In this document: positions 1 through 44,098 of the stretch, piece by piece | How the letters are laid out: every line of letters starts with the position of its first letter | How positions within the stretch are numbered: position 1 is the first letter of the stretch | Origin: Flammeovirgaceae bacterium | Lineage (GTDB): Bacteria; Bacteroidota; Bacteroidia; Cytophagales; Flammeovirgaceae | Reading direction: 5' to 3' | Assembly: GCA_019634305.1 (NCBI GenBank) | Contig: JAHQVQ010000070.1 | Location: 1-44,098, forward strand | DNA length: 44,098 nucleotides | Notes under the pieces: generated by a model | The model's input: the letters and a program-made list of their open reading frames with translations, nothing else | Database searches by the model: none | Told to the model about the DNA's origin: nothing | Position numbers and translations under genes: made by a program

Positions 1-1127
1 GACTTTTCAGCAGCTTCCAAAGCTAGCTTGTGGTGCGCTTCAGAGTTTATCACATCAGTAGAAATGGCATTGTAAGGATTCATTTCCACCGGATCGAAAA
101 GCCCTAATCTTAATCTGGTTTTCATTAAAGTAGCCAAAACTTCATCCAACTTTTCCTCAGTAATTAATCCTTGTTCCACAGCACCTTTCAAATTAGGGGA
201 AATAGAACCACAATTCACATTTACGCCACTATTGAATGCAAGTGCTGCAGATTCTTCAGGAGTTTTGGTTACCTTATGGAACTCATGGAAATCCACTAAT
301 GCCCAGCAATCTGAAGTAACATGTCCATCAAAGCCCCACTCATCTCTCAGAATATCTTCCAATAAATAACTACTTCCACAGCAAGCTTCATCAAAAGTTC
401 TGTTGTAGGCACACATTACAATTTCCACATCGGCCTCCTTTACAAGCGCCTCAAAAGCAGGTAAATAAGTTTCTCTAAAATCCTTCTTTGGAGGAACTGC
501 ATTAAATACATGCCTGTCTCCTTCCGGACCACTGTGCACAACATAATGTTTGGCACAAGCCGCAGCTTTTAAGTATTTTGGATTATCTCCCTGTAAACCC
601 TTCACATAATTCACCCCAATTCGGCTGATAAGAAATGGGTCTTCTCCATACGTTTCCTGTCCCCTTCCCCATCTTGGATCACGGTACAAATTCACATTGG
701 GCGACCAGAAAGTCAAACCAGAATAGCGGTTATAGTTTCCAATTTTCTGGGAAGCATTAAATTTTGCTCTGGCTTCATCGGAAATAGCTGTGGCAATTCT
801 AAATATTAAATCCTCATCGAAAGTAGCTCCCAGACCAATTGGTTGTGGGAAAACAGTTGCTCGTCCATTTCTGGCCACTCCGTGTAAGGATTCATTCCAC
901 CAGTTGTATTCGGGAATTCCCAACCTTTCTACAGCGGGTGCTTCATAATTCAACTGCGCAATTTTCTCATCTAAAGTAAGATGTGAAACTAAATCATTGG
1001 CTCTTTCATCAAGGGATAATTCTGGATTCCAAAAAGCTAGCTTGTCTTTGTCTTGGGAATTAGCATTTAAGATATTTAAGCAAAAAAACATTCCTGCTAA
1101 GAGAAATGTACATAAAAATTTGGTCAT
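1..1127 (-). CDS. Glycoside hydrolase family 3 enzyme, beta-xylosidase/beta-glucosidase type (partial)
   Basis: The reading frame runs from an ATG at 1127 off the left edge, giving about 375 residues of the N-terminal part. It opens with a signal peptide (hydrophobic run, then NANSQ), so the enzyme is exported. The GH3 TIM-barrel domain is clear: LTLDEKIAQL, WWNESLHGVARNG, FWSPNVNLYRDPRWGRGQE, then KHYVVHSGPE. The segment VTSDCWAL carries the expected catalytic aspartate nucleophile in the GH3 SD motif. The NVNLYRDPRWGRGQET version is typical of the GH3 beta-xylosidase branch, but the substrate is not proven. GH3 enzymes release terminal sugars from plant glycans by a retaining mechanism. The C-terminal domains lie outside the window. 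Confidence 0.9.
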   Translation of the reverse strand, partial: MTKFLCTFLLAGMFFCLNILNANSQDKDKLAFWNPELSLDERANDLVSHLTLDEKIAQLNYEAPAVERLGIPEYNWWNESLHGVARNGRATVFPQPIGLGATFDEDLIFRIATAISDEARAKFNASQKIGNYNRYSGLTFWSPNVNLYRDPRWGRGQETYGEDPFLISRIGVNYVKGLQGDNPKYLKAAACAKHYVVHSGPEGDRHVFNAVPPKKDFRETYLPAFEALVKEADVEIVMCAYNRTFDEACCGSSYLLEDILRDEWGFDGHVTSDCWALVDFHEFHKVTKTPEESAALAFNSGVNVNCGSISPNLKGAVEQGLITEEKLDEVLATLMKTRLRLGLFDPVEMNPYNAISTDVINSEAHHKLALEAAEK

Positions 1128-1182
1128 GATAAAAAGAATTTGTTTGTGAAAAATCTTCTATTAGTTTATAAAATACATGGGC

Positions 1183-1208
1183 GCAATATGCACAAGCAAT
1201 ATGCACAA
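1183..1208. repeat. 13-bp perfect tandem repeat upstream of the GH3 gene
   Basis: GCAATATGCACAA occurs twice back to back, 55 to 80 bases upstream of the GH3 start codon. Two adjacent copies in this position could be binding sites for a regulator, but no regulator can be assigned. The rest of the 1128-1370 gap holds only a weak inverted repeat (GTCGGG at 1303 with CCCGAC at 1342). Confidence 0.5.
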
Positions 1209-1370
1209 ATTAAGGACAACAAAAAAGGATAAATGCCCTAAAAAGAACTGATAAATTGATTTGGATTAAAGTTATTGGATGATAAATAATTCTTGTGGTA
1301 AAGTCGGGAAAACATTGGCAATACTTTTACCATCAAAGTTCCCCGACCAGCCAGTTAAGAAATTTCCATA

Positions 1371-2105
1371 CTATTTTTTTAATGATGCTTTTGTGAATAT
1401 ATAATCAGGAATTACTGCATCAAACTCAATTTTTTCAATGATAAAATCGGTGCCCTTTCCATCTTTAAGCATATCCTTATAATTCATTTTTTTGGGAAAC
1501 CATCTGCCTTCTAATTTCTCTACTTCACTTAAGCTTATTCTTTTTAGTAACTGCCCACTCTTGGCATAAAGTTCTTCCTTAAGTGGCACAAACCTTTCCT
1601 GATCTATCCACGACTTTCTGGTTTCATAGGAAACATCCTCCACCTTGGCTGTTAATTCCAATATCCATACTTTTCGTCCTTCTATTTCCTCTTCCCCAAT
1701 CACCTTTGCATCATAGATATCAGTAAGTTCCCGATCTTCCATCATATCTTCATAAGATAAATCAGAACCCATGACCGATTGCCTTAACATGTGACCAGAA
1801 AGCTGAATTGTTCTGTCCGTAGAAGGAGAATAAATCCACAATCGGTCTTCCAGTTTAAGCATCTTAGTCCCCTTTTCTCTTTCTGGAGATAAGTACTCCG
1901 TAAATGATTTGGTATCCCCTTCTGAATAGCCTTTTGAGGTTACTGTCCTACTGTTTCTCCTGCCATAAATTACCATTTTCGATTCGGTAATCCGATTTTT
2001 AGAAATCAGATTTTCATCTACTTTTTTTAAAATTTCATTGGCATCAGGAAAATCTTCTCCTATTCCAATGATGAAGGAAAATACTATTACCAATATTGAT
2101 TTCAT
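1371..2105 (-). CDS. LolA-like outer-membrane lipoprotein-sorting family protein
   Basis: This 244-residue protein has a short N-terminal hydrophobic segment that could act as a signal peptide. It matches the LolA-like family often annotated as outer membrane lipoprotein-sorting protein. Visible family traits are the TKMLKLEDRLWIYSPSTDRT stretch, a YEDMMEDREL segment and a C-terminal half made of antiparallel strands (WILELTAKVEDVSYETRKSW, WFPKKMNYKD). It is the last gene of an operon with two FtsX-type permeases and an ATPase. Such proteins commonly accompany those transporters and probably act in the periplasm as a carrier for a lipid or lipoprotein cargo. The cargo is not known. It is not the general LolA chaperone of the cell as far as the sequence shows. 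Confidence 0.75.
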   Translation of the reverse strand: MKSILVIVFSFIIGIGEDFPDANEILKKVDENLISKNRITESKMVIYGRRNSRTVTSKGYSEGDTKSFTEYLSPEREKGTKMLKLEDRLWIYSPSTDRTIQLSGHMLRQSVMGSDLSYEDMMEDRELTDIYDAKVIGEEEIEGRKVWILELTAKVEDVSYETRKSWIDQERFVPLKEELYAKSGQLLKRISLSEVEKLEGRWFPKKMNYKDMLKDGKGTDFIIEKIEFDAVIPDYIFTKASLKK

Positions 2106-2288
2106 TTTGACCTATTTTTAAATTCTATTTATTTCAACTTATTTTCAGGCATTTCAAATGCCGAAGTTATTACAGTTGTAATGCAATTGCTCCAGAGCTT
2201 TCCAAATATATTTTTTACTAATTTATCTAATCTCTGATTTCCAGCCTCTAGCTTCTTATTTCTAACCACCAGCCACTAATTCCTAACT

Positions 2289-3560
2289 TTAAACTTCAAG
2301 TTCTTTAAATAATACAGCCGTTTCTCTTTTATAAATCCCAATTCCGGAAAGAGCATTCCCGATAACCATGGCAAAAAGGCCGGGAATGAAACCTATATAC
2401 AGCAAATCTGGAGTAAATTTAGATCGCAAAATAGTGGGCATCAGCATGGTACTGTTATTTAACATTTCACTGATATCAATGCCAGTATATTGCATATAAA
2501 AAGTTATTCCTAAACCAATTGCAGTACCAATAAAAGAACCTATTGATCCGATTAAAATAGCTTCAAAAATCAGGGTTTTGTAAATCTGATTTTTGGCTTC
2601 ACCTAAAGCTAGTCTTATCCCAAATTCCTGATATCTTCTTAATCCGCCAAGTAAGCCTGTATTCCAAAGTACCAATGACATCGCCATCACAAATAAACCA
2701 ACAAAAAAAGCAGAATATAAATCCACATAATCCAGGTAACTAGCCAGATTATTTTGTTCTTTTAGGGTAAGCATCATGGGAGCAAATTCATCATCGGTAT
2801 TCAAATCCTTATTGAAATCAGCCTTAAGTTCCAATGCTTTTTCATCCTGGTAAACACCATCATTAAGGTATCCTAACATTTCACTTGTCCCATCCTGAAG
2901 GTCCAGCATTTCTTGTACATCAGCAATGTCCAATATGATGGTGCCTCTGTCCATAGCAGCTACTCCAAAGCGAATGGTTCCACTGACTACAAAGTTTTTG
3001 AAAGTCATGCTACCATTCATAGTGGAACCAACATAGGTAACTTCATCCCCAACTTCAATTTTCAAATTGTTAGCAAAATCATCCCCTATTAAAGTTTCTC
3101 CTCTTTTGGCAGGTAAATTTCCCTTCACCAATGAAGTTGAAATATTCAGTCGGTCAACCTCTCCACTCTTATCATCCAACAACTGTAGGGACATTCCCGC
3201 TGCTGGTCCCTGCCCCTTGGTTTCTCCATTTTTATCCGGAACGTCAATCAGTCCGCCAAATCGGGTTCTTTTTACCCACTGAACATCAGGATACTTTTCG
3301 GTGAGTACCTGCTGTAAGGAATCCACACCAAGTAGTGCAAGATCAATGGGCAATTGATCCATATTTTCATGATATGCCTGGGTGACCACCTTTACATGAC
3401 CTGTTTCAAATCGGGCATTTTGATCTGTGATATCACCCATTGCTCCACGGATATAGCCACTGAGCATTACTGTAAGTGAAACACCAATAGTCACAATAAT
3501 AATCGGGAGAAAACTCCTGCTTTTATCCCGTAGAATACCTTTTAACAAAAATTTTATCAT
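2289..3560 (-). CDS. ABC transporter permease, FtsX/MacB/LolE type
   Basis: The 423-residue protein has the FtsX-family layout. One transmembrane helix near the N-terminus (about 12-35) is followed by a periplasmic MacB-like core of roughly 220 residues. Three helices then make up the C-terminal FtsX domain (YSAFFVGLFVMAMSLVLWN, the segment around EAILIGSIGSFIGTAIGLG, and FIPGLFAMVIG). The motif FGIRLALGEAKNQIYKTL is the typical coupling region with the ATPase. Its start overlaps the end of the upstream permease by four bases (ATGA), so the two are translationally coupled and probably form a heterodimer. Function is likely extraction or export of a lipoprotein or hydrophobic compound from the inner membrane. 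Confidence 0.85.
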   Translation of the reverse strand: MIKFLLKGILRDKSRSFLPIIIVTIGVSLTVMLSGYIRGAMGDITDQNARFETGHVKVVTQAYHENMDQLPIDLALLGVDSLQQVLTEKYPDVQWVKRTRFGGLIDVPDKNGETKGQGPAAGMSLQLLDDKSGEVDRLNISTSLVKGNLPAKRGETLIGDDFANNLKIEVGDEVTYVGSTMNGSMTFKNFVVSGTIRFGVAAMDRGTIILDIADVQEMLDLQDGTSEMLGYLNDGVYQDEKALELKADFNKDLNTDDEFAPMMLTLKEQNNLASYLDYVDLYSAFFVGLFVMAMSLVLWNTGLLGGLRRYQEFGIRLALGEAKNQIYKTLIFEAILIGSIGSFIGTAIGLGITFYMQYTGIDISEMLNNSTMLMPTILRSKFTPDLLYIGFIPGLFAMVIGNALSGIGIYKRETAVLFKELEV

Positions 3561-4711
3561 TGCAATTTTCCTTTTATAGCGTTAACAGGATCCATTTTGG
3601 CGATTTTTCTGGCTGGTAAATAACTGACAATTGTAGCCGAAATAACTACTAAAGCAATTGTTCCCAAAATCAGTGCGAATCCGTAAACAGGATAAATTCT
3701 ATCAGCGATGGAAACACCCATTTCCTGAGAAGCTTCCGGAATTCCAATACCTGTTGCTGCCAGATATATTAGTAGTGGAACGCCATAAGCACAACCTAAT
3801 ATCATCGCAAAAATGCTGTACATACTACCTTCCACTGTGAAAAGTCCTACAACTTGATGGCGAGTCATTCCCAGGGCAATATAAGTTCCTATTTCCTTCT
3901 GCCTCCTGAAAATGGACAATACCTGTGTATCGAATATGGCTAAAAGCGCTATAGCTAAAAGCAAAATATACATAATTGAGCTGCTTGCCTTTTTCATCTC
4001 AATAATTTCTGTAAGCTCTCTAAGTAAATCTTCCTGACTTCTGAAGTTCCAGCCAGGAATTTCTTTCGGCTGATCAACTGTGGAAATAAACATAGTCGCA
4101 TGCCCTTCCATATCAGTCATTTCCCAAAGTTTTTTGATGGGAATCCAAAACTGCCCATTATCGATGGTGGGTACATTAGAATCAAAAATACCTACTATGG
4201 TTACATGCTGGGCATCAAAAGTACCGTTTACATCCCTCCATCTCAACAGTACTTCATCATTCACTCTAAGATTTGCTGCAGAAGCCATTCTCTTTCCAAT
4301 AATCACGGGAATTTCAGCAGTGCTATTTGTAAGTAAATGGGTTGGTAATCCTACAATTTCCTGTTCTTCTGCTATTCCTTTTAATGATATGGAAAGCATT
4401 CTGCCTTCCGGATAAATAGAGGCCTGCCTAACTAGAATGGGCACTAGATTTTCCTGCTCGGAAACTGGCAATACACCATGCCCATCCTGAACTGAAAAAG
4501 GATCAAAAAGATCATAATCTTCATGAATAAGCTGTCCATTTCCATATTCCCATTCAATATTATCCAGTTTTGCCTGTTGGTTCCAACCGTCAATCAATCC
4601 ATTGAAAAACAGAATAATGACAAAGGCAAAAGACAAAACCGCTGCATTGAGCCAAGTCCTTAAGCCAGCTCCCATCAAGTTTCTATATGCTAATTGAAAT
4701 GCCAGTATCAT
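3557..4711 (-). CDS. ABC transporter permease, FtsX/MacB/LolC type
   Basis: This is the second FtsX-like permease (384 residues) of the operon. It has an N-terminal helix around residues 20-42, a periplasmic domain, and three C-terminal helices. The coupling motif IFRRQKEIGTYIALGMTRHQV is characteristic of FtsX/LolC/MacB permeases, and the C-terminus ends with YLPARKIAKMDPVNAIKG, the usual signature of the family. It overlaps both neighbours by four bases, the ATPase upstream and the other permease downstream. Two unequal permeases with one ATPase resemble the LolCDE arrangement rather than the single-chain MacB. Confidence 0.85.
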   Translation of the reverse strand: MILAFQLAYRNLMGAGLRTWLNAAVLSFAFVIILFFNGLIDGWNQQAKLDNIEWEYGNGQLIHEDYDLFDPFSVQDGHGVLPVSEQENLVPILVRQASIYPEGRMLSISLKGIAEEQEIVGLPTHLLTNSTAEIPVIIGKRMASAANLRVNDEVLLRWRDVNGTFDAQHVTIVGIFDSNVPTIDNGQFWIPIKKLWEMTDMEGHATMFISTVDQPKEIPGWNFRSQEDLLRELTEIIEMKKASSSIMYILLLAIALLAIFDTQVLSIFRRQKEIGTYIALGMTRHQVVGLFTVEGSMYSIFAMILGCAYGVPLLIYLAATGIGIPEASQEMGVSIADRIYPVYGFALILGTIALVVISATIVSYLPARKIAKMDPVNAIKGKLQ

Positions 4712-5418
4712 GATGCTGCAACTTTATTTTTAACTTCATCTCGTACCACCTTACCATCTTCCAGATGCACTATTCTGTCCAAATACTCCATTACTTTTTC
4801 ATCGTGAGTAGAAAACAGGAAAGTTGTATCCAGTTCCTCATTTAGCTTTTTCATCATTTGTAAAATGATATGTGCATTTTTAGCATCCAGGTTGGCTGTG
4901 GGTTCATCGGCAATTAAGATTTCAGGTCTTTTTACCATGGCTCTGGCAATAGCTACCCGCTGCCCTTCTCCACCGGAAAGTTTACTTGGTTTTTTGTCTG
5001 GCATATTTTGTAGACCAACCCATTCCAGTGCTTCCATTACCCTTTTTTTCCTTTCTGAAGCCGAATAATTTTGCAACAACAAAGCAAACTCAACATTTTC
5101 GAATACTGTGTAAACCGGAAGTAGATTATAAACCTGGAAGATAAACCCTATATGCTTATTCCTCAATAAAGCAGATTCTTTGTGTGAAAGTCCGGCAATG
5201 TTTTTTCCCATCACCAAAGCATTTCCTTCAGTTGGGCTGTCCAAAGAACCGATGATATTGAGCAAGGTTGTTTTCCCCGAACCACTTGGTCCCACAAAAC
5301 CTGCAAATTCTCCTTTGGAAAATTCCAGATTAATGTTGCTTAAAGCGGTAAATTCCCCATCACCATCCTTAAATTTTTTGGTAACATTCTCAATGGAGAT
5401 AATTATATCTGTTTTCAT
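4708..5418 (-). CDS. ABC transporter ATP-binding protein, LolD/MacB type
   Basis: This 236-residue ATPase has Walker A GPSGSGKTT at residues 43-51, the Q-loop in FIFQVYNLLPVYTVFENVE, the signature LSGGEGQRVAIARAM, Walker B ILIADEPTANLD and the switch histidine in FLFSTHDEKVM. The NLLP stretch and the QRVAIARA signature place it in the LolD/MacB/FtsE branch, which works with FtsX-type permeases. It powers the two permeases encoded directly downstream. It lies 51 bases after the outer-membrane protein gene in the same operon. Confidence 0.92.
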   Translation of the reverse strand: MKTDIIISIENVTKKFKDGDGEFTALSNINLEFSKGEFAGFVGPSGSGKTTLLNIIGSLDSPTEGNALVMGKNIAGLSHKESALLRNKHIGFIFQVYNLLPVYTVFENVEFALLLQNYSASERKKRVMEALEWVGLQNMPDKKPSKLSGGEGQRVAIARAMVKRPEILIADEPTANLDAKNAHIILQMMKKLNEELDTTFLFSTHDEKVMEYLDRIVHLEDGKVVRDEVKNKVAAS

Positions 5419-5469
5419 TTCTATTAGGTATTAATATTTATATACAACTAATAATCAAGTAATTACACA

Positions 5470-6606
5470 TTAATGGTTATAAACTAACATCAATCGTAGA
5501 CCGGGTCCTTTCAATGTATTTTCTATATCATTTTCAATAAACCCTGGTGGTGTATCCGGATTATAAAATAGCATGACATACCCAGCAAATTTGCTAAACT
5601 GATGCTCGTAATTGAGAAAAAAGGAAGCGTCTTTTGTTTCCCAATTGAATGTGGAAACAGCACTTAGATTATCGAAAAAGCCTAAAGGATAAGCCAGTGT
5701 AGTGGCTGAAATATTAAAAGTTTTTTCAAATTTAAATGCCTTTTCATCAACGGCTGAAATCAAATGTTCAAAGGCGAAGTTCATTCCATTTCCCACTCCA
5801 AAAGTGTAATCCATCCCTATATTTATCAGGGTCTGGTTGGTAAAAATACCCAGGTTTTTAGACTTATTTATATGAGAAGCCTCCACCCACAAACCTATGG
5901 TTACATCCCATTTGGCATCGAACCCAAAGCGATTTTCAGGAATTTTTTCATATTGAGGCAATGTTGGAATACTTTGGGAATCAGCTACTCTGTGATGATA
6001 AGTCAGGGCAATTTCCCCCTTGGGAACGGGATACTGGACTCTTCCTCCAAACTCAGGAATTTTCCCATTAGAGCCAATTATTTCAAATCCCTTTGGGTCA
6101 TCATTTCCATAAAGTGCCCAAAGCCAGATATTCGCATTATTTAGGAAATAATACCTGCCCAAAGCTCCGTAAAGCCCATTGGTAATTCCCAACGGATCTC
6201 TGGGGTCTACCTGATTGAACCACTGAAGCGGTCTTAGAATTGTAGCTACGCCAAAATCAATCTTCTGCAAACCGACACGAACTTCATACTGATTCCCTGT
6301 AAATCGTGCCCAGATTCTATAAGGTTGTACATCTCCGGCATAACTGGCTGTATCGAAAGGATGGAAATTAGCACTTCCATAAATATTGGCAGAGGCAAAA
6401 AAGTCCAATGTTTTTGAGGAATCAATCGGAGCACTATAGCTTAATTCAGGAATGTACCTCGCGCCCAATAAATAATCCAAGTCATTATCTGGAGCAAAAT
6501 TGTCAAAAGCGGATAACTGACCATCAAAAACGACCTTGTTTTGGGCGATTCCCAAACCGGGCAAAACAATAAACAGGGATATCCATATAAAAATATTCAG
6601 GTTCAT
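5470..6606 (-). CDS. Outer-membrane beta-barrel protein of the ABC operon
   Basis: The 378-residue protein begins with a signal peptide (cleavage likely after GIAQ). It continues as alternating aromatic/polar strands typical of a porin-like outer-membrane barrel (for example LGARYIPELSYSAPI, YEVRVGLQKIDFG, FFLNYEHQFSKFAGYVMLFY), ending in RLMLVYNH. I do not recognise a named family with certainty. Its start overlaps the TetR stop codon (ATGA). It therefore belongs to the operon that also encodes the ATPase, two permeases and the LolA-like protein. It may be the outer-membrane end of that export system or the acceptor for its cargo; this is inference from context. Confidence 0.7.
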   Translation of the reverse strand: MNLNIFIWISLFIVLPGLGIAQNKVVFDGQLSAFDNFAPDNDLDYLLGARYIPELSYSAPIDSSKTLDFFASANIYGSANFHPFDTASYAGDVQPYRIWARFTGNQYEVRVGLQKIDFGVATILRPLQWFNQVDPRDPLGITNGLYGALGRYYFLNNANIWLWALYGNDDPKGFEIIGSNGKIPEFGGRVQYPVPKGEIALTYHHRVADSQSIPTLPQYEKIPENRFGFDAKWDVTIGLWVEASHINKSKNLGIFTNQTLINIGMDYTFGVGNGMNFAFEHLISAVDEKAFKFEKTFNISATTLAYPLGFFDNLSAVSTFNWETKDASFFLNYEHQFSKFAGYVMLFYNPDTPPGFIENDIENTLKGPGLRLMLVYNH

Positions 6607-7196
6607 TTGGCTTTATCATCTGGGGGAAACAATCCATACATGAAAAAATTGGTGATTTCCATTACAGCATCATGAACATTTTCATACTGACTCAGGAAAG
6701 CTTCATCCATCATTTTTTGATTAAAAAAATCCAGCATCTGCATAATAAAGCCAATTTTAATGTCCTTTCTAATTTCACCAGTTTGTTGTGCTTCTTGAAG
6801 ATCATTATAAAATCTTTTGAGGGATTTCTCCTTATGATCTTCCAGGTAATCTCTCAAATCAGATTCATCAGTTTTATAAATGTCTTTTATAAATTCTTCA
6901 CTAATATTTTGGGATTGCTCATGCTTCAAATGAACCATTTTCCCCATTTTTTCCGCAAAAGAAATATCCTGATTCATGATAGTGTTATAGCTAGACAACC
7001 CTTCTTCAATCAGGTTTTGAATAACAATTTTGGCCAATTCCTGCTTGTTGGAAAAATTGCGATAAAAGGTCATTTTACTTATTCCCGCCTCTTCACAAAT
7101 ATCCTCTACCGTCACCTTTTTTATCCCAAATTTCCAGAATAAGGTCTTGGCACTTTCAACTACTTTGATATGTGTTTTACTTTTCTTCACATTCAA
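6603..7196 (-). CDS. TetR/AcrR family transcriptional regulator
   Basis: The protein is about 197 residues with an N-terminal TetR helix-turn-helix: VVESAKTLFWKFGIKKVTVED, then EEAGISKMTFYRNFSNKQEL. The C-terminal ligand domain is helical and unassigned. The longest frame starts at a TTG (7196), and a GTG two codons later (7190) is equally plausible. It is the first gene of the operon with the outer-membrane protein and ABC transporter genes and overlaps the next gene by four bases, so it most likely autoregulates that operon. The sequence TATATTTG reading down from 7201 matches the Bacteroidota -7 box but lies at the start codon. If real, it would imply a leaderless or shorter message. Confidence 0.88.
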   Translation of the reverse strand: MNVKKSKTHIKVVESAKTLFWKFGIKKVTVEDICEEAGISKMTFYRNFSNKQELAKIVIQNLIEEGLSSYNTIMNQDISFAEKMGKMVHLKHEQSQNISEEFIKDIYKTDESDLRDYLEDHKEKSLKRFYNDLQEAQQTGEIRKDIKIGFIMQMLDFFNQKMMDEAFLSQYENVHDAVMEITNFFMYGLFPPDDKAK

Positions 7197-7202
7197 ATAT
7201 AC

Positions 7203-7259
7203 TTACTAAATATATATAATGTTACTAATTTTGTATTTTTTTATTTTAAATGTAACATT
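7203..7259. promoter_or_regulatory. Candidate TetR operator region
   Basis: Just upstream of the TetR gene there is a repeated TTACTAA (7203-7209 and 7222-7228) and an inverted pair, AATGTTAC (7218-7225) with GTAACATT (7252-7259). The position is right for an autoregulatory operator. The sequence is very AT-rich, so chance repeats are possible. Confidence 0.35.
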
Positions 7260-7350
7260 TTATAAAAACAGTATCATATTAATTTTTGAATATGAAAAAA
7301 GGAAGCTGTTTGGTAACAACTTCCCGTTTTTATATGAAAATATAATAGAA

Positions 7351-7896
7351 CTATTTCGGCTGGATAGGAAACTTTTTAAACAAATCGGCTATCCCTTTCG
7401 AGTTTCCATTTTATCCCTGTTCTGTATAATATTCGCAACTATCACACCCTGCCAAAGCATTACTTCTCCGGTTCTATCTACAATATCCACCTTCACCGTT
7501 CCTTTCAGCATATTTGTTCACTACCACTTCTTCGCTTTCCCAATGGTAATTTCTTTGTCCCATATAACCCATTCTTCCATCACGGAAATCCGTCTCTCTT
7601 GTTTGGTCCTTATTTTGAGCTACAACCCCAAGGTTTATCATTAAATCAGGGTTATTTTCCTGAAACTTAAAGCTCCTCTTTTCCATTTCAGAGGTAATGG
7701 CATTTTTCAATAGCGTGAAATCTGGTTCAGTTAAGAAGATATTATCTTTATCCTCCACATTGAATTTATAGAAACCAAAAGTTTTATAATCATTGAAATT
7801 TACATCGGCCTCCACATCCGATGAAACAACCATTACAGGAACACAGGCTACCATTAAAGTCCATAGGATCCCTAAAACAAATATTGAATTTTTCAT
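7351..7896 (-). pseudogene. DUF4136 lipoprotein with two compensating one-base frameshifts
   Basis: The open frame from ATG 7896 encodes a lipoprotein signal with lipobox LMVAC (Cys18) and a DUF4136 domain start (DVNFNDYKTFGFY). It is cut off at 7474 after NKYAERNGEGGYCR. If one base is removed in the TTT run at 7503-7505, the protein continues as GTVKVDIVDRTGEVMLWQGV, exactly as DUF4136 proteins do. A second shift of opposite sign at the TTT run 7396-7398 restores the original frame and gives GIADLFKKFPIQPK, the usual DUF4136 C-terminus, ending at 7351. The corrected product is about 181 residues, a normal family length. Both changes are in short homopolymers, so sequencing error is as likely as true decay. 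Function is unknown. Confidence 0.8.
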
Positions 7897-7939
7897 ACGT
7901 ACTAGTGCTATTTTATAAGAATAATTTAAAACGGCTTCT

Positions 7940-9376
7940 TTATTTGAAATAGGGTTCTTCTACAATTATCTTAATTAAATCACCCTCTTTTAATACTGAA
8001 TCTTCCTTTAAGCCATTGGCTATGGATGTGAATTTAGGATCCCAATAATTATTTTTGCGTTTGCCCAATGCTTCAATAGTTTCCCCTTCTTTTGCTTTCA
8101 CCACTCTTAATACCTTATTTTTTACAAGTGCTTTGTCAGTGGTGGATAATGATTTTACACTCTCGGCACAATTGACAATTGCTTCCTTAAAACTTCCATA
8201 ATCCATTCCTGAAAGTCTCATGAGTTGATTTCCAACTTGGAACCAGATAAGATTTAAGTAAACTACCTGACCTTTATCCTCCATAGCCATGGTAATCATA
8301 TATCCTTTACTTCCATTGATGTCAAGTGTTTTTTTTGCCTTGGGGTCCAACTTCATTTTATATTTTTCCTTCAGTGCTTGTTCAAATTTTTCTAAATAAA
8401 CTTTTGGACTGTCGGTACTTGGTTCTGCTTGCAATATTATCATCCCCTGCTGCTTTTCATCAACTGCACCAACAGTCTGGGGAGTGTTTGAAGTCAGCCA
8501 GTTTTTCGGGAAATCAATTACAAAATTCCTATCAGGATGAATAAATTTTGATTCCACAAATATGCCCTGATTAGGATTTTCTCCAAAATGAATGCCTTCT
8601 AGTTTGGCCAAAAAATCGGCCTTATTTTTTGCCAAATGAGCTTGTTTGGTTATCTGAATTCCTTCAGATTCCTCATTGATATACTCCACCCTTTTAGGTG
8701 TAAATGGGTGATCACTTAGATACGACTTTTTCTCTTCTTCACCAGTCTGATGCTCTAAAGATTTGGATATATTACTTAAAATTATGGCCAGTTGCTGAGG
8801 TTGATATCCTGTTTTAGCTGCGAGTTTTATCCCAAGTTCATCTGCCTCCTTTTCCTGCTTCCTGCCATATCCAGCAATGGTCATTTCAAAAGGTGTATTA
8901 ATGATATTTCCTAAGTCGTTGTTGATTACACTTCCAACAATATTTCCTGGTACTTTCAGGATATTAGGTAAGATATTTCGCTTCTTCCTATTTACCGAAT
9001 GCCTTTTGTTTACATGAATTATTTCATGGCTAATGACATCTGCCAATTCATCTTCAGTGTTGGCTAAAACAAGAAGTCCTCTTGATACATAAATATATCC
9101 TCCCGGAAGAGCAAAAGCATTTGGCTCATTCATATCCACCAAATGAAACTTGTATTTAAATGGCTGATCCCCAAGATTTTTCACTAATCTTTGACCCATG
9201 GCATCTACATAGGTTAAAGTTTTTGGAGCATCATATAACCCCATACTTTGTTCCACTACCTTTGCATTTTCTGCGCCTAGTTTTTCATCTATATTTGTTT
9301 TCTGAGCATAACCAGAAAAAGAGAGAATACACAATAAGATAAAAAAAAAATGTCGTTTTTGGGGATATAAATTCAT
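7940..9376 (-). CDS. M48-family zinc metalloprotease with C-terminal LysM-like domain
   Basis: I place the start at ATG 9376 (478 residues). The longer frame begins at a TTG, and the ATG version starts directly with a signal peptide ending GYAQ. The peptidase motif HEIIH (residues 117-121) is followed by QEKEADELGIKLA, which supplies the third zinc ligand, so this is a BepA/Oma1-like M48 protease of the periplasm. A middle region with QGMIILQAEPS and a C-terminal segment (VVKAKEGETIEALGKR to LKEGDLIKIIV) resembles LysM-type domains in related proteases. The likely role is quality control of envelope proteins. A TATTTTTG box at 9411-9404, about 30 bases upstream of the ATG, fits a Bacteroidota promoter and supports this start. 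Confidence 0.88.
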   Translation of the reverse strand: MNLYPQKRHFFFILLCILSFSGYAQKTNIDEKLGAENAKVVEQSMGLYDAPKTLTYVDAMGQRLVKNLGDQPFKYKFHLVDMNEPNAFALPGGYIYVSRGLLVLANTEDELADVISHEIIHVNKRHSVNRKKRNILPNILKVPGNIVGSVINNDLGNIINTPFEMTIAGYGRKQEKEADELGIKLAAKTGYQPQQLAIILSNISKSLEHQTGEEEKKSYLSDHPFTPKRVEYINEESEGIQITKQAHLAKNKADFLAKLEGIHFGENPNQGIFVESKFIHPDRNFVIDFPKNWLTSNTPQTVGAVDEKQQGMIILQAEPSTDSPKVYLEKFEQALKEKYKMKLDPKAKKTLDINGSKGYMITMAMEDKGQVVYLNLIWFQVGNQLMRLSGMDYGSFKEAIVNCAESVKSLSTTDKALVKNKVLRVVKAKEGETIEALGKRKNNYWDPKFTSIANGLKEDSVLKEGDLIKIIVEEPYFK

Positions 9377-9403
9377 GGTAATAAATAAAGAAGTTGAGTG
9401 TCT

Positions 9404-9411
9404 CAAAAATA
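9404..9411 (-). promoter_or_regulatory. Bacteroidota -7 box for the M48 protease gene
   Basis: Read on the minus strand this is TATTTTTG, matching the TAnnTTTG consensus of the phylum. It lies 28 bases before ATG 9376. No clear -33 TTG element is visible at the usual distance. Confidence 0.4.
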
Positions 9412-9504
9412 TATATTCTTTAAAAAATAAGCCTAAATTCCATTCAGCCTAAGGACAAAAATTAGATTTTTTTAGAACAACTATTCAAAACAAAATTTTA
9501 GGGA

Positions 9505-9534
9505 TTTGTTCATGAATGGATATCCATAAACAAA
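9505..9534 (-). terminator. Palindromic hairpin downstream of the DUF6090-like gene
   Basis: A perfect 12-bp palindrome, ATGGATATCCAT (9516-9527), is nested inside TTTGTT (9505) and AACAAA (9529). It begins 16 bases past the stop of the minus-strand gene ending at 9550. It could end transcription, but there is no strong U-tract, so the call is weak. Confidence 0.3.
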
Positions 9535-9549
9535 AGGAAAGGCCTAAAA

Positions 9550-10272
9550 TTATTCCTGCAGCGTATTTATTTCATTATCAATGCTGGTTTCCAGGTTTTC
9601 CACTTTTTTACTCATTGCTGCATATTTTTTCAGGATAAACTTCCTTCCGAAGTAAACTTCTTCTAAGATATAGCGCAATTCATCATCTCTTCTAAACCTG
9701 TAAAACTCCTTAGGAGAGATGGTGAACTTCACCATATTTTCACCATCAAAAGCATATTTGTAATTAGTGAAATTTCTTCCAAAGTAGGAAGAAAACCGCT
9801 GATGAAATTGTAAGGGGTAATATGATTCTTCAAACTTTTCCAATTCGGTAAAATCGTGTACATAATAATTAGCAATTTGTGATCGGAGCTGCTCATTGGT
9901 TATCTGGTCTAAACCAGCAGATTTTGCCGCCTCAAAAGCCCCACTATTACAACTTAGCATTTGCTCTGTTAAGAGTTCATTAAAGAATACACTCATGGAA
10001 TCATTAAAGGAATAATCCACCACTTCCATATAGTAGTTTAGGGCATTGTAAGCACCTAATCCTTTCTGGTGAGCTTTTATGTTATTTTCAATGGTCGTCT
10101 TATCACTTTGTAATGCAGCTTTTAATTGCCTTAATGTGGCTATTTCCTGAGCTGCTCTTTTGTTTTCTTCAAGAAAATTGTTAATGCCGAAAACGATAGA
10201 AATTCCGATAAGTACTGATAATATTTCCAGGGAAAATGCCAGTAAATTAATTTTTAAAGAAGTGCCAGCCAT
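9550..10272 (-). CDS. DUF6090-like membrane-anchored protein of unknown function
   Basis: This 240-residue protein has one transmembrane helix near the N-terminus (LLAFSLEILSVLIGISIVFG). A conserved-looking INNFLEENKRAAQEIATL segment and a long, mostly helical region with coiled-coil character (LKAALQSDKTTIENNIKAHQ) follow. This layout of one helix, then (I/L)NN(F/W)-x-E, then a helical domain of about 200 residues matches the DUF6090 proteins common in Bacteroidota. No enzymatic motif is visible and the function is unknown. It stands alone between the protease and the radical SAM gene, both on the same strand but separated by gaps of 143 bases or more. Confidence 0.6.
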   Translation of the reverse strand: MAGTSLKINLLAFSLEILSVLIGISIVFGINNFLEENKRAAQEIATLRQLKAALQSDKTTIENNIKAHQKGLGAYNALNYYMEVVDYSFNDSMSVFFNELLTEQMLSCNSGAFEAAKSAGLDQITNEQLRSQIANYYVHDFTELEKFEESYYPLQFHQRFSSYFGRNFTNYKYAFDGENMVKFTISPKEFYRFRRDDELRYILEEVYFGRKFILKKYAAMSKKVENLETSIDNEINTLQE

Positions 10273-10360
10273 TTAGTTTCAGTTATAAAAAGCATCTTGG
10301 TAGTAATTGATAATAAGGATGAATTTAATTTTTGGAACGATTTGTTCTGATCAATTACTT

Positions 10361-10408
10361 TAGAGCTCGTTTAAGTTTTGTTTTTCTAGGCGAAAAGAAT
10401 AAAATTTA
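10361..10408. repeat. Small palindromic repeat related to the element at 17.8 kb
   Basis: It begins AGCTCGTTTAAGTTTTG and ends AAAAGAATAAAATTTA. The last 16 bases are identical to 17943-17958, and the first part resembles the reverse complement of the same end (AGCTTGTTTAAATTTT). The fragment therefore looks like two ends of one repeat family joined head to head. Confidence 0.45.
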
Positions 10409-10551
10409 TACCTACTCTTATTATTGCCTAATACTTGATTCTTAATTCAATTTATTTTGCAAATCTCTAAGATTTTTTGAGAAAGGTACATTTATTAACA
10501 AAAAAAATGAGGAAATCGACCCTTAGATGAAATGAAGACTTATTTGATTTT

Positions 10552-10576
10552 TTTGATTTTTTAGCGAAAAATCAAA
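10552..10576 (-). terminator. Hairpin terminator after the radical SAM gene
   Basis: A perfect 10-bp stem (TTTGATTTTT with AAAAATCAAA) and a 5-base loop lie directly after the stop codon of the minus-strand gene ending at 10578. The position favours a terminator. The stem is AT-rich and therefore weak. Confidence 0.5.
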
Positions 10577-10577
10577 T

Positions 10578-12773
10578 TTACAGGAATAATAATCCGGATT
10601 CCCTTAATTTCCCCCAGGTAAAACTGTTTACTAATTTATCAAAATCTCCTAATTCCTGAGCTTCAAAATGTTCTATCAATTTAATAAAAGTGAATTTTTC
10701 ATTAGAGGAGGCAGAAAGTTTTGGTAGTACTTCGGAGAGCCATTTCCCAATTTCCGGCATTGTTATCAGCTCAATTTTTTCCACTTTATTATGGATTACT
10801 AATTTTCCTTTCTTGATTTTTTTACCCTTTTTATCAATTTCAATTATTGAAAAAAAAGGCTGGTTTCCAGTCCAGACAACTTTGGAAGTTGCTGACTCAA
10901 AATCAAAGGAATTGGCAATTGCTTTCTGGATATAATTTTTAGGAACTTTGGTTTTAGGGATTTTAAATTCAAACCATTCGTAAAGGGGAAAATCAAGACA
11001 GATCCCATGCATATAATTGAATAGCGATTTCCTCAATCCTTCACTAAACAACTCATGATCAGTTCCTTCTGGGTCTTTATGGACGAGATCATTATTGGCA
11101 AATTCACCCAGGTCAGGCCCAACTTTTTCCACTCTAAATTCTGATGGATTTATGCCCACAGGACTATGTGCAGTCATGGCAAACCTGTGCCAAAAGCCAG
11201 ATTGAACTACTCCAGCTTCAAATAACTGCCTTACCATTTCCAAAGAATCAATGGTTTCCTGAGCCGTCTGGGTGGGGAAACCATACATTAAATAGGCATG
11301 CACCATAATTCCTGCTTTGGTAAAGTTCTCTGCGACTTTCGCTACCTGAGTCACCGTCACCCCCTTCTTCATCATATCCAACAAACGATCTGAAGCTACT
11401 TCCAAACCACCAGAAACAGCCATGCAACCAGACGCTTGTAAGAGTCTGCATAAGTCAGCAGTGAAATTTTTCTCAAAACGAATATTTGTCCACCATGTAA
11501 CTGTAAGCTCTCTTTTTAGAATTTCCAAGGCTACATCACGCATTAAAGCCGGAGGGGCTGCTTCATCCACAAAATGAAAACCTGACTCACCGGTTTGTGC
11601 GATCAGTTCTTCAATTCTATCACAAATAATACTGGCATTTATAGGCATATAACTGCCAATATAATTCAGGGAGATATCACAAAATGTACACTTTTTCCAG
11701 TAGCAACCATGTGCCAGGGTAAGTTTATTCCAGCGGCCATCACTCCAAAGACGGTGCATTGGATTGGCAATTTCTATAACTGAAAGATAGTTTTTGAGGG
11801 GTAAATCACTATAATCAGGAGTTCCTGTTTTGGTAAATGGGATGTCTCCTTCTTTGGCTCCATCCCAATAGATTACAGCCTCTTCATGCCTGGAAAAAGT
11901 TCTCTTTAGATTTTTAAGTGCTCGCTTTCCTTCCAGCATTTCAATCAGACACTGAATCGGTTTTTCCCCATCATCCAGGGTAATGAAATCTACAAAATCA
12001 AAAACTCTTGCATCTGTCAAGAAGCGTAATTCAGTATTGACATAGCCTCCTCCCATGACCACTTTGATATTAGAAAAATTCTTTTTAATAAAATGACCAC
12101 ATCGAAATGCTCCATAAAGATTTCCGGGAAATGGGATAGAAATGCAAACCAAATCAGGATTTGCAGATATAATTCTTTCCTTTAAAATATCCACCAAAAT
12201 TTTATCCACAAAAGTTTCTGGAGCTAAAATAGCTTCATAAAGCTCATCAAAAGAGTTGGCTGACATACCCAATCGTTCTGCATATCGGCTAAAACCAAAA
12301 TGTGGATCTATAGTTTCTTTTATTAAATCGGCCAAATCTTCCAGATATAGTGTGGAAAGATGTCGGGCTTTATCCCTAATACCCATGGTGCCAAATGCCC
12401 AATCCAATTCCTCCAGTTGCTGGAATCGGGAAGCTTCTGGTAAATAATCGCTATCGCAAATGGTATGGGCAAGTGTAGGGTTTTTATCCTGCAAAAATGT
12501 GATCACTGAATCAATTGACTTTATGTATTCTTTGCTTAGACTCAACATCCTCATACTGTTTTCTGAAAGCTCCAAATCCTTTTGGTGAATCTCAAAAAAG
12601 AGTTTTTCCAAACCATTTTTAGAGAATAATTCAAGTATTACATCTATGCCTAAGTCAGATTGAAAGGAATTGATATTGATGGTGTTTAAAAAACCTTTCA
12701 GGTAAGTTGTAGCCGGATAAGGGGTATTCAGTTGCGTAAATGGGGGAGTGATTAAATAAACTTTCTTTTCCAA
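10578..12773 (-). CDS. B12-binding-domain radical SAM protein
   Basis: The protein is 731 residues and appears to start at a TTG (no in-frame ATG nearby upstream). It opens with VYLITPPFTQLNTPYPATTYLKG, typical of cobalamin-binding-domain radical SAM proteins. A Rossmann-like region with VVMGGGYVNTELRF follows at about 235-250. The iron-sulfur site is Cys357, Cys362 and Cys365 in HGCYWKKCTFCD, spaced CX4CX2C instead of the usual CX3CX2C. Further SAM-barrel features are FHFVDEAAPP, SGGLEVASDRLLDMMKKGV and HAYLMYGFPTQTAQET. The last 170 residues form an extra domain I do not recognise. The substrate is unknown; such enzymes often perform methylations or rearrangements in lipid or natural-product synthesis. 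It stands alone. Confidence 0.85.
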   Translation of the reverse strand: MEKKVYLITPPFTQLNTPYPATTYLKGFLNTININSFQSDLGIDVILELFSKNGLEKLFFEIHQKDLELSENSMRMLSLSKEYIKSIDSVITFLQDKNPTLAHTICDSDYLPEASRFQQLEELDWAFGTMGIRDKARHLSTLYLEDLADLIKETIDPHFGFSRYAERLGMSANSFDELYEAILAPETFVDKILVDILKERIISANPDLVCISIPFPGNLYGAFRCGHFIKKNFSNIKVVMGGGYVNTELRFLTDARVFDFVDFITLDDGEKPIQCLIEMLEGKRALKNLKRTFSRHEEAVIYWDGAKEGDIPFTKTGTPDYSDLPLKNYLSVIEIANPMHRLWSDGRWNKLTLAHGCYWKKCTFCDISLNYIGSYMPINASIICDRIEELIAQTGESGFHFVDEAAPPALMRDVALEILKRELTVTWWTNIRFEKNFTADLCRLLQASGCMAVSGGLEVASDRLLDMMKKGVTVTQVAKVAENFTKAGIMVHAYLMYGFPTQTAQETIDSLEMVRQLFEAGVVQSGFWHRFAMTAHSPVGINPSEFRVEKVGPDLGEFANNDLVHKDPEGTDHELFSEGLRKSLFNYMHGICLDFPLYEWFEFKIPKTKVPKNYIQKAIANSFDFESATSKVVWTGNQPFFSIIEIDKKGKKIKKGKLVIHNKVEKIELITMPEIGKWLSEVLPKLSASSNEKFTFIKLIEHFEAQELGDFDKLVNSFTWGKLRESGLLFL

Positions 12774-12896
12774 AATCCGGGGATAATTTTTTCCAATTCC
12801 AAATTTCGGAAAATTTTGTTACATTCCTTTAAAGAAGCAGCCTTTTACCTATTCAATTTAACTTATTGCTTTAAACTAGTTAAATAGATGTGCAGA

Positions 12897-12956
12897 ATTA
12901 AATATACTTAATAAGTGCCACAACTTTTTGATAATGAGATAAAAGTACTCAATATA
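12897..12956 (+). repeat. Dispersed 60-bp intergenic repeat, copy A
   Basis: This stretch aligns without gaps to 20321-20380 at 48 of 60 positions, including the shared blocks TAAATATA, AGTGCCA and TACTCA. Around it, TAATAAGTGC (12909-12918) and its exact reverse complement (12986-12995) form a 10-bp inverted repeat, so the unit may be a worn miniature element. It lies between cruF and the radical SAM gene. Confidence 0.5.
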
Positions 12957-13019
12957 AATAGTACTGGTATTTAGGTTAAACCTTTGCACTTATTAGAAAT
13001 TTCAGAGGGCAATATTTAA

Positions 13020-13763
13020 TTAAAGTCCTGAAAATTCCATGTTGGTAAGATGTGAAACAATTAAAGCGATGTTTAACAAAAGAAAAAATGACACCTGAAC
13101 AGCAATAAGGACTATTCCTAACTGATTTTTTGGCGATCTAATTTTGTAATAATAGATGGCAAAAAATAAAAAAGAGACAAAAAACCATCCTAAATAGTTT
13201 TCAATCGGGATTTCATCACCAGCCCAACCCCAGAAATCGCATTGGATTGCTACAGGTTCAATAAGGAAATCAATTCCTACCATAAGGCTCGCACCCAGAA
13301 ATGATTTAACAAAATTATTCATTTTGAGCCCTGATAAAACATTACAAAAACCAAGAACCAGCATTGCCCAATTTATTCCAATAATGAGCGGGATATTCCA
13401 AAGTGAAAGTCCCAGGGTTTTACCATAGGTATAGTCACCAAAAGGGAATCCTGTTTTCACCCCAAAAAACTCAATCAAAAACCCCAATAATATTACAAAA
13501 ATAATAAACCCTACCATTCTTTTTTTTAGCTCAGAATAATGATTGATGAACAACAAAAAGGATATTAAAATACTAAAAGGAGTAAGGGGTAATACGATAG
13601 ATTGAAGAGGGGAAAGTATTCCCAAAACCCCAACCGAATGAATTAGAATAATAAGTAAAGTAGATCGCCTTAAATTAAAATAATTTCTAAATGTATTCCC
13701 TAAATTTGGGTTCAAGTATCCCATTTTCTTAAAAGAGGTAATATTAATTTTTCCATCGAACAT
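13020..13763 (-). CDS. cruF: Carotenoid biosynthesis protein, CruF-type 1',2'-hydratase
   Basis: The 247-residue protein is strongly hydrophobic with about seven membrane segments. It carries the family motifs FGVKTGFPFGDYTYG and IPLIIGINWAMLVLG of the carotenoid hydratase family (COG2324). Such enzymes add water to the 1',2' end of acyclic or monocyclic carotenes. It lies 29 bases downstream of a CrtD-type desaturase on the same strand, and this pairing is typical for making monocyclic carotenoids such as saproxanthin or flexixanthin in Cytophagales. The remaining pathway genes are not in this window, so the final pigment is inferred. Confidence 0.75.
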   Translation of the reverse strand: MFDGKINITSFKKMGYLNPNLGNTFRNYFNLRRSTLLIILIHSVGVLGILSPLQSIVLPLTPFSILISFLLFINHYSELKKRMVGFIIFVILLGFLIEFFGVKTGFPFGDYTYGKTLGLSLWNIPLIIGINWAMLVLGFCNVLSGLKMNNFVKSFLGASLMVGIDFLIEPVAIQCDFWGWAGDEIPIENYLGWFFVSFLFFAIYYYKIRSPKNQLGIVLIAVQVSFFLLLNIALIVSHLTNMEFSGL

Positions 13764-13792
13764 GACTGTTGATATTTTTAATTGTCGAAAAT

Positions 13793-15256
13793 TTAAGGGA
13801 CTAAAGAATCTACAATTTTGGCTGATAATAGTGCCAAGGGAATTCCACCACCAGGATGAACAGAACCTCCGCAGAAATACAGGCCATTAATCTTGTTACT
13901 AAAATTTGGATGTCTGAAAAAAGCGGACATTTTACTATTACTGCTTGTTCCATAAATTGAACCCATATAAGAAAAGGTGTCTTTTTCAATTCCTACCGGG
14001 TTCCAGATACGCTCACTTTTTATGCAATCATCCAGATTGGTACCCAGCATTCTGTTTAATTTCCTAATGATATTCTTTTTAGTTTCATATTGGATTTGTT
14101 CCCAGTTTTGCCCTTTATTATTTGGAGCATTCACCATCACAAACCAATTTTCCATCCCTTGTGGAGCATCCTTTGAGGAATACTTTGCGGTAATATTTAC
14201 ATAGACCGTTGGGTCACTGAAAACTTGTTGTTTATCAAATAAATAATGAAATTCTTCCTGATAATCCTGACTAAAAAAGATATTATGCAAATCCAGTTGG
14301 GGAAAGGTTTTATTTATTCCCCAGTAAAATACCAGGGCAGAAGAGGACCTTTCCTGATTGAGAATTTTCCTTGGCTTTTGTAATTTGGGCAGCAAATTCT
14401 TGTAAGTGCCAAAAATATCCATATTGCTTACTACAAGATCAGCTTTATAATGATGGAATTTCGATTTAACGCCACAGACTTTGCCATTATCAGTAATGAT
14501 TTCTTTTGCCGGTTCATCCATATAAAAAGCCACTCCTATTTCCAGAGCCAGTTCAAATAACCTTTCCGAAATATTAACCATACCACCTTCAGGAAAGAAA
14601 ACCCCATCTCCATGCTCCAGACTTGAAATGATATTTAAAATTCCTGGAGCTTTATAAGGAGAAGAGCCATTATATGTTGCAAATCGATTAAATATCTGAA
14701 CAAGTTTTGGATGTTTCAGCCGCTTTTCATTGGCCTTGTTCATAGTAGTGAAAACATCCAGTTTATCTAAATTGAGGATAGCATTTAAAGCCTTTTTGGA
14801 AAGAATTGTTTTGGTTTTATGAAGAGACTTTTCCAGAAAAATTTCTCCAGTGAGTCTTTTAATATTTTGGCTATAATCAAGATAATCTTGTACCAGCCTT
14901 CCATTTACCTCAAGCTTGTTGTGTATCTCTTTCGCAAAAGTTTTTGGAGAAGAATATCCTGTTATCTGGGTGCCATCTTCAAAAAAGTACTCACAGGAAA
15001 CTGATAACCTTTTGTACTTAAAGTATCCACTGGAATCTTTTCCTACCAGAGTAAATAATTCATCAACAAGATGTGGCATGGTGAACAAGGATGGACCAGT
15101 ATCGAATCTGAAACCATTGTTTATAAATGATTTGTTTTTCCCTCCTACCTGGCTTGTAGCCTCCAATACAGACACCTCAAATCCCTTTACGGCTAATCGG
15201 ATAGCCATCGCCAGGCCTCCTATTCCTGCTCCTATTACAACTGCTTTTTGTTTCAA
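13793..15256 (-). CDS. crtD: CrtD-type carotenoid 3,4-desaturase (phytoene desaturase family)
   Basis: The FAD-binding motif VVIGAGIGGLAMAIRL lies at the start of the domain. It is followed by GGKNKSFINNGFRFDTGPS and LFTMPHLVDELF, which is closer to the 1-hydroxycarotenoid 3,4-desaturase (CrtD) group than to phytoene desaturase CrtI. The C-terminus has the family motif FCGGSVHPGGGIPLALLSAK. The frame stays open upstream to a TTG at 15397, but homologues start right before the FAD motif. I favour a TTG at 15256 (about 487 residues), with ATG 15319 as the alternative. A TAGGTTTG promoter box at 15369-15362 also argues against the longest start. It probably forms an operon with cruF and acts at the membrane. 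Confidence 0.78.
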   Translation of the reverse strand: MKQKAVVIGAGIGGLAMAIRLAVKGFEVSVLEATSQVGGKNKSFINNGFRFDTGPSLFTMPHLVDELFTLVGKDSSGYFKYKRLSVSCEYFFEDGTQITGYSSPKTFAKEIHNKLEVNGRLVQDYLDYSQNIKRLTGEIFLEKSLHKTKTILSKKALNAILNLDKLDVFTTMNKANEKRLKHPKLVQIFNRFATYNGSSPYKAPGILNIISSLEHGDGVFFPEGGMVNISERLFELALEIGVAFYMDEPAKEIITDNGKVCGVKSKFHHYKADLVVSNMDIFGTYKNLLPKLQKPRKILNQERSSSALVFYWGINKTFPQLDLHNIFFSQDYQEEFHYLFDKQQVFSDPTVYVNITAKYSSKDAPQGMENWFVMVNAPNNKGQNWEQIQYETKKNIIRKLNRMLGTNLDDCIKSERIWNPVGIEKDTFSYMGSIYGTSSNSKMSAFFRHPNFSNKINGLYFCGGSVHPGGGIPLALLSAKIVDSLVP

Positions 15257-15361
15257 TACTTCCAATGTTTCAATGCTTCCAAAGTTGATTGTTCCAAGAC
15301 TTAACCGATGGGAAAACATTTTGTTTATAGAAAAAATCTGACCTCTCAAAAACCAGAATAC

Positions 15362-15369
15362 CAAACCTA
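15362..15369 (-). promoter_or_regulatory. Bacteroidota -7 box for the crtD-cruF operon
   Basis: On the minus strand this reads TAGGTTTG, a match to TAnnTTTG. It sits in the gap between the crtD start and the divergent regulator gene. A TTG lies 25 bases further upstream, somewhat too far for a standard -33 element. Confidence 0.4.
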
Positions 15370-15396
15370 AAAAATTATTGATTAATTTTACCTTCA

Positions 15397-17763
15397 ATGA
15401 AATGCAGTTATCATCCTAAAATCCAGTTTAACCTTTTTACCCTGTTTGTCTTTATTCTAATTCAGGTAAATCCACTCTATGCTCAAAATTATCTTGATGA
15501 TAACTGTTTTCTGGTAGAAAATATCCAAAATGGAATTTCAGAAAACGCTGATGATAATCAATTAGCACTATATGGAGAATCTTCTCAATTAAAAGATAAA
15601 GACCTTATTGAAATAAAAGCCTTCCTACATAAAGATGAAAAAGCTATTGTTTGTCTGATTTTTAAAGATAAGGCTAAGGGTTTCTATGAAAAGTTAAAAC
15701 AAACTGAGCTTCATGGATTTGTATATCCTCCAGAAAAACCTGATCCCCTTTTGGGTTTGAAGATGAAGGAAGGAAAAAGACTTTTCATTTTCTCAAAACA
15801 TAATTCTCAATTTTTAAATAGTGATAATTATATACAGCATTTCAGGTTGTATGAGAATGGAATTTTACCAGAAGGAGGAAATGAGTCCGGCATTACCAAT
15901 GACCTTAGTTTTATAGCGATTTTGAATGTGGAAATGAGGAATACCACAAATCTGATAAATGATTTTATTACTAAAACAGGCAAGCTCCCAAATTTTGTCC
16001 TTACAGATCAGAAAGACAGTATTTTGGGAAGTTTAAAAGACATAAATAATCAAAACTGGTTCAGAGCCATTGTAGCGGAAAAGCAACTAAAACTAGAAAA
16101 TGTTTCCTGGAATGAACTGCCGGAATTGAAAAGCTCAGGGAAAATTCATGTTACTCAATCCAGGCTCAGTCCTCATAAAAGGGGTTATCGTTTTTCCCCA
16201 GATGTGATGAATTTCAATAACCTTAATGCTGATGTTGTTAAGCAATTCAGAGCAAGTAAATTCAGTCTTTTCGACCAATTACAATATCACTTTGAATTTG
16301 ATGAAAACCTTACCAACAAAGCCCATCCAGACCAGCAATTATTATATAGTTATATTGAATTTGGAGAAGATCAGGAAAGGGGAAAATTTGCATATTTCAA
16401 TGGAGAAGGGAATTACATTGACTACGGAATTCCCTCTGCACTTTCGCTTGGAGAAATTACCATTTCTGCCTGGATAAAACCCTCCAACCTGAAAGGAGGA
16501 AGAAGTATTGTGGGAATGGGAGAGGTGTTTTCCGCTAAAGTTTTTGATGGGGATTTACATTTTACTACTCCGGATATCATGGATCATATGAATGATTCGG
16601 TGGTAGTAAAAGGTGACACCTGGCAACATGTAGCTTATGTTTATATGGCGAATAAAGAGGTTTTATTTTACTATAATGGAAAATTAGCAGGAAGACTACC
16701 AGCCTCAAAAATCACCGTTTCCCCGCAATCACTGCTGATTGGCACCAATCTTTGGGATGAATATTATGAAGGTGGATTAGATGATTTACTCATTTGGAAC
16801 CGGGCTTTAAGTGATAAAGAGATTGTAGAGATTTACGAAAACATTGATGAATTAAGTAGTCAATCAGACGCCAATTGGTTTTTATGGGTTATTCCAGCTT
16901 TATTCATCATATCAAGTGGAATAATCTTTCTAATTAAAAAGGAAAAACTTAAAGGGCCAAAACGCAATCCCAGCTACTCACAAAAACAAGTCTTACAAGA
17001 TACTGCAAATTTTACATTTGAAAAAAATCCAATTTCTTTAAAGGGTTTATTTCTTTTTGGCGGTTTCAAGTTGATTAATAGAAATGGGAAGGACCTTACG
17101 ACTTCATTTTCCCCAAAACGAAGAGAACTTTTTGTGCTTTTAATCTTATTTACCTTAAAATATAAGGGAATTACTTCTAAGAAAATGTCAGACATTTTAT
17201 GGGCTGGACATTCTTTTGAAGGAGCCAAAAATAACCGTAGTACTCAAATAAAACGATTAAGGGAAATTCTTGCTCAGCAAACAGGAATTGCCATCACCTA
17301 TGATGATAAACTTTGGAAAATAGCATTCGAAAAAGATATCTATTGTGACCTGGCTGTTTATCGTTCCAACAAAGTCAACAATTCCCTTGGCGCTTCACAA
17401 GTAGATCAAAAAAACATTCTTGAGAACATGCTTGAAATTCCTCATTTGGGATTGCTTTTACCCAATATGGAATACGAATGGCTTGATATATTTAAGAGTC
17501 AGCTTACTGAAGAAGTCCTGGAAATGTTGATCCCTGTTTTAAATCATAATCACCTTGGTTTGGATAAAGCCTCGCTGTTGAAACTTACTAATATTGTTTT
17601 TGCACTCGATCCCCTCAACGAGCCAGCCTTGGAACACAAAATCAGATTGTTGATTGAGGAAGGAAAACATACGCTGGCTAAAACCACCTTCGAACAATAC
17701 GAGCATTTGTATTTCAAATATTACAATGAGAAATTCCCCGGAAGATTTTCCGAGTTTGTTTAG
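15397..17763 (+). CDS. Membrane-anchored LamG / winged-helix (SARP-like) transcriptional regulator
   Basis: The 788-residue protein has a signal peptide (cleavage near YAQ, residue 29) and a periplasmic region of about 460 residues. A LamG-type jellyroll sits at about 325-475 (GEGNYIDYG, ITISAWIKPSNLKGG, WQHVAYVY, GGLDDLLIWNRALSDKEI). One transmembrane helix follows at about 493-513. The cytoplasmic part starts with an OmpR-type winged helix (SPKRRELFVLLIL, ITSKKMSDILWAG, NNRSTQIKRLREIL) and ends in a helical region like the transcriptional-activation domain of SARP regulators. It therefore probably senses a ligand outside and binds DNA inside, with no kinase step. The ligand and targets are unknown. 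It is divergent from crtD. Confidence 0.75.
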   Translation: MKCSYHPKIQFNLFTLFVFILIQVNPLYAQNYLDDNCFLVENIQNGISENADDNQLALYGESSQLKDKDLIEIKAFLHKDEKAIVCLIFKDKAKGFYEKLKQTELHGFVYPPEKPDPLLGLKMKEGKRLFIFSKHNSQFLNSDNYIQHFRLYENGILPEGGNESGITNDLSFIAILNVEMRNTTNLINDFITKTGKLPNFVLTDQKDSILGSLKDINNQNWFRAIVAEKQLKLENVSWNELPELKSSGKIHVTQSRLSPHKRGYRFSPDVMNFNNLNADVVKQFRASKFSLFDQLQYHFEFDENLTNKAHPDQQLLYSYIEFGEDQERGKFAYFNGEGNYIDYGIPSALSLGEITISAWIKPSNLKGGRSIVGMGEVFSAKVFDGDLHFTTPDIMDHMNDSVVVKGDTWQHVAYVYMANKEVLFYYNGKLAGRLPASKITVSPQSLLIGTNLWDEYYEGGLDDLLIWNRALSDKEIVEIYENIDELSSQSDANWFLWVIPALFIISSGIIFLIKKEKLKGPKRNPSYSQKQVLQDTANFTFEKNPISLKGLFLFGGFKLINRNGKDLTTSFSPKRRELFVLLILFTLKYKGITSKKMSDILWAGHSFEGAKNNRSTQIKRLREILAQQTGIAITYDDKLWKIAFEKDIYCDLAVYRSNKVNNSLGASQVDQKNILENMLEIPHLGLLLPNMEYEWLDIFKSQLTEEVLEMLIPVLNHNHLGLDKASLLKLTNIVFALDPLNEPALEHKIRLLIEEGKHTLAKTTFEQYEHLYFKYYNEKFPGRFSEFV

Positions 17764-17970
17764 GTCTTGTTTAAGTATAATTTTTAGCCAAAGTATCGGG
17801 CCATGTGATAAATGTTCGTTTAGGGTTTTCGGAAACTACAAATTTTTAGCTGAACCTACATTCTTAGCAGCACTATAGAGAAATTCTGTAGTGAACCGAA
17901 GTTATTGAACCTGGAAGACGTTCTCTGTGGCATTTTGCAACCAAAAGAATAAAATTTAAACAAGCTCCTA
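17762..17970. repeat. MITE-like element with imperfect terminal inverted repeats
   Basis: The left end CTTGTTTAA (17766-17774) is mirrored by TTAAACAAG (17956-17964). With mismatches the ends extend to AGG-CTTGTTTAA-AATTTT and its complement ending in CTCCTA. The unit is about 210 bp with no coding frame, starts at the stop codon of the preceding gene, and shares 16 identical bases with 10393-10408. It accounts for most of the gap between the regulator gene and nagB. Confidence 0.5.
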
Positions 17971-18042
17971 GGCTTAACCCACTTTTTTGCCGAAATTGAT
18001 ACCAGGATAATTCACTCAATTAAAAACAGTATTGATTAATCT

Positions 18043-18786
18043 ATGGAAATAATCATTTCGGAAACTAACCAAGAACTGAGCATTGCAGCCGCAAAAAGTG
18101 GTGCTCAGAAAATTAAGGAGGCTATTAAAGCCAAAGGTACTGCCAATATCATTCTGACAACAGGCGCATCACAACTTGAAATGCTCAATCAATTAGTGAA
18201 AGAAGATATTGATTGGCAAAAAGTAACAGGCTTTCATTTGGATGAATATATTGACCTTCCTCCTACACATCCAGCTTCCTTTAGAAAGTACCTGATGGAT
18301 AGATTTGTCAACAGGGTTGATATTGGAGATTTTTTTCTTATTAATACCGAAGAGGAAATCTCAACAGTTTGCAAAAAACTAAATAGGTTAATTCTTTCCA
18401 ACCCAATAGATGTGGCTTTTGTTGGAATTGGTGAGAATGCTCACCTGGCTTTTAACGATCCTCCTGCTGATTTTGAAACAGAAGAACCATTCATTAAGGT
18501 GGTATTGGATGAGGCTTGCAGGGAACAACAACTGGCTGAAGGCTGGTTCGATTCACTGGAAGATGTTCCAACAATGGCGGTAAGTATGTCTGTTAGGCAA
18601 ATTATGAAGGCCTACCATATCATTTGTTCAGTACCTGGCCCAAGAAAAGCCAAAGCCATTGGGACAGTTTTGAATGGAAAGGTGGTTCCGGAAGTACCTG
18701 CATCCATTTTAAATCTTCATGCCAATACTCAACTTTTTCTGGATAAAGATTCAGCCAAATTGGTAGATTCTGTTTCTAGCAGTTGA
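18043..18786 (+). CDS. nagB: Glucosamine-6-phosphate deaminase
   Basis: The 247-residue protein belongs to the NagB/6-phosphogluconolactonase fold. It has ILTTGASQLEML for phosphate binding, VTGFHLDEYIDLPPTHPASF for the active-site loop, and VGIGENAHLAFNDPPADF for the catalytic histidine motif. In the last motif the Asp of E. coli NagB is Asn, as in many bacterial homologues, and the following Gly is Ala. The reaction converts glucosamine-6-phosphate to fructose-6-phosphate and ammonia. No nagA or N-acetylglucosamine transporter lies nearby, so a role in a related amino-sugar or general sugar pathway is possible. A weak hairpin (TTTTGAGA at 18787 with TCTCAAAA at 18813) follows the stop. Confidence 0.8.
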   Translation: MEIIISETNQELSIAAAKSGAQKIKEAIKAKGTANIILTTGASQLEMLNQLVKEDIDWQKVTGFHLDEYIDLPPTHPASFRKYLMDRFVNRVDIGDFFLINTEEEISTVCKKLNRLILSNPIDVAFVGIGENAHLAFNDPPADFETEEPFIKVVLDEACREQQLAEGWFDSLEDVPTMAVSMSVRQIMKAYHIICSVPGPRKAKAIGTVLNGKVVPEVPASILNLHANTQLFLDKDSAKLVDSVSSS

Positions 18787-18941
18787 TTTTGAGAAAAAAA
18801 AATTAGAAAAAATCTCAAAATAAGTGTTATTACCCCATTTGTTACCCCAAAAATTAAGCCCTCAGGCTGTATTATTGGGTATTCATGCTTTTTAAAGGCA
18901 ATAAAACTTACCCAGATTTTTACACAAACAACAGCTTCAAT

Positions 18942-20291
18942 ATGAAAAATAACAGACGAAAATTTATAAAGAAATTAGGAATAGCAGGTGCTTCCGCAGT
19001 TACTGCAACTGGGCTTCCTTTAGAAGGAAATTCAAAACAATTAACTTACCTTAAGAGAACAAATGGACTTTCCGATTCCACAGATATTAACCTTGCGATT
19101 ATTGGGGCAGGGGGAATGGGAAGTGAAGATACCAATACCGCTTTAAAGCATGAAGGTGTGAAATTAGTAGCTGCCTGTGATTTATATCAGGGAAGATTAG
19201 AAAGTGCCAAGGAGAAATGGGGCGCTGATATTTTCACCACTACCGATTATAAAGAAATCCTGAAAAGGAAAGATATTGATGCAGTGATTATCGGTACGCC
19301 TGATCACTGGCACAAGCAAATTTCCATTGATGCCTTAAATGCTGGCAAAAATGTTTATTGTGAAAAACCAATGGTGCATTCTGTATCAGAAGGTCAGGAT
19401 CTGATCAGTGCCTGGAAAAAATCTGGAAAGATCTTTATGGTAGGAAGTCAGGGAATGTCTTCTTTAGGAAATGAAAAAGCAAGACAACTTTTAGCTGAGG
19501 GAGCCATAGGAGAGTTGAATTACGCAGAAGGTTTTTGGGCAAGACACTCTCCAACAGGAGCCTGGCAATATCCTATTCCAAAAGATGCTTCAGAAAAAAC
19601 GGTAGATTGGAAAAAATACATTGCCAATACTACTAAAAGAGATTTTGATGCCATGAGATTTTTCCGATGGAGAAATTATAGAGATTATGGTACTGGAATG
19701 TCAGGTGATTTATTTGTGCACTTATTTTCCAGCCTGCATTTCGTAACCAATTCTATGGGACCAAATAAAATTAGCGCCATGGGTGGCTTACGGTATTGGA
19801 AAGATGGCAGAGAAGTTCCTGATGTATTATTAGGCATGTTCAATTATCCTGAGGCAGAAGCTCATCCAGCTTTTAACCTTTCATTAAGATGCAACTTTGT
19901 GGATGGCACGAGTGGCTCTACTTACTTGAAATTGGTAGGAAGTGAAGGTTCTATGGATATCAAATGGGAAGAGGTAGTACTTAAAAGAAATAACTTTAGC
20001 ACAGACGATCCATTTGCCTTAGCCAAAGCTAAAGAAGCGGGAATTGAGATTACTGATAGGAAAAAAATGGTTCCACCAGAAGAAATTACATATAAGGCGG
20101 AAAAAGGCTATAAAGGTGCTCATTACGACCATTTCAGAAACTTTTTTACTGCCATCAGAACTGGTGGTACAGTTGCAGAAGATCCAATATTCGGATTCAG
20201 GGCAGCGGCTCCAGCATTACTTTGTAATGACAGCTATTTCCAGGACAAATTTATCAAATGGGATCCTGAAAAAATGGAATTAGTTAGCTAA
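18942..20291 (+). CDS. Tat-exported Gfo/Idh/MocA family oxidoreductase
   Basis: I choose ATG 18942 (449 residues) because it puts a twin-arginine signal, NNRRKFIKKLGIAGAS, at the N-terminus. The longer frame from 18885 adds 19 unlike residues. The Rossmann motif IIGAGGMGSED and the dinucleotide/active-site motif NVYCEKPMVHS are clear. The C-terminal domain has the HYDHFRNFFTAIRTG stretch typical of periplasmic members in Bacteroidota and Planctomycetes. Such enzymes use a tightly bound NAD to oxidise or reversibly process sugars. Two DUF1080 proteins follow, which fits a pathway where a sugar is oxidised at C3 and then cleaved as a 3-keto-glycoside. The substrate is not known. Confidence 0.85.
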   Translation: MKNNRRKFIKKLGIAGASAVTATGLPLEGNSKQLTYLKRTNGLSDSTDINLAIIGAGGMGSEDTNTALKHEGVKLVAACDLYQGRLESAKEKWGADIFTTTDYKEILKRKDIDAVIIGTPDHWHKQISIDALNAGKNVYCEKPMVHSVSEGQDLISAWKKSGKIFMVGSQGMSSLGNEKARQLLAEGAIGELNYAEGFWARHSPTGAWQYPIPKDASEKTVDWKKYIANTTKRDFDAMRFFRWRNYRDYGTGMSGDLFVHLFSSLHFVTNSMGPNKISAMGGLRYWKDGREVPDVLLGMFNYPEAEAHPAFNLSLRCNFVDGTSGSTYLKLVGSEGSMDIKWEEVVLKRNNFSTDDPFALAKAKEAGIEITDRKKMVPPEEITYKAEKGYKGAHYDHFRNFFTAIRTGGTVAEDPIFGFRAAAPALLCNDSYFQDKFIKWDPEKMELVS

Positions 20292-20320
20292 TGACACTTT
20301 CAATTAAGTAGTTAGGCAAA

Positions 20321-20380
20321 ACTAAATATATTTAATTAGTGCCATAACTATTTTAAAATGAAATGAAAATACTCAGTTTA
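20321..20380 (+). repeat. Dispersed 60-bp intergenic repeat, copy B
   Basis: This copy matches 12897-12956 at 48 of 60 ungapped positions. It also has imperfect inverted ends (AATTAGTGCC near 20334 against GGTACTTATT near 20403). It sits between the oxidoreductase and the first DUF1080 gene and contains no open frame. Confidence 0.5.
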
Positions 20381-20491
20381 AAAATACCAAGAATGGAATT
20401 CTGGTACTTATTATTAATCCTGATTGGTCATTTTTCAAAACAAACAAATAGTATATAATCACTAAATTTAATTCATTTAATATCAATAAAA

Positions 20492-21244
20492 ATGAACTTC
20501 AATAAATATTTAATAATTACCGCTCTTATAAGTTTCACCCTATTTGGTTGTCAGCCGAAGCAAGCTAAAGAAGCTCCTGAAACTATAGTGGAAGAAGCTA
20601 CGGAACCTGTTTCTGAAAATAAAGGAGAATGGATTTCCCTTTTTGACGGAAAAACTGCAAAAGGATGGAGAGGATATAACCAAAGTACACTTCCCGAAGC
20701 ATGGGTAGTAGAAGATGGTACATTGAAATCATTAGGAAAAGGTGGAGATATAGGAGGCGATATCGTCTTCGGAGACATGGAATTTGAAGACTTTGAATTG
20801 CAATTGGAATGGAAAATTTCTGAAGGTGGAAACAGTGGTGTTTTTTATCATGTTCAGGAAGGAGATCAATATCATGCTCCGTATGAGAATGCTCCGGAAT
20901 ATCAGTTAATTGATGACATTGGTTTCCCTCAAAAACTGGAAGAATGGCAATCTCTTGGTGCTGACTATGCCATGTATCCAGCCGATAAAGAAAAGAAAAT
21001 TGTAAAGAAAGCGGGGGAGTGGAATTCTTCAAGAATTATCTTCCAAAAAGAAAATGCAGAATACTGGTTGAATGGTGAAAAGGTGGTAAGTTTTGTACCT
21101 TGGTCGGAAGACTGGCAAAAAAGGAGAGATTCAGGAAAATGGAAAGATATGCCTGACTATGGAAAAGCTAAAAAAGGTTTAATCGGACTTCAGGACCACG
21201 GAAGTTTCATCTTGTTCAGAAACATAAAAGTAAGACACCTCTAA
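20492..21244 (+). CDS. DUF1080 lipoprotein (3-keto-glycoside hydrolase family)
   Basis: The 250-residue protein has a lipoprotein signal with lipobox LFGC (Cys20). One DUF1080 / 3-keto-disaccharide hydrolase domain follows, a concanavalin-like jellyroll: WISLFDGKTAKGWRGYN, AWVVEDGTLKSLGKGGDIGG, FELQLEWKISEGGNSGVFYH, APEYQLID and the C-terminal GLIGLQDHGSFILFRNIKVR. Characterised relatives cleave sugars previously oxidised to 3-keto form. It is probably anchored on the envelope. Its position after a Tat-exported oxidoreductase supports the same pathway. A short inverted repeat (CAAGCA, TGCTTG at 21248-21262) follows the stop. Confidence 0.85.
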   Translation: MNFNKYLIITALISFTLFGCQPKQAKEAPETIVEEATEPVSENKGEWISLFDGKTAKGWRGYNQSTLPEAWVVEDGTLKSLGKGGDIGGDIVFGDMEFEDFELQLEWKISEGGNSGVFYHVQEGDQYHAPYENAPEYQLIDDIGFPQKLEEWQSLGADYAMYPADKEKKIVKKAGEWNSSRIIFQKENAEYWLNGEKVVSFVPWSEDWQKRRDSGKWKDMPDYGKAKKGLIGLQDHGSFILFRNIKVRHL

Positions 21245-21501
21245 CCACAAGCATGGTGCTTGACTCTTATATTGACAATCATTGAATCCATTATTTGGGT
21301 TTTGTGGCACAAAATCAGGACTTCTAAAAACAACTAGAGATACATGGAAACTGGTTGAAATAAATAGAAATAAAAAAGACTTGATATTTCTATCTTATTT
21401 CCAAAAGTTAATAGCATAAATATTCTTGTTTTTAGGTTCTGATTTTAACAAAAAAATTTACTTTCAAACCTCTAATTTCTAAACTCTAACTAAAGCAATA
21501 A

Positions 21502-22104
21502 ATGAAAAATAAATTAATTGGAATCATATTAACTATTTGCCTGGGAAGTATAACAGGTTTTGCTCAAACTACTAAACTATTTAATGGTAAAAACCTAGAT
21601 GGCTGGAAAGCTTATGGAACAGAAAAATGGTATGTAGAAAATGGGGAATTAATTTCAGAAAGTGGCCCTGATGCACAATATGGCTATTTGGGGACAGAGA
21701 AAAATTACAAAGACTATATACTCACACTTGAATTTAAACAAGAGGCAAATGGAAACAGTGGTGTTTTTATAAGGTCTTTTATTGAAGAAGGAGTGAAAAT
21801 AAATGGCTGGCAGGTAGAGGTAGCTCCAAAAGGAAATCATTCTGGGGGAATTTATGAATCATACGGAAGGGGATGGTTAATTCAACCTGATGAAAAAGGG
21901 GAAGAAGCCCTGAAAGAAGGAGAATGGAATAAAATGAAAATCAAAGTGGTAGGCTCGAAAATTACTACATGGCTAAATGGACAGAAAATTGTAGCGTTGG
22001 ATGATGAAAAAATTGGTAAAGGTGAAGGATTCATTGCACTACAAATTCACGATGGAGGGGGCATAAAAGTAAGGTGGAAAAATATTAAAGTGAAAGAATT
22101 ATAA
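21502..22104 (+). CDS. DUF1080 secreted protein (3-keto-glycoside hydrolase family)
   Basis: This is a second, smaller DUF1080 protein of 200 residues with a standard signal peptide (cleavage near GFAQ) and no lipobox. The motifs match the family: LFNGKNLDGWKAYG, WYVENGELISESG, LTLEFKQEANGNSGVFIRS and GFIALQIHDGGGIKVRWKNI. It differs clearly from the neighbour, so it is not a recent duplicate and may act on another substrate or form a pair with it. It is followed by a good hairpin terminator at 22119-22164. Confidence 0.83.
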   Translation: MKNKLIGIILTICLGSITGFAQTTKLFNGKNLDGWKAYGTEKWYVENGELISESGPDAQYGYLGTEKNYKDYILTLEFKQEANGNSGVFIRSFIEEGVKINGWQVEVAPKGNHSGGIYESYGRGWLIQPDEKGEEALKEGEWNKMKIKVVGSKITTWLNGQKIVALDDEKIGKGEGFIALQIHDGGGIKVRWKNIKVKEL

Positions 22105-22118
22105 TTCATGATTTCCCA

Positions 22119-22164
22119 AAAAGTCAAAGTAGTGTCCATAATTAAGCATGCTACTTTGACTTTT
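22119..22164 (+). terminator. Hairpin terminator after the second DUF1080 gene
   Basis: AAAAGTCAAAGTAG and CTACTTTGACTTTT form a perfect 14-bp stem with an 18-base loop. It starts 15 bases after the stop codon and its right arm ends in a T-rich run. Confidence 0.65.
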
Positions 22165-22239
22165 CTATTAGAATAATAATACTACTCAACTATCCATTAC
22201 TAGCTTTCAAAAATTATCAAATGAAAGTGGCGCTTTACT

Positions 22240-24420
22240 ATGTTGAAATATACTACTCTCATTCTTCTTGTCACTGCTTTATTTTATAACCAGCTATCCT
22301 TTGCCCAAAAGAAAAATGCAGCTTATCGTGTTCATATCTCCAAAACCAGTGAGAAAATTAACATTGATGGAGATTTAACTGAATCCGCCTGGCAGGAAGC
22401 CGATGTAGCCAAAGACTTTTTTATGGTATTGCCTATGGATACCAGCCTTTCCCTCTCAAAAACTGAAGTACGACTCTGCTATGATGACAATAATATGTAC
22501 CTCTCTGTCATCTGTTTCGATGATCTTCCTGGTAGAAGAACAGTGGAATCTTTGCGAAGAGATTTTTCCTTTGGAAGCAATGAAAACTTCCTTTTATTTA
22601 TGGATCCATTCGATGACCAGACCAATGGTTTTTCCTTCGGTGCTAATGCAGCAGGGGCACAATGGGATGGTCTGATGGCAGATGGGGGAAGTGTAAATTT
22701 GAGTTGGGATAATAAATGGTATTCCCAGGTGAAAAGTGATGATACAAAATGGGTATTTGAGGCTTCCATTCCCTTTAAGAGTATTCGCTATAAAAAAGGA
22801 ATTACTGAATGGGGAATAAATTTTAGTAGGCTTGATTTAAAAAGAAGTGAAAAATCAAGTTGGGCACCGGTACCAAGACAGTTCCCAACAGCTTCTCTAG
22901 CCTATACCGGAACATTGGTTTGGGATGCTCCTCCTCCATCAGCAGGTTCCAATATCTCTCTGATTCCCTACACACTTGGAGGAATAAATAAAGATTTTCA
23001 AAATGAAAGTAATACCGAAAATCGATTCGATGTGGGGCTAGATGCAAAAGTTGCAGTGACTTCTTCATTAAATCTGGATCTTACTGTCAATCCTGATTTT
23101 TCCCAGGTAGAAGTTGACAGACAAGTAACCAACCTCAGCCGTTTTGAGCTTTTCTTCCCTGAAAGAAGACAGTTTTTTTTAGAAAACAGTGACTTATTTG
23201 GAAACTTTGGTTTGGATAATTTAAGACCATTTTTTTCCAGAAGAATTGGCTTGAATAGCCCAATGCAATTTGGGGCCAGGCTAAGTGGTAAAATCAACCG
23301 GGATTGGCGAATTGGAGTGATGAATGTGCAAACCGGAAAAGTAGATAGTTTGGGAATGCCAGCTCATAATTATACGGTTGCAGCGATTCAAAGGCAGGTT
23401 TTTTCCCGATCCAATATTTCATTAATCTATATTGATAAGGAAGCCACCAACTACAACCCCAATCCGGCTGATGAAAATCCATATTCCAAGTATAATCGAA
23501 ATCTGGGGTTGGAATATAATCTGGCTTCAGCGAACAACATTTGGACGGGAAAAGCCATCATCCACAAAAACTTAAGACCAGATAAAAAAGATAATACCTA
23601 CATGCATGCCATGAAATTAAAGTACGGTGCACGAAAACTTAACCTTACCTGGCAACATGAATATGTAGGCGAAAACTATAATCCTGAAGTTGGATATGTT
23701 CCAAGAAAAAACTACATCAGAATTAATCCGGAGGGGGGCTATCTGTTTTTTCCAAAATCTTCTGAAAAAGTAATTTCCCATGGTCCTCTGGTTTATAATT
23801 CAACTTATTTCAACCATCAGTTTGAAAAAAATGAATGGGAAACCAGCATTGGGTATGGCGTAGATTTTCTTAATCGAAGTAGTGTAGATGCATGGGCCAG
23901 CGATATCTACATCAAACTTTTGGCCCCTTTCGACCCATCAAATTCCGGGAATGATTCGCTACCAACCGGAAGTGAATATTATTGGAAAGAAGCGGGTTTT
24001 CAATATCAATCCAAGCCGAATAGTCTACTTACCTATGAATTTTCTACCATTTTTGGAGGTTATTTTAATGGAAAAAGATTCAATACTAGTTTAGATTTTG
24101 GCTATCGTTTTCAGCCTTATGTAAGCCTTTCAACCAAAATTGAATACAACAAATTAAGTTTTGATGAAGGGAATAACCTGATTGACCTTTGGCTAATCAG
24201 CCCCAGGCTTGACTTTACTTTCACCAATAATATTTTTCTGACCACATTTGTACAATACAATAATCAGCGGGATAATGTAAACCTGAATGTCCGATTCCAA
24301 TGGCGGTACAAACCCGCATCCGATTTTTATGTGGTATACACAGACAATTATTTCCCTGAAAATTTCCAGGTAAAAAGCAGGGCTTTAGTATTAAAGTTTA
24401 CTTATTGGTGGAATTTGTAA
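22240..24420 (+). CDS. DUF5916 outer-membrane protein with CBM9-like N-terminal domain
   Basis: The 726-residue protein has a signal peptide (cleavage near SFAQ). A CBM9-like sugar-binding fold follows at about 35-210 (INIDGDLTESAWQEADVAKD, TEVRLCYDDNNMYLSVICFD, WVFEASIPFKSIRY). The large DUF5916 barrel begins with LDLTVNPDFSQVEVDRQV and FFPERRQFFLENSDLFG, two hallmark motifs of this family. The C-terminus ends in aromatic strand residues (LVLKFTYWWNL), as outer-membrane barrels do. Function in the family is not established. The placement near sugar-active enzymes suggests a role in carbohydrate or glycoconjugate handling at the cell surface. Confidence 0.85.
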   Translation: MLKYTTLILLVTALFYNQLSFAQKKNAAYRVHISKTSEKINIDGDLTESAWQEADVAKDFFMVLPMDTSLSLSKTEVRLCYDDNNMYLSVICFDDLPGRRTVESLRRDFSFGSNENFLLFMDPFDDQTNGFSFGANAAGAQWDGLMADGGSVNLSWDNKWYSQVKSDDTKWVFEASIPFKSIRYKKGITEWGINFSRLDLKRSEKSSWAPVPRQFPTASLAYTGTLVWDAPPPSAGSNISLIPYTLGGINKDFQNESNTENRFDVGLDAKVAVTSSLNLDLTVNPDFSQVEVDRQVTNLSRFELFFPERRQFFLENSDLFGNFGLDNLRPFFSRRIGLNSPMQFGARLSGKINRDWRIGVMNVQTGKVDSLGMPAHNYTVAAIQRQVFSRSNISLIYIDKEATNYNPNPADENPYSKYNRNLGLEYNLASANNIWTGKAIIHKNLRPDKKDNTYMHAMKLKYGARKLNLTWQHEYVGENYNPEVGYVPRKNYIRINPEGGYLFFPKSSEKVISHGPLVYNSTYFNHQFEKNEWETSIGYGVDFLNRSSVDAWASDIYIKLLAPFDPSNSGNDSLPTGSEYYWKEAGFQYQSKPNSLLTYEFSTIFGGYFNGKRFNTSLDFGYRFQPYVSLSTKIEYNKLSFDEGNNLIDLWLISPRLDFTFTNNIFLTTFVQYNNQRDNVNLNVRFQWRYKPASDFYVVYTDNYFPENFQVKSRALVLKFTYWWNL

Positions 24421-24441
24421 AAGGAGAATTTATTTTAAATT

Positions 24442-25281
24442 TCAAACCTCAATCTCCATCCCTTCTCTGGCCAGGAAACAATTTTTGAAGCGTTGTTGAC
24501 ATTTTTTCTCTACTTCCCTGAGAAATTCATCATTATGATCAGGATCGTGATGGGTCATCACTAGTTTTTTGCAATTGGCTTTTTCTGCTACTTCAATGGC
24601 TTGTTCGTAGCTGCTGTGTCCCCAATTTTTACGATTTAGAAGTTCTTCAGAGGTAAATTGTGCCTCATGAATGAGTAAATCTGCATCTTTGGCAAAAGCT
24701 ACTATTTTTGGATCGAGTTGCTCTCCATGTTCAATGTCGGTACAGATTACTAATGATTTCCCTTCCCAATCTCCTCTATAGCTGAAAGCTCCTCCGGGGT
24801 GTTGATGCTTTTGTATGGAAATTTTTGCATTTAGCAGCACTTCCTTTTCCGTTTCACTTAAAATAAATTCCATTTTAGCACCCATATCATCTAATGAAAT
24901 AGGGAAAAACTCTGATTGCATCTGAGTGCTAAAAAGCCCTCTTAAATCTGCTATTTCCTGTCCCTTTCCCAAAGCCATAATTTTCAATTCCCAGTCTTTA
25001 GTATAGGCAGGATCAAAAAAAGGAAACCCCTGGATATGGTCCCAGTGGAAATGAGTGAAAATTAAGGAGATTTTCTTATTCAGATTTGGAAAATAGTTGG
25101 AAAGTATCTGCTTTCCAAGTTTTCGGATACCAGTACCAGCATCCAATATTGTAAGGCGTTTGGAATTTTCATTAAAAATAGAAATACAGGTAGTATTCCC
25201 CCCAAATTCAAAAAAATCAGGATCGCAGATAGGAATTGACCCTCTGGTGCCATAAAACTTTACTTTAATTTTGGGACTCAT
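24442..25281 (-). CDS. MBL-fold metallo-hydrolase
   Basis: The start is taken at ATG 25281 (279 residues); the longer frame uses a GTG at 25293. It opens with KVKFYGTRGSIP and FGGNTTCISIF, which is characteristic of the PhnP/cyclic-phosphodiesterase-like branch of the metallo-beta-lactamase fold. The metal site HxHxDH is His77, His79, Asp81 and His82 in THFHWDHIQGFPFF. Other metal ligands are expected in LVICTDIEHGE and in MTHHDPDHND near the C-terminus. The substrate is probably a phosphodiester, but this cannot be read from the sequence. It is convergent with the DUF5916 gene, 21 bases apart. Confidence 0.85.
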   Translation of the reverse strand: MSPKIKVKFYGTRGSIPICDPDFFEFGGNTTCISIFNENSKRLTILDAGTGIRKLGKQILSNYFPNLNKKISLIFTHFHWDHIQGFPFFDPAYTKDWELKIMALGKGQEIADLRGLFSTQMQSEFFPISLDDMGAKMEFILSETEKEVLLNAKISIQKHQHPGGAFSYRGDWEGKSLVICTDIEHGEQLDPKIVAFAKDADLLIHEAQFTSEELLNRKNWGHSSYEQAIEVAEKANCKKLVMTHHDPDHNDEFLREVEKKCQQRFKNCFLAREGMEIEV

Positions 25282-25361
25282 ATTAATTTTCACATAAAAA
25301 AAGAATATTACAAAAGATGATGATTTAAAAAACCTGACGGTTGGCTTTAAATTTAAAAATT

Positions 25362-26384
25362 CTAATTTACAATTCCCTTTGTAGACTCTCGAATAATTAG
25401 TTTGGTAGGAAGAATTTTCGTTAAAATTTCCGGCTCATCTGTTTTCAGTTGATAAAAAAACATTTTTGCCGCTTCCTGTCCCATTTGAAATGCAGGTTGT
25501 TCAATAGTTGTCAGTTTGGGATTTAGCAGTTTGGCATAGGGTTCATCATTAAAACCAATCACACTGATATCCTCAGGAATCCTCAATCCCTTCTCCCGAA
25601 TGGCAGCCATAGTGCCCATCCCTATCCTGTCGTTAATACAAAAAAATGCATCTGGAGGTTCAGGCATTTCCAACATTTTTTTAGCATTTGAAAAACCCAT
25701 ATCCGATCCAAATTTACAATGACTTACCAGTTTTCGATCGAAAGAAACACCTGCTTCTGCCAATGCCTTTTGGTAGCCTTTTTTTCTGGCATTGCCAATA
25801 GGTAAACTTTCTGGCCCCTGTAAATAGGCAATTCTTTTACAGCCAGTGTCAATAAGATGAGCAACTGCTACTCTTCCTGCCTCCACATTGTCAATCATCA
25901 CTTTCGAAACATTGGGTACATTAAATCCTCTATCGAATAACACCATTGGCATTCCAGCTTCCAGGATATTGTAAAAATGGCTCATTTGCTGGGTCTCTCC
26001 GGAAATAGAAGAAATTATACCATCCACCTGACTGGCCATCAGAAATTCACAGTGCAAAATTTCCCGCTCATAAGATTCATGAGTCTGACATATGATCAGA
26101 TTAAACCCTTCTTTTAATAATATATCCTCTAAACCTTTTATTAAGGTAGCATTAAAATAATAGGAAACTTCAGGAACTATCACTCCTACAGTAAAACTTT
26201 TCTGCTTTATTAGCCTTTTGGCTACCAGGTTCGGTTTATAATTCCATTTTTTGGCCAATTCCCAAATCGCTTTTTTGGTCTCCTCCCCAATCTGATAACT
26301 ATCTTGCAATGCTCTGGAAATTGTAGAAGGAGAAACTTTTAATTCTTTGGCTAAATCTTTTATAGTTACCCTCTTTGGTTTCAT
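25362..26384 (-). CDS. LacI-family transcriptional regulator of the D-apiose locus
   Basis: The 340-residue protein has the LacI helix-turn-helix at residues 5-27 (VTIKDLAKELKVSPSTISRA) and the hinge region near 50-60. A periplasmic-binding-protein-like sensor domain follows (VGVIVPEVSYYFNATLIKGL, MVLFDRGFNVPNVSKVMIDN, DAFFCINDRIGMGTMAAIRE, ISVIGFNDEPYAKLLNPKLT). It is divergent from the apiose genes, with a 20-bp perfect palindrome in between that is a natural operator. It most likely represses the pathway until D-apiose or an intermediate is present; the inducer is inferred. Confidence 0.88.
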   Translation of the reverse strand: MKPKRVTIKDLAKELKVSPSTISRALQDSYQIGEETKKAIWELAKKWNYKPNLVAKRLIKQKSFTVGVIVPEVSYYFNATLIKGLEDILLKEGFNLIICQTHESYEREILHCEFLMASQVDGIISSISGETQQMSHFYNILEAGMPMVLFDRGFNVPNVSKVMIDNVEAGRVAVAHLIDTGCKRIAYLQGPESLPIGNARKKGYQKALAEAGVSFDRKLVSHCKFGSDMGFSNAKKMLEMPEPPDAFFCINDRIGMGTMAAIREKGLRIPEDISVIGFNDEPYAKLLNPKLTTIEQPAFQMGQEAAKMFFYQLKTDEPEILTKILPTKLIIRESTKGIVN

Positions 26385-26514
26385 TTAAATTGAAATTTGA
26401 AGTTAGAATTCGGTGACTGGAAGATATTCCTAAGTATTTAAACTAATTTCAAAAAACTCCCTACAATATATCACTACATTAATTCTCATTAACAGCCCTC
26501 ACAACGGCTCAATG

Positions 26515-26545
26515 TTTACGCAATTTTACGCAAACCTTTGCGTAA
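26515..26545. promoter_or_regulatory. LacI-type operator: 20-bp palindrome plus an extra half-site
   Basis: TTACGCAAACCTTTGCGTAA (26526-26545) is a perfect inverted repeat with 9-bp arms and a two-base centre. An additional half-site, TTTACGCAA, lies just upstream at 26515-26523. The size and symmetry fit LacI-family operators, and the site is in the 266-bp gap between the divergent regulator and apsD. The regulator probably controls both directions. Confidence 0.7.
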
Positions 26546-26650
26546 CTTCCACCCATATTTCTTTTTTTAATCTCAAAAAAAGATGAAAATTGTCCTTTAA
26601 GGGTAGCGAACTAATTCTTTAATTCGCAGTTGCTATAATCATCATTGAAA

Positions 26651-27673
26651 ATGAAGAAATTACGATTTGCTGTAATGGGATGTGGCTTTTGGGCAAAATT
26701 CCAAATTGGAGCATGGATGGAGTTGAATGAACATGTAGAACTAATTGCCCTTTACAATAGAACCCTATCTAAAGCCGAACACCTTGCAGAATTGTATAAT
26801 GTTCCGGCCGTTTATGATGAGGCCGAAAAATTATTGGATAATGAAAAGCTGGATTTTATCGATATCATTACCGATGTAGAGACCCATCCTGTTTTCACCA
26901 AAATGGCAGCCAAAAGAGGTATTAATATAATTTGCCAAAAACCCATGGCACCTACTTTCCAACAAGCCAGGGACATGATGGAAACCTGTCGGACAAATAA
27001 AGTTGATTTTTACATTCATGAAAATTTCCGTTGGCAAAAACCTATCAGGTTATTAAAAGAAAAATTAGCTTCTGGAATCATTGGAAAGCCTTTTAAAGCC
27101 AATATCTCATTTTGCAATAGTTTTCCTGTTTTTGATAACCAGCCATTTCTTGCTGAACTGGAACAGTTTATCATCACCGATTTAGGTTCGCATATTTTGG
27201 ATGTTTCTCGATGCTTGTTTGGAGAAGCCAAATCACTTCAATGTAAAACACAGCGAGTAAACCCTAATATTAAGGGAGAGGATGTCGCCAATGTTTTTAT
27301 GGAAATGGAAGATGGCTTGCATTGTTATGCAGAAATGTCATATGCTTCCATTTTAGAAGAGGAGCGATTTCCACAAACTTTTGTATTAATCGAAGGGGAT
27401 AAAGGATCATTATATCTGGGGCCTGATTTTGAAATTAGAATCACTACAAAATCAGGAACTACAAAAGAATTGGTGGAACCGGTAATGTACGATTGGGTGG
27501 ATCCAGATTATGCTGTTGTACATTCTAGTATTTTCGATTGCAATGAGGACATTTTAATGGGAATGTTAGGAAAAAAAGTAGCTGAAACCACAGGGGAAGA
27601 TAATTTCAAAACTGTTCAATTAGTCTTTGATTCCTATCATTCTGCAGCAGAGAGTAGTATCATCAAATATTAA
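26651..27673 (+). CDS. apsD: D-apiose dehydrogenase, Gfo/Idh/MocA family
   Basis: I start the gene at ATG 26651; the longest frame uses a TTG two codons earlier. The 340-residue cytoplasmic protein has the Rossmann motif FAVMGCGFWAKFQIGAW and the cofactor/active-site motif ICQKPMAP (QKP in place of the common EKP). The stretches FYIHENFRWQKPIRLLK, FNGF-like NSFPVFDNQPFLAELEQF and TDLGSHILDVSRCLFGEA follow. As I recall the family, these are the features of ApsD, which oxidises D-apiose to D-apionolactone with NAD. The gene is first in a compact run containing all later enzymes of apionate breakdown, which strongly supports the call. No Tat or signal peptide is present. Confidence 0.78.
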   Translation: MKKLRFAVMGCGFWAKFQIGAWMELNEHVELIALYNRTLSKAEHLAELYNVPAVYDEAEKLLDNEKLDFIDIITDVETHPVFTKMAAKRGINIICQKPMAPTFQQARDMMETCRTNKVDFYIHENFRWQKPIRLLKEKLASGIIGKPFKANISFCNSFPVFDNQPFLAELEQFIITDLGSHILDVSRCLFGEAKSLQCKTQRVNPNIKGEDVANVFMEMEDGLHCYAEMSYASILEEERFPQTFVLIEGDKGSLYLGPDFEIRITTKSGTTKELVEPVMYDWVDPDYAVVHSSIFDCNEDILMGMLGKKVAETTGEDNFKTVQLVFDSYHSAAESSIIKY

Positions 27674-27683
27674 GTACTTAAAA

Positions 27684-28496
27684 ATGAGATTTGGAATAGG
27701 GACATATGCTTTTGCCTGGTCTATTGGTGTTCTGGAAAATATGCCGGAAAACCCGATGACGGTTTTCCAATTTTTGGAGGAGGCCAAAACTCTAGGTGCA
27801 GACTGTGTACAAATAGCAGACAACATTCCATTAGATCAATTTAGTCCATCTGAGTTAAATCAGATAAAAGGAAAAGCAGAGCAACTGGATTTGGAAATTG
27901 AGGTTGGCGTAAGAGGACTACTACCATATAATATCAACAAATATCTTGAATTGGCTGATTTTTTCAATTCTCCAATTTTAAGGATGGTAATATATACCCA
28001 TGAGTATCAACCAGAAATTCCGGGAATAATTGATTTAATCAATTCATATCTTCCAGCCTTTAGAGCCAAAAATGTGAAATTGGCTATTGAAAACCATGAC
28101 AGACTTAAAGCAGCCAATTTCTTAGAAATCATAAAAAATACTGATGAAAAACAAGTAGGTATCTGCCTTGATTCTGCCAATTCGATTGGGGCTGATGAAG
28201 GATTTGCAGAGGTAGTCCACCAGCTTCTCCCCTACACTATTAATCTGCATGTAAAAGACTATTCCATAAAAAGATTAAGTCATAATATGGGCTTTTCCAT
28301 TACAGGCACACCTACAGGAAAAGGCAGGTTGCCGGTGGATTGGCTAATTGAAGAATTAGAAAAATTGGGGAATTGCCAAAGTGCAATTCTGGAATTATGG
28401 CCTGCTCCTGAAAATCATATTCAGGAGACAGTTGCAAAAGAACGGGCTTGGGCTGAACAAAGTGCTAAATTTTTAAAAGCAGCATTAAAAAAATAA
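27684..28496 (+). CDS. oiaC: TIM-barrel protein, probable 3-oxo-isoapionate decarboxylase (OiaC-like)
   Basis: ATG 27684 is chosen, 10 bases after apsD; the longer frame overlaps apsD without homology support. The 270-residue protein is a xylose-isomerase-like/AP-endonuclease-2 TIM barrel: MRFGIGTYAFAWSIGV, then VQIADNIPLDQFS, LAIENHDRLKA, VGICLDSANSIGA and INLHVKDYSIKR. The Glu, Asp, His and Glu in the last motifs would bind a metal ion. In known D-apiose loci a protein of this type decarboxylates 3-oxo-isoapionate to L-erythrulose. An isomerase or epimerase role cannot be excluded, particularly because the locus also has the kinase/RuBisCO-like route for the same compound. Confidence 0.6.
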   Translation: MRFGIGTYAFAWSIGVLENMPENPMTVFQFLEEAKTLGADCVQIADNIPLDQFSPSELNQIKGKAEQLDLEIEVGVRGLLPYNINKYLELADFFNSPILRMVIYTHEYQPEIPGIIDLINSYLPAFRAKNVKLAIENHDRLKAANFLEIIKNTDEKQVGICLDSANSIGADEGFAEVVHQLLPYTINLHVKDYSIKRLSHNMGFSITGTPTGKGRLPVDWLIEELEKLGNCQSAILELWPAPENHIQETVAKERAWAEQSAKFLKAALKK

Positions 28497-28500
28497 AGAA

Positions 28501-29760
28501 ATGGAAGGAAAAAGGATAAAAGCCAACTACTTGATTGAGACCGCCTTTCCGCTTGAAAAAGCTGCAGAAACTATGGCTGGTGAACAATCTTGTGGAACTT
28601 TTGTCCGCACTCCAGGAGAGACTCAAGAACTAAAAGAAAACCACAGTGCCAGAGTGGAAAGTATCACTGAACTCAATTATGAGGGAGAACCATCTTTACC
28701 AGGAGCCAAATTTCCCAAAGAAAATGGTAAAGTAAGAAGAGGGTTGGTTGCTTTAAGCTGGCCATTGGAAAATATTGGGTTTCATCTACCCAACCTGATG
28801 GCGACTGTAGCTGGAAATTTATTTGAACTAGGGGCTTTTTCAGGCTTAAAGTTATTGGATTTTGATTTACCTGACGATTTTTCTCAAAAGTACACAGGTC
28901 CGAAATTTGGAATTGACGGTACCAGAAAATTAACTCAGGTGGAAAACCGACCTATCATTGGAACCATCATCAAACCAAGTGTGGGATTAACCCCTGAAGC
29001 CACTGCCCAACAAACCAAAACACTTATTGAAGCTGGTCTGGATTTTCTTAAAGACGATGAATTGATGGGAGATGCCCCACATTCCCCTTTCGAGAAAAGA
29101 GCAGATGCGGTAATGGAGGTCATTAATTGTCATGCCCAAAAAACTGGTAAAAAGGCCATGTTTGCCTTTAACATCAGTGGAGGTATTGATGAAATGAAAA
29201 GGAGACACGATTATGTGTTAGAAAAAGGAGGAACTTGTGTGATGGTAAGCATCAATTGGGTGGGAATAAGTGGTTTATTAAAATTGAATGAATTCACCCA
29301 ATTACCCATTCACGGACATAGAAATGGTTGGGGAATGTTCACCCGATCACCAATTTTGGGAATGGAATTTCAAGCTTATCAAAAATTATGGAGACTAGCC
29401 GGAGTGGATCATTTGCACACCAACGGTATCCGAAACAAGTTTTGCGAGACTGATGAATCAGTAATTAAATCTATTCAGGCTTGTTTATCCGAATTTATTG
29501 GCACAAAAAATCCAATGCCAGTCCTGTCCTCAGGGCAATGGGCAGGACAAACCGTTGATACTTATCATGCCATCAAAAGCACTGATGTGATGTATGTCTG
29601 TGGCGGTGGAATAGTGGCACACCCAGATGGAATTGGGGCTGGAGTAAAAAGTTTAATGCAAGGATGGGAGGCAGCTATAAATGGAATTGATTTGGAAACC
29701 TATGCCAGGGATCATAGCGAATTAAAAACTGCTTTAAAATTTTATGGGAATCTATCATGA
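28501..29760 (+). CDS. RuBisCO-like protein acting on 3-oxo-isoapionate-4-phosphate
   Basis: The 419-residue protein is a RuBisCO large-subunit homologue. The metal-binding motif is intact: Lys184, Asp186 and Glu187 in DFLKDDE, equivalent to the carbamylated Lys201 region of RuBisCO. Lys158 in GTIIKPS matches Lys175, but the partner Lys177 is Ser160. His273-Arg274 (HGHRN), Lys313 (loop 6) and the SSG/GGG phosphate-binding stretches are kept, so it is probably an active enzyme but not a CO2-fixing RuBisCO. In D-apiose loci such proteins act on 3-oxo-isoapionate-4-phosphate, either as decarboxylase (OiaX) or as transcarboxylase/hydrolase giving 3-phosphoglycerate and glycolate. The subtype cannot be told here. 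The stop overlaps the kinase start. Confidence 0.8.
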   Translation: MEGKRIKANYLIETAFPLEKAAETMAGEQSCGTFVRTPGETQELKENHSARVESITELNYEGEPSLPGAKFPKENGKVRRGLVALSWPLENIGFHLPNLMATVAGNLFELGAFSGLKLLDFDLPDDFSQKYTGPKFGIDGTRKLTQVENRPIIGTIIKPSVGLTPEATAQQTKTLIEAGLDFLKDDELMGDAPHSPFEKRADAVMEVINCHAQKTGKKAMFAFNISGGIDEMKRRHDYVLEKGGTCVMVSINWVGISGLLKLNEFTQLPIHGHRNGWGMFTRSPILGMEFQAYQKLWRLAGVDHLHTNGIRNKFCETDESVIKSIQACLSEFIGTKNPMPVLSSGQWAGQTVDTYHAIKSTDVMYVCGGGIVAHPDGIGAGVKSLMQGWEAAINGIDLETYARDHSELKTALKFYGNLS

Positions 29761-31139
29761 AGCAGCTCAACAATGACATATGGCTAAGCTATTATGGTGA
29801 TGATTTCACTGGTTCCACCGATGTGATGGAAACCCTGGCCTTGAATGGAATTCCTACCGCATTGTTCTTGCAACCTCCTACAAGTGAAGAAGTTAAAAAC
29901 TTTAAGCTTAAAAAAAATATTGGAGAAAAAACTTTAAAAGCATTTGGGGTAGCTGGAATTTCTCGAAGTCTAAATAAACAGGAAATGGAAAAGGAGTTAC
30001 TCCCTGTTTTTGAAAAAATCAGCCAGATTCCAACAGATTTCTTTCAATACAAAGTCTGCTCAACACTGGATTCCGCCCCGGATAAAGGCAATATCGGTTG
30101 GGCAACTGAATTGGCAGAACGTTTTTTCCCATCAGCAACTATTCCCATAATTATTGGAGCTCCTTTCCTTAATCGATTTGTGGTATTTGGAAATTTATTT
30201 GCCAGAATTGGTGAGGAAACCTACAGACTTGATCGCCATCCGGTTATGTCGAATCATCCAATTACTCCTATGCAGGAAAGTGATATTCGCAGACATCTGG
30301 CATTACAATCTGATAAAAAATGCCAGCTTTTTGATTTACATCATTTTGGATTAGAGGAAGAAAAAAGGAATGAAAAAATAGATGAGCTTTCTCACAACCT
30401 GGGAGATTTTTTGTTATTTGATACTTTTGATCAAAGCCATCTGGAAATAGCAGGATCCCTAATTTTTAAAATAAAGCAAAAAAAAACTCAGCTGTTAGTG
30501 GGTTCCTCAGGAATCAATTACGCTTTGGCCAAATATCTTCAAAATACAGGTACAATTAAAAAAGAAGATAAACCTCCAAAAGCAAATAAGGCGGCTCAAA
30601 TTATAGTAGTAGCAGGAAGTTGTTCTCCAATCACTGCAAACCAATTGAATTATGCATCGGAAATGGGATTTAAGGAACTACAAATTGATGTCATTGACCT
30701 TTTAAATCATCCTGAAGAAGAAATTTCTAGTATTGTTGAAATAGCATCTCAATTACTCTCAGAAAATAAAAGCCTCACAATTTTTTCGGCTAAAGGACCT
30801 AAAGATAATTCCATAGCTAAGGTAAACCAATGGATGATTGAAAATGGAAATGACAATTCAGGTAAAATTATTGGGGAAGCATTAGGCAAAATTGTAAAAA
30901 AGCTTTTAGAAGAAAATGGAAAAATAAGAGTAGTTGCAGCTGGAGGAGATACTTCAGGATATCTAGCCAGACAATTGGAGATTTATGCCCTGGAAACCCT
31001 TTACCCAATCGCACCAGGGGCACCATTGTGTGTAGCCCATTCCCATAACCCGCAATTCGATGGGTTGGAAATTTCCCTGAAAGGTGGGCAAAACGGAAAA
31101 GAAAATTATTTCCAAGCCATATTGAATGGTCAATCTTAA
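29757..31139 (+). CDS. oiaK: DUF1537-family sugar-acid kinase, probable 3-oxo-isoapionate kinase
   Basis: The 460-residue protein has the two-domain DUF1537 layout. The N-terminal substrate domain contains YYGDDFTGSTDVMETLALNG and the C-terminal nucleotide domain contains IVVAGSCSPITANQLNYA, RVVAAGGDTSGYLARQL and LEISLKGGQNGKENYF. The family phosphorylates four- and five-carbon sugar acids. In this setting the substrate is expected to be 3-oxo-isoapionate, feeding the RuBisCO-like enzyme. Its ATG overlaps the RuBisCO-like stop (ATGA), so the two proteins are translationally coupled. Confidence 0.75.
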   Translation: MKQLNNDIWLSYYGDDFTGSTDVMETLALNGIPTALFLQPPTSEEVKNFKLKKNIGEKTLKAFGVAGISRSLNKQEMEKELLPVFEKISQIPTDFFQYKVCSTLDSAPDKGNIGWATELAERFFPSATIPIIIGAPFLNRFVVFGNLFARIGEETYRLDRHPVMSNHPITPMQESDIRRHLALQSDKKCQLFDLHHFGLEEEKRNEKIDELSHNLGDFLLFDTFDQSHLEIAGSLIFKIKQKKTQLLVGSSGINYALAKYLQNTGTIKKEDKPPKANKAAQIIVVAGSCSPITANQLNYASEMGFKELQIDVIDLLNHPEEEISSIVEIASQLLSENKSLTIFSAKGPKDNSIAKVNQWMIENGNDNSGKIIGEALGKIVKKLLEENGKIRVVAAGGDTSGYLARQLEIYALETLYPIAPGAPLCVAHSHNPQFDGLEISLKGGQNGKENYFQAILNGQS

Positions 31140-31177
31140 CTCATAAAATATTAAGCATAATCTAAAACACAAAAAAA

Positions 31178-32005
31178 ATGACAAAAGTAACTATTGTTGG
31201 TGCAGGAGGAAAAATGGGTTGCAGACTTACGGACAATCTAAAAGATTCCAATTTTGACATGACTTACCTTGAAGTCAGTCCGGAAGGAATAGAAAGAGTA
31301 AAATCCAGAGGAGTGGAAGTTTCACAAGCCAAAGATGTAGTGCCAGAGGCTGATTATGTAATTTTCGCTGTTCCGGATATTGCCATCAAATCGGTCACTT
31401 CTAAAATTGTACCTATGATGAAACCTGGAGCAGTTGGAGTAAGTCTTGACCCAGCAGCACCATTAGCTGGACACCTTTTTGCCCGTGAAGATATTTCTTA
31501 TTTCGCTTCGCATCCTTCTCATCCCTCAGTGTTCAATTGGGAGCCTAATGAAAAAGCACATCTCGATTATTTTGGAGGAATTTCCGCTAAGCAAAGTATT
31601 GTTTGTGCTTTAGTTCAGGGACCAGAAGAAGTGTATCAAGCAGCAGAAGAATTGGCCAAAATCATGTTTGCTCCTGTCACTGTTTCCCACAAAATCACTA
31701 TTGAGCAAATGGGTATTTTGGAACCTGCACTTTCCGAGACTTTCGGTGCTGCAGTTGTTACTGTATTAAAAGAAGGAGTGGATAGAGTAGTAGAATTGGG
31801 AGTTCCCAAAGAAGCCGCTTATGATTTCTTTTTAGGACACATCAATATAGAATTGGCACTGCTTTTCAATCAATTACCAGGTGGCCAATTTTCCGATGCT
31901 GCTTTGAAAGCTATAAATATTGGAAAAGGTTTAATTTTCAGGGATAACTGGAAGGATGTATTTGAATCCAAAAGTGTAAAGGAACAGATTAATGCAATTA
32001 CTTGA
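31178..32005 (+). CDS. apnO: D-apionate oxidoisomerase
   Basis: The 275-residue protein has an N-terminal Rossmann fold (VTIVGAGGKMG, residues 5-14). A C-terminal helical domain related to 6-phosphogluconate dehydrogenase and ketol-acid reductoisomerase follows, with FASHPSHPSVFNWEP and MGILEPALSETFGAAVV. Within the apiose locus this architecture marks ApnO. ApnO oxidises D-apionate and migrates its hydroxymethyl group to give 3-oxo-isoapionate. The gene starts 38 bases after the kinase. It is the last gene before the inserted miniature element. Confidence 0.78.
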   Translation: MTKVTIVGAGGKMGCRLTDNLKDSNFDMTYLEVSPEGIERVKSRGVEVSQAKDVVPEADYVIFAVPDIAIKSVTSKIVPMMKPGAVGVSLDPAAPLAGHLFAREDISYFASHPSHPSVFNWEPNEKAHLDYFGGISAKQSIVCALVQGPEEVYQAAEELAKIMFAPVTVSHKITIEQMGILEPALSETFGAAVVTVLKEGVDRVVELGVPKEAAYDFFLGHINIELALLFNQLPGGQFSDAALKAINIGKGLIFRDNWKDVFESKSVKEQINAIT

Positions 32006-32384
32006 TAAGGGAAAAAATATTCTCTGGATGGTTGGGGATGATCGTAATACTGAAAATGATGAAAGTTTTATATTAGCAATATATCCCTAGGTTAAACGCA
32101 TCAAATTTTTAGATAGCTCTTAGAAGGAAGTTAGAACAGGTTTTAATAATTTTATTTTTTGAATTAAAAAATAAAATCGAGCCTCATAAGCTCCAAATAG
32201 TGTTTGAATATTTTCATGCGTTTAACCTAATATATCCCTTATGGCAGAAATTTCTCCTTAAATATTAGTAAATTGAAGTCAAAGAAATGGGTCTGCACCC
32301 AGTATAGGAGAGAGTTTGGAATTGGAAGAAATTAGTTGTGAGCTTTCAAAAAGCTTCAGTTTTTATAAAACGAGTAAATAGAAA
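32006..32384. other. 379-bp gap inside the apiose gene run
   Basis: The gap between apnO and apnL has no gene. It holds the 140-bp MITE-like element (32089-32228) with its flanking duplication, listed separately. The remaining parts are AT-rich without a recognisable promoter. Confidence 0.7.
32089..32228. mobile_element. 140-bp MITE-like element with 13-bp TIRs and 11-bp target duplication
   Basis: The ends are AGGTTAAACGCAT (32089-32101) and the exact reverse complement ATGCGTTTAACCT (32216-32228). Directly outside on both sides is the same 11-mer, AATATATCCCT (32078-32088 and 32229-32239), as left by a transposition event. No transposase is encoded. In the middle a perfect 12-bp AT-only hairpin (32149-32160 with 32166-32177, loop GAATT) is present. 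A target duplication of about 11 bp would fit mobilisation by an IS4-type transposase, which is an inference. Confidence 0.8.
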
Positions 32385-34319
32385 ATGATTTCGAAAGAAA
32401 TTTTATACTATGGGAATGAAAAGCCTTTAAAACCTGCAAAGGATTTAAGGGCCGGCCCGTTTCGTATGCTTTATGAAAATGGCTTTTTGAGGTACATAAA
32501 ATTGGGCAATTCTGAAGTACTGCGGATGATTTATTTTGCCCTTCGAGACCCAAACTGGGGTACTATCGAGGGAAGAATTGAATTTGAAAAAATTCAGGTT
32601 GGAGAAAAATCATTCTCTATTAATTACGAATGGCATTCTGAAAATTTTGCATTCCCATTTATATGGAGTTGTCAGTTGATAGGAAAAGAAAATGGGGAAA
32701 TATCATTTGAAATTAAAGGCAAAGCATTAGCCAGTTTTAAAAAAAACAGAAGTGGATTTTGTATACTACATCCTATTACCGAATGCGCTGGAGAACCTTG
32801 TGAAGTAAAATTGGTTGATGGAAAAACCACTAAGGGAAAATTCCCAAAAAATATTAGTCCGCATCAGCCTTTTATTGATATGAAGGCTATTTCCTGGAAA
32901 CCTGATAGCAAGACTGAGGTCATATTGGAGTTTCAGGGAGATACATTCGAAATGGAAGACCAGAGAAACTGGACGGATGATTCCTACAAAACCTATTGTA
33001 CACCTTTAGGTTTACCCTTTCCTGAAGAACTCCAAAAAGGAGAAGAAGTTTATCAATCTATCAAACTAAAAATAGCATCCCAGTATTCTTTGCAAATTGA
33101 AGAAGAAAATCAAGTCATTGAACTCATTCCAGGTCCTGAAGATTATGGAGAAAATCCTAAAATTGGTTTAGAAAAATCAAGTACAGGTCAGGAACTTACC
33201 AAAAAAGACAATACTTTAATTAAGGCATTAAATTTTGATCATTTCCGAGCTGAAGTCGATTTAGAAAATGACAGTTGGAAAATAGTTTTAGTAGCAGCAG
33301 TTGCGGAAGCTAAAAAGCTGAAGTTGCCATTGGAACTCGTTTTATTCTTTAGTGATCATTTTGATAATGAATTAACTAAATTTTGTGCTGCTGCAACTAA
33401 AATTAGCCCAATTATTTCCCATATTCTGTTATTGCACAATGCTCATAAATCTACCCCAGAACCATTATTAGAAAAAGCAGTTGCTCATTTAAAATCAACT
33501 TTTCCGGAAGTTAAAATTGGTGCTGGAACTAATGCTTATTTCACAGAATTGAATCGGGAAAGAGTGAATGCTGAAAACCTAGATTTTGTGGCTTATTCCC
33601 TTAATCCGCAAGTTCATGCATTTGATAATGATTCTCTCACTGAAACACTGACAGCACAGGCTTATACAGTAAAAAGTACTAAGGCCTATTTTCCTAATAA
33701 AGACGTTTTTATTTCTCCAATTACCTTAAAACCAAGGTTTAATCCAAATGCAACTTCAGAGGAAATAGCTATTTCTCCTGATGTTTTACCAGACCAGGTC
33801 GATAAAAGACAGATGTCACTTTACGGAGCTGCCTGGACTATGGGAAGCCTGATTGAACTAAAAAAATCAGGGGTGAAAAGCATTACTTATTTTGAAATTT
33901 TTGGCTGGAGAGGAATTATGTTTGGGCAATTTGAGCCTGATTTAAGCGATCAATTTTATGCAAAAAAAGGAATGTTGTTTCCTTTATATCATATTTTAAA
34001 ATTATTCCTTAAAAATAAAAAAGCCAGGTGGTTACCTTTAAAAGCTTCCCATCCTTTGAAAGCTAAAGGAATTATTTTTAAAACAGGTAGTTCCCGAGAT
34101 GAATTGCTGGTGTCTAACTATAGTGGAACGGAAATTTCTGTTCAATTAGAATTAAAAGAAGAAAATTGTTGGATTGGTTTTTTGGATGAAAATAATGTAA
34201 AAGATGCGTGGAAAGATCCTGATTTTTTTGAAAAACTTACTCTAAATAAATACGAAAACTCAAACAAATGCTTAACCTTAAAAATTAAGCCCTATGGGAT
34301 TGCCTATGGAAAAATATGA
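32385..34319 (+). CDS. apnL: D-apionolactonase
   Basis: The 644-residue cytoplasmic protein has no signal peptide or membrane segment. It matches what I know of the ApnL family: RSGFCILHPITECAGEPCEV, FPKNISPHQPFIDMKAISW and FEMEDQRNWTDDSYKTYCTP are highly characteristic stretches. The middle part (about 290-560) resembles a TIM barrel with KIGAGTNAYFTELNR and VAYSLNPQVHAFD. ApnL hydrolyses D-apionolactone, the product of ApsD, to D-apionate. The last 14 bases overlap the start of the ABC ATPase, so it belongs to the same transcript as the importer. Confidence 0.75.
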   Translation: MISKEILYYGNEKPLKPAKDLRAGPFRMLYENGFLRYIKLGNSEVLRMIYFALRDPNWGTIEGRIEFEKIQVGEKSFSINYEWHSENFAFPFIWSCQLIGKENGEISFEIKGKALASFKKNRSGFCILHPITECAGEPCEVKLVDGKTTKGKFPKNISPHQPFIDMKAISWKPDSKTEVILEFQGDTFEMEDQRNWTDDSYKTYCTPLGLPFPEELQKGEEVYQSIKLKIASQYSLQIEEENQVIELIPGPEDYGENPKIGLEKSSTGQELTKKDNTLIKALNFDHFRAEVDLENDSWKIVLVAAVAEAKKLKLPLELVLFFSDHFDNELTKFCAAATKISPIISHILLLHNAHKSTPEPLLEKAVAHLKSTFPEVKIGAGTNAYFTELNRERVNAENLDFVAYSLNPQVHAFDNDSLTETLTAQAYTVKSTKAYFPNKDVFISPITLKPRFNPNATSEEIAISPDVLPDQVDKRQMSLYGAAWTMGSLIELKKSGVKSITYFEIFGWRGIMFGQFEPDLSDQFYAKKGMLFPLYHILKLFLKNKKARWLPLKASHPLKAKGIIFKTGSSRDELLVSNYSGTEISVQLELKEENCWIGFLDENNVKDAWKDPDFFEKLTLNKYENSNKCLTLKIKPYGIAYGKI

Positions 34320-35856
34320 AAATGATATTAAACTAAAACTGACCAACATAACCAAAATTTTCCCTGGGGTTGTTGCCCTCGATGATGTAAGCCTGGAACT
34401 GAAAACTGGAGAAGTTCATGCCCTTTGTGGAGAAAATGGTGCTGGGAAAAGTACGCTAATGAATGTACTTTCAGGTAATCATCAACCAGATGAAGGGGCG
34501 GTTATTTTAAGAGGTGATAAAGTGGATGTTCCTAATCAGCTGGTTGCTCAAAAGCTGGGTATTGGTATTGTTTATCAGGAAAGAAGTCTGGTCAATGACC
34601 TTTCTGTGGCTGAAAATATTTATGCTGGAAATCAACCTACCAATCGCTGGGGAATCATAAATTTCAAAAAACTTTTTGCCCAGGCAAAAGTATTGTTAGC
34701 AAAATTGGGCATGGCAGATATTGACCCTAAAACTAAACTGGAATACCTTTCTCCTGGAAAACAGCAAATGGTAGAAATTGCCAAAGCACTTTCCCAAAAT
34801 CCGGAGATTCTTATTCTGGACGAACCCACTGCCTCCATCTCGGAAACTGATGCAAAAGTTTTGTTTCAAATTATTCATTCACTCACTCAAGAAGGTGTCG
34901 CTGTGATTTACATTTCCCATAGAATGTCGGAGATTTTTCAAATTGCTGATCGTGTTTCAATCCTGAAAGATGGAAAATATCAAGGAACAAGGATAATGAG
35001 TGAAATTTCTGTGGATGATATTATCCGACTGATGGTAGGCAGAGATTTGGTGAAACAGGACTATCAAAGCCATGTAGGTGAAGAGGTCATTCTAAAAGCT
35101 GAAAATTTCAATGGTCCAGACTTTCTTAATATCTCATTTGAATTGAAAAAAGGAGAAGTTCTAGGATTGGCTGGTTTGGTTGGAGCCGGACGAACGGAAT
35201 TGGCCAGGGCAATTTTTGGTGTAGATAAAAAATATGAAGGTGAGCTAACCCTCAATCAAAATCCAGTGAAAATTAATCATCCTATGGATGCCATGAAATT
35301 GGGAATTGGTTATTTACCCGAACACAGAAAGGAACAAGGTTTATTTTTGGAAATGACAGTTGAGGAAAACATTGTAGCTACTAATTTGGATGTAGCTGTG
35401 GAAAATAAATTGTTGCAGTTTTCAAAAATCAGTGATGTTGCCAATTCTTACATTCAGAAACTGGGGATTAAAACACCAGATTCTAAACAGAAAGTAGTGA
35501 ACCTTAGTGGGGGAAATCAACAAAAAATTGTATTGGCCAAATGGCTTTTGCTCAACCCAAAAGTACTCATTGTAGATGAGCCAACTCATGGTGTAGATGT
35601 AGGAGCAAAGGCAGAAATCTATGCCATTTTGAAAGAACTCACTGAAAAAGGGACTTCTATTATCATGATTTCTTCTGAATTGCCCGAATTGCTTAGCCTG
35701 AGTGATAGAATACTGGTATTATGTAATGGCAATCTGACCGCAGAATTACCAAAAGAGGATTTTTCGGAGGAAAAAATTATGCATTTTGCTTCAGGTACTA
35801 AAAATATGTTTAACAAAAATTCAGAGAAAATAGGGCAACCTGTTTCTGCAAATTAA
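34306..35856 (+). CDS. Sugar ABC importer ATPase (RbsA type, two nucleotide-binding domains)
   Basis: The start is placed at ATG 34306 (516 residues); a second ATG four codons upstream also lies inside apnL. The first ATPase domain has Walker A CGENGAGKSTLMNVLSG, signature LSPGKQQMVEIAKAL and Walker B ILILDEPTASI. The second domain has the usual degenerate Walker A (GLVGAGRTELARAI), signature LSGGNQQKIVLAKWL and Walker B VLIVDEPTHGVDVG. This matches the RbsA/MglA/XylG family that drives pentose and hexose uptake. With the downstream permease and binding protein it forms a complete importer, most likely for D-apiose. Confidence 0.9.
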   Translation: MEKYENDIKLKLTNITKIFPGVVALDDVSLELKTGEVHALCGENGAGKSTLMNVLSGNHQPDEGAVILRGDKVDVPNQLVAQKLGIGIVYQERSLVNDLSVAENIYAGNQPTNRWGIINFKKLFAQAKVLLAKLGMADIDPKTKLEYLSPGKQQMVEIAKALSQNPEILILDEPTASISETDAKVLFQIIHSLTQEGVAVIYISHRMSEIFQIADRVSILKDGKYQGTRIMSEISVDDIIRLMVGRDLVKQDYQSHVGEEVILKAENFNGPDFLNISFELKKGEVLGLAGLVGAGRTELARAIFGVDKKYEGELTLNQNPVKINHPMDAMKLGIGYLPEHRKEQGLFLEMTVEENIVATNLDVAVENKLLQFSKISDVANSYIQKLGIKTPDSKQKVVNLSGGNQQKIVLAKWLLLNPKVLIVDEPTHGVDVGAKAEIYAILKELTEKGTSIIMISSELPELLSLSDRILVLCNGNLTAELPKEDFSEEKIMHFASGTKNMFNKNSEKIGQPVSAN

Positions 35857-35858
35857 AA

Positions 35859-36842
35859 ATGAAACTATCTCTTAAACTTTTACAAGACCGGGTAATTACC
35901 CTTTCTATTACTATTGCTGTGCTTATTATCATTAGCAGTATTATTTGGCCCAATACTTTCCCAACTTTCGATAATTTTTCCCTCGTATTGCTCAATTTAT
36001 CTATAGAAACTATTGTAGCAGTAGGCATGATGATCCTTATGATCTCCGGTTCATTTGATCTTTCTGTAGGTTCGGTAGTGGCTTTTGCTGGCGGGTTTAC
36101 TGCCTACCTCATGTATTACTGGGGAGTTTATGTTCCTGTTGCGATTATAGCCGGAATAGGAGTTTCCATTCTCATCGGCTTTATAAATGGGTTTTTAGTA
36201 GCAAGAGTGGGAATTAATCCACTCATTCAAACACTTGCCATGATGGGCATTATCCGTGGACTTGCTTTAATGGTAAGTGGAGCAGGAATCCAGAATTTCC
36301 CCGAATCATTTAACGTAATCGGTCAGACTAAAATTTTGGGTTTTCAAACCCCAGTCTGGTTCATGCTAATCATTGTTGCTCTATTTGCTTTTCTAGTGGC
36401 TAAAACTACTTTTTTTAGGAAATACTATTACATAGGTGGGAATGAAAAAGCAGCAAAACTCTCCGGAATTAGAGTAGAGAAAATGAAAATCTATTCTTTC
36501 ATCCTGATTTCTAGTCTGGCGGGATTTGCCGGAATATTACTTTCATCACGATTAGGAGCAGCCATGTCTACTTCTGGTCAGGGAATGGAGCTGAGAGTGA
36601 TTACCGCAGTAATTTTGGGTGGAGCGAGTTTACTTGGTGGTCAGGGAAAAATTCTTGGAGCAATGCTAGGAACGATATTTATGGGGCTCATCAGCAATGT
36701 TATGATCCTGGCAAGAGTTTCAGGTTACTGGCAACAAATTATCCTGGGTCTAATCCTGATTCTCGCTGTGGTAATTGATATTATCTTAAAGAAAAATGTA
36801 GGAATTGCTCCAAAAAAATATTTAAAAAAGGCAGTGAATTAG
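35859..36842 (+). CDS. Sugar ABC importer permease (RbsC type)
   Basis: The 327-residue integral membrane protein has 8 to 10 predicted helices. Family motifs are MMILMISGSFDLSVGSVVAF near residue 55, GFINGFLVARVGINPLIQTL in the middle, and AVILGGASLLGGQGKILGAM towards the end. It belongs to the BPD_transp_2 branch of ribose/galactose permeases. It starts two bases after the ATPase stop, consistent with translational coupling. Two copies would form the channel of the importer. Confidence 0.9.
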   Translation: MKLSLKLLQDRVITLSITIAVLIIISSIIWPNTFPTFDNFSLVLLNLSIETIVAVGMMILMISGSFDLSVGSVVAFAGGFTAYLMYYWGVYVPVAIIAGIGVSILIGFINGFLVARVGINPLIQTLAMMGIIRGLALMVSGAGIQNFPESFNVIGQTKILGFQTPVWFMLIIVALFAFLVAKTTFFRKYYYIGGNEKAAKLSGIRVEKMKIYSFILISSLAGFAGILLSSRLGAAMSTSGQGMELRVITAVILGGASLLGGQGKILGAMLGTIFMGLISNVMILARVSGYWQQIILGLILILAVVIDIILKKNVGIAPKKYLKKAVN

Positions 36843-36894
36843 TGGAGGGGGAAAATAAAAAATTGATTAAAGATAAAAATTAAAAATACTGAAA

Positions 36895-37920
36895 ATGAAA
36901 ACTTATCGAAAACAACTTCTTTTAATTTTATGCACTTTGCTCACTCTGGGAATTTATAGTTGCGATCCTTCAAAAGGCGCCTATTATAAAGAAAAAAAAG
37001 CTGAAGAGGAAGCCAGTGTTCCGGTAAATCCAGATGAAGAATATATCATGATTACCACCATTGTGAATTTCCCAATGTATGTCAATCATGATCAGGCAGC
37101 ATTTATTAAATGGGGAAAAAGAAGAGGCGTTCGTACCACTGTTTTAGGACCATCCGAATGGGATGTGGCTTCACAGATTTCATTTATTGAGCAGGTAATT
37201 CCTTCTAAACCAGCGGGTTTGCTAATAAACGGAACCGATCCAGCCATTGCCAATGCTATCAACATGGCAGTGGATGCTGGAATTCCAACAGTTGTTTATG
37301 ATTCAGATATTGTGAATAGTAAAAGACATGCTTTTTTAGGTACTGACTGGTATGAAATCGGGCGATGGCAAGGGGAAGCCATGGTGGAAATGATTGGTGG
37401 AAAAGGGCAAATTGCCTACATGGGTATCATTGGTTTAGCCAATATGGAAGCCGGTTTTCAGGGTTTGCTGGATGTATTGAAAGATTACCCTGAAATAGAA
37501 GTAGTAGGCAAATACGATGACAAAGCCAATGTGGAAGAAGCGGCCAGAATTACCTCCGATTTAATAAGTGCCAATCCTGATTTAGTGGGAATTTGTGGAT
37601 TTGATGCCATGAGCGGTCCTGGAATTGGTCTGGCAGTAAAAGAGGCTGGCAAAGTGGGAAAAATAAAAATCACTACTGTAGATACCGAACCAGAACATTT
37701 GAAATTGGTTAGGGATGGTGTAATACAAACCTTGGTAGGTCAGAAAAGAGAACTGTTTACCTGGTATGGTGCACAGTTCTTATACGATATGGTACACAAA
37801 CCAAATACCCTTTCTGGTGATGACGAAAAGGCAGGAATCACGAATATTCCCTTCTCAGTAAATACAGGGCTTTTTAAAATTGACAAAACCAATATTGATT
37901 TGTTTGAATCGCCTAATTAA
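36895..37920 (+). CDS. Sugar ABC importer substrate-binding lipoprotein (RbsB type)
   Basis: The 341-residue protein has a lipoprotein signal with lipobox GIYSC (Cys23), so it is probably membrane-anchored. The mature part is a type-1 periplasmic binding protein: FPMYVNHDQAAFIKWGKRRG, GLLINGTDPAIANAINMAVD, TVVYDSDIVNSKRHAFLGTD, IAYMGIIGLANMEAGFQGL and VQTL-like VIQTLVGQKRELF. It is the last gene of the apiose run and delivers the sugar to the permease. D-apiose as ligand is inferred from the adjacent enzymes. A strong hairpin terminator follows. Confidence 0.88.
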   Translation: MKTYRKQLLLILCTLLTLGIYSCDPSKGAYYKEKKAEEEASVPVNPDEEYIMITTIVNFPMYVNHDQAAFIKWGKRRGVRTTVLGPSEWDVASQISFIEQVIPSKPAGLLINGTDPAIANAINMAVDAGIPTVVYDSDIVNSKRHAFLGTDWYEIGRWQGEAMVEMIGGKGQIAYMGIIGLANMEAGFQGLLDVLKDYPEIEVVGKYDDKANVEEAARITSDLISANPDLVGICGFDAMSGPGIGLAVKEAGKVGKIKITTVDTEPEHLKLVRDGVIQTLVGQKRELFTWYGAQFLYDMVHKPNTLSGDDEKAGITNIPFSVNTGLFKIDKTNIDLFESPN

Positions 37921-38002
37921 AGAGTGATTTTTATGCTTGAAGGGAAATTGAAATATAATTTTTTAGAAAAGCCTTTTCTTCAAGAAGCTGAGGTATTTTT
38001 AT

Positions 38003-38051
38003 AAAATCAGTATTGAAATTCAAATAATAAGTGAATTTCAATACTGATTTT
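38003..38051. terminator. Bidirectional terminator between the apiose locus and the RND operon
   Basis: A perfect 20-bp stem (38003-38022 with 38032-38051) and a 9-base loop lie between convergent genes. The arms start with AAAATCAG and end with CTGATTTT, so both strands have A/T tails. It serves the gene ending at 37920 and the one ending at 38067. Confidence 0.8.
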
Positions 38052-38066
38052 CCTTTTATTACAAAC

Positions 38067-41000
38067 TTAATACTCCTCTTGCACCAATTGTTGTTCTTCT
38101 TCTGGCAATTCTTCTTCCTCCTCCGATTTTTGTTCTTTGATGGCCCGTTCTACTTCTTCCCTGCTTGGTTTTTTACCACTGATCAACCATTCGAATCCGA
38201 CTTTCGTCATATTTCCGGTAGAAAGTAACATGGGCAACATTACCAAAGTGAGTAAGGTAGCCAGACTTATTCCGTAGGCAATGGAAATCGCCATTGGAAT
38301 TAAGAATTGCGCCTGTCTGCTGGTTTCAAAAATTAATGGAGTAAGCCCTGCAACGGTTGTAATGGTAGTTAGGAAAATTGCTCTGAACCTTGATTTTCCA
38401 GCTTCATGAAGGGCTTTTTCGAATGGCATTCCTTCTCTGAGGTAACCATTAAACTTTTCTATAAGCACAAGTCCATCATTTACCACAATTCCGATAAGGG
38501 CAATAATTCCCAGAAAAGAAAGAATATTAACCGGAAAACCGTGAATCCAGTGCCCCCAGGCTACACCAATTAAACTAAAAGGCACCATTAGCAAGAGTAG
38601 CAGTGGCTGACTAAACGATCTGAAAGTAAATGCAATCACTACGAAAATAAGGAAGACAACTATTGGTAAAACCAGTCCGGCAGAACCCGTAACTTTATTG
38701 GCTTCCCGATTCTGCCCTTCAAACAAAGCAGTTACACTAGGATATTGGGCATTGATTACAGGCAACATTTTAGCTTTAATTTCCTGCTGAATATCAGGCC
38801 CGGAATCTACACCAGGATTTTTCAAATCGGCATCTATTCTAATTTCCCTTTTTCCATCCAGGTGATTGATAGAAATTTCCCCCCTTTCAATTTTATAATC
38901 AGCAATTTCACTTAGATGAACCCGTTGCCCGCTTGGACTTACTACCCGCATATCATCTAGATTTTTTATGGAAGATCGCTGGTCTTTGTTGTACCTTACC
39001 CAAACCCTGATTTCATCTCGTCTTCTCTGAAAACGCTGTGCCTGATATCCGAAAAACCCGCTTCTTACCTGATTGATCACATTGTTCAATTGAAAACCCA
39101 TGGCATAAGCATTGTCTTTAAGGGTTACTTTTATTTCCTTAATACCAGCCGGGTCATTATCTGCCAAATCTTTTAAGGCTGGATTTTTCGATAATTCTTC
39201 CTTCAAATATTCTTTTGCAGCCTTTAGTTCAGAGATATTACTTCCAAGTAAAGAGACGGAAACAGGTTTTCCACCAAAATTACTTCCTGAACCAAATTCT
39301 ACACTTTCAGCACCCTGAAGTTCACCCACTTTATCATTGATGGCAGTGGCTATGGCAAAGGATGGAAAATTTCTTTCTTCTCCGGGAAGTAGGTTGATCA
39401 TGAGTGAAGCATTCGATGTACCTGGTCCAATGTTCCGGATAATGTTTTCAATTACATCAACATTTCCTTCTTGCCTTGCAGTAAAATCCTTATTTACTTC
39501 CCAGGCAGCCGCTTCAATCACTGTAATTAGGGAATCGGTAATTGTTTCATTTGTTCCCTGAGGCATTTTTAAAGTAATGGCTACCCGGTCGCTGGCAATA
39601 TTTGGAAAGAAGGCAACCCTGATAATTCCTCCTGATATTGCTCCAATTGTCACTAAAAGCAGAGCAACCGGGATAGCGAAACCTAGTAATTTATTTTGAA
39701 GGAAAAATTTAAGGTAGGGAGCGTAAAGTTTGTCTCTCATCCAGCAAATAAGCTGATCGGCATATTTATTAAACCAATAAGTTTTTTGTTCACTGGTAAG
39801 TGCTTTTGAATGGGCAATGTGGGCTGGCAAAATAATTAGTGCTTCAATTAAGGAAACACTTAGTGTCAAAATTACCACAACAGCTACTTCGGAGAAAAAT
39901 TCTCCAATCCTTCCATCTAAAAAGAAAAAAGTGGAAAAGGCAATAAGTGTGGTAAGAATTGCGGAGGTGATTGGAGGAATAACTTCCAAAGTTCCATCAA
40001 TAGCTGCTCTTATGGCAGATTTTCCTTTTTCGTAATGGAAATAAATATTTTCCGCGATTACAATACCATCATCTACCAAAATTCCAATTACGATGATCAT
40101 CCCAAAAAGGGACAAAACATTGATTGTTACGCCCAGAAAACCAGCAAAAATGTACATACCGAAAAAGGAGATGGGCAATCCAAAAGCTACCCAGAATGCC
40201 AACCTCGGTTTAAGGAATAAAGCCAAGAATAACAAAACCAGAAGAATTCCCTGTCCTCCATTTTCCATTAAAAGCTTTGTTCTTTGCACAATGGTAATGG
40301 AAGAATCCCTTGTAATATCAAGCTTTACATTCTGATGAGTATCATTAAATTGATTAATATATTCCTTTGTTTTATCTGCCACCGTAATTAGATCTTCCGA
40401 GTTGGTGGTACTCACTGTAACCTTTACCGAAGATTTTCCATTAAAATAGGATCTTTCAGGTGTTTCCGACCATCTGTCTCTTACTTCAGCAATATCGCTT
40501 AATCTTACCAAATTACCTTTCTGATCCGCCTTCACCACAATATGATCCAATTCATCGCCATGGTAAACCCGATTACTTACCCGAATCAGGTATTCTTCAT
40601 AAGCCGTTTTAATTGACCCTCCGGTAACCAGAATATTAGTACTGGTTATGGCATTTGCCACTTCCTGAAAAGTAAGATTATAAGCCCTGAGTTTACTTTC
40701 ATCTACTGCAATTTCAATTTCTTCAGCCGGAAAACCTGATATTTCCACCTGAGAAATTCCATCAATTCCCCGCAAATCGGTTTCTACCTCTCTTGCAATA
40801 GTTTTAAGGGATTTTAAAGGAACATTTTCCCCACTTAAGGCAATGGAAACGGCTTCTGTTCGAAAAATTTCCTTGGAAATTACCGGAGGTTCCATGCCTA
40901 CCGGAAAGGAAGGAACTTTATCTACCGCATTTTTGATATCAGCAAGCACTACATCAATATCATAACCTTTAATTATTTCCACCCGGATACTTGCTGAATT

Positions 41001-41261
41001 TTCCGAAGAGGTGGAGGTAAATCGATCTACTCCAATAAGCCCTCTTATGTTATCTTCAATTTTCAGAACAATTCCTTCTTCCATCTCTTCAGGAGAAGCA
41101 CCCGGATAATTCACACTTATATTAATATTTCGGGATTCATTTAATGGGAAGTAAGAAGATTTTAAGGCAGATAAGCCAGCGATTCCCAGTACCACAATAG
41201 CGAGTATAACTACATTTCCAGCTACAGGATATTTAATGAAATGAGCAATAATTTTCTTCAT
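38067..41261 (-). CDS. RND efflux pump, inner-membrane subunit
   Basis: The 1064-residue protein has the AcrB/MexB-like layout: an N-terminal helix (GNVVILAIVVLGIAGLSALK), two large periplasmic loops and two six-helix bundles. The proton-relay pair is present in GILVDDGIVIAEN (about residues 397-398). In the second bundle the corresponding segment is GIVVNDGLVLIEKF, with Asn where AcrB has its lysine. This resembles a divergent RND branch of broad substrate range. The last 25 residues are very acidic (EEEEELPEEEQQ), an unusual cytoplasmic tail. It is the last gene of an operon with a MarR regulator and an adaptor. No outer-membrane channel gene is present. Confidence 0.9.
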   Translation of the reverse strand: MKKIIAHFIKYPVAGNVVILAIVVLGIAGLSALKSSYFPLNESRNINISVNYPGASPEEMEEGIVLKIEDNIRGLIGVDRFTSTSSENSASIRVEIIKGYDIDVVLADIKNAVDKVPSFPVGMEPPVISKEIFRTEAVSIALSGENVPLKSLKTIAREVETDLRGIDGISQVEISGFPAEEIEIAVDESKLRAYNLTFQEVANAITSTNILVTGGSIKTAYEEYLIRVSNRVYHGDELDHIVVKADQKGNLVRLSDIAEVRDRWSETPERSYFNGKSSVKVTVSTTNSEDLITVADKTKEYINQFNDTHQNVKLDITRDSSITIVQRTKLLMENGGQGILLVLLFLALFLKPRLAFWVAFGLPISFFGMYIFAGFLGVTINVLSLFGMIIVIGILVDDGIVIAENIYFHYEKGKSAIRAAIDGTLEVIPPITSAILTTLIAFSTFFFLDGRIGEFFSEVAVVVILTLSVSLIEALIILPAHIAHSKALTSEQKTYWFNKYADQLICWMRDKLYAPYLKFFLQNKLLGFAIPVALLLVTIGAISGGIIRVAFFPNIASDRVAITLKMPQGTNETITDSLITVIEAAAWEVNKDFTARQEGNVDVIENIIRNIGPGTSNASLMINLLPGEERNFPSFAIATAINDKVGELQGAESVEFGSGSNFGGKPVSVSLLGSNISELKAAKEYLKEELSKNPALKDLADNDPAGIKEIKVTLKDNAYAMGFQLNNVINQVRSGFFGYQAQRFQRRRDEIRVWVRYNKDQRSSIKNLDDMRVVSPSGQRVHLSEIADYKIERGEISINHLDGKREIRIDADLKNPGVDSGPDIQQEIKAKMLPVINAQYPSVTALFEGQNREANKVTGSAGLVLPIVVFLIFVVIAFTFRSFSQPLLLLLMVPFSLIGVAWGHWIHGFPVNILSFLGIIALIGIVVNDGLVLIEKFNGYLREGMPFEKALHEAGKSRFRAIFLTTITTVAGLTPLIFETSRQAQFLIPMAISIAYGISLATLLTLVMLPMLLSTGNMTKVGFEWLISGKKPSREEVERAIKEQKSEEEEELPEEEQQLVQEEY

Positions 41262-41322
41262 GCGTTTATTTTTTTTGTATGCCCAGTGTTGTTGATTTTT
41301 TGCAGTAAAAAATGGCCAATAA

Positions 41323-42441
41323 TTATTGAGCTGGTTGGTATATGTTCACTTCCATTCCGGAATAGCCTCCCGGGACAGGTCTGTTAACAAGCTGGTCCCC
41401 ATCTTTCAGTCCTCTCACAATAACAGATTTTTGCTTGGAATAAATCTGCTCAATGTCTACCAATTCAAGTTTTTTATCTTTTACTATATAAAGCTTTGAG
41501 CCTTCAACCAATAAATTTCTTGCTACTTCAGTAGAATTTTCAACCGGATTTCCTTCGATCACTGCTTCCAGGTACATTCCTTCTCTTAAATCTTTTCCTG
41601 TTAATTGAATAAAAACCTTTACTGTTTGTGTGGCTAAATCAATTTTTCCATTTATTCTTGAAATTTTCCCTTCCCATTGGTGTTCTTTAAAACCCGGTTC
41701 TCTCACCTTCACTTTCTTCCCAATTTCCAAAGAAGACATTAATGCTTTCCCGACAGATACTTCCATTTCATAAGCCGAAGTACTAATAAATTCGCCCAAT
41801 TTCTGCCCTTGTCGAATCAAAGTTCCCGGAGTAAGCACACCATCAGTAACCACACCTGAAAATGGAGCCGTCAGGGTATATTTCTGATAGATAATTTCCA
41901 TATTTTTGGTATTATAATAAGAAGTATAGATATTTCTGGCAGTAATAAAAGTTCTTTCTTTTTCCGATTGAGGGGTGGGCAATTCAGGAACAGGTTTTTC
42001 CAAATCAAAATCTCTCAGGTAAGTAGCCCAGCTATCGAATGACTCAGGATAATCCAATTTTAAATCTGCCATTATTGCATTAATTAGATTTTGGAGATTA
42101 CTCTTTTGCGCCATCAGGTTAGCATAATGATCATTGCTTCTGATTTTTACCATCACCTGACCCTGACTAAAATAAATACCTGGTTTAAATTCTTTACCAG
42201 TTTTTTCCATTACTCCCTGAACTTCAGAAAATAATTCAATTTTATTTTTAGCGACTAATGATCCACTTTCAATTACCAATACCGGCACATTGCTATTGAC
42301 TACTTTTTCCACAAAAACAGTTTGCAAAACGGTTTCAGGTTGAGGTCTACTTGGCTTTTTGGTTTCCTTCAGTTTGGTGAAACCGAAAAATCCTAAAACT
42401 AAAACCACAATCCCAATTCCTATAGTGATGTACTTTCTCAT
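41323..42441 (-). CDS. RND efflux periplasmic adaptor (membrane fusion protein)
   Basis: The 372-residue protein has an N-terminal membrane anchor (ITIGIGIVVLVLGFFGFTKL), then a lipoyl/barrel-sandwich start VLVIESGSLVAKNKIELFSE with VQGVMEKTGKEF. The hairpin in the middle is shorter and variable. The second half of the lipoyl domain (LTAPFSGVVTDGVLTPGTLI) and beta-barrel domain (VRE-PGFKEHQWEGKISRIN) are clear. It links the inner-membrane pump to an outer-membrane channel encoded elsewhere. It lies 61 bases upstream of the pump gene and 52 bases after the MarR gene on the same strand. Confidence 0.9.
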   Translation of the reverse strand: MRKYITIGIGIVVLVLGFFGFTKLKETKKPSRPQPETVLQTVFVEKVVNSNVPVLVIESGSLVAKNKIELFSEVQGVMEKTGKEFKPGIYFSQGQVMVKIRSNDHYANLMAQKSNLQNLINAIMADLKLDYPESFDSWATYLRDFDLEKPVPELPTPQSEKERTFITARNIYTSYYNTKNMEIIYQKYTLTAPFSGVVTDGVLTPGTLIRQGQKLGEFISTSAYEMEVSVGKALMSSLEIGKKVKVREPGFKEHQWEGKISRINGKIDLATQTVKVFIQLTGKDLREGMYLEAVIEGNPVENSTEVARNLLVEGSKLYIVKDKKLELVDIEQIYSKQKSVIVRGLKDGDQLVNRPVPGGYSGMEVNIYQPAQ

Positions 42442-42493
42442 GTTTATTTTTTGTATCGATTTAATTATTTAGTGTTTATGCCGACTCAAATGA

Positions 42494-42952
42494 TTAATTT
42501 GAAACCTTTTCAATATTGTTGTTTACTTTTTGCATTACTTTAATTACAGTTTCAATTTCTTCTTCTGAAATGCCTTCCTGGATATAAGCCACTACCTTCT
42601 TAAGAATAGGGGCAGCTTTACCCAATATTGCACGTCCGTGTGGGGTGATGAAAATATGGTTTATTCTCCCATCAATTTTCGAAGGAGTTCTTTCAACCAA
42701 ATTTTTCTTTTCCATGGTAGTAATAAGCCTGGCAAGAGATGCCTTATCTCTATTGGTGAGAAATGCCAGATTTTGTTGAGGTTGTCCGTCCTGCTCATTC
42801 AACCTTTTAAGCAGAATTAACTGGACTTTTGTTAGCTCGATACCTTCCAGATTGAGGAAGTCTCCTATAAAGTAATCCAAAACTTTCATTGTTCTTCCCA
42901 TCCAGGGAAGTAAAGTGTGTTCCAGATTGAGGATGTCTTCCTTTTTTTCCAT
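42494..42952 (-). CDS. MarR-family transcriptional regulator
   Basis: The 152-residue protein has the MarR winged-helix: ELTKVQLILLKRLNEQDGQP, LAFLTNRDKASLARLITTME (recognition helix), then KKNLVERTPSKIDGRINHIF for the wing. Terminal helices would give the dimer. It is the first gene of the RND operon. A 12-bp palindrome upstream (43001-43012) and a TATCTTTG promoter box (42982-42975) indicate self-regulation of the efflux operon, probably relieved by a drug-like or phenolic compound. Confidence 0.9.
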   Translation of the reverse strand: MEKKEDILNLEHTLLPWMGRTMKVLDYFIGDFLNLEGIELTKVQLILLKRLNEQDGQPQQNLAFLTNRDKASLARLITTMEKKNLVERTPSKIDGRINHIFITPHGRAILGKAAPILKKVVAYIQEGISEEEIETVIKVMQKVNNNIEKVSN

Positions 42953-42974
42953 AAGGTAAAATAAATCTTAGCGG

Positions 42975-42982
42975 CAAAGATA
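42975..42982 (-). promoter_or_regulatory. Bacteroidota -7 box for the MarR-RND operon
   Basis: On the minus strand this reads TATCTTTG, a match to the TAnnTTTG consensus. It lies 23 bases before the MarR start codon and just downstream of the palindromic operator. Confidence 0.5.
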
Positions 42983-43000
42983 GACAATTAAAAGAAGTAG

Positions 43001-43012
43001 TTGCATATGCAA
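43001..43012. promoter_or_regulatory. MarR-type operator palindrome
   Basis: TTGCATATGCAA is a perfect 12-bp palindrome lying 49 bases upstream of the MarR start codon and 19 bases upstream of the -7 box. MarR-family sites often have this TTGC-N4-GCAA form. Binding there would block the polymerase. Confidence 0.6.
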
Positions 43013-43255
43013 TTAAATAATCTGACGAATTGGGTAATTTATTCAACCAACCTGAAATAAGGAACAACCAAATGGGTTAAATGTTCAATAAAAATGAGAT
43101 GTAGGTAAATTAAAATGATACTGCTCGGCAGAAGTTGCATTACTCCTGTAAAGGCTTGTTTTTCGTTGTTGGGAAATCCTGTAATAATAATTCAACTTTG
43201 CGAAGATTGAATAGCTGAAGATTTAGCCTTAAAAAATAAGTTTCACTTCATTATA

Positions 43256-43302
43256 AAAGACAAACATTCCTTATTAAATTTTAAGGAATGTTGTTTGTCT
43301 TT
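43256..43302 (+). terminator. Hairpin in the leader of the last gene
   Basis: AAAGACAAAC-ATTCCTT pairs with AAGGAAT-GTT-GTTTGTCTTT, giving a 17-bp stem interrupted by one 3-base bulge, with a loop of about 10 bases. It is 34 bases upstream of the ATG of the next gene and ends in a short T-run. It may be a terminator for an unseen upstream transcript or a control element of the leader. Confidence 0.45.
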
Positions 43303-43335
43303 AATTTAGAGTTTTCAATTTTAAAATAATGAATT

Positions 43336-44088
43336 ATGAAATGGTTTAGAAATACTTCCTATATACTGTGGGTCTGTGTTATTTTTTTTATTCTTGTTTC
43401 ATACAATCTGCCTGTTAGTGGACAAAAGTTGTCTTTTGGTCCAAAGTTTGGTCTATATGGAAGCAAAGAACATGGAAGTGCACAATGTGATAGCATCATG
43501 GTAAAGGCACAAAGTTCTGGTGGAAATCTTGAACATCCTTTTATTGGTATTTTTGTGGATTACAAAGTTTCCAAAAGGTTTGCTGTAAGAACTGATATAA
43601 ATTATTTTACAAGATATACAAGTTATTCTATTTATAACCATGATGATCCCTTAGGATTAAAACTTGGACAACCAATAGTGAAATCGGGTGTGGTCGCACC
43701 AACGACTATTGATGTCCAATTAGGTGTAGGGTTTTATCCGATAAAGGGATTTCAGGTATTTGCCAATGTAGCACCTAATTTCAATTTTAGCTATGAAGAA
43801 CCTTATAATGATGTAACCAGAAGGTCGCACGGAGTAGAGGAGGTTTTAAATGTTGTGGATGAAACGCCAAAAAATTTAACCTGGCATTATAACTTTGGGT
43901 GCAGGTTAGATGTTTGGCGGTTTAATTTCGAGTTAAATTATCAGCAAATGCTTTCTAATTCCATGACTAATCCTATAGAAATTTGGGGGAAGTCTTATCC
44001 GTTTGAAACAACCTCAAAAATGGTTTCAGTCAGTATTGCTTATCGACTTTACAGTTTCAAAATTGGAAAGAAACAGGAAGTTGAATAA
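43336..44088 (+). CDS. Small outer-membrane beta-barrel protein
   Basis: The 250-residue protein begins with a signal peptide (cleavage near VSGQ). It continues as an eight-stranded barrel-like pattern: LSFGPKFGLYGSKE, FIGIFVDYKVSKRFAVRTDI, IDVQLGVGFYPIKGFQVFAN, YNFGCRLDVWRFNFELNYQQ and MVSVSIAYRLYSF. This matches the general porin-family outer-membrane barrel group (OmpW/OMP_b-brl like). No specific function is readable. The gene is complete, with its stop ten bases before the window edge. Confidence 0.75.
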   Translation: MKWFRNTSYILWVCVIFFILVSYNLPVSGQKLSFGPKFGLYGSKEHGSAQCDSIMVKAQSSGGNLEHPFIGIFVDYKVSKRFAVRTDINYFTRYTSYSIYNHDDPLGLKLGQPIVKSGVVAPTTIDVQLGVGFYPIKGFQVFANVAPNFNFSYEEPYNDVTRRSHGVEEVLNVVDETPKNLTWHYNFGCRLDVWRFNFELNYQQMLSNSMTNPIEIWGKSYPFETTSKMVSVSIAYRLYSFKIGKKQEVE

Positions 44089-44098
44089 GTGGTTAATC

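Follow-up and report, generated by a model that had tools for sequence, protein, structure and literature searches.

We propose that the window, the 44,098-nucleotide stretch of DNA analyzed here, carries a LacI-controlled operon for the uptake and oxidation of D-apiose whose RuBisCO-like protein (RLP) resembles OiaT rather than OiaX, a reading to which we give a probability of roughly 60%. D-apiose is a branched plant sugar. Its catabolic pathway is already known elsewhere, and the locus is a variant of that system, with a distinct RLP and an additional TIM-barrel enzyme of putative role. The Bacteroidota clade to which the RLP belongs offers a test case for decarboxylation versus carboxyl transfer by RuBisCO-like proteins, and the TIM barrel offers a defined target for assay.

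Organization and family assignments

Nine co-directional open reading frames on the plus strand (26645-37920) lie opposite a divergent LacI-family regulator (25362..26384, minus strand; PF00356/PF13377), with short or overlapping intergenic gaps except for ~380 bp between the ApnO-like and ApnL-like genes. These coordinates agree with those of the first-pass annotation, and its description of genes packed on one strand with an ABC importer and a divergent LacI regulator is borne out by Pfam and NCBIfam profiles run on the reading frame products. A palindrome search between the regulator and the ApsD-like gene identified TTACGCAAACCTTTGCGTAA (26526..26545), a probable LacI-type operator. It occurs at one site, reads on both strands, has a chance expectation of 0.01 at up to three mismatches, and is identical in its letters in the same-genus locus (L024).

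From family and gene context we infer the substrates and reactions of the locus, which would follow the steps reportedly taken in D-apiose catabolism. D-apiose would enter through an ABC importer, all on the plus strand like the enzymes below, comprising an ATPase of the ribose/xylose/arabinose type (34294..35856; Pfam, NCBIfam), a permease (35859..36842; PF02653) and a sugar-binding protein (SBP, 36895..37920). The SBP has RhaS/XylF-like NCBIfam matches below cut-off and is probably a lipoprotein, as a Cys can be read in its sequence after a signal-like stretch. An ApsD-like D-apiose dehydrogenase of the GFO/IDH/MocA type (26645..27673) would yield apionolactone, an ApnL-like D-apionolactone lactonase (32385..34319) would open the lactone, and an ApnO-like D-apionate oxidoisomerase (31178..32005) would oxidize and rearrange D-apionate to 3-oxo-isoapionate. 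An OiaK-like four-carbon acid sugar kinase of the DUF1537 type (29757..31139; PF07005/PF17042) may then form the 4-phosphate, which the RLP (28501..29760), a proposed OiaT-type transcarboxylase/hydrolase, would split into 3-phosphoglycerate and glycolate. The xylose-isomerase-like TIM barrel (27684..28496; PF01261), OiaC-like by position and encoded in a reading frame spanning 27627-28496 with its ATG probably at 27684, may be a further pathway enzyme that uses the ApnO product, either as an OiaC-like decarboxylase or as an isomerase, these being the likeliest roles.

The family calls of the first-pass annotation fared unevenly. Those of ApsD and ApnO held: Pfam and NCBIfam profiles place the ApsD-like protein in the GFO/IDH/MocA family (PF01408, PF22725) within an apiose locus, and the ApnO-like protein combines the PF16896 C-terminal domain (E 9e-60) with NAD-binding matches within an apionate locus, ApnO being defined here by that domain plus an N-terminal Rossmann-type domain in such a locus. 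The ApsD-like protein is 37-38% identical to three rhizobial-order locus proteins and 37% to the Rhizobium etli ApsD-position protein; the ApnO-like protein is 45-50% identical to three rhizobial-order locus proteins and 50% to an Ensifer OiaX-locus protein. OiaX, OiaK and ApnL are the best NCBIfam matches of three further enzymes, and all fall well below the equivalog cut-offs: the RLP scores 468.8 bits against the OiaX model NF042437 (cut-off 700), the kinase 421.3 bits against NF042436 (cut-off 700; the highest of its three matches, covering model positions 4-449 of 451), and the ApnL-like protein 340 bits against NF049900 (cut-off 750; residues 6-588 on model positions 3-593 of 595), its sole NCBIfam match, with no Pfam match.

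The RuBisCO-like protein and the TIM barrel

A passage of PMC6302742 names the two RLPs of D-apiose catabolism. Our RLP tree has 109 rows, 5 of them OiaX and 68 (3nwr among them) labelled 'other', that is, from loci with neither two of ApsD, ApnL and ApnO nor ApnO alone; one such locus, L064, has ApnL. The window RLP falls in an all-Bacteroidota clade of 11 rows (SH-aLRT 100), and all 11 loci contain ApnO and/or ApnL. It lies outside the separate clade of the five OiaX rows (support 100) and keeps three RuBisCO-type residues lost in OiaX: of the 104 non-OiaX rows, 103 keep E28 (the other has a gap there) and all 104 keep N106 and H306, and these positions are D, G and Q in every OiaX row. RLPs whose loci lack apiose genes have the same residues, which thus, by themselves, do not mark OiaT. 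Three Ancylobacter RLPs, which serve only as a proxy for the characterized OiaT of Xanthobacter autotrophicus, a member of the same family, are 57-59% identical to the window RLP, yet they fall in a different clade. A plain OiaX annotation was rejected on cut-off, clade and residues. The RLP had initially been left open between OiaX and OiaT; it lies outside the OiaX clade, and an OiaT-type role fits better. We favor 3-phosphoglycerate and glycolate as the probable products, a reading also supported by the single TpiA and the lack of Dak1 in each of four genomes searched.

The earlier OiaC call for the TIM barrel could not be established. Its identity to the TIM barrel in an Erwinia operon of the OiaC type is 27%, and in the tree it stands in a clade of its own, apart from OiaC-position proteins (only two such rows, on long branches); a plain OiaC annotation, while possible, was not accepted. 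Its structural model (pLDDT 85) has an isomerase/epimerase-like fold, and in PDB searches by sequence and by fold the matches listed were all TIM barrels of isomerase/epimerase type or unassigned. A role as the D-apiose isomerase of the transketolase route is a less likely possibility, with no transketolase gene among the locus genes. The kinase beside the transketolase pair of E. coli SE15 is of the FGGY type, whereas a DhaL-type kinase stands beside three of four transketolase-linked TIM barrels.

How the pathway ends admits alternatives. We tentatively entertain a fork, compatible with the preferred reading, in which the TIM barrel would act as an OiaC-type decarboxylase giving L-erythrulose beside the kinase/RLP route. 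Its relatives in L024, L063, L088 and L169 are, like the window protein, found with ApnO, and it shares R77 and R197 with the Erwinia/Pantoea OiaC-position proteins and not with the transketolase-linked ones. A second, decarboxylating branch is conceivable because in L169 the TIM barrel adjoins ApnO, in a genome (99% complete) where a search for OiaK matched nothing and one for the RLP gave just a weak and distant match. Against this stand the separate clade, the 24 residues that it shares with transketolase-linked TIM barrels only versus 8 with OiaC-position ones only, and the lack of a Dak1 kinase for L-erythrulose in five of five genomes searched. More doubtful is the full version of this proposal, a forked apionate pathway in one operon, in which the kinase/RLP route would conserve all carbon as 3-phosphoglycerate and glycolate, the TIM-barrel decarboxylase would represent a new OiaC-like clade, and the Bacteroidota RLP clade would be a further natural RuBisCO-like enzyme with internal carboxyl transfer. 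At least three Bacteroidota lineages (window with G012; L063; L088) would retain this arrangement. It is unlikely that the same D-apiose operon uses its RLP as a decarboxylase yielding L-erythrulose 1-phosphate, the OiaX outcome: OiaX is the best curated family match, and identity to OiaX is 44%, but the fully supported placement outside the OiaX clade and the three residue differences speak against it, as does the presence of exactly one TpiA, and no second (EryH), in all four genomes searched.

The first-pass claim that the pathway is covered end to end also hangs on an outlet that is so far only putative (no Dak1, a single TpiA; four genomes each). EryH, EryI and LerK had no match in any of 36 apiose-type loci, a weak absence in cis for EryH/EryI since several loci are short contigs and only one of five OiaX loci examined, the source of the query sequences, carries these genes in cis; the window's own genome is 84.7% complete. 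The OiaK/OiaT route reportedly does not need EryH/EryI.

Substrate and related loci

D-apiose is the best reading of the substrate because the same-genus cluster holds two intact PF13204 apiosidase-family genes. The window keeps scraps of one such gene, matched to L024 at nucleotide and protein level: 32007..32075 (plus strand; 57 bp at 77% to L024 apiosidase 1; 23 aa at 57%, E 5e-8) and 32231..32320 (plus strand; 52 bp at 87%; 30 aa at 50%, E 5e-7). They are interrupted by a repeated 142-bp MITE-like element (32088..32229) with 14-bp terminal inverted repeats and ATATATCCC on both flanks. The window's own genome yielded just two PF13204 matches, both weak, and tblastn with the two L024 proteins matched 7 of 36 apiose-type loci, a count that includes L024 itself and one 53-aa match.

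A different branched or acid sugar as the substrate is very unlikely, as ApnL, ApnO, ApsD and OiaK types occur together and sister loci hold apiosidase-family genes. In its favor, RLP-kinase pairs are widespread without the apiose gene set (17 of 20 fetched Cytophagales loci, although one of these 17 lacks the kinase; 68 of 109 tree rows 'other'), apiosidase-family matches also occur in 5 of 67 'other' RLP loci, and identity between the SBP and that of R. etli is just 29% across 187 aa. Family matches, apiosidase-family genes in sister loci and conserved gene content support the original D-apiose assignment. For the unassigned RLP loci, aceric acid is not supported as a substrate: the GH127 protein of L044 matches 5mqo, presumably the aceric acid hydrolase BT1003, as the last of six PDB matches.

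The same-genus genome has the full set of ten genes in unchanged order, with protein identities of 74-93%; its SBP is incomplete in the stretch fetched, and ApnO and ApnL are separated by two additional genes. Similar loci are present in Rhabdobacter roseus, Dyadobacter bucti and Pararhodonellum marinum as well as in MAGs. The grouping is thus more than chance, and its occurrence as one unit in a Bacteroidota is not unique. A literature search on the pathway names gave, among the papers listed, only unrelated acronyms.

Like the OiaK/OiaT D-apiose pathway, the window has ApsD, ApnL, ApnO, OiaK and an RLP; unlike it, the RLP lies in a separate all-Bacteroidota clade (as placed against the Ancylobacter proxies) and a TIM barrel is added. 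The OiaX-type loci of R. etli CFN 42 p42f (L170) and Ensifer canadensis (L046) resemble the window in their enzyme families and in having an ABC importer of the ribose type, but have an RLP of the OiaX clade, a NanR-type regulator, a DUF2291 gene and no match to the window TIM barrel; L170 also has TpiA-like and RpiB-like genes, unlike the window. Plasmids of Erwinia sp. E602 (L053) and Pantoea sp. At-9b (L178), whose operons we take to be OiaC-type, likewise place a PF16896-type gene next to a TIM barrel of the PF01261 type, but carry dihydroxyacetone-kinase, TpiA-like and RpiB genes, with RLP and DUF1537 kinase not annotated in their stretch. GlcD-like matches fell below cut-off. In L062, ApnO is followed by a pair of genes whose LutA/LutB-type domains suggest that they could handle glycolate.

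Layout and conservation of the locus

The window is one entire 44,098-bp contig of G000, a draft genome with a size of 5.43 Mb in 461 contigs and a completeness of 84.7%. Open reading frames and family matches confirmed the gene list of the first-pass annotation. A LacI regulator on the minus strand (25362-26384) is followed on the plus strand (26645-37920) by genes for ApsD-like, TIM barrel (PF01261; 27684-28496), RuBisCO-like (RLP; 28501-29760), OiaK-like, ApnO-like and ApnL-like proteins and an importer comprising ABC ATPase, permease and sugar-binding protein (SBP). The TIM barrel and RLP genes are 4 bp apart, RLP and kinase genes overlap by 4 bp, and 38 bp separate the kinase gene from ApnO, leaving the interval of ~380 bp between ApnO and ApnL as the sole wide plus-strand gap. 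A palindrome, TTACGCAAACCTTTGCGTAA, at 26526-26545 recurs with identical letters in the locus of the same-genus genome G012 and is a good candidate for the operator of the LacI protein. Elsewhere in the window, a GFO/IDH/MocA oxidoreductase gene and, after it, two genes with 3-keto-disaccharide hydrolase domains (18885-22104) possibly form a separate 3-keto-sugar unit.

The top NCBIfam models were OiaX for the RLP (468.8 bits against a cut-off of 700), OiaK for the kinase (421.3 against 700) and ApnL for the ApnL-like protein (340 against 750). The proteins of the locus are divergent relatives and, by NCBI's own criterion, fall outside the families. Identity to named loci is 37% for ApsD and 38% for the kinase; ApnO reaches 47% to the R. 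etli locus protein and 50% to that of Ensifer, the ApnL-like protein 31% to Ensifer, and the RLP 44% to OiaX compared with 58% to a Microvirga RLP.

Scanning 18 genomes of the family and 390 of the order Cytophagales with the OiaX model (E <= 1e-60) identified RLPs of this kind in 2 and 23, respectively, G000 being counted in both. We examined 20-kb stretches for 20 of the 23 order carriers (all but G334, G360 and G000, the last represented by the window), calling the apiose set by tblastn at E <= 1e-8. It was present in three: G012, where all ten window genes were matched (SBP cut by the end of the stretch); G362, with ApsD, RLP, kinase, ApnO and ApnL; and G068, with RLP, kinase, ApnO and ApnL. 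The other 17 stretches gave no tblastn match to ApsD, ApnO or ApnL, while RLP was found in all 17 and the kinase in 16. A named-genome scan, in which the best 80 of 550 confirmed were kept, showed that Rhabdobacter roseus, Dyadobacter bucti, Pararhodonellum marinum, Thermoflexibacter ruber and several MAGs have related sets.

Published work covers the A. radiobacter K84 and X. autotrophicus RLPs (PMC6302742) and apiose use by E. coli, with gut Bacteroides also mentioned (PMC13001218); further background is in PMC10103415 and PMC10850190. A Bacteroidota RLP apiose locus was not found among titles and abstract openings of the papers listed, in a search whose reach excluded most subscription papers.

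RLP affinity and the outlet of the pathway

Loci were classed as apiose-type when they held at least two of ApsD, ApnL and ApnO (21 loci) or ApnO alone (15), 36 in total. The RLP tree has 109 rows of tblastn-aligned portions (matches in 111 of 115 sequences, minus three duplicates, plus 3nwr) and was built by a quick method with SH-aLRT support only. Five OiaX-annotated proteins form a single clade (SH-aLRT 100); around one of them, at L171, the annotation lists no product of ApsD, ApnO or ApnL type. The window RLP falls in an 11-row, all-Bacteroidota clade (SH-aLRT 100), and the Ancylobacter and Microvirga locus RLPs in a different one. Eight of the 11 rows come from loci with at least two apiose markers, two from short contigs with ApnO only and one from L064, a short contig that is 'other' by the locus rule yet has ApnL. 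At E28, N106 and H306, which we equate with RuBisCO E60, N123 and H327, E is retained in 103 of the 104 non-OiaX rows (one gap) and N and H in all 104, whereas all five OiaX rows carry D, G and Q. N106 and H306 align with the Asn and His of true RuBisCOs, and E28 in that comparison only with other RLPs. E/N/H retention does not separate OiaT from the unassigned RLPs.

The OiaX and OiaC routes require isomerases or an erythrulose kinase, and genes matching these needs are present in the R. etli (OiaX) and Erwinia (OiaC) loci. TpiA occurs once each in G000, G012, G362 and G068, the same four genomes in which a search for Dak1 found none. EryH, EryI and LerK were matched in 0 of the 36 apiose-type loci; because EryH/EryI lie in cis in only one of five OiaX loci, the source of the queries, and several of the 36 loci are short, the genome-level count outweighs this in-cis absence. 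Downstream of ApnO in L062 lie genes with LutA/LutB-type domains, and GlcD-like proteins, below cut-off, occur in all four genomes. Taken together, these observations lead us to favour an OiaT-type outlet, which would yield 3-phosphoglycerate and glycolate.

A rival explanation, compatible with the one favoured here, is a fork in which the TIM barrel would act as an OiaC-type decarboxylase beside the kinase/RLP route. It overlaps the best explanation, so the likelihoods of that explanation and its rivals do not sum to one. The TIM barrel is rare: at E <= 1e-40 it was found in 2 of 395 phylum genomes, one of them that of the window, and it occurs in 4 of the 36 apiose-type loci. Relatives in L024 (the G012 locus), L063, L088 and L169 each sit in a gene cluster with ApnO. 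In L169 the order is apiosidase-family gene, TIM barrel, ApnO; OiaK and Dak1 gave no match in its genome (G504, 99% complete), where the sole RLP match was weak and distant (88.9 bits). The protein forms its own clade (82/96) on long branches, where sequence does not decide function; a fold search with its structural model (pLDDT 85) hit sugar epimerases and isomerases. E136, D163, H189 and E237, presumably metal ligands, are invariant in all nine aligned sequences. In the alphaproteobacterial clusters L048, L051, L052 and L056, a TIM barrel sharing 33-34% identity with that of the window accompanies a split transketolase, a TRAP transporter and a gene for an SDR or a glucose 1-dehydrogenase; in three of the four a DhaL-type kinase adjoins the TIM barrel.

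Apiosidase-family genes and a 142-bp element

G012 carries two PF13204 (apiosidase-like) genes between ApnO and ApnL. One of these is matched by two short stretches in the corresponding window gap, 57 bp with 77% identity and 52 bp with 87%; at the protein level the values are 57% over 23 aa and 50% over 30 aa. Between the two stretches lies a 142-bp MITE-like element (32088-32229) with perfect 14-bp terminal inverted repeats, flanked on both sides by ATATATCCC. These scraps, split by the element, indicate that an apiosidase-family gene has decayed here. With 40 of 101 candidates scored, G000 has at least 14 near-full copies of the element, the window's included, each spanning at least 126 of the 142 bases at 96-100% and some lying at contig ends; in G012, 40 scored of 117 candidates yielded none. 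PF13204 matches number two, both weak, in G000 (70.5 and 66.4 bits) and seven in G012. The two G012 proteins had tblastn matches in 7 of the 36 apiose-type loci, including G012's own and one match of 53 aa. Apiosidase-family genes are a supporting sign for apiose and no proof, because 5 of 67 'other' loci (L041, L074, L075, L086 and L090) also match.

Other RLP-kinase loci

A 32-row RLP clade labelled 'other' comprises L050 (8998-13689) and 31 related loci with an unassigned RLP and DUF1537 kinase pathway. A Rufibacter Asp/Glu racemase-family gene and a Rufibacter SBF symporter were each matched by tblastn in 31 of these 32 loci, Rufibacter counted. GH127-like genes lie near RLP-kinase pairs in L044 (10187-15364) and further 'other' loci, the L044 GH127 protein being matched in 21 of 67 'other' loci, L044 counted.

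Follow-up and report, generated by a model that had tools for sequence, protein, structure and literature searches.

The stretch of DNA described here, which we refer to as "the window", is the full length of a 44,098-base contig from a Flammeovirgaceae bacterium. Nine co-directional genes occupy positions 26645 to 37920, running from a Gfo/Idh dehydrogenase gene through the genes of a sugar ABC transporter. Before them lies a divergent gene (25362..26384, minus strand) encoding a LacI-type transcriptional regulator (Pfam LacI and Peripla_BP_3) that, given its divergent position, is likely the regulator of the operon. In loci L016 and L019, too, LacI-type genes stand ahead of the cluster. The first gene of the operon (26645..27673; this and all following genes are on the plus strand) encodes a Gfo/Idh/MocA dehydrogenase (Pfam GFO_IDH_MocA), likely a D-apiose dehydrogenase (i.e., ApsD-like). 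Its best PDB match is 5uhw, an oxidoreductase from Agrobacterium radiobacter (phmmer E 3.7e-70, with the next match at 1.5e-24; 1.6 Å by Foldseek), and the ApsD-like gene recurs beside genes for ApnL and RuBisCO-like proteins (RLPs) in many clusters. The second gene (27684..28496) encodes a xylose-isomerase-like TIM-barrel protein (AP_endonuc_2, Pfam PF01261) with weak matches to sugar-phosphate epimerases only. Homologs of this protein occur in the Bacteroidota apionate clusters L147, L017, and L041; in the window and in L017 they are encoded directly before the RLP.

The third gene, at 28501..29760, encodes the RLP that is our main subject, and its stop codon is overlapped by 4 bases (ATGA) by the start of the fourth, an OiaK-like 3-oxo-isoapionate kinase (29757..31139; Pfam SBD_N and NBD_C). 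OiaK (NCBIfam NF042436) is the best family for this kinase, yet the score of 421 bits is below the cut-off of 700. The next gene (31178..32005) encodes a 275-amino-acid protein with an NAD domain like that of ketol-acid reductoisomerase (Pfam KARI_N) followed by a PGDH_C domain (201.5 bits), with PDB matches 5t57 and 3c24; from what we know of the pathway, we take it to be ApnO-like, i.e., a D-apionate oxidoisomerase. The sole family matched by the 644-amino-acid product of the sixth gene (32385..34319) is the D-apionate lactonase ApnL (NCBIfam NF049900), at 340 bits against a cut-off of 750. A Microvirga homolog of ApnL scores 899 bits against the same cut-off, and its gene adjoins one for an RLP that is 58% identical to that of the window. 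Family matches identify the last three genes as those for the ATPase (34294..35856), permease (35859..36842), and substrate-binding protein (36895..37920) of a sugar ABC transporter. The RLP genes of a congener and of several other Bacteroidota are surrounded by the same gene set. With OiaK- and ApnO-like genes beside it, the window RLP belongs by context to the oxidative apionate pathway.

The RLP open reading frame begins with ATG and encodes 419 amino acids without an internal stop. In Pfam, RuBisCO_large scores 232 bits and RuBisCO_large_N scores 33 bits, each exceeding its cut-off. The AlphaFold model of the protein (mean pLDDT 93.3) is most similar to the Burkholderia fungorum RLP 3nwr (Z 54.0, 1.5 Å over 400 residues), followed by archaeal RuBisCO and other RLPs. 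Both large-chain domains and the RuBisCO fold thus place it in the RuBisCO superfamily. The orthologous protein of the congener is 89% identical, with dN of 0.066 and dS of 1.13; the gene is kept by strong purifying selection.

We mapped the numbering of the RLP by alignment to Form I RuBisCO, using a list of active-site residues that agrees with two published accounts (PMC9570433, PMC5786004). The alignment bears out the residues named in the initial annotation: K184, D186, and E187 of the RLP correspond to the metal-site residues K201, D203, and E204 of RuBisCO, H273 and R274 correspond to H294 and R295, and S160 (codon AGT) occupies the position of K177. Also kept are E28 (RuBisCO E60), T33 (T65), N106 (N123), K158 (K175), H306 (H327), K313 (K334), and S343 (S379); RuBisCO numbering is used for these positions below. 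Besides K177, two positions are substituted, with F34 in place of W66 and S344 in place of G380. With these three substitutions, the protein lacks the full catalytic residue set of the RuBisCO carboxylases of forms I to III. The serine at the K177 position is not a chance occurrence, since S (or N) is fixed there throughout the non-OiaX family.

The initial annotation proposed that a RuBisCO scaffold is reused to cleave a carbon-carbon bond in a branched sugar-acid phosphate, and its two candidates were a decarboxylase and a transcarboxylase/hydrolase; family matches and the operon support both the proposal and the choice of candidates. Indeed, two RLPs have been reported to act on 3-oxo-isoapionate-4-phosphate, the decarboxylase of A. 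radiobacter K84 and the transcarboxylase/hydrolase of Xanthobacter autotrophicus ATCC BAA-1158 (Py2) (PMC6302742). We represented the former, OiaX, by the NCBIfam model NF042437 (cut-off 700) and 18 proteins that score above it. For the latter, we used the RLP of genome G428, which we take to be X. autotrophicus Py2; the Py2 protein is reportedly the transcarboxylase/hydrolase described by Carter et al. in 2018. G428 encodes one RLP and has one further RuBisCO-family match. The serine itself does not discriminate between the two activities, since OiaX has A or S at the K177 position and the Py2 RLP has S; S160 is therefore evidence for neither alternative.

If the window RLP were an OiaX-type decarboxylase, the enediolate formed by decarboxylation would be protonated, giving L-erythrulose-1-phosphate with release of CO2. 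Consistent with this, no curated family matches the window RLP better than OiaX (468.8 bits), and its operon partners are the same as those of OiaX. Of the two activities, only the decarboxylase is represented among its NCBIfam matches. However, the score is far below the OiaX cut-off. Among 249 Hyphomicrobiales genomes, 18 proteins score 758–791 bits on the OiaX model and the next best scores 466; this gap gives OiaX a sharp boundary, and the window RLP lies outside it. The best-family match therefore does not establish OiaX identity. The Py2 RLP, at 430 bits, is also below the cut-off.

Catalytic residues also set OiaX apart. All 18 OiaX proteins examined carry E60D, N123G, H327Q, and S379C/G, and none of these changes is found in the window RLP. 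By contrast, E60, N123, and H327 are kept by the window RLP, the Py2 RLP, and all 36 apionate-linked non-OiaX RLPs, and S379 is kept by the same proteins with a single exception (35 of the 36). The window and Py2 RLPs are identical at 18 of 18 catalytic positions compared. We also compared 30 sites picked because they distinguish OiaX from apionate-linked RLPs (a set that held relatives of the window RLP but not the protein itself). The window RLP matches Py2 at 23 of these sites and OiaX at one, a count that reflects group identity and depends on how the sites were chosen. The pattern at E60, N123, H327, and S379 marks the non-OiaX state but does not prove the substrate, because it is also present in RLPs without ApnL or ApnO neighbors.

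Gene context points in the same direction. The product of OiaX is a tetrose phosphate, and tetrose-phosphate isomerases are therefore expected in OiaX clusters. Of the 18 OiaX genes, 9 have a triose-phosphate-isomerase-type gene nearby, and six have one of the RpiB type (D-erythrulose-4-phosphate isomerase), which scores above cut-off in both of the cases tested. Neither type of gene is found in the window, a point against decarboxylation, or at any of 79 further loci, each 12 kb or longer. Comparing 9 of 18 with 0 of 79, in related genomes and with fixed flanks, Fisher's test gives 3e-8, a value that relatedness among the loci makes too strong. A single RpiB gene is present elsewhere in the genome, on another contig, and could be a housekeeping gene. 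As for the other candidate product, glycolate, no gene for its use is present in the operon. The 85%-complete genome likewise yielded no clear glycolate oxidase, since a search with the GlcD model returned only a YdiJ-like dehydrogenase; a search for phosphoglycolate phosphatase gave only matches below cut-off.

We placed the RLPs in a tree, as the initial annotation had called for, rooted with RuBisCO as the outgroup. The OiaX proteins form a single clade (100/100) whose stem measures 0.86 substitutions per site, and the window RLP falls apart from it, in a Bacteroidota clade (98/99). The Py2 RLP belongs to a separate clade with sequences from Hyphomicrobiales and Acidobacteriota. The deep branching order is not resolved, the clade of the window RLP is not joined to that of Py2, and the data do not reject a clade uniting OiaX with the group of the window RLP (p-AU 0.18). 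The last result leaves room for decarboxylation, but the separate, long-stemmed OiaX clade speaks against it, and E60, N123, and H327 each change only once on the tree, between OiaX and all other RLPs. With the unresolved backbone and this p-AU value, assignment by the tree alone is ruled out. Taken with the scores, residues, and missing isomerases, we consider an OiaX-type decarboxylase unlikely.

A second alternative is that the window RLP acts on another branched sugar-acid phosphate, as has been proposed for the RLP of the D-hamamelose pathway in Ochrobactrum anthropi, which has been described as an oxygenase (PMC10176493, PMC8914248). Some relatives with the same residue set would suit such a role: in L009, L010, and L011, the neighbors of the RLP gene encode short-chain dehydrogenases, a LysR regulator, and a kinase of the OiaK type. 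None of the three has ApnL, and L010 and L011 also lack ApnO. These clusters possibly represent a hamamelose-type pathway. The window, however, has ApnL-, ApnO-, and ApsD-like genes in one run on the same strand, and its gene set is that of Microvirga, in which ApnL scores above the curated cut-off; we consider a different substrate very unlikely. It is scarcely credible that the protein is a methionine-salvage-type enolase or another RLP without carbon-carbon cleavage, since, although the fold is shared, MtnW models score only 151–194 bits (150.6 for TIGR03332, with a cut-off of 513.6) against 469 for the OiaX model, R295, H327, and K334 are kept in the window RLP but lost in the enolase-like sequence L158, the operon is not one of methionine salvage, and enolase-like and RuBisCO sequences fall outside its grouping in the tree, so that the grouping with methylthioribulose-type enolases named beforehand as a refutation was not seen.

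We conclude that the window RLP is probably a 3-oxo-isoapionate-4-phosphate transcarboxylase/hydrolase, predicted from its sequence and context to yield 3-phosphoglycerate and glycolate. The choice that the initial annotation left open thus falls, with fair confidence, to the transcarboxylase/hydrolase. This assignment rests on residue and context evidence, not on the tree. Counting against it are the tree result, the identity of only 51% to the Py2 RLP, the OiaK and ApnL scores below cut-off, and the lack of a clear glycolate oxidase. In the proposed pathway, the ApsD-like enzyme would oxidize apiose to a lactone, which the ApnL-like enzyme would open to apionate; the ApnO-like enzyme would convert apionate to 3-oxo-isoapionate, and the OiaK-like kinase would phosphorylate this to 3-oxo-isoapionate-4-phosphate, the substrate of the RLP.

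In 3-oxo-isoapionate-4-phosphate, C2 bears a carboxylate, a hydroxyl, and a hydroxymethyl group and adjoins a ketone at C3, an arrangement that resembles the six-carbon intermediate of RuBisCO. If the compound were hydrated and cleaved directly, the products would be phosphoglycolate and glycerate; decarboxylation at C2 followed by recarboxylation at C3 would fit the reported name of the activity and its reported products, 3-phosphoglycerate and glycolate. We therefore suggest a mechanism in which the β-keto acid, bound to Mg2+ at the K184/D186/E187 site with a presumably carbamylated lysine, would be decarboxylated at C2 to give an enediolate resembling that of ribulose bisphosphate. The CO2 would be retained and added to C3, the carbon beside the phosphate arm, and the new β-keto acid would be hydrated at C2 and split between C2 and C3, as in RuBisCO. 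Because the enediolate would arise by decarboxylation, RuBisCO-type deprotonation at C3 would be unnecessary, and Lys177 may have been lost for this reason while K175, N123, H294, R295, H327, K334, and S379 stay. The second half-reaction would need the residues with which RuBisCO handles CO2 and carries out hydration, i.e., those kept in the window RLP and lost in OiaX. The sequence, the gene order, the residue pattern, and the exclusion from the OiaX family are observed directly; we infer the chemistry and the order of its steps from the published activity names, the structure of the substrate, and the mechanism of RuBisCO; the carbamylation of K184 and the in vivo substrate of the window RLP are likewise what we infer.

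A large family of RLPs is distributed across many bacterial phyla and haloarchaea, and transcarboxylase/hydrolase activity may be its old, general function. OiaX, a simple decarboxylase, would have arisen once within this family, by losing E60, N123, H327, and S379; we offer this scenario tentatively, rating its chances a little short of even. If true, these four residues would mark the difference between CO2 capture and CO2 release on one scaffold. In the sets examined they divide the two functions cleanly, and together with context they would predict the product from sequence. If an enzyme assay agrees, exchanging them would make the carboxylation half-reaction of RuBisCO testable apart from enolization. 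Public records label proteins of the transcarboxylase/hydrolase type "ribulose-bisphosphate carboxylase large subunit family protein" or "rbcL", and such labels could mislead surveys of carbon fixation.

Related clusters differ in their settings. L004 and L007 have RLP–OiaK pairs without ApnL or ApnO nearby, in plasmid islands with plant cell-wall hydrolases (α-L-fucosidase, β-L-arabinofuranosidase, and β-galactosidase; GH28 and pectinesterase); these islands fit the use of apiose-bearing pectin. L008 and L029 have a haloarchaeal RLP–OiaK–ApnO trio, plasmid-borne in L008, and the apionate route thus appears to reach archaea.

On the best reading, then, the Flammeovirgaceae RLP is a further member of an activity type already known among RLPs. 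Of the known systems, the Py2 RLP shares all examined catalytic positions with it, including S at the K177 position, lies between ApnO- and OiaK-like genes, and scores below the OiaX cut-off. The two proteins are, however, only 51% identical and belong to separate clades, and the cluster in the window includes additional genes, for ApnL, the ApsD-like enzyme, the TIM-barrel protein, and the ABC transporter. OiaX (NF042437; A. radiobacter K84) shares the superfamily, the presumed substrate, the kinase partner, and the loss of K177, but is only about 44% identical to the window RLP, has lost E60, N123, H327, and S379, and often has tetrose-phosphate isomerase genes nearby. The B. fungorum RLP 3nwr is the closest solved structure, but it is 46% identical, has N at the K177 position, and belongs to another clade; the members of that clade in L012 and L013 have transporter and glyoxalase-like neighbors without ApnL or ApnO, and their substrate may differ. 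Form III RuBisCO shares the fold and, on comparison with Form I residues, the catalytic residues other than K177, W66, and G380. It differs in that Lys177 is replaced by Ser in the window RLP, whose neighborhood provides no ribulose bisphosphate context and whose score on TIGR03326 is 249 bits against a cut-off of 497.
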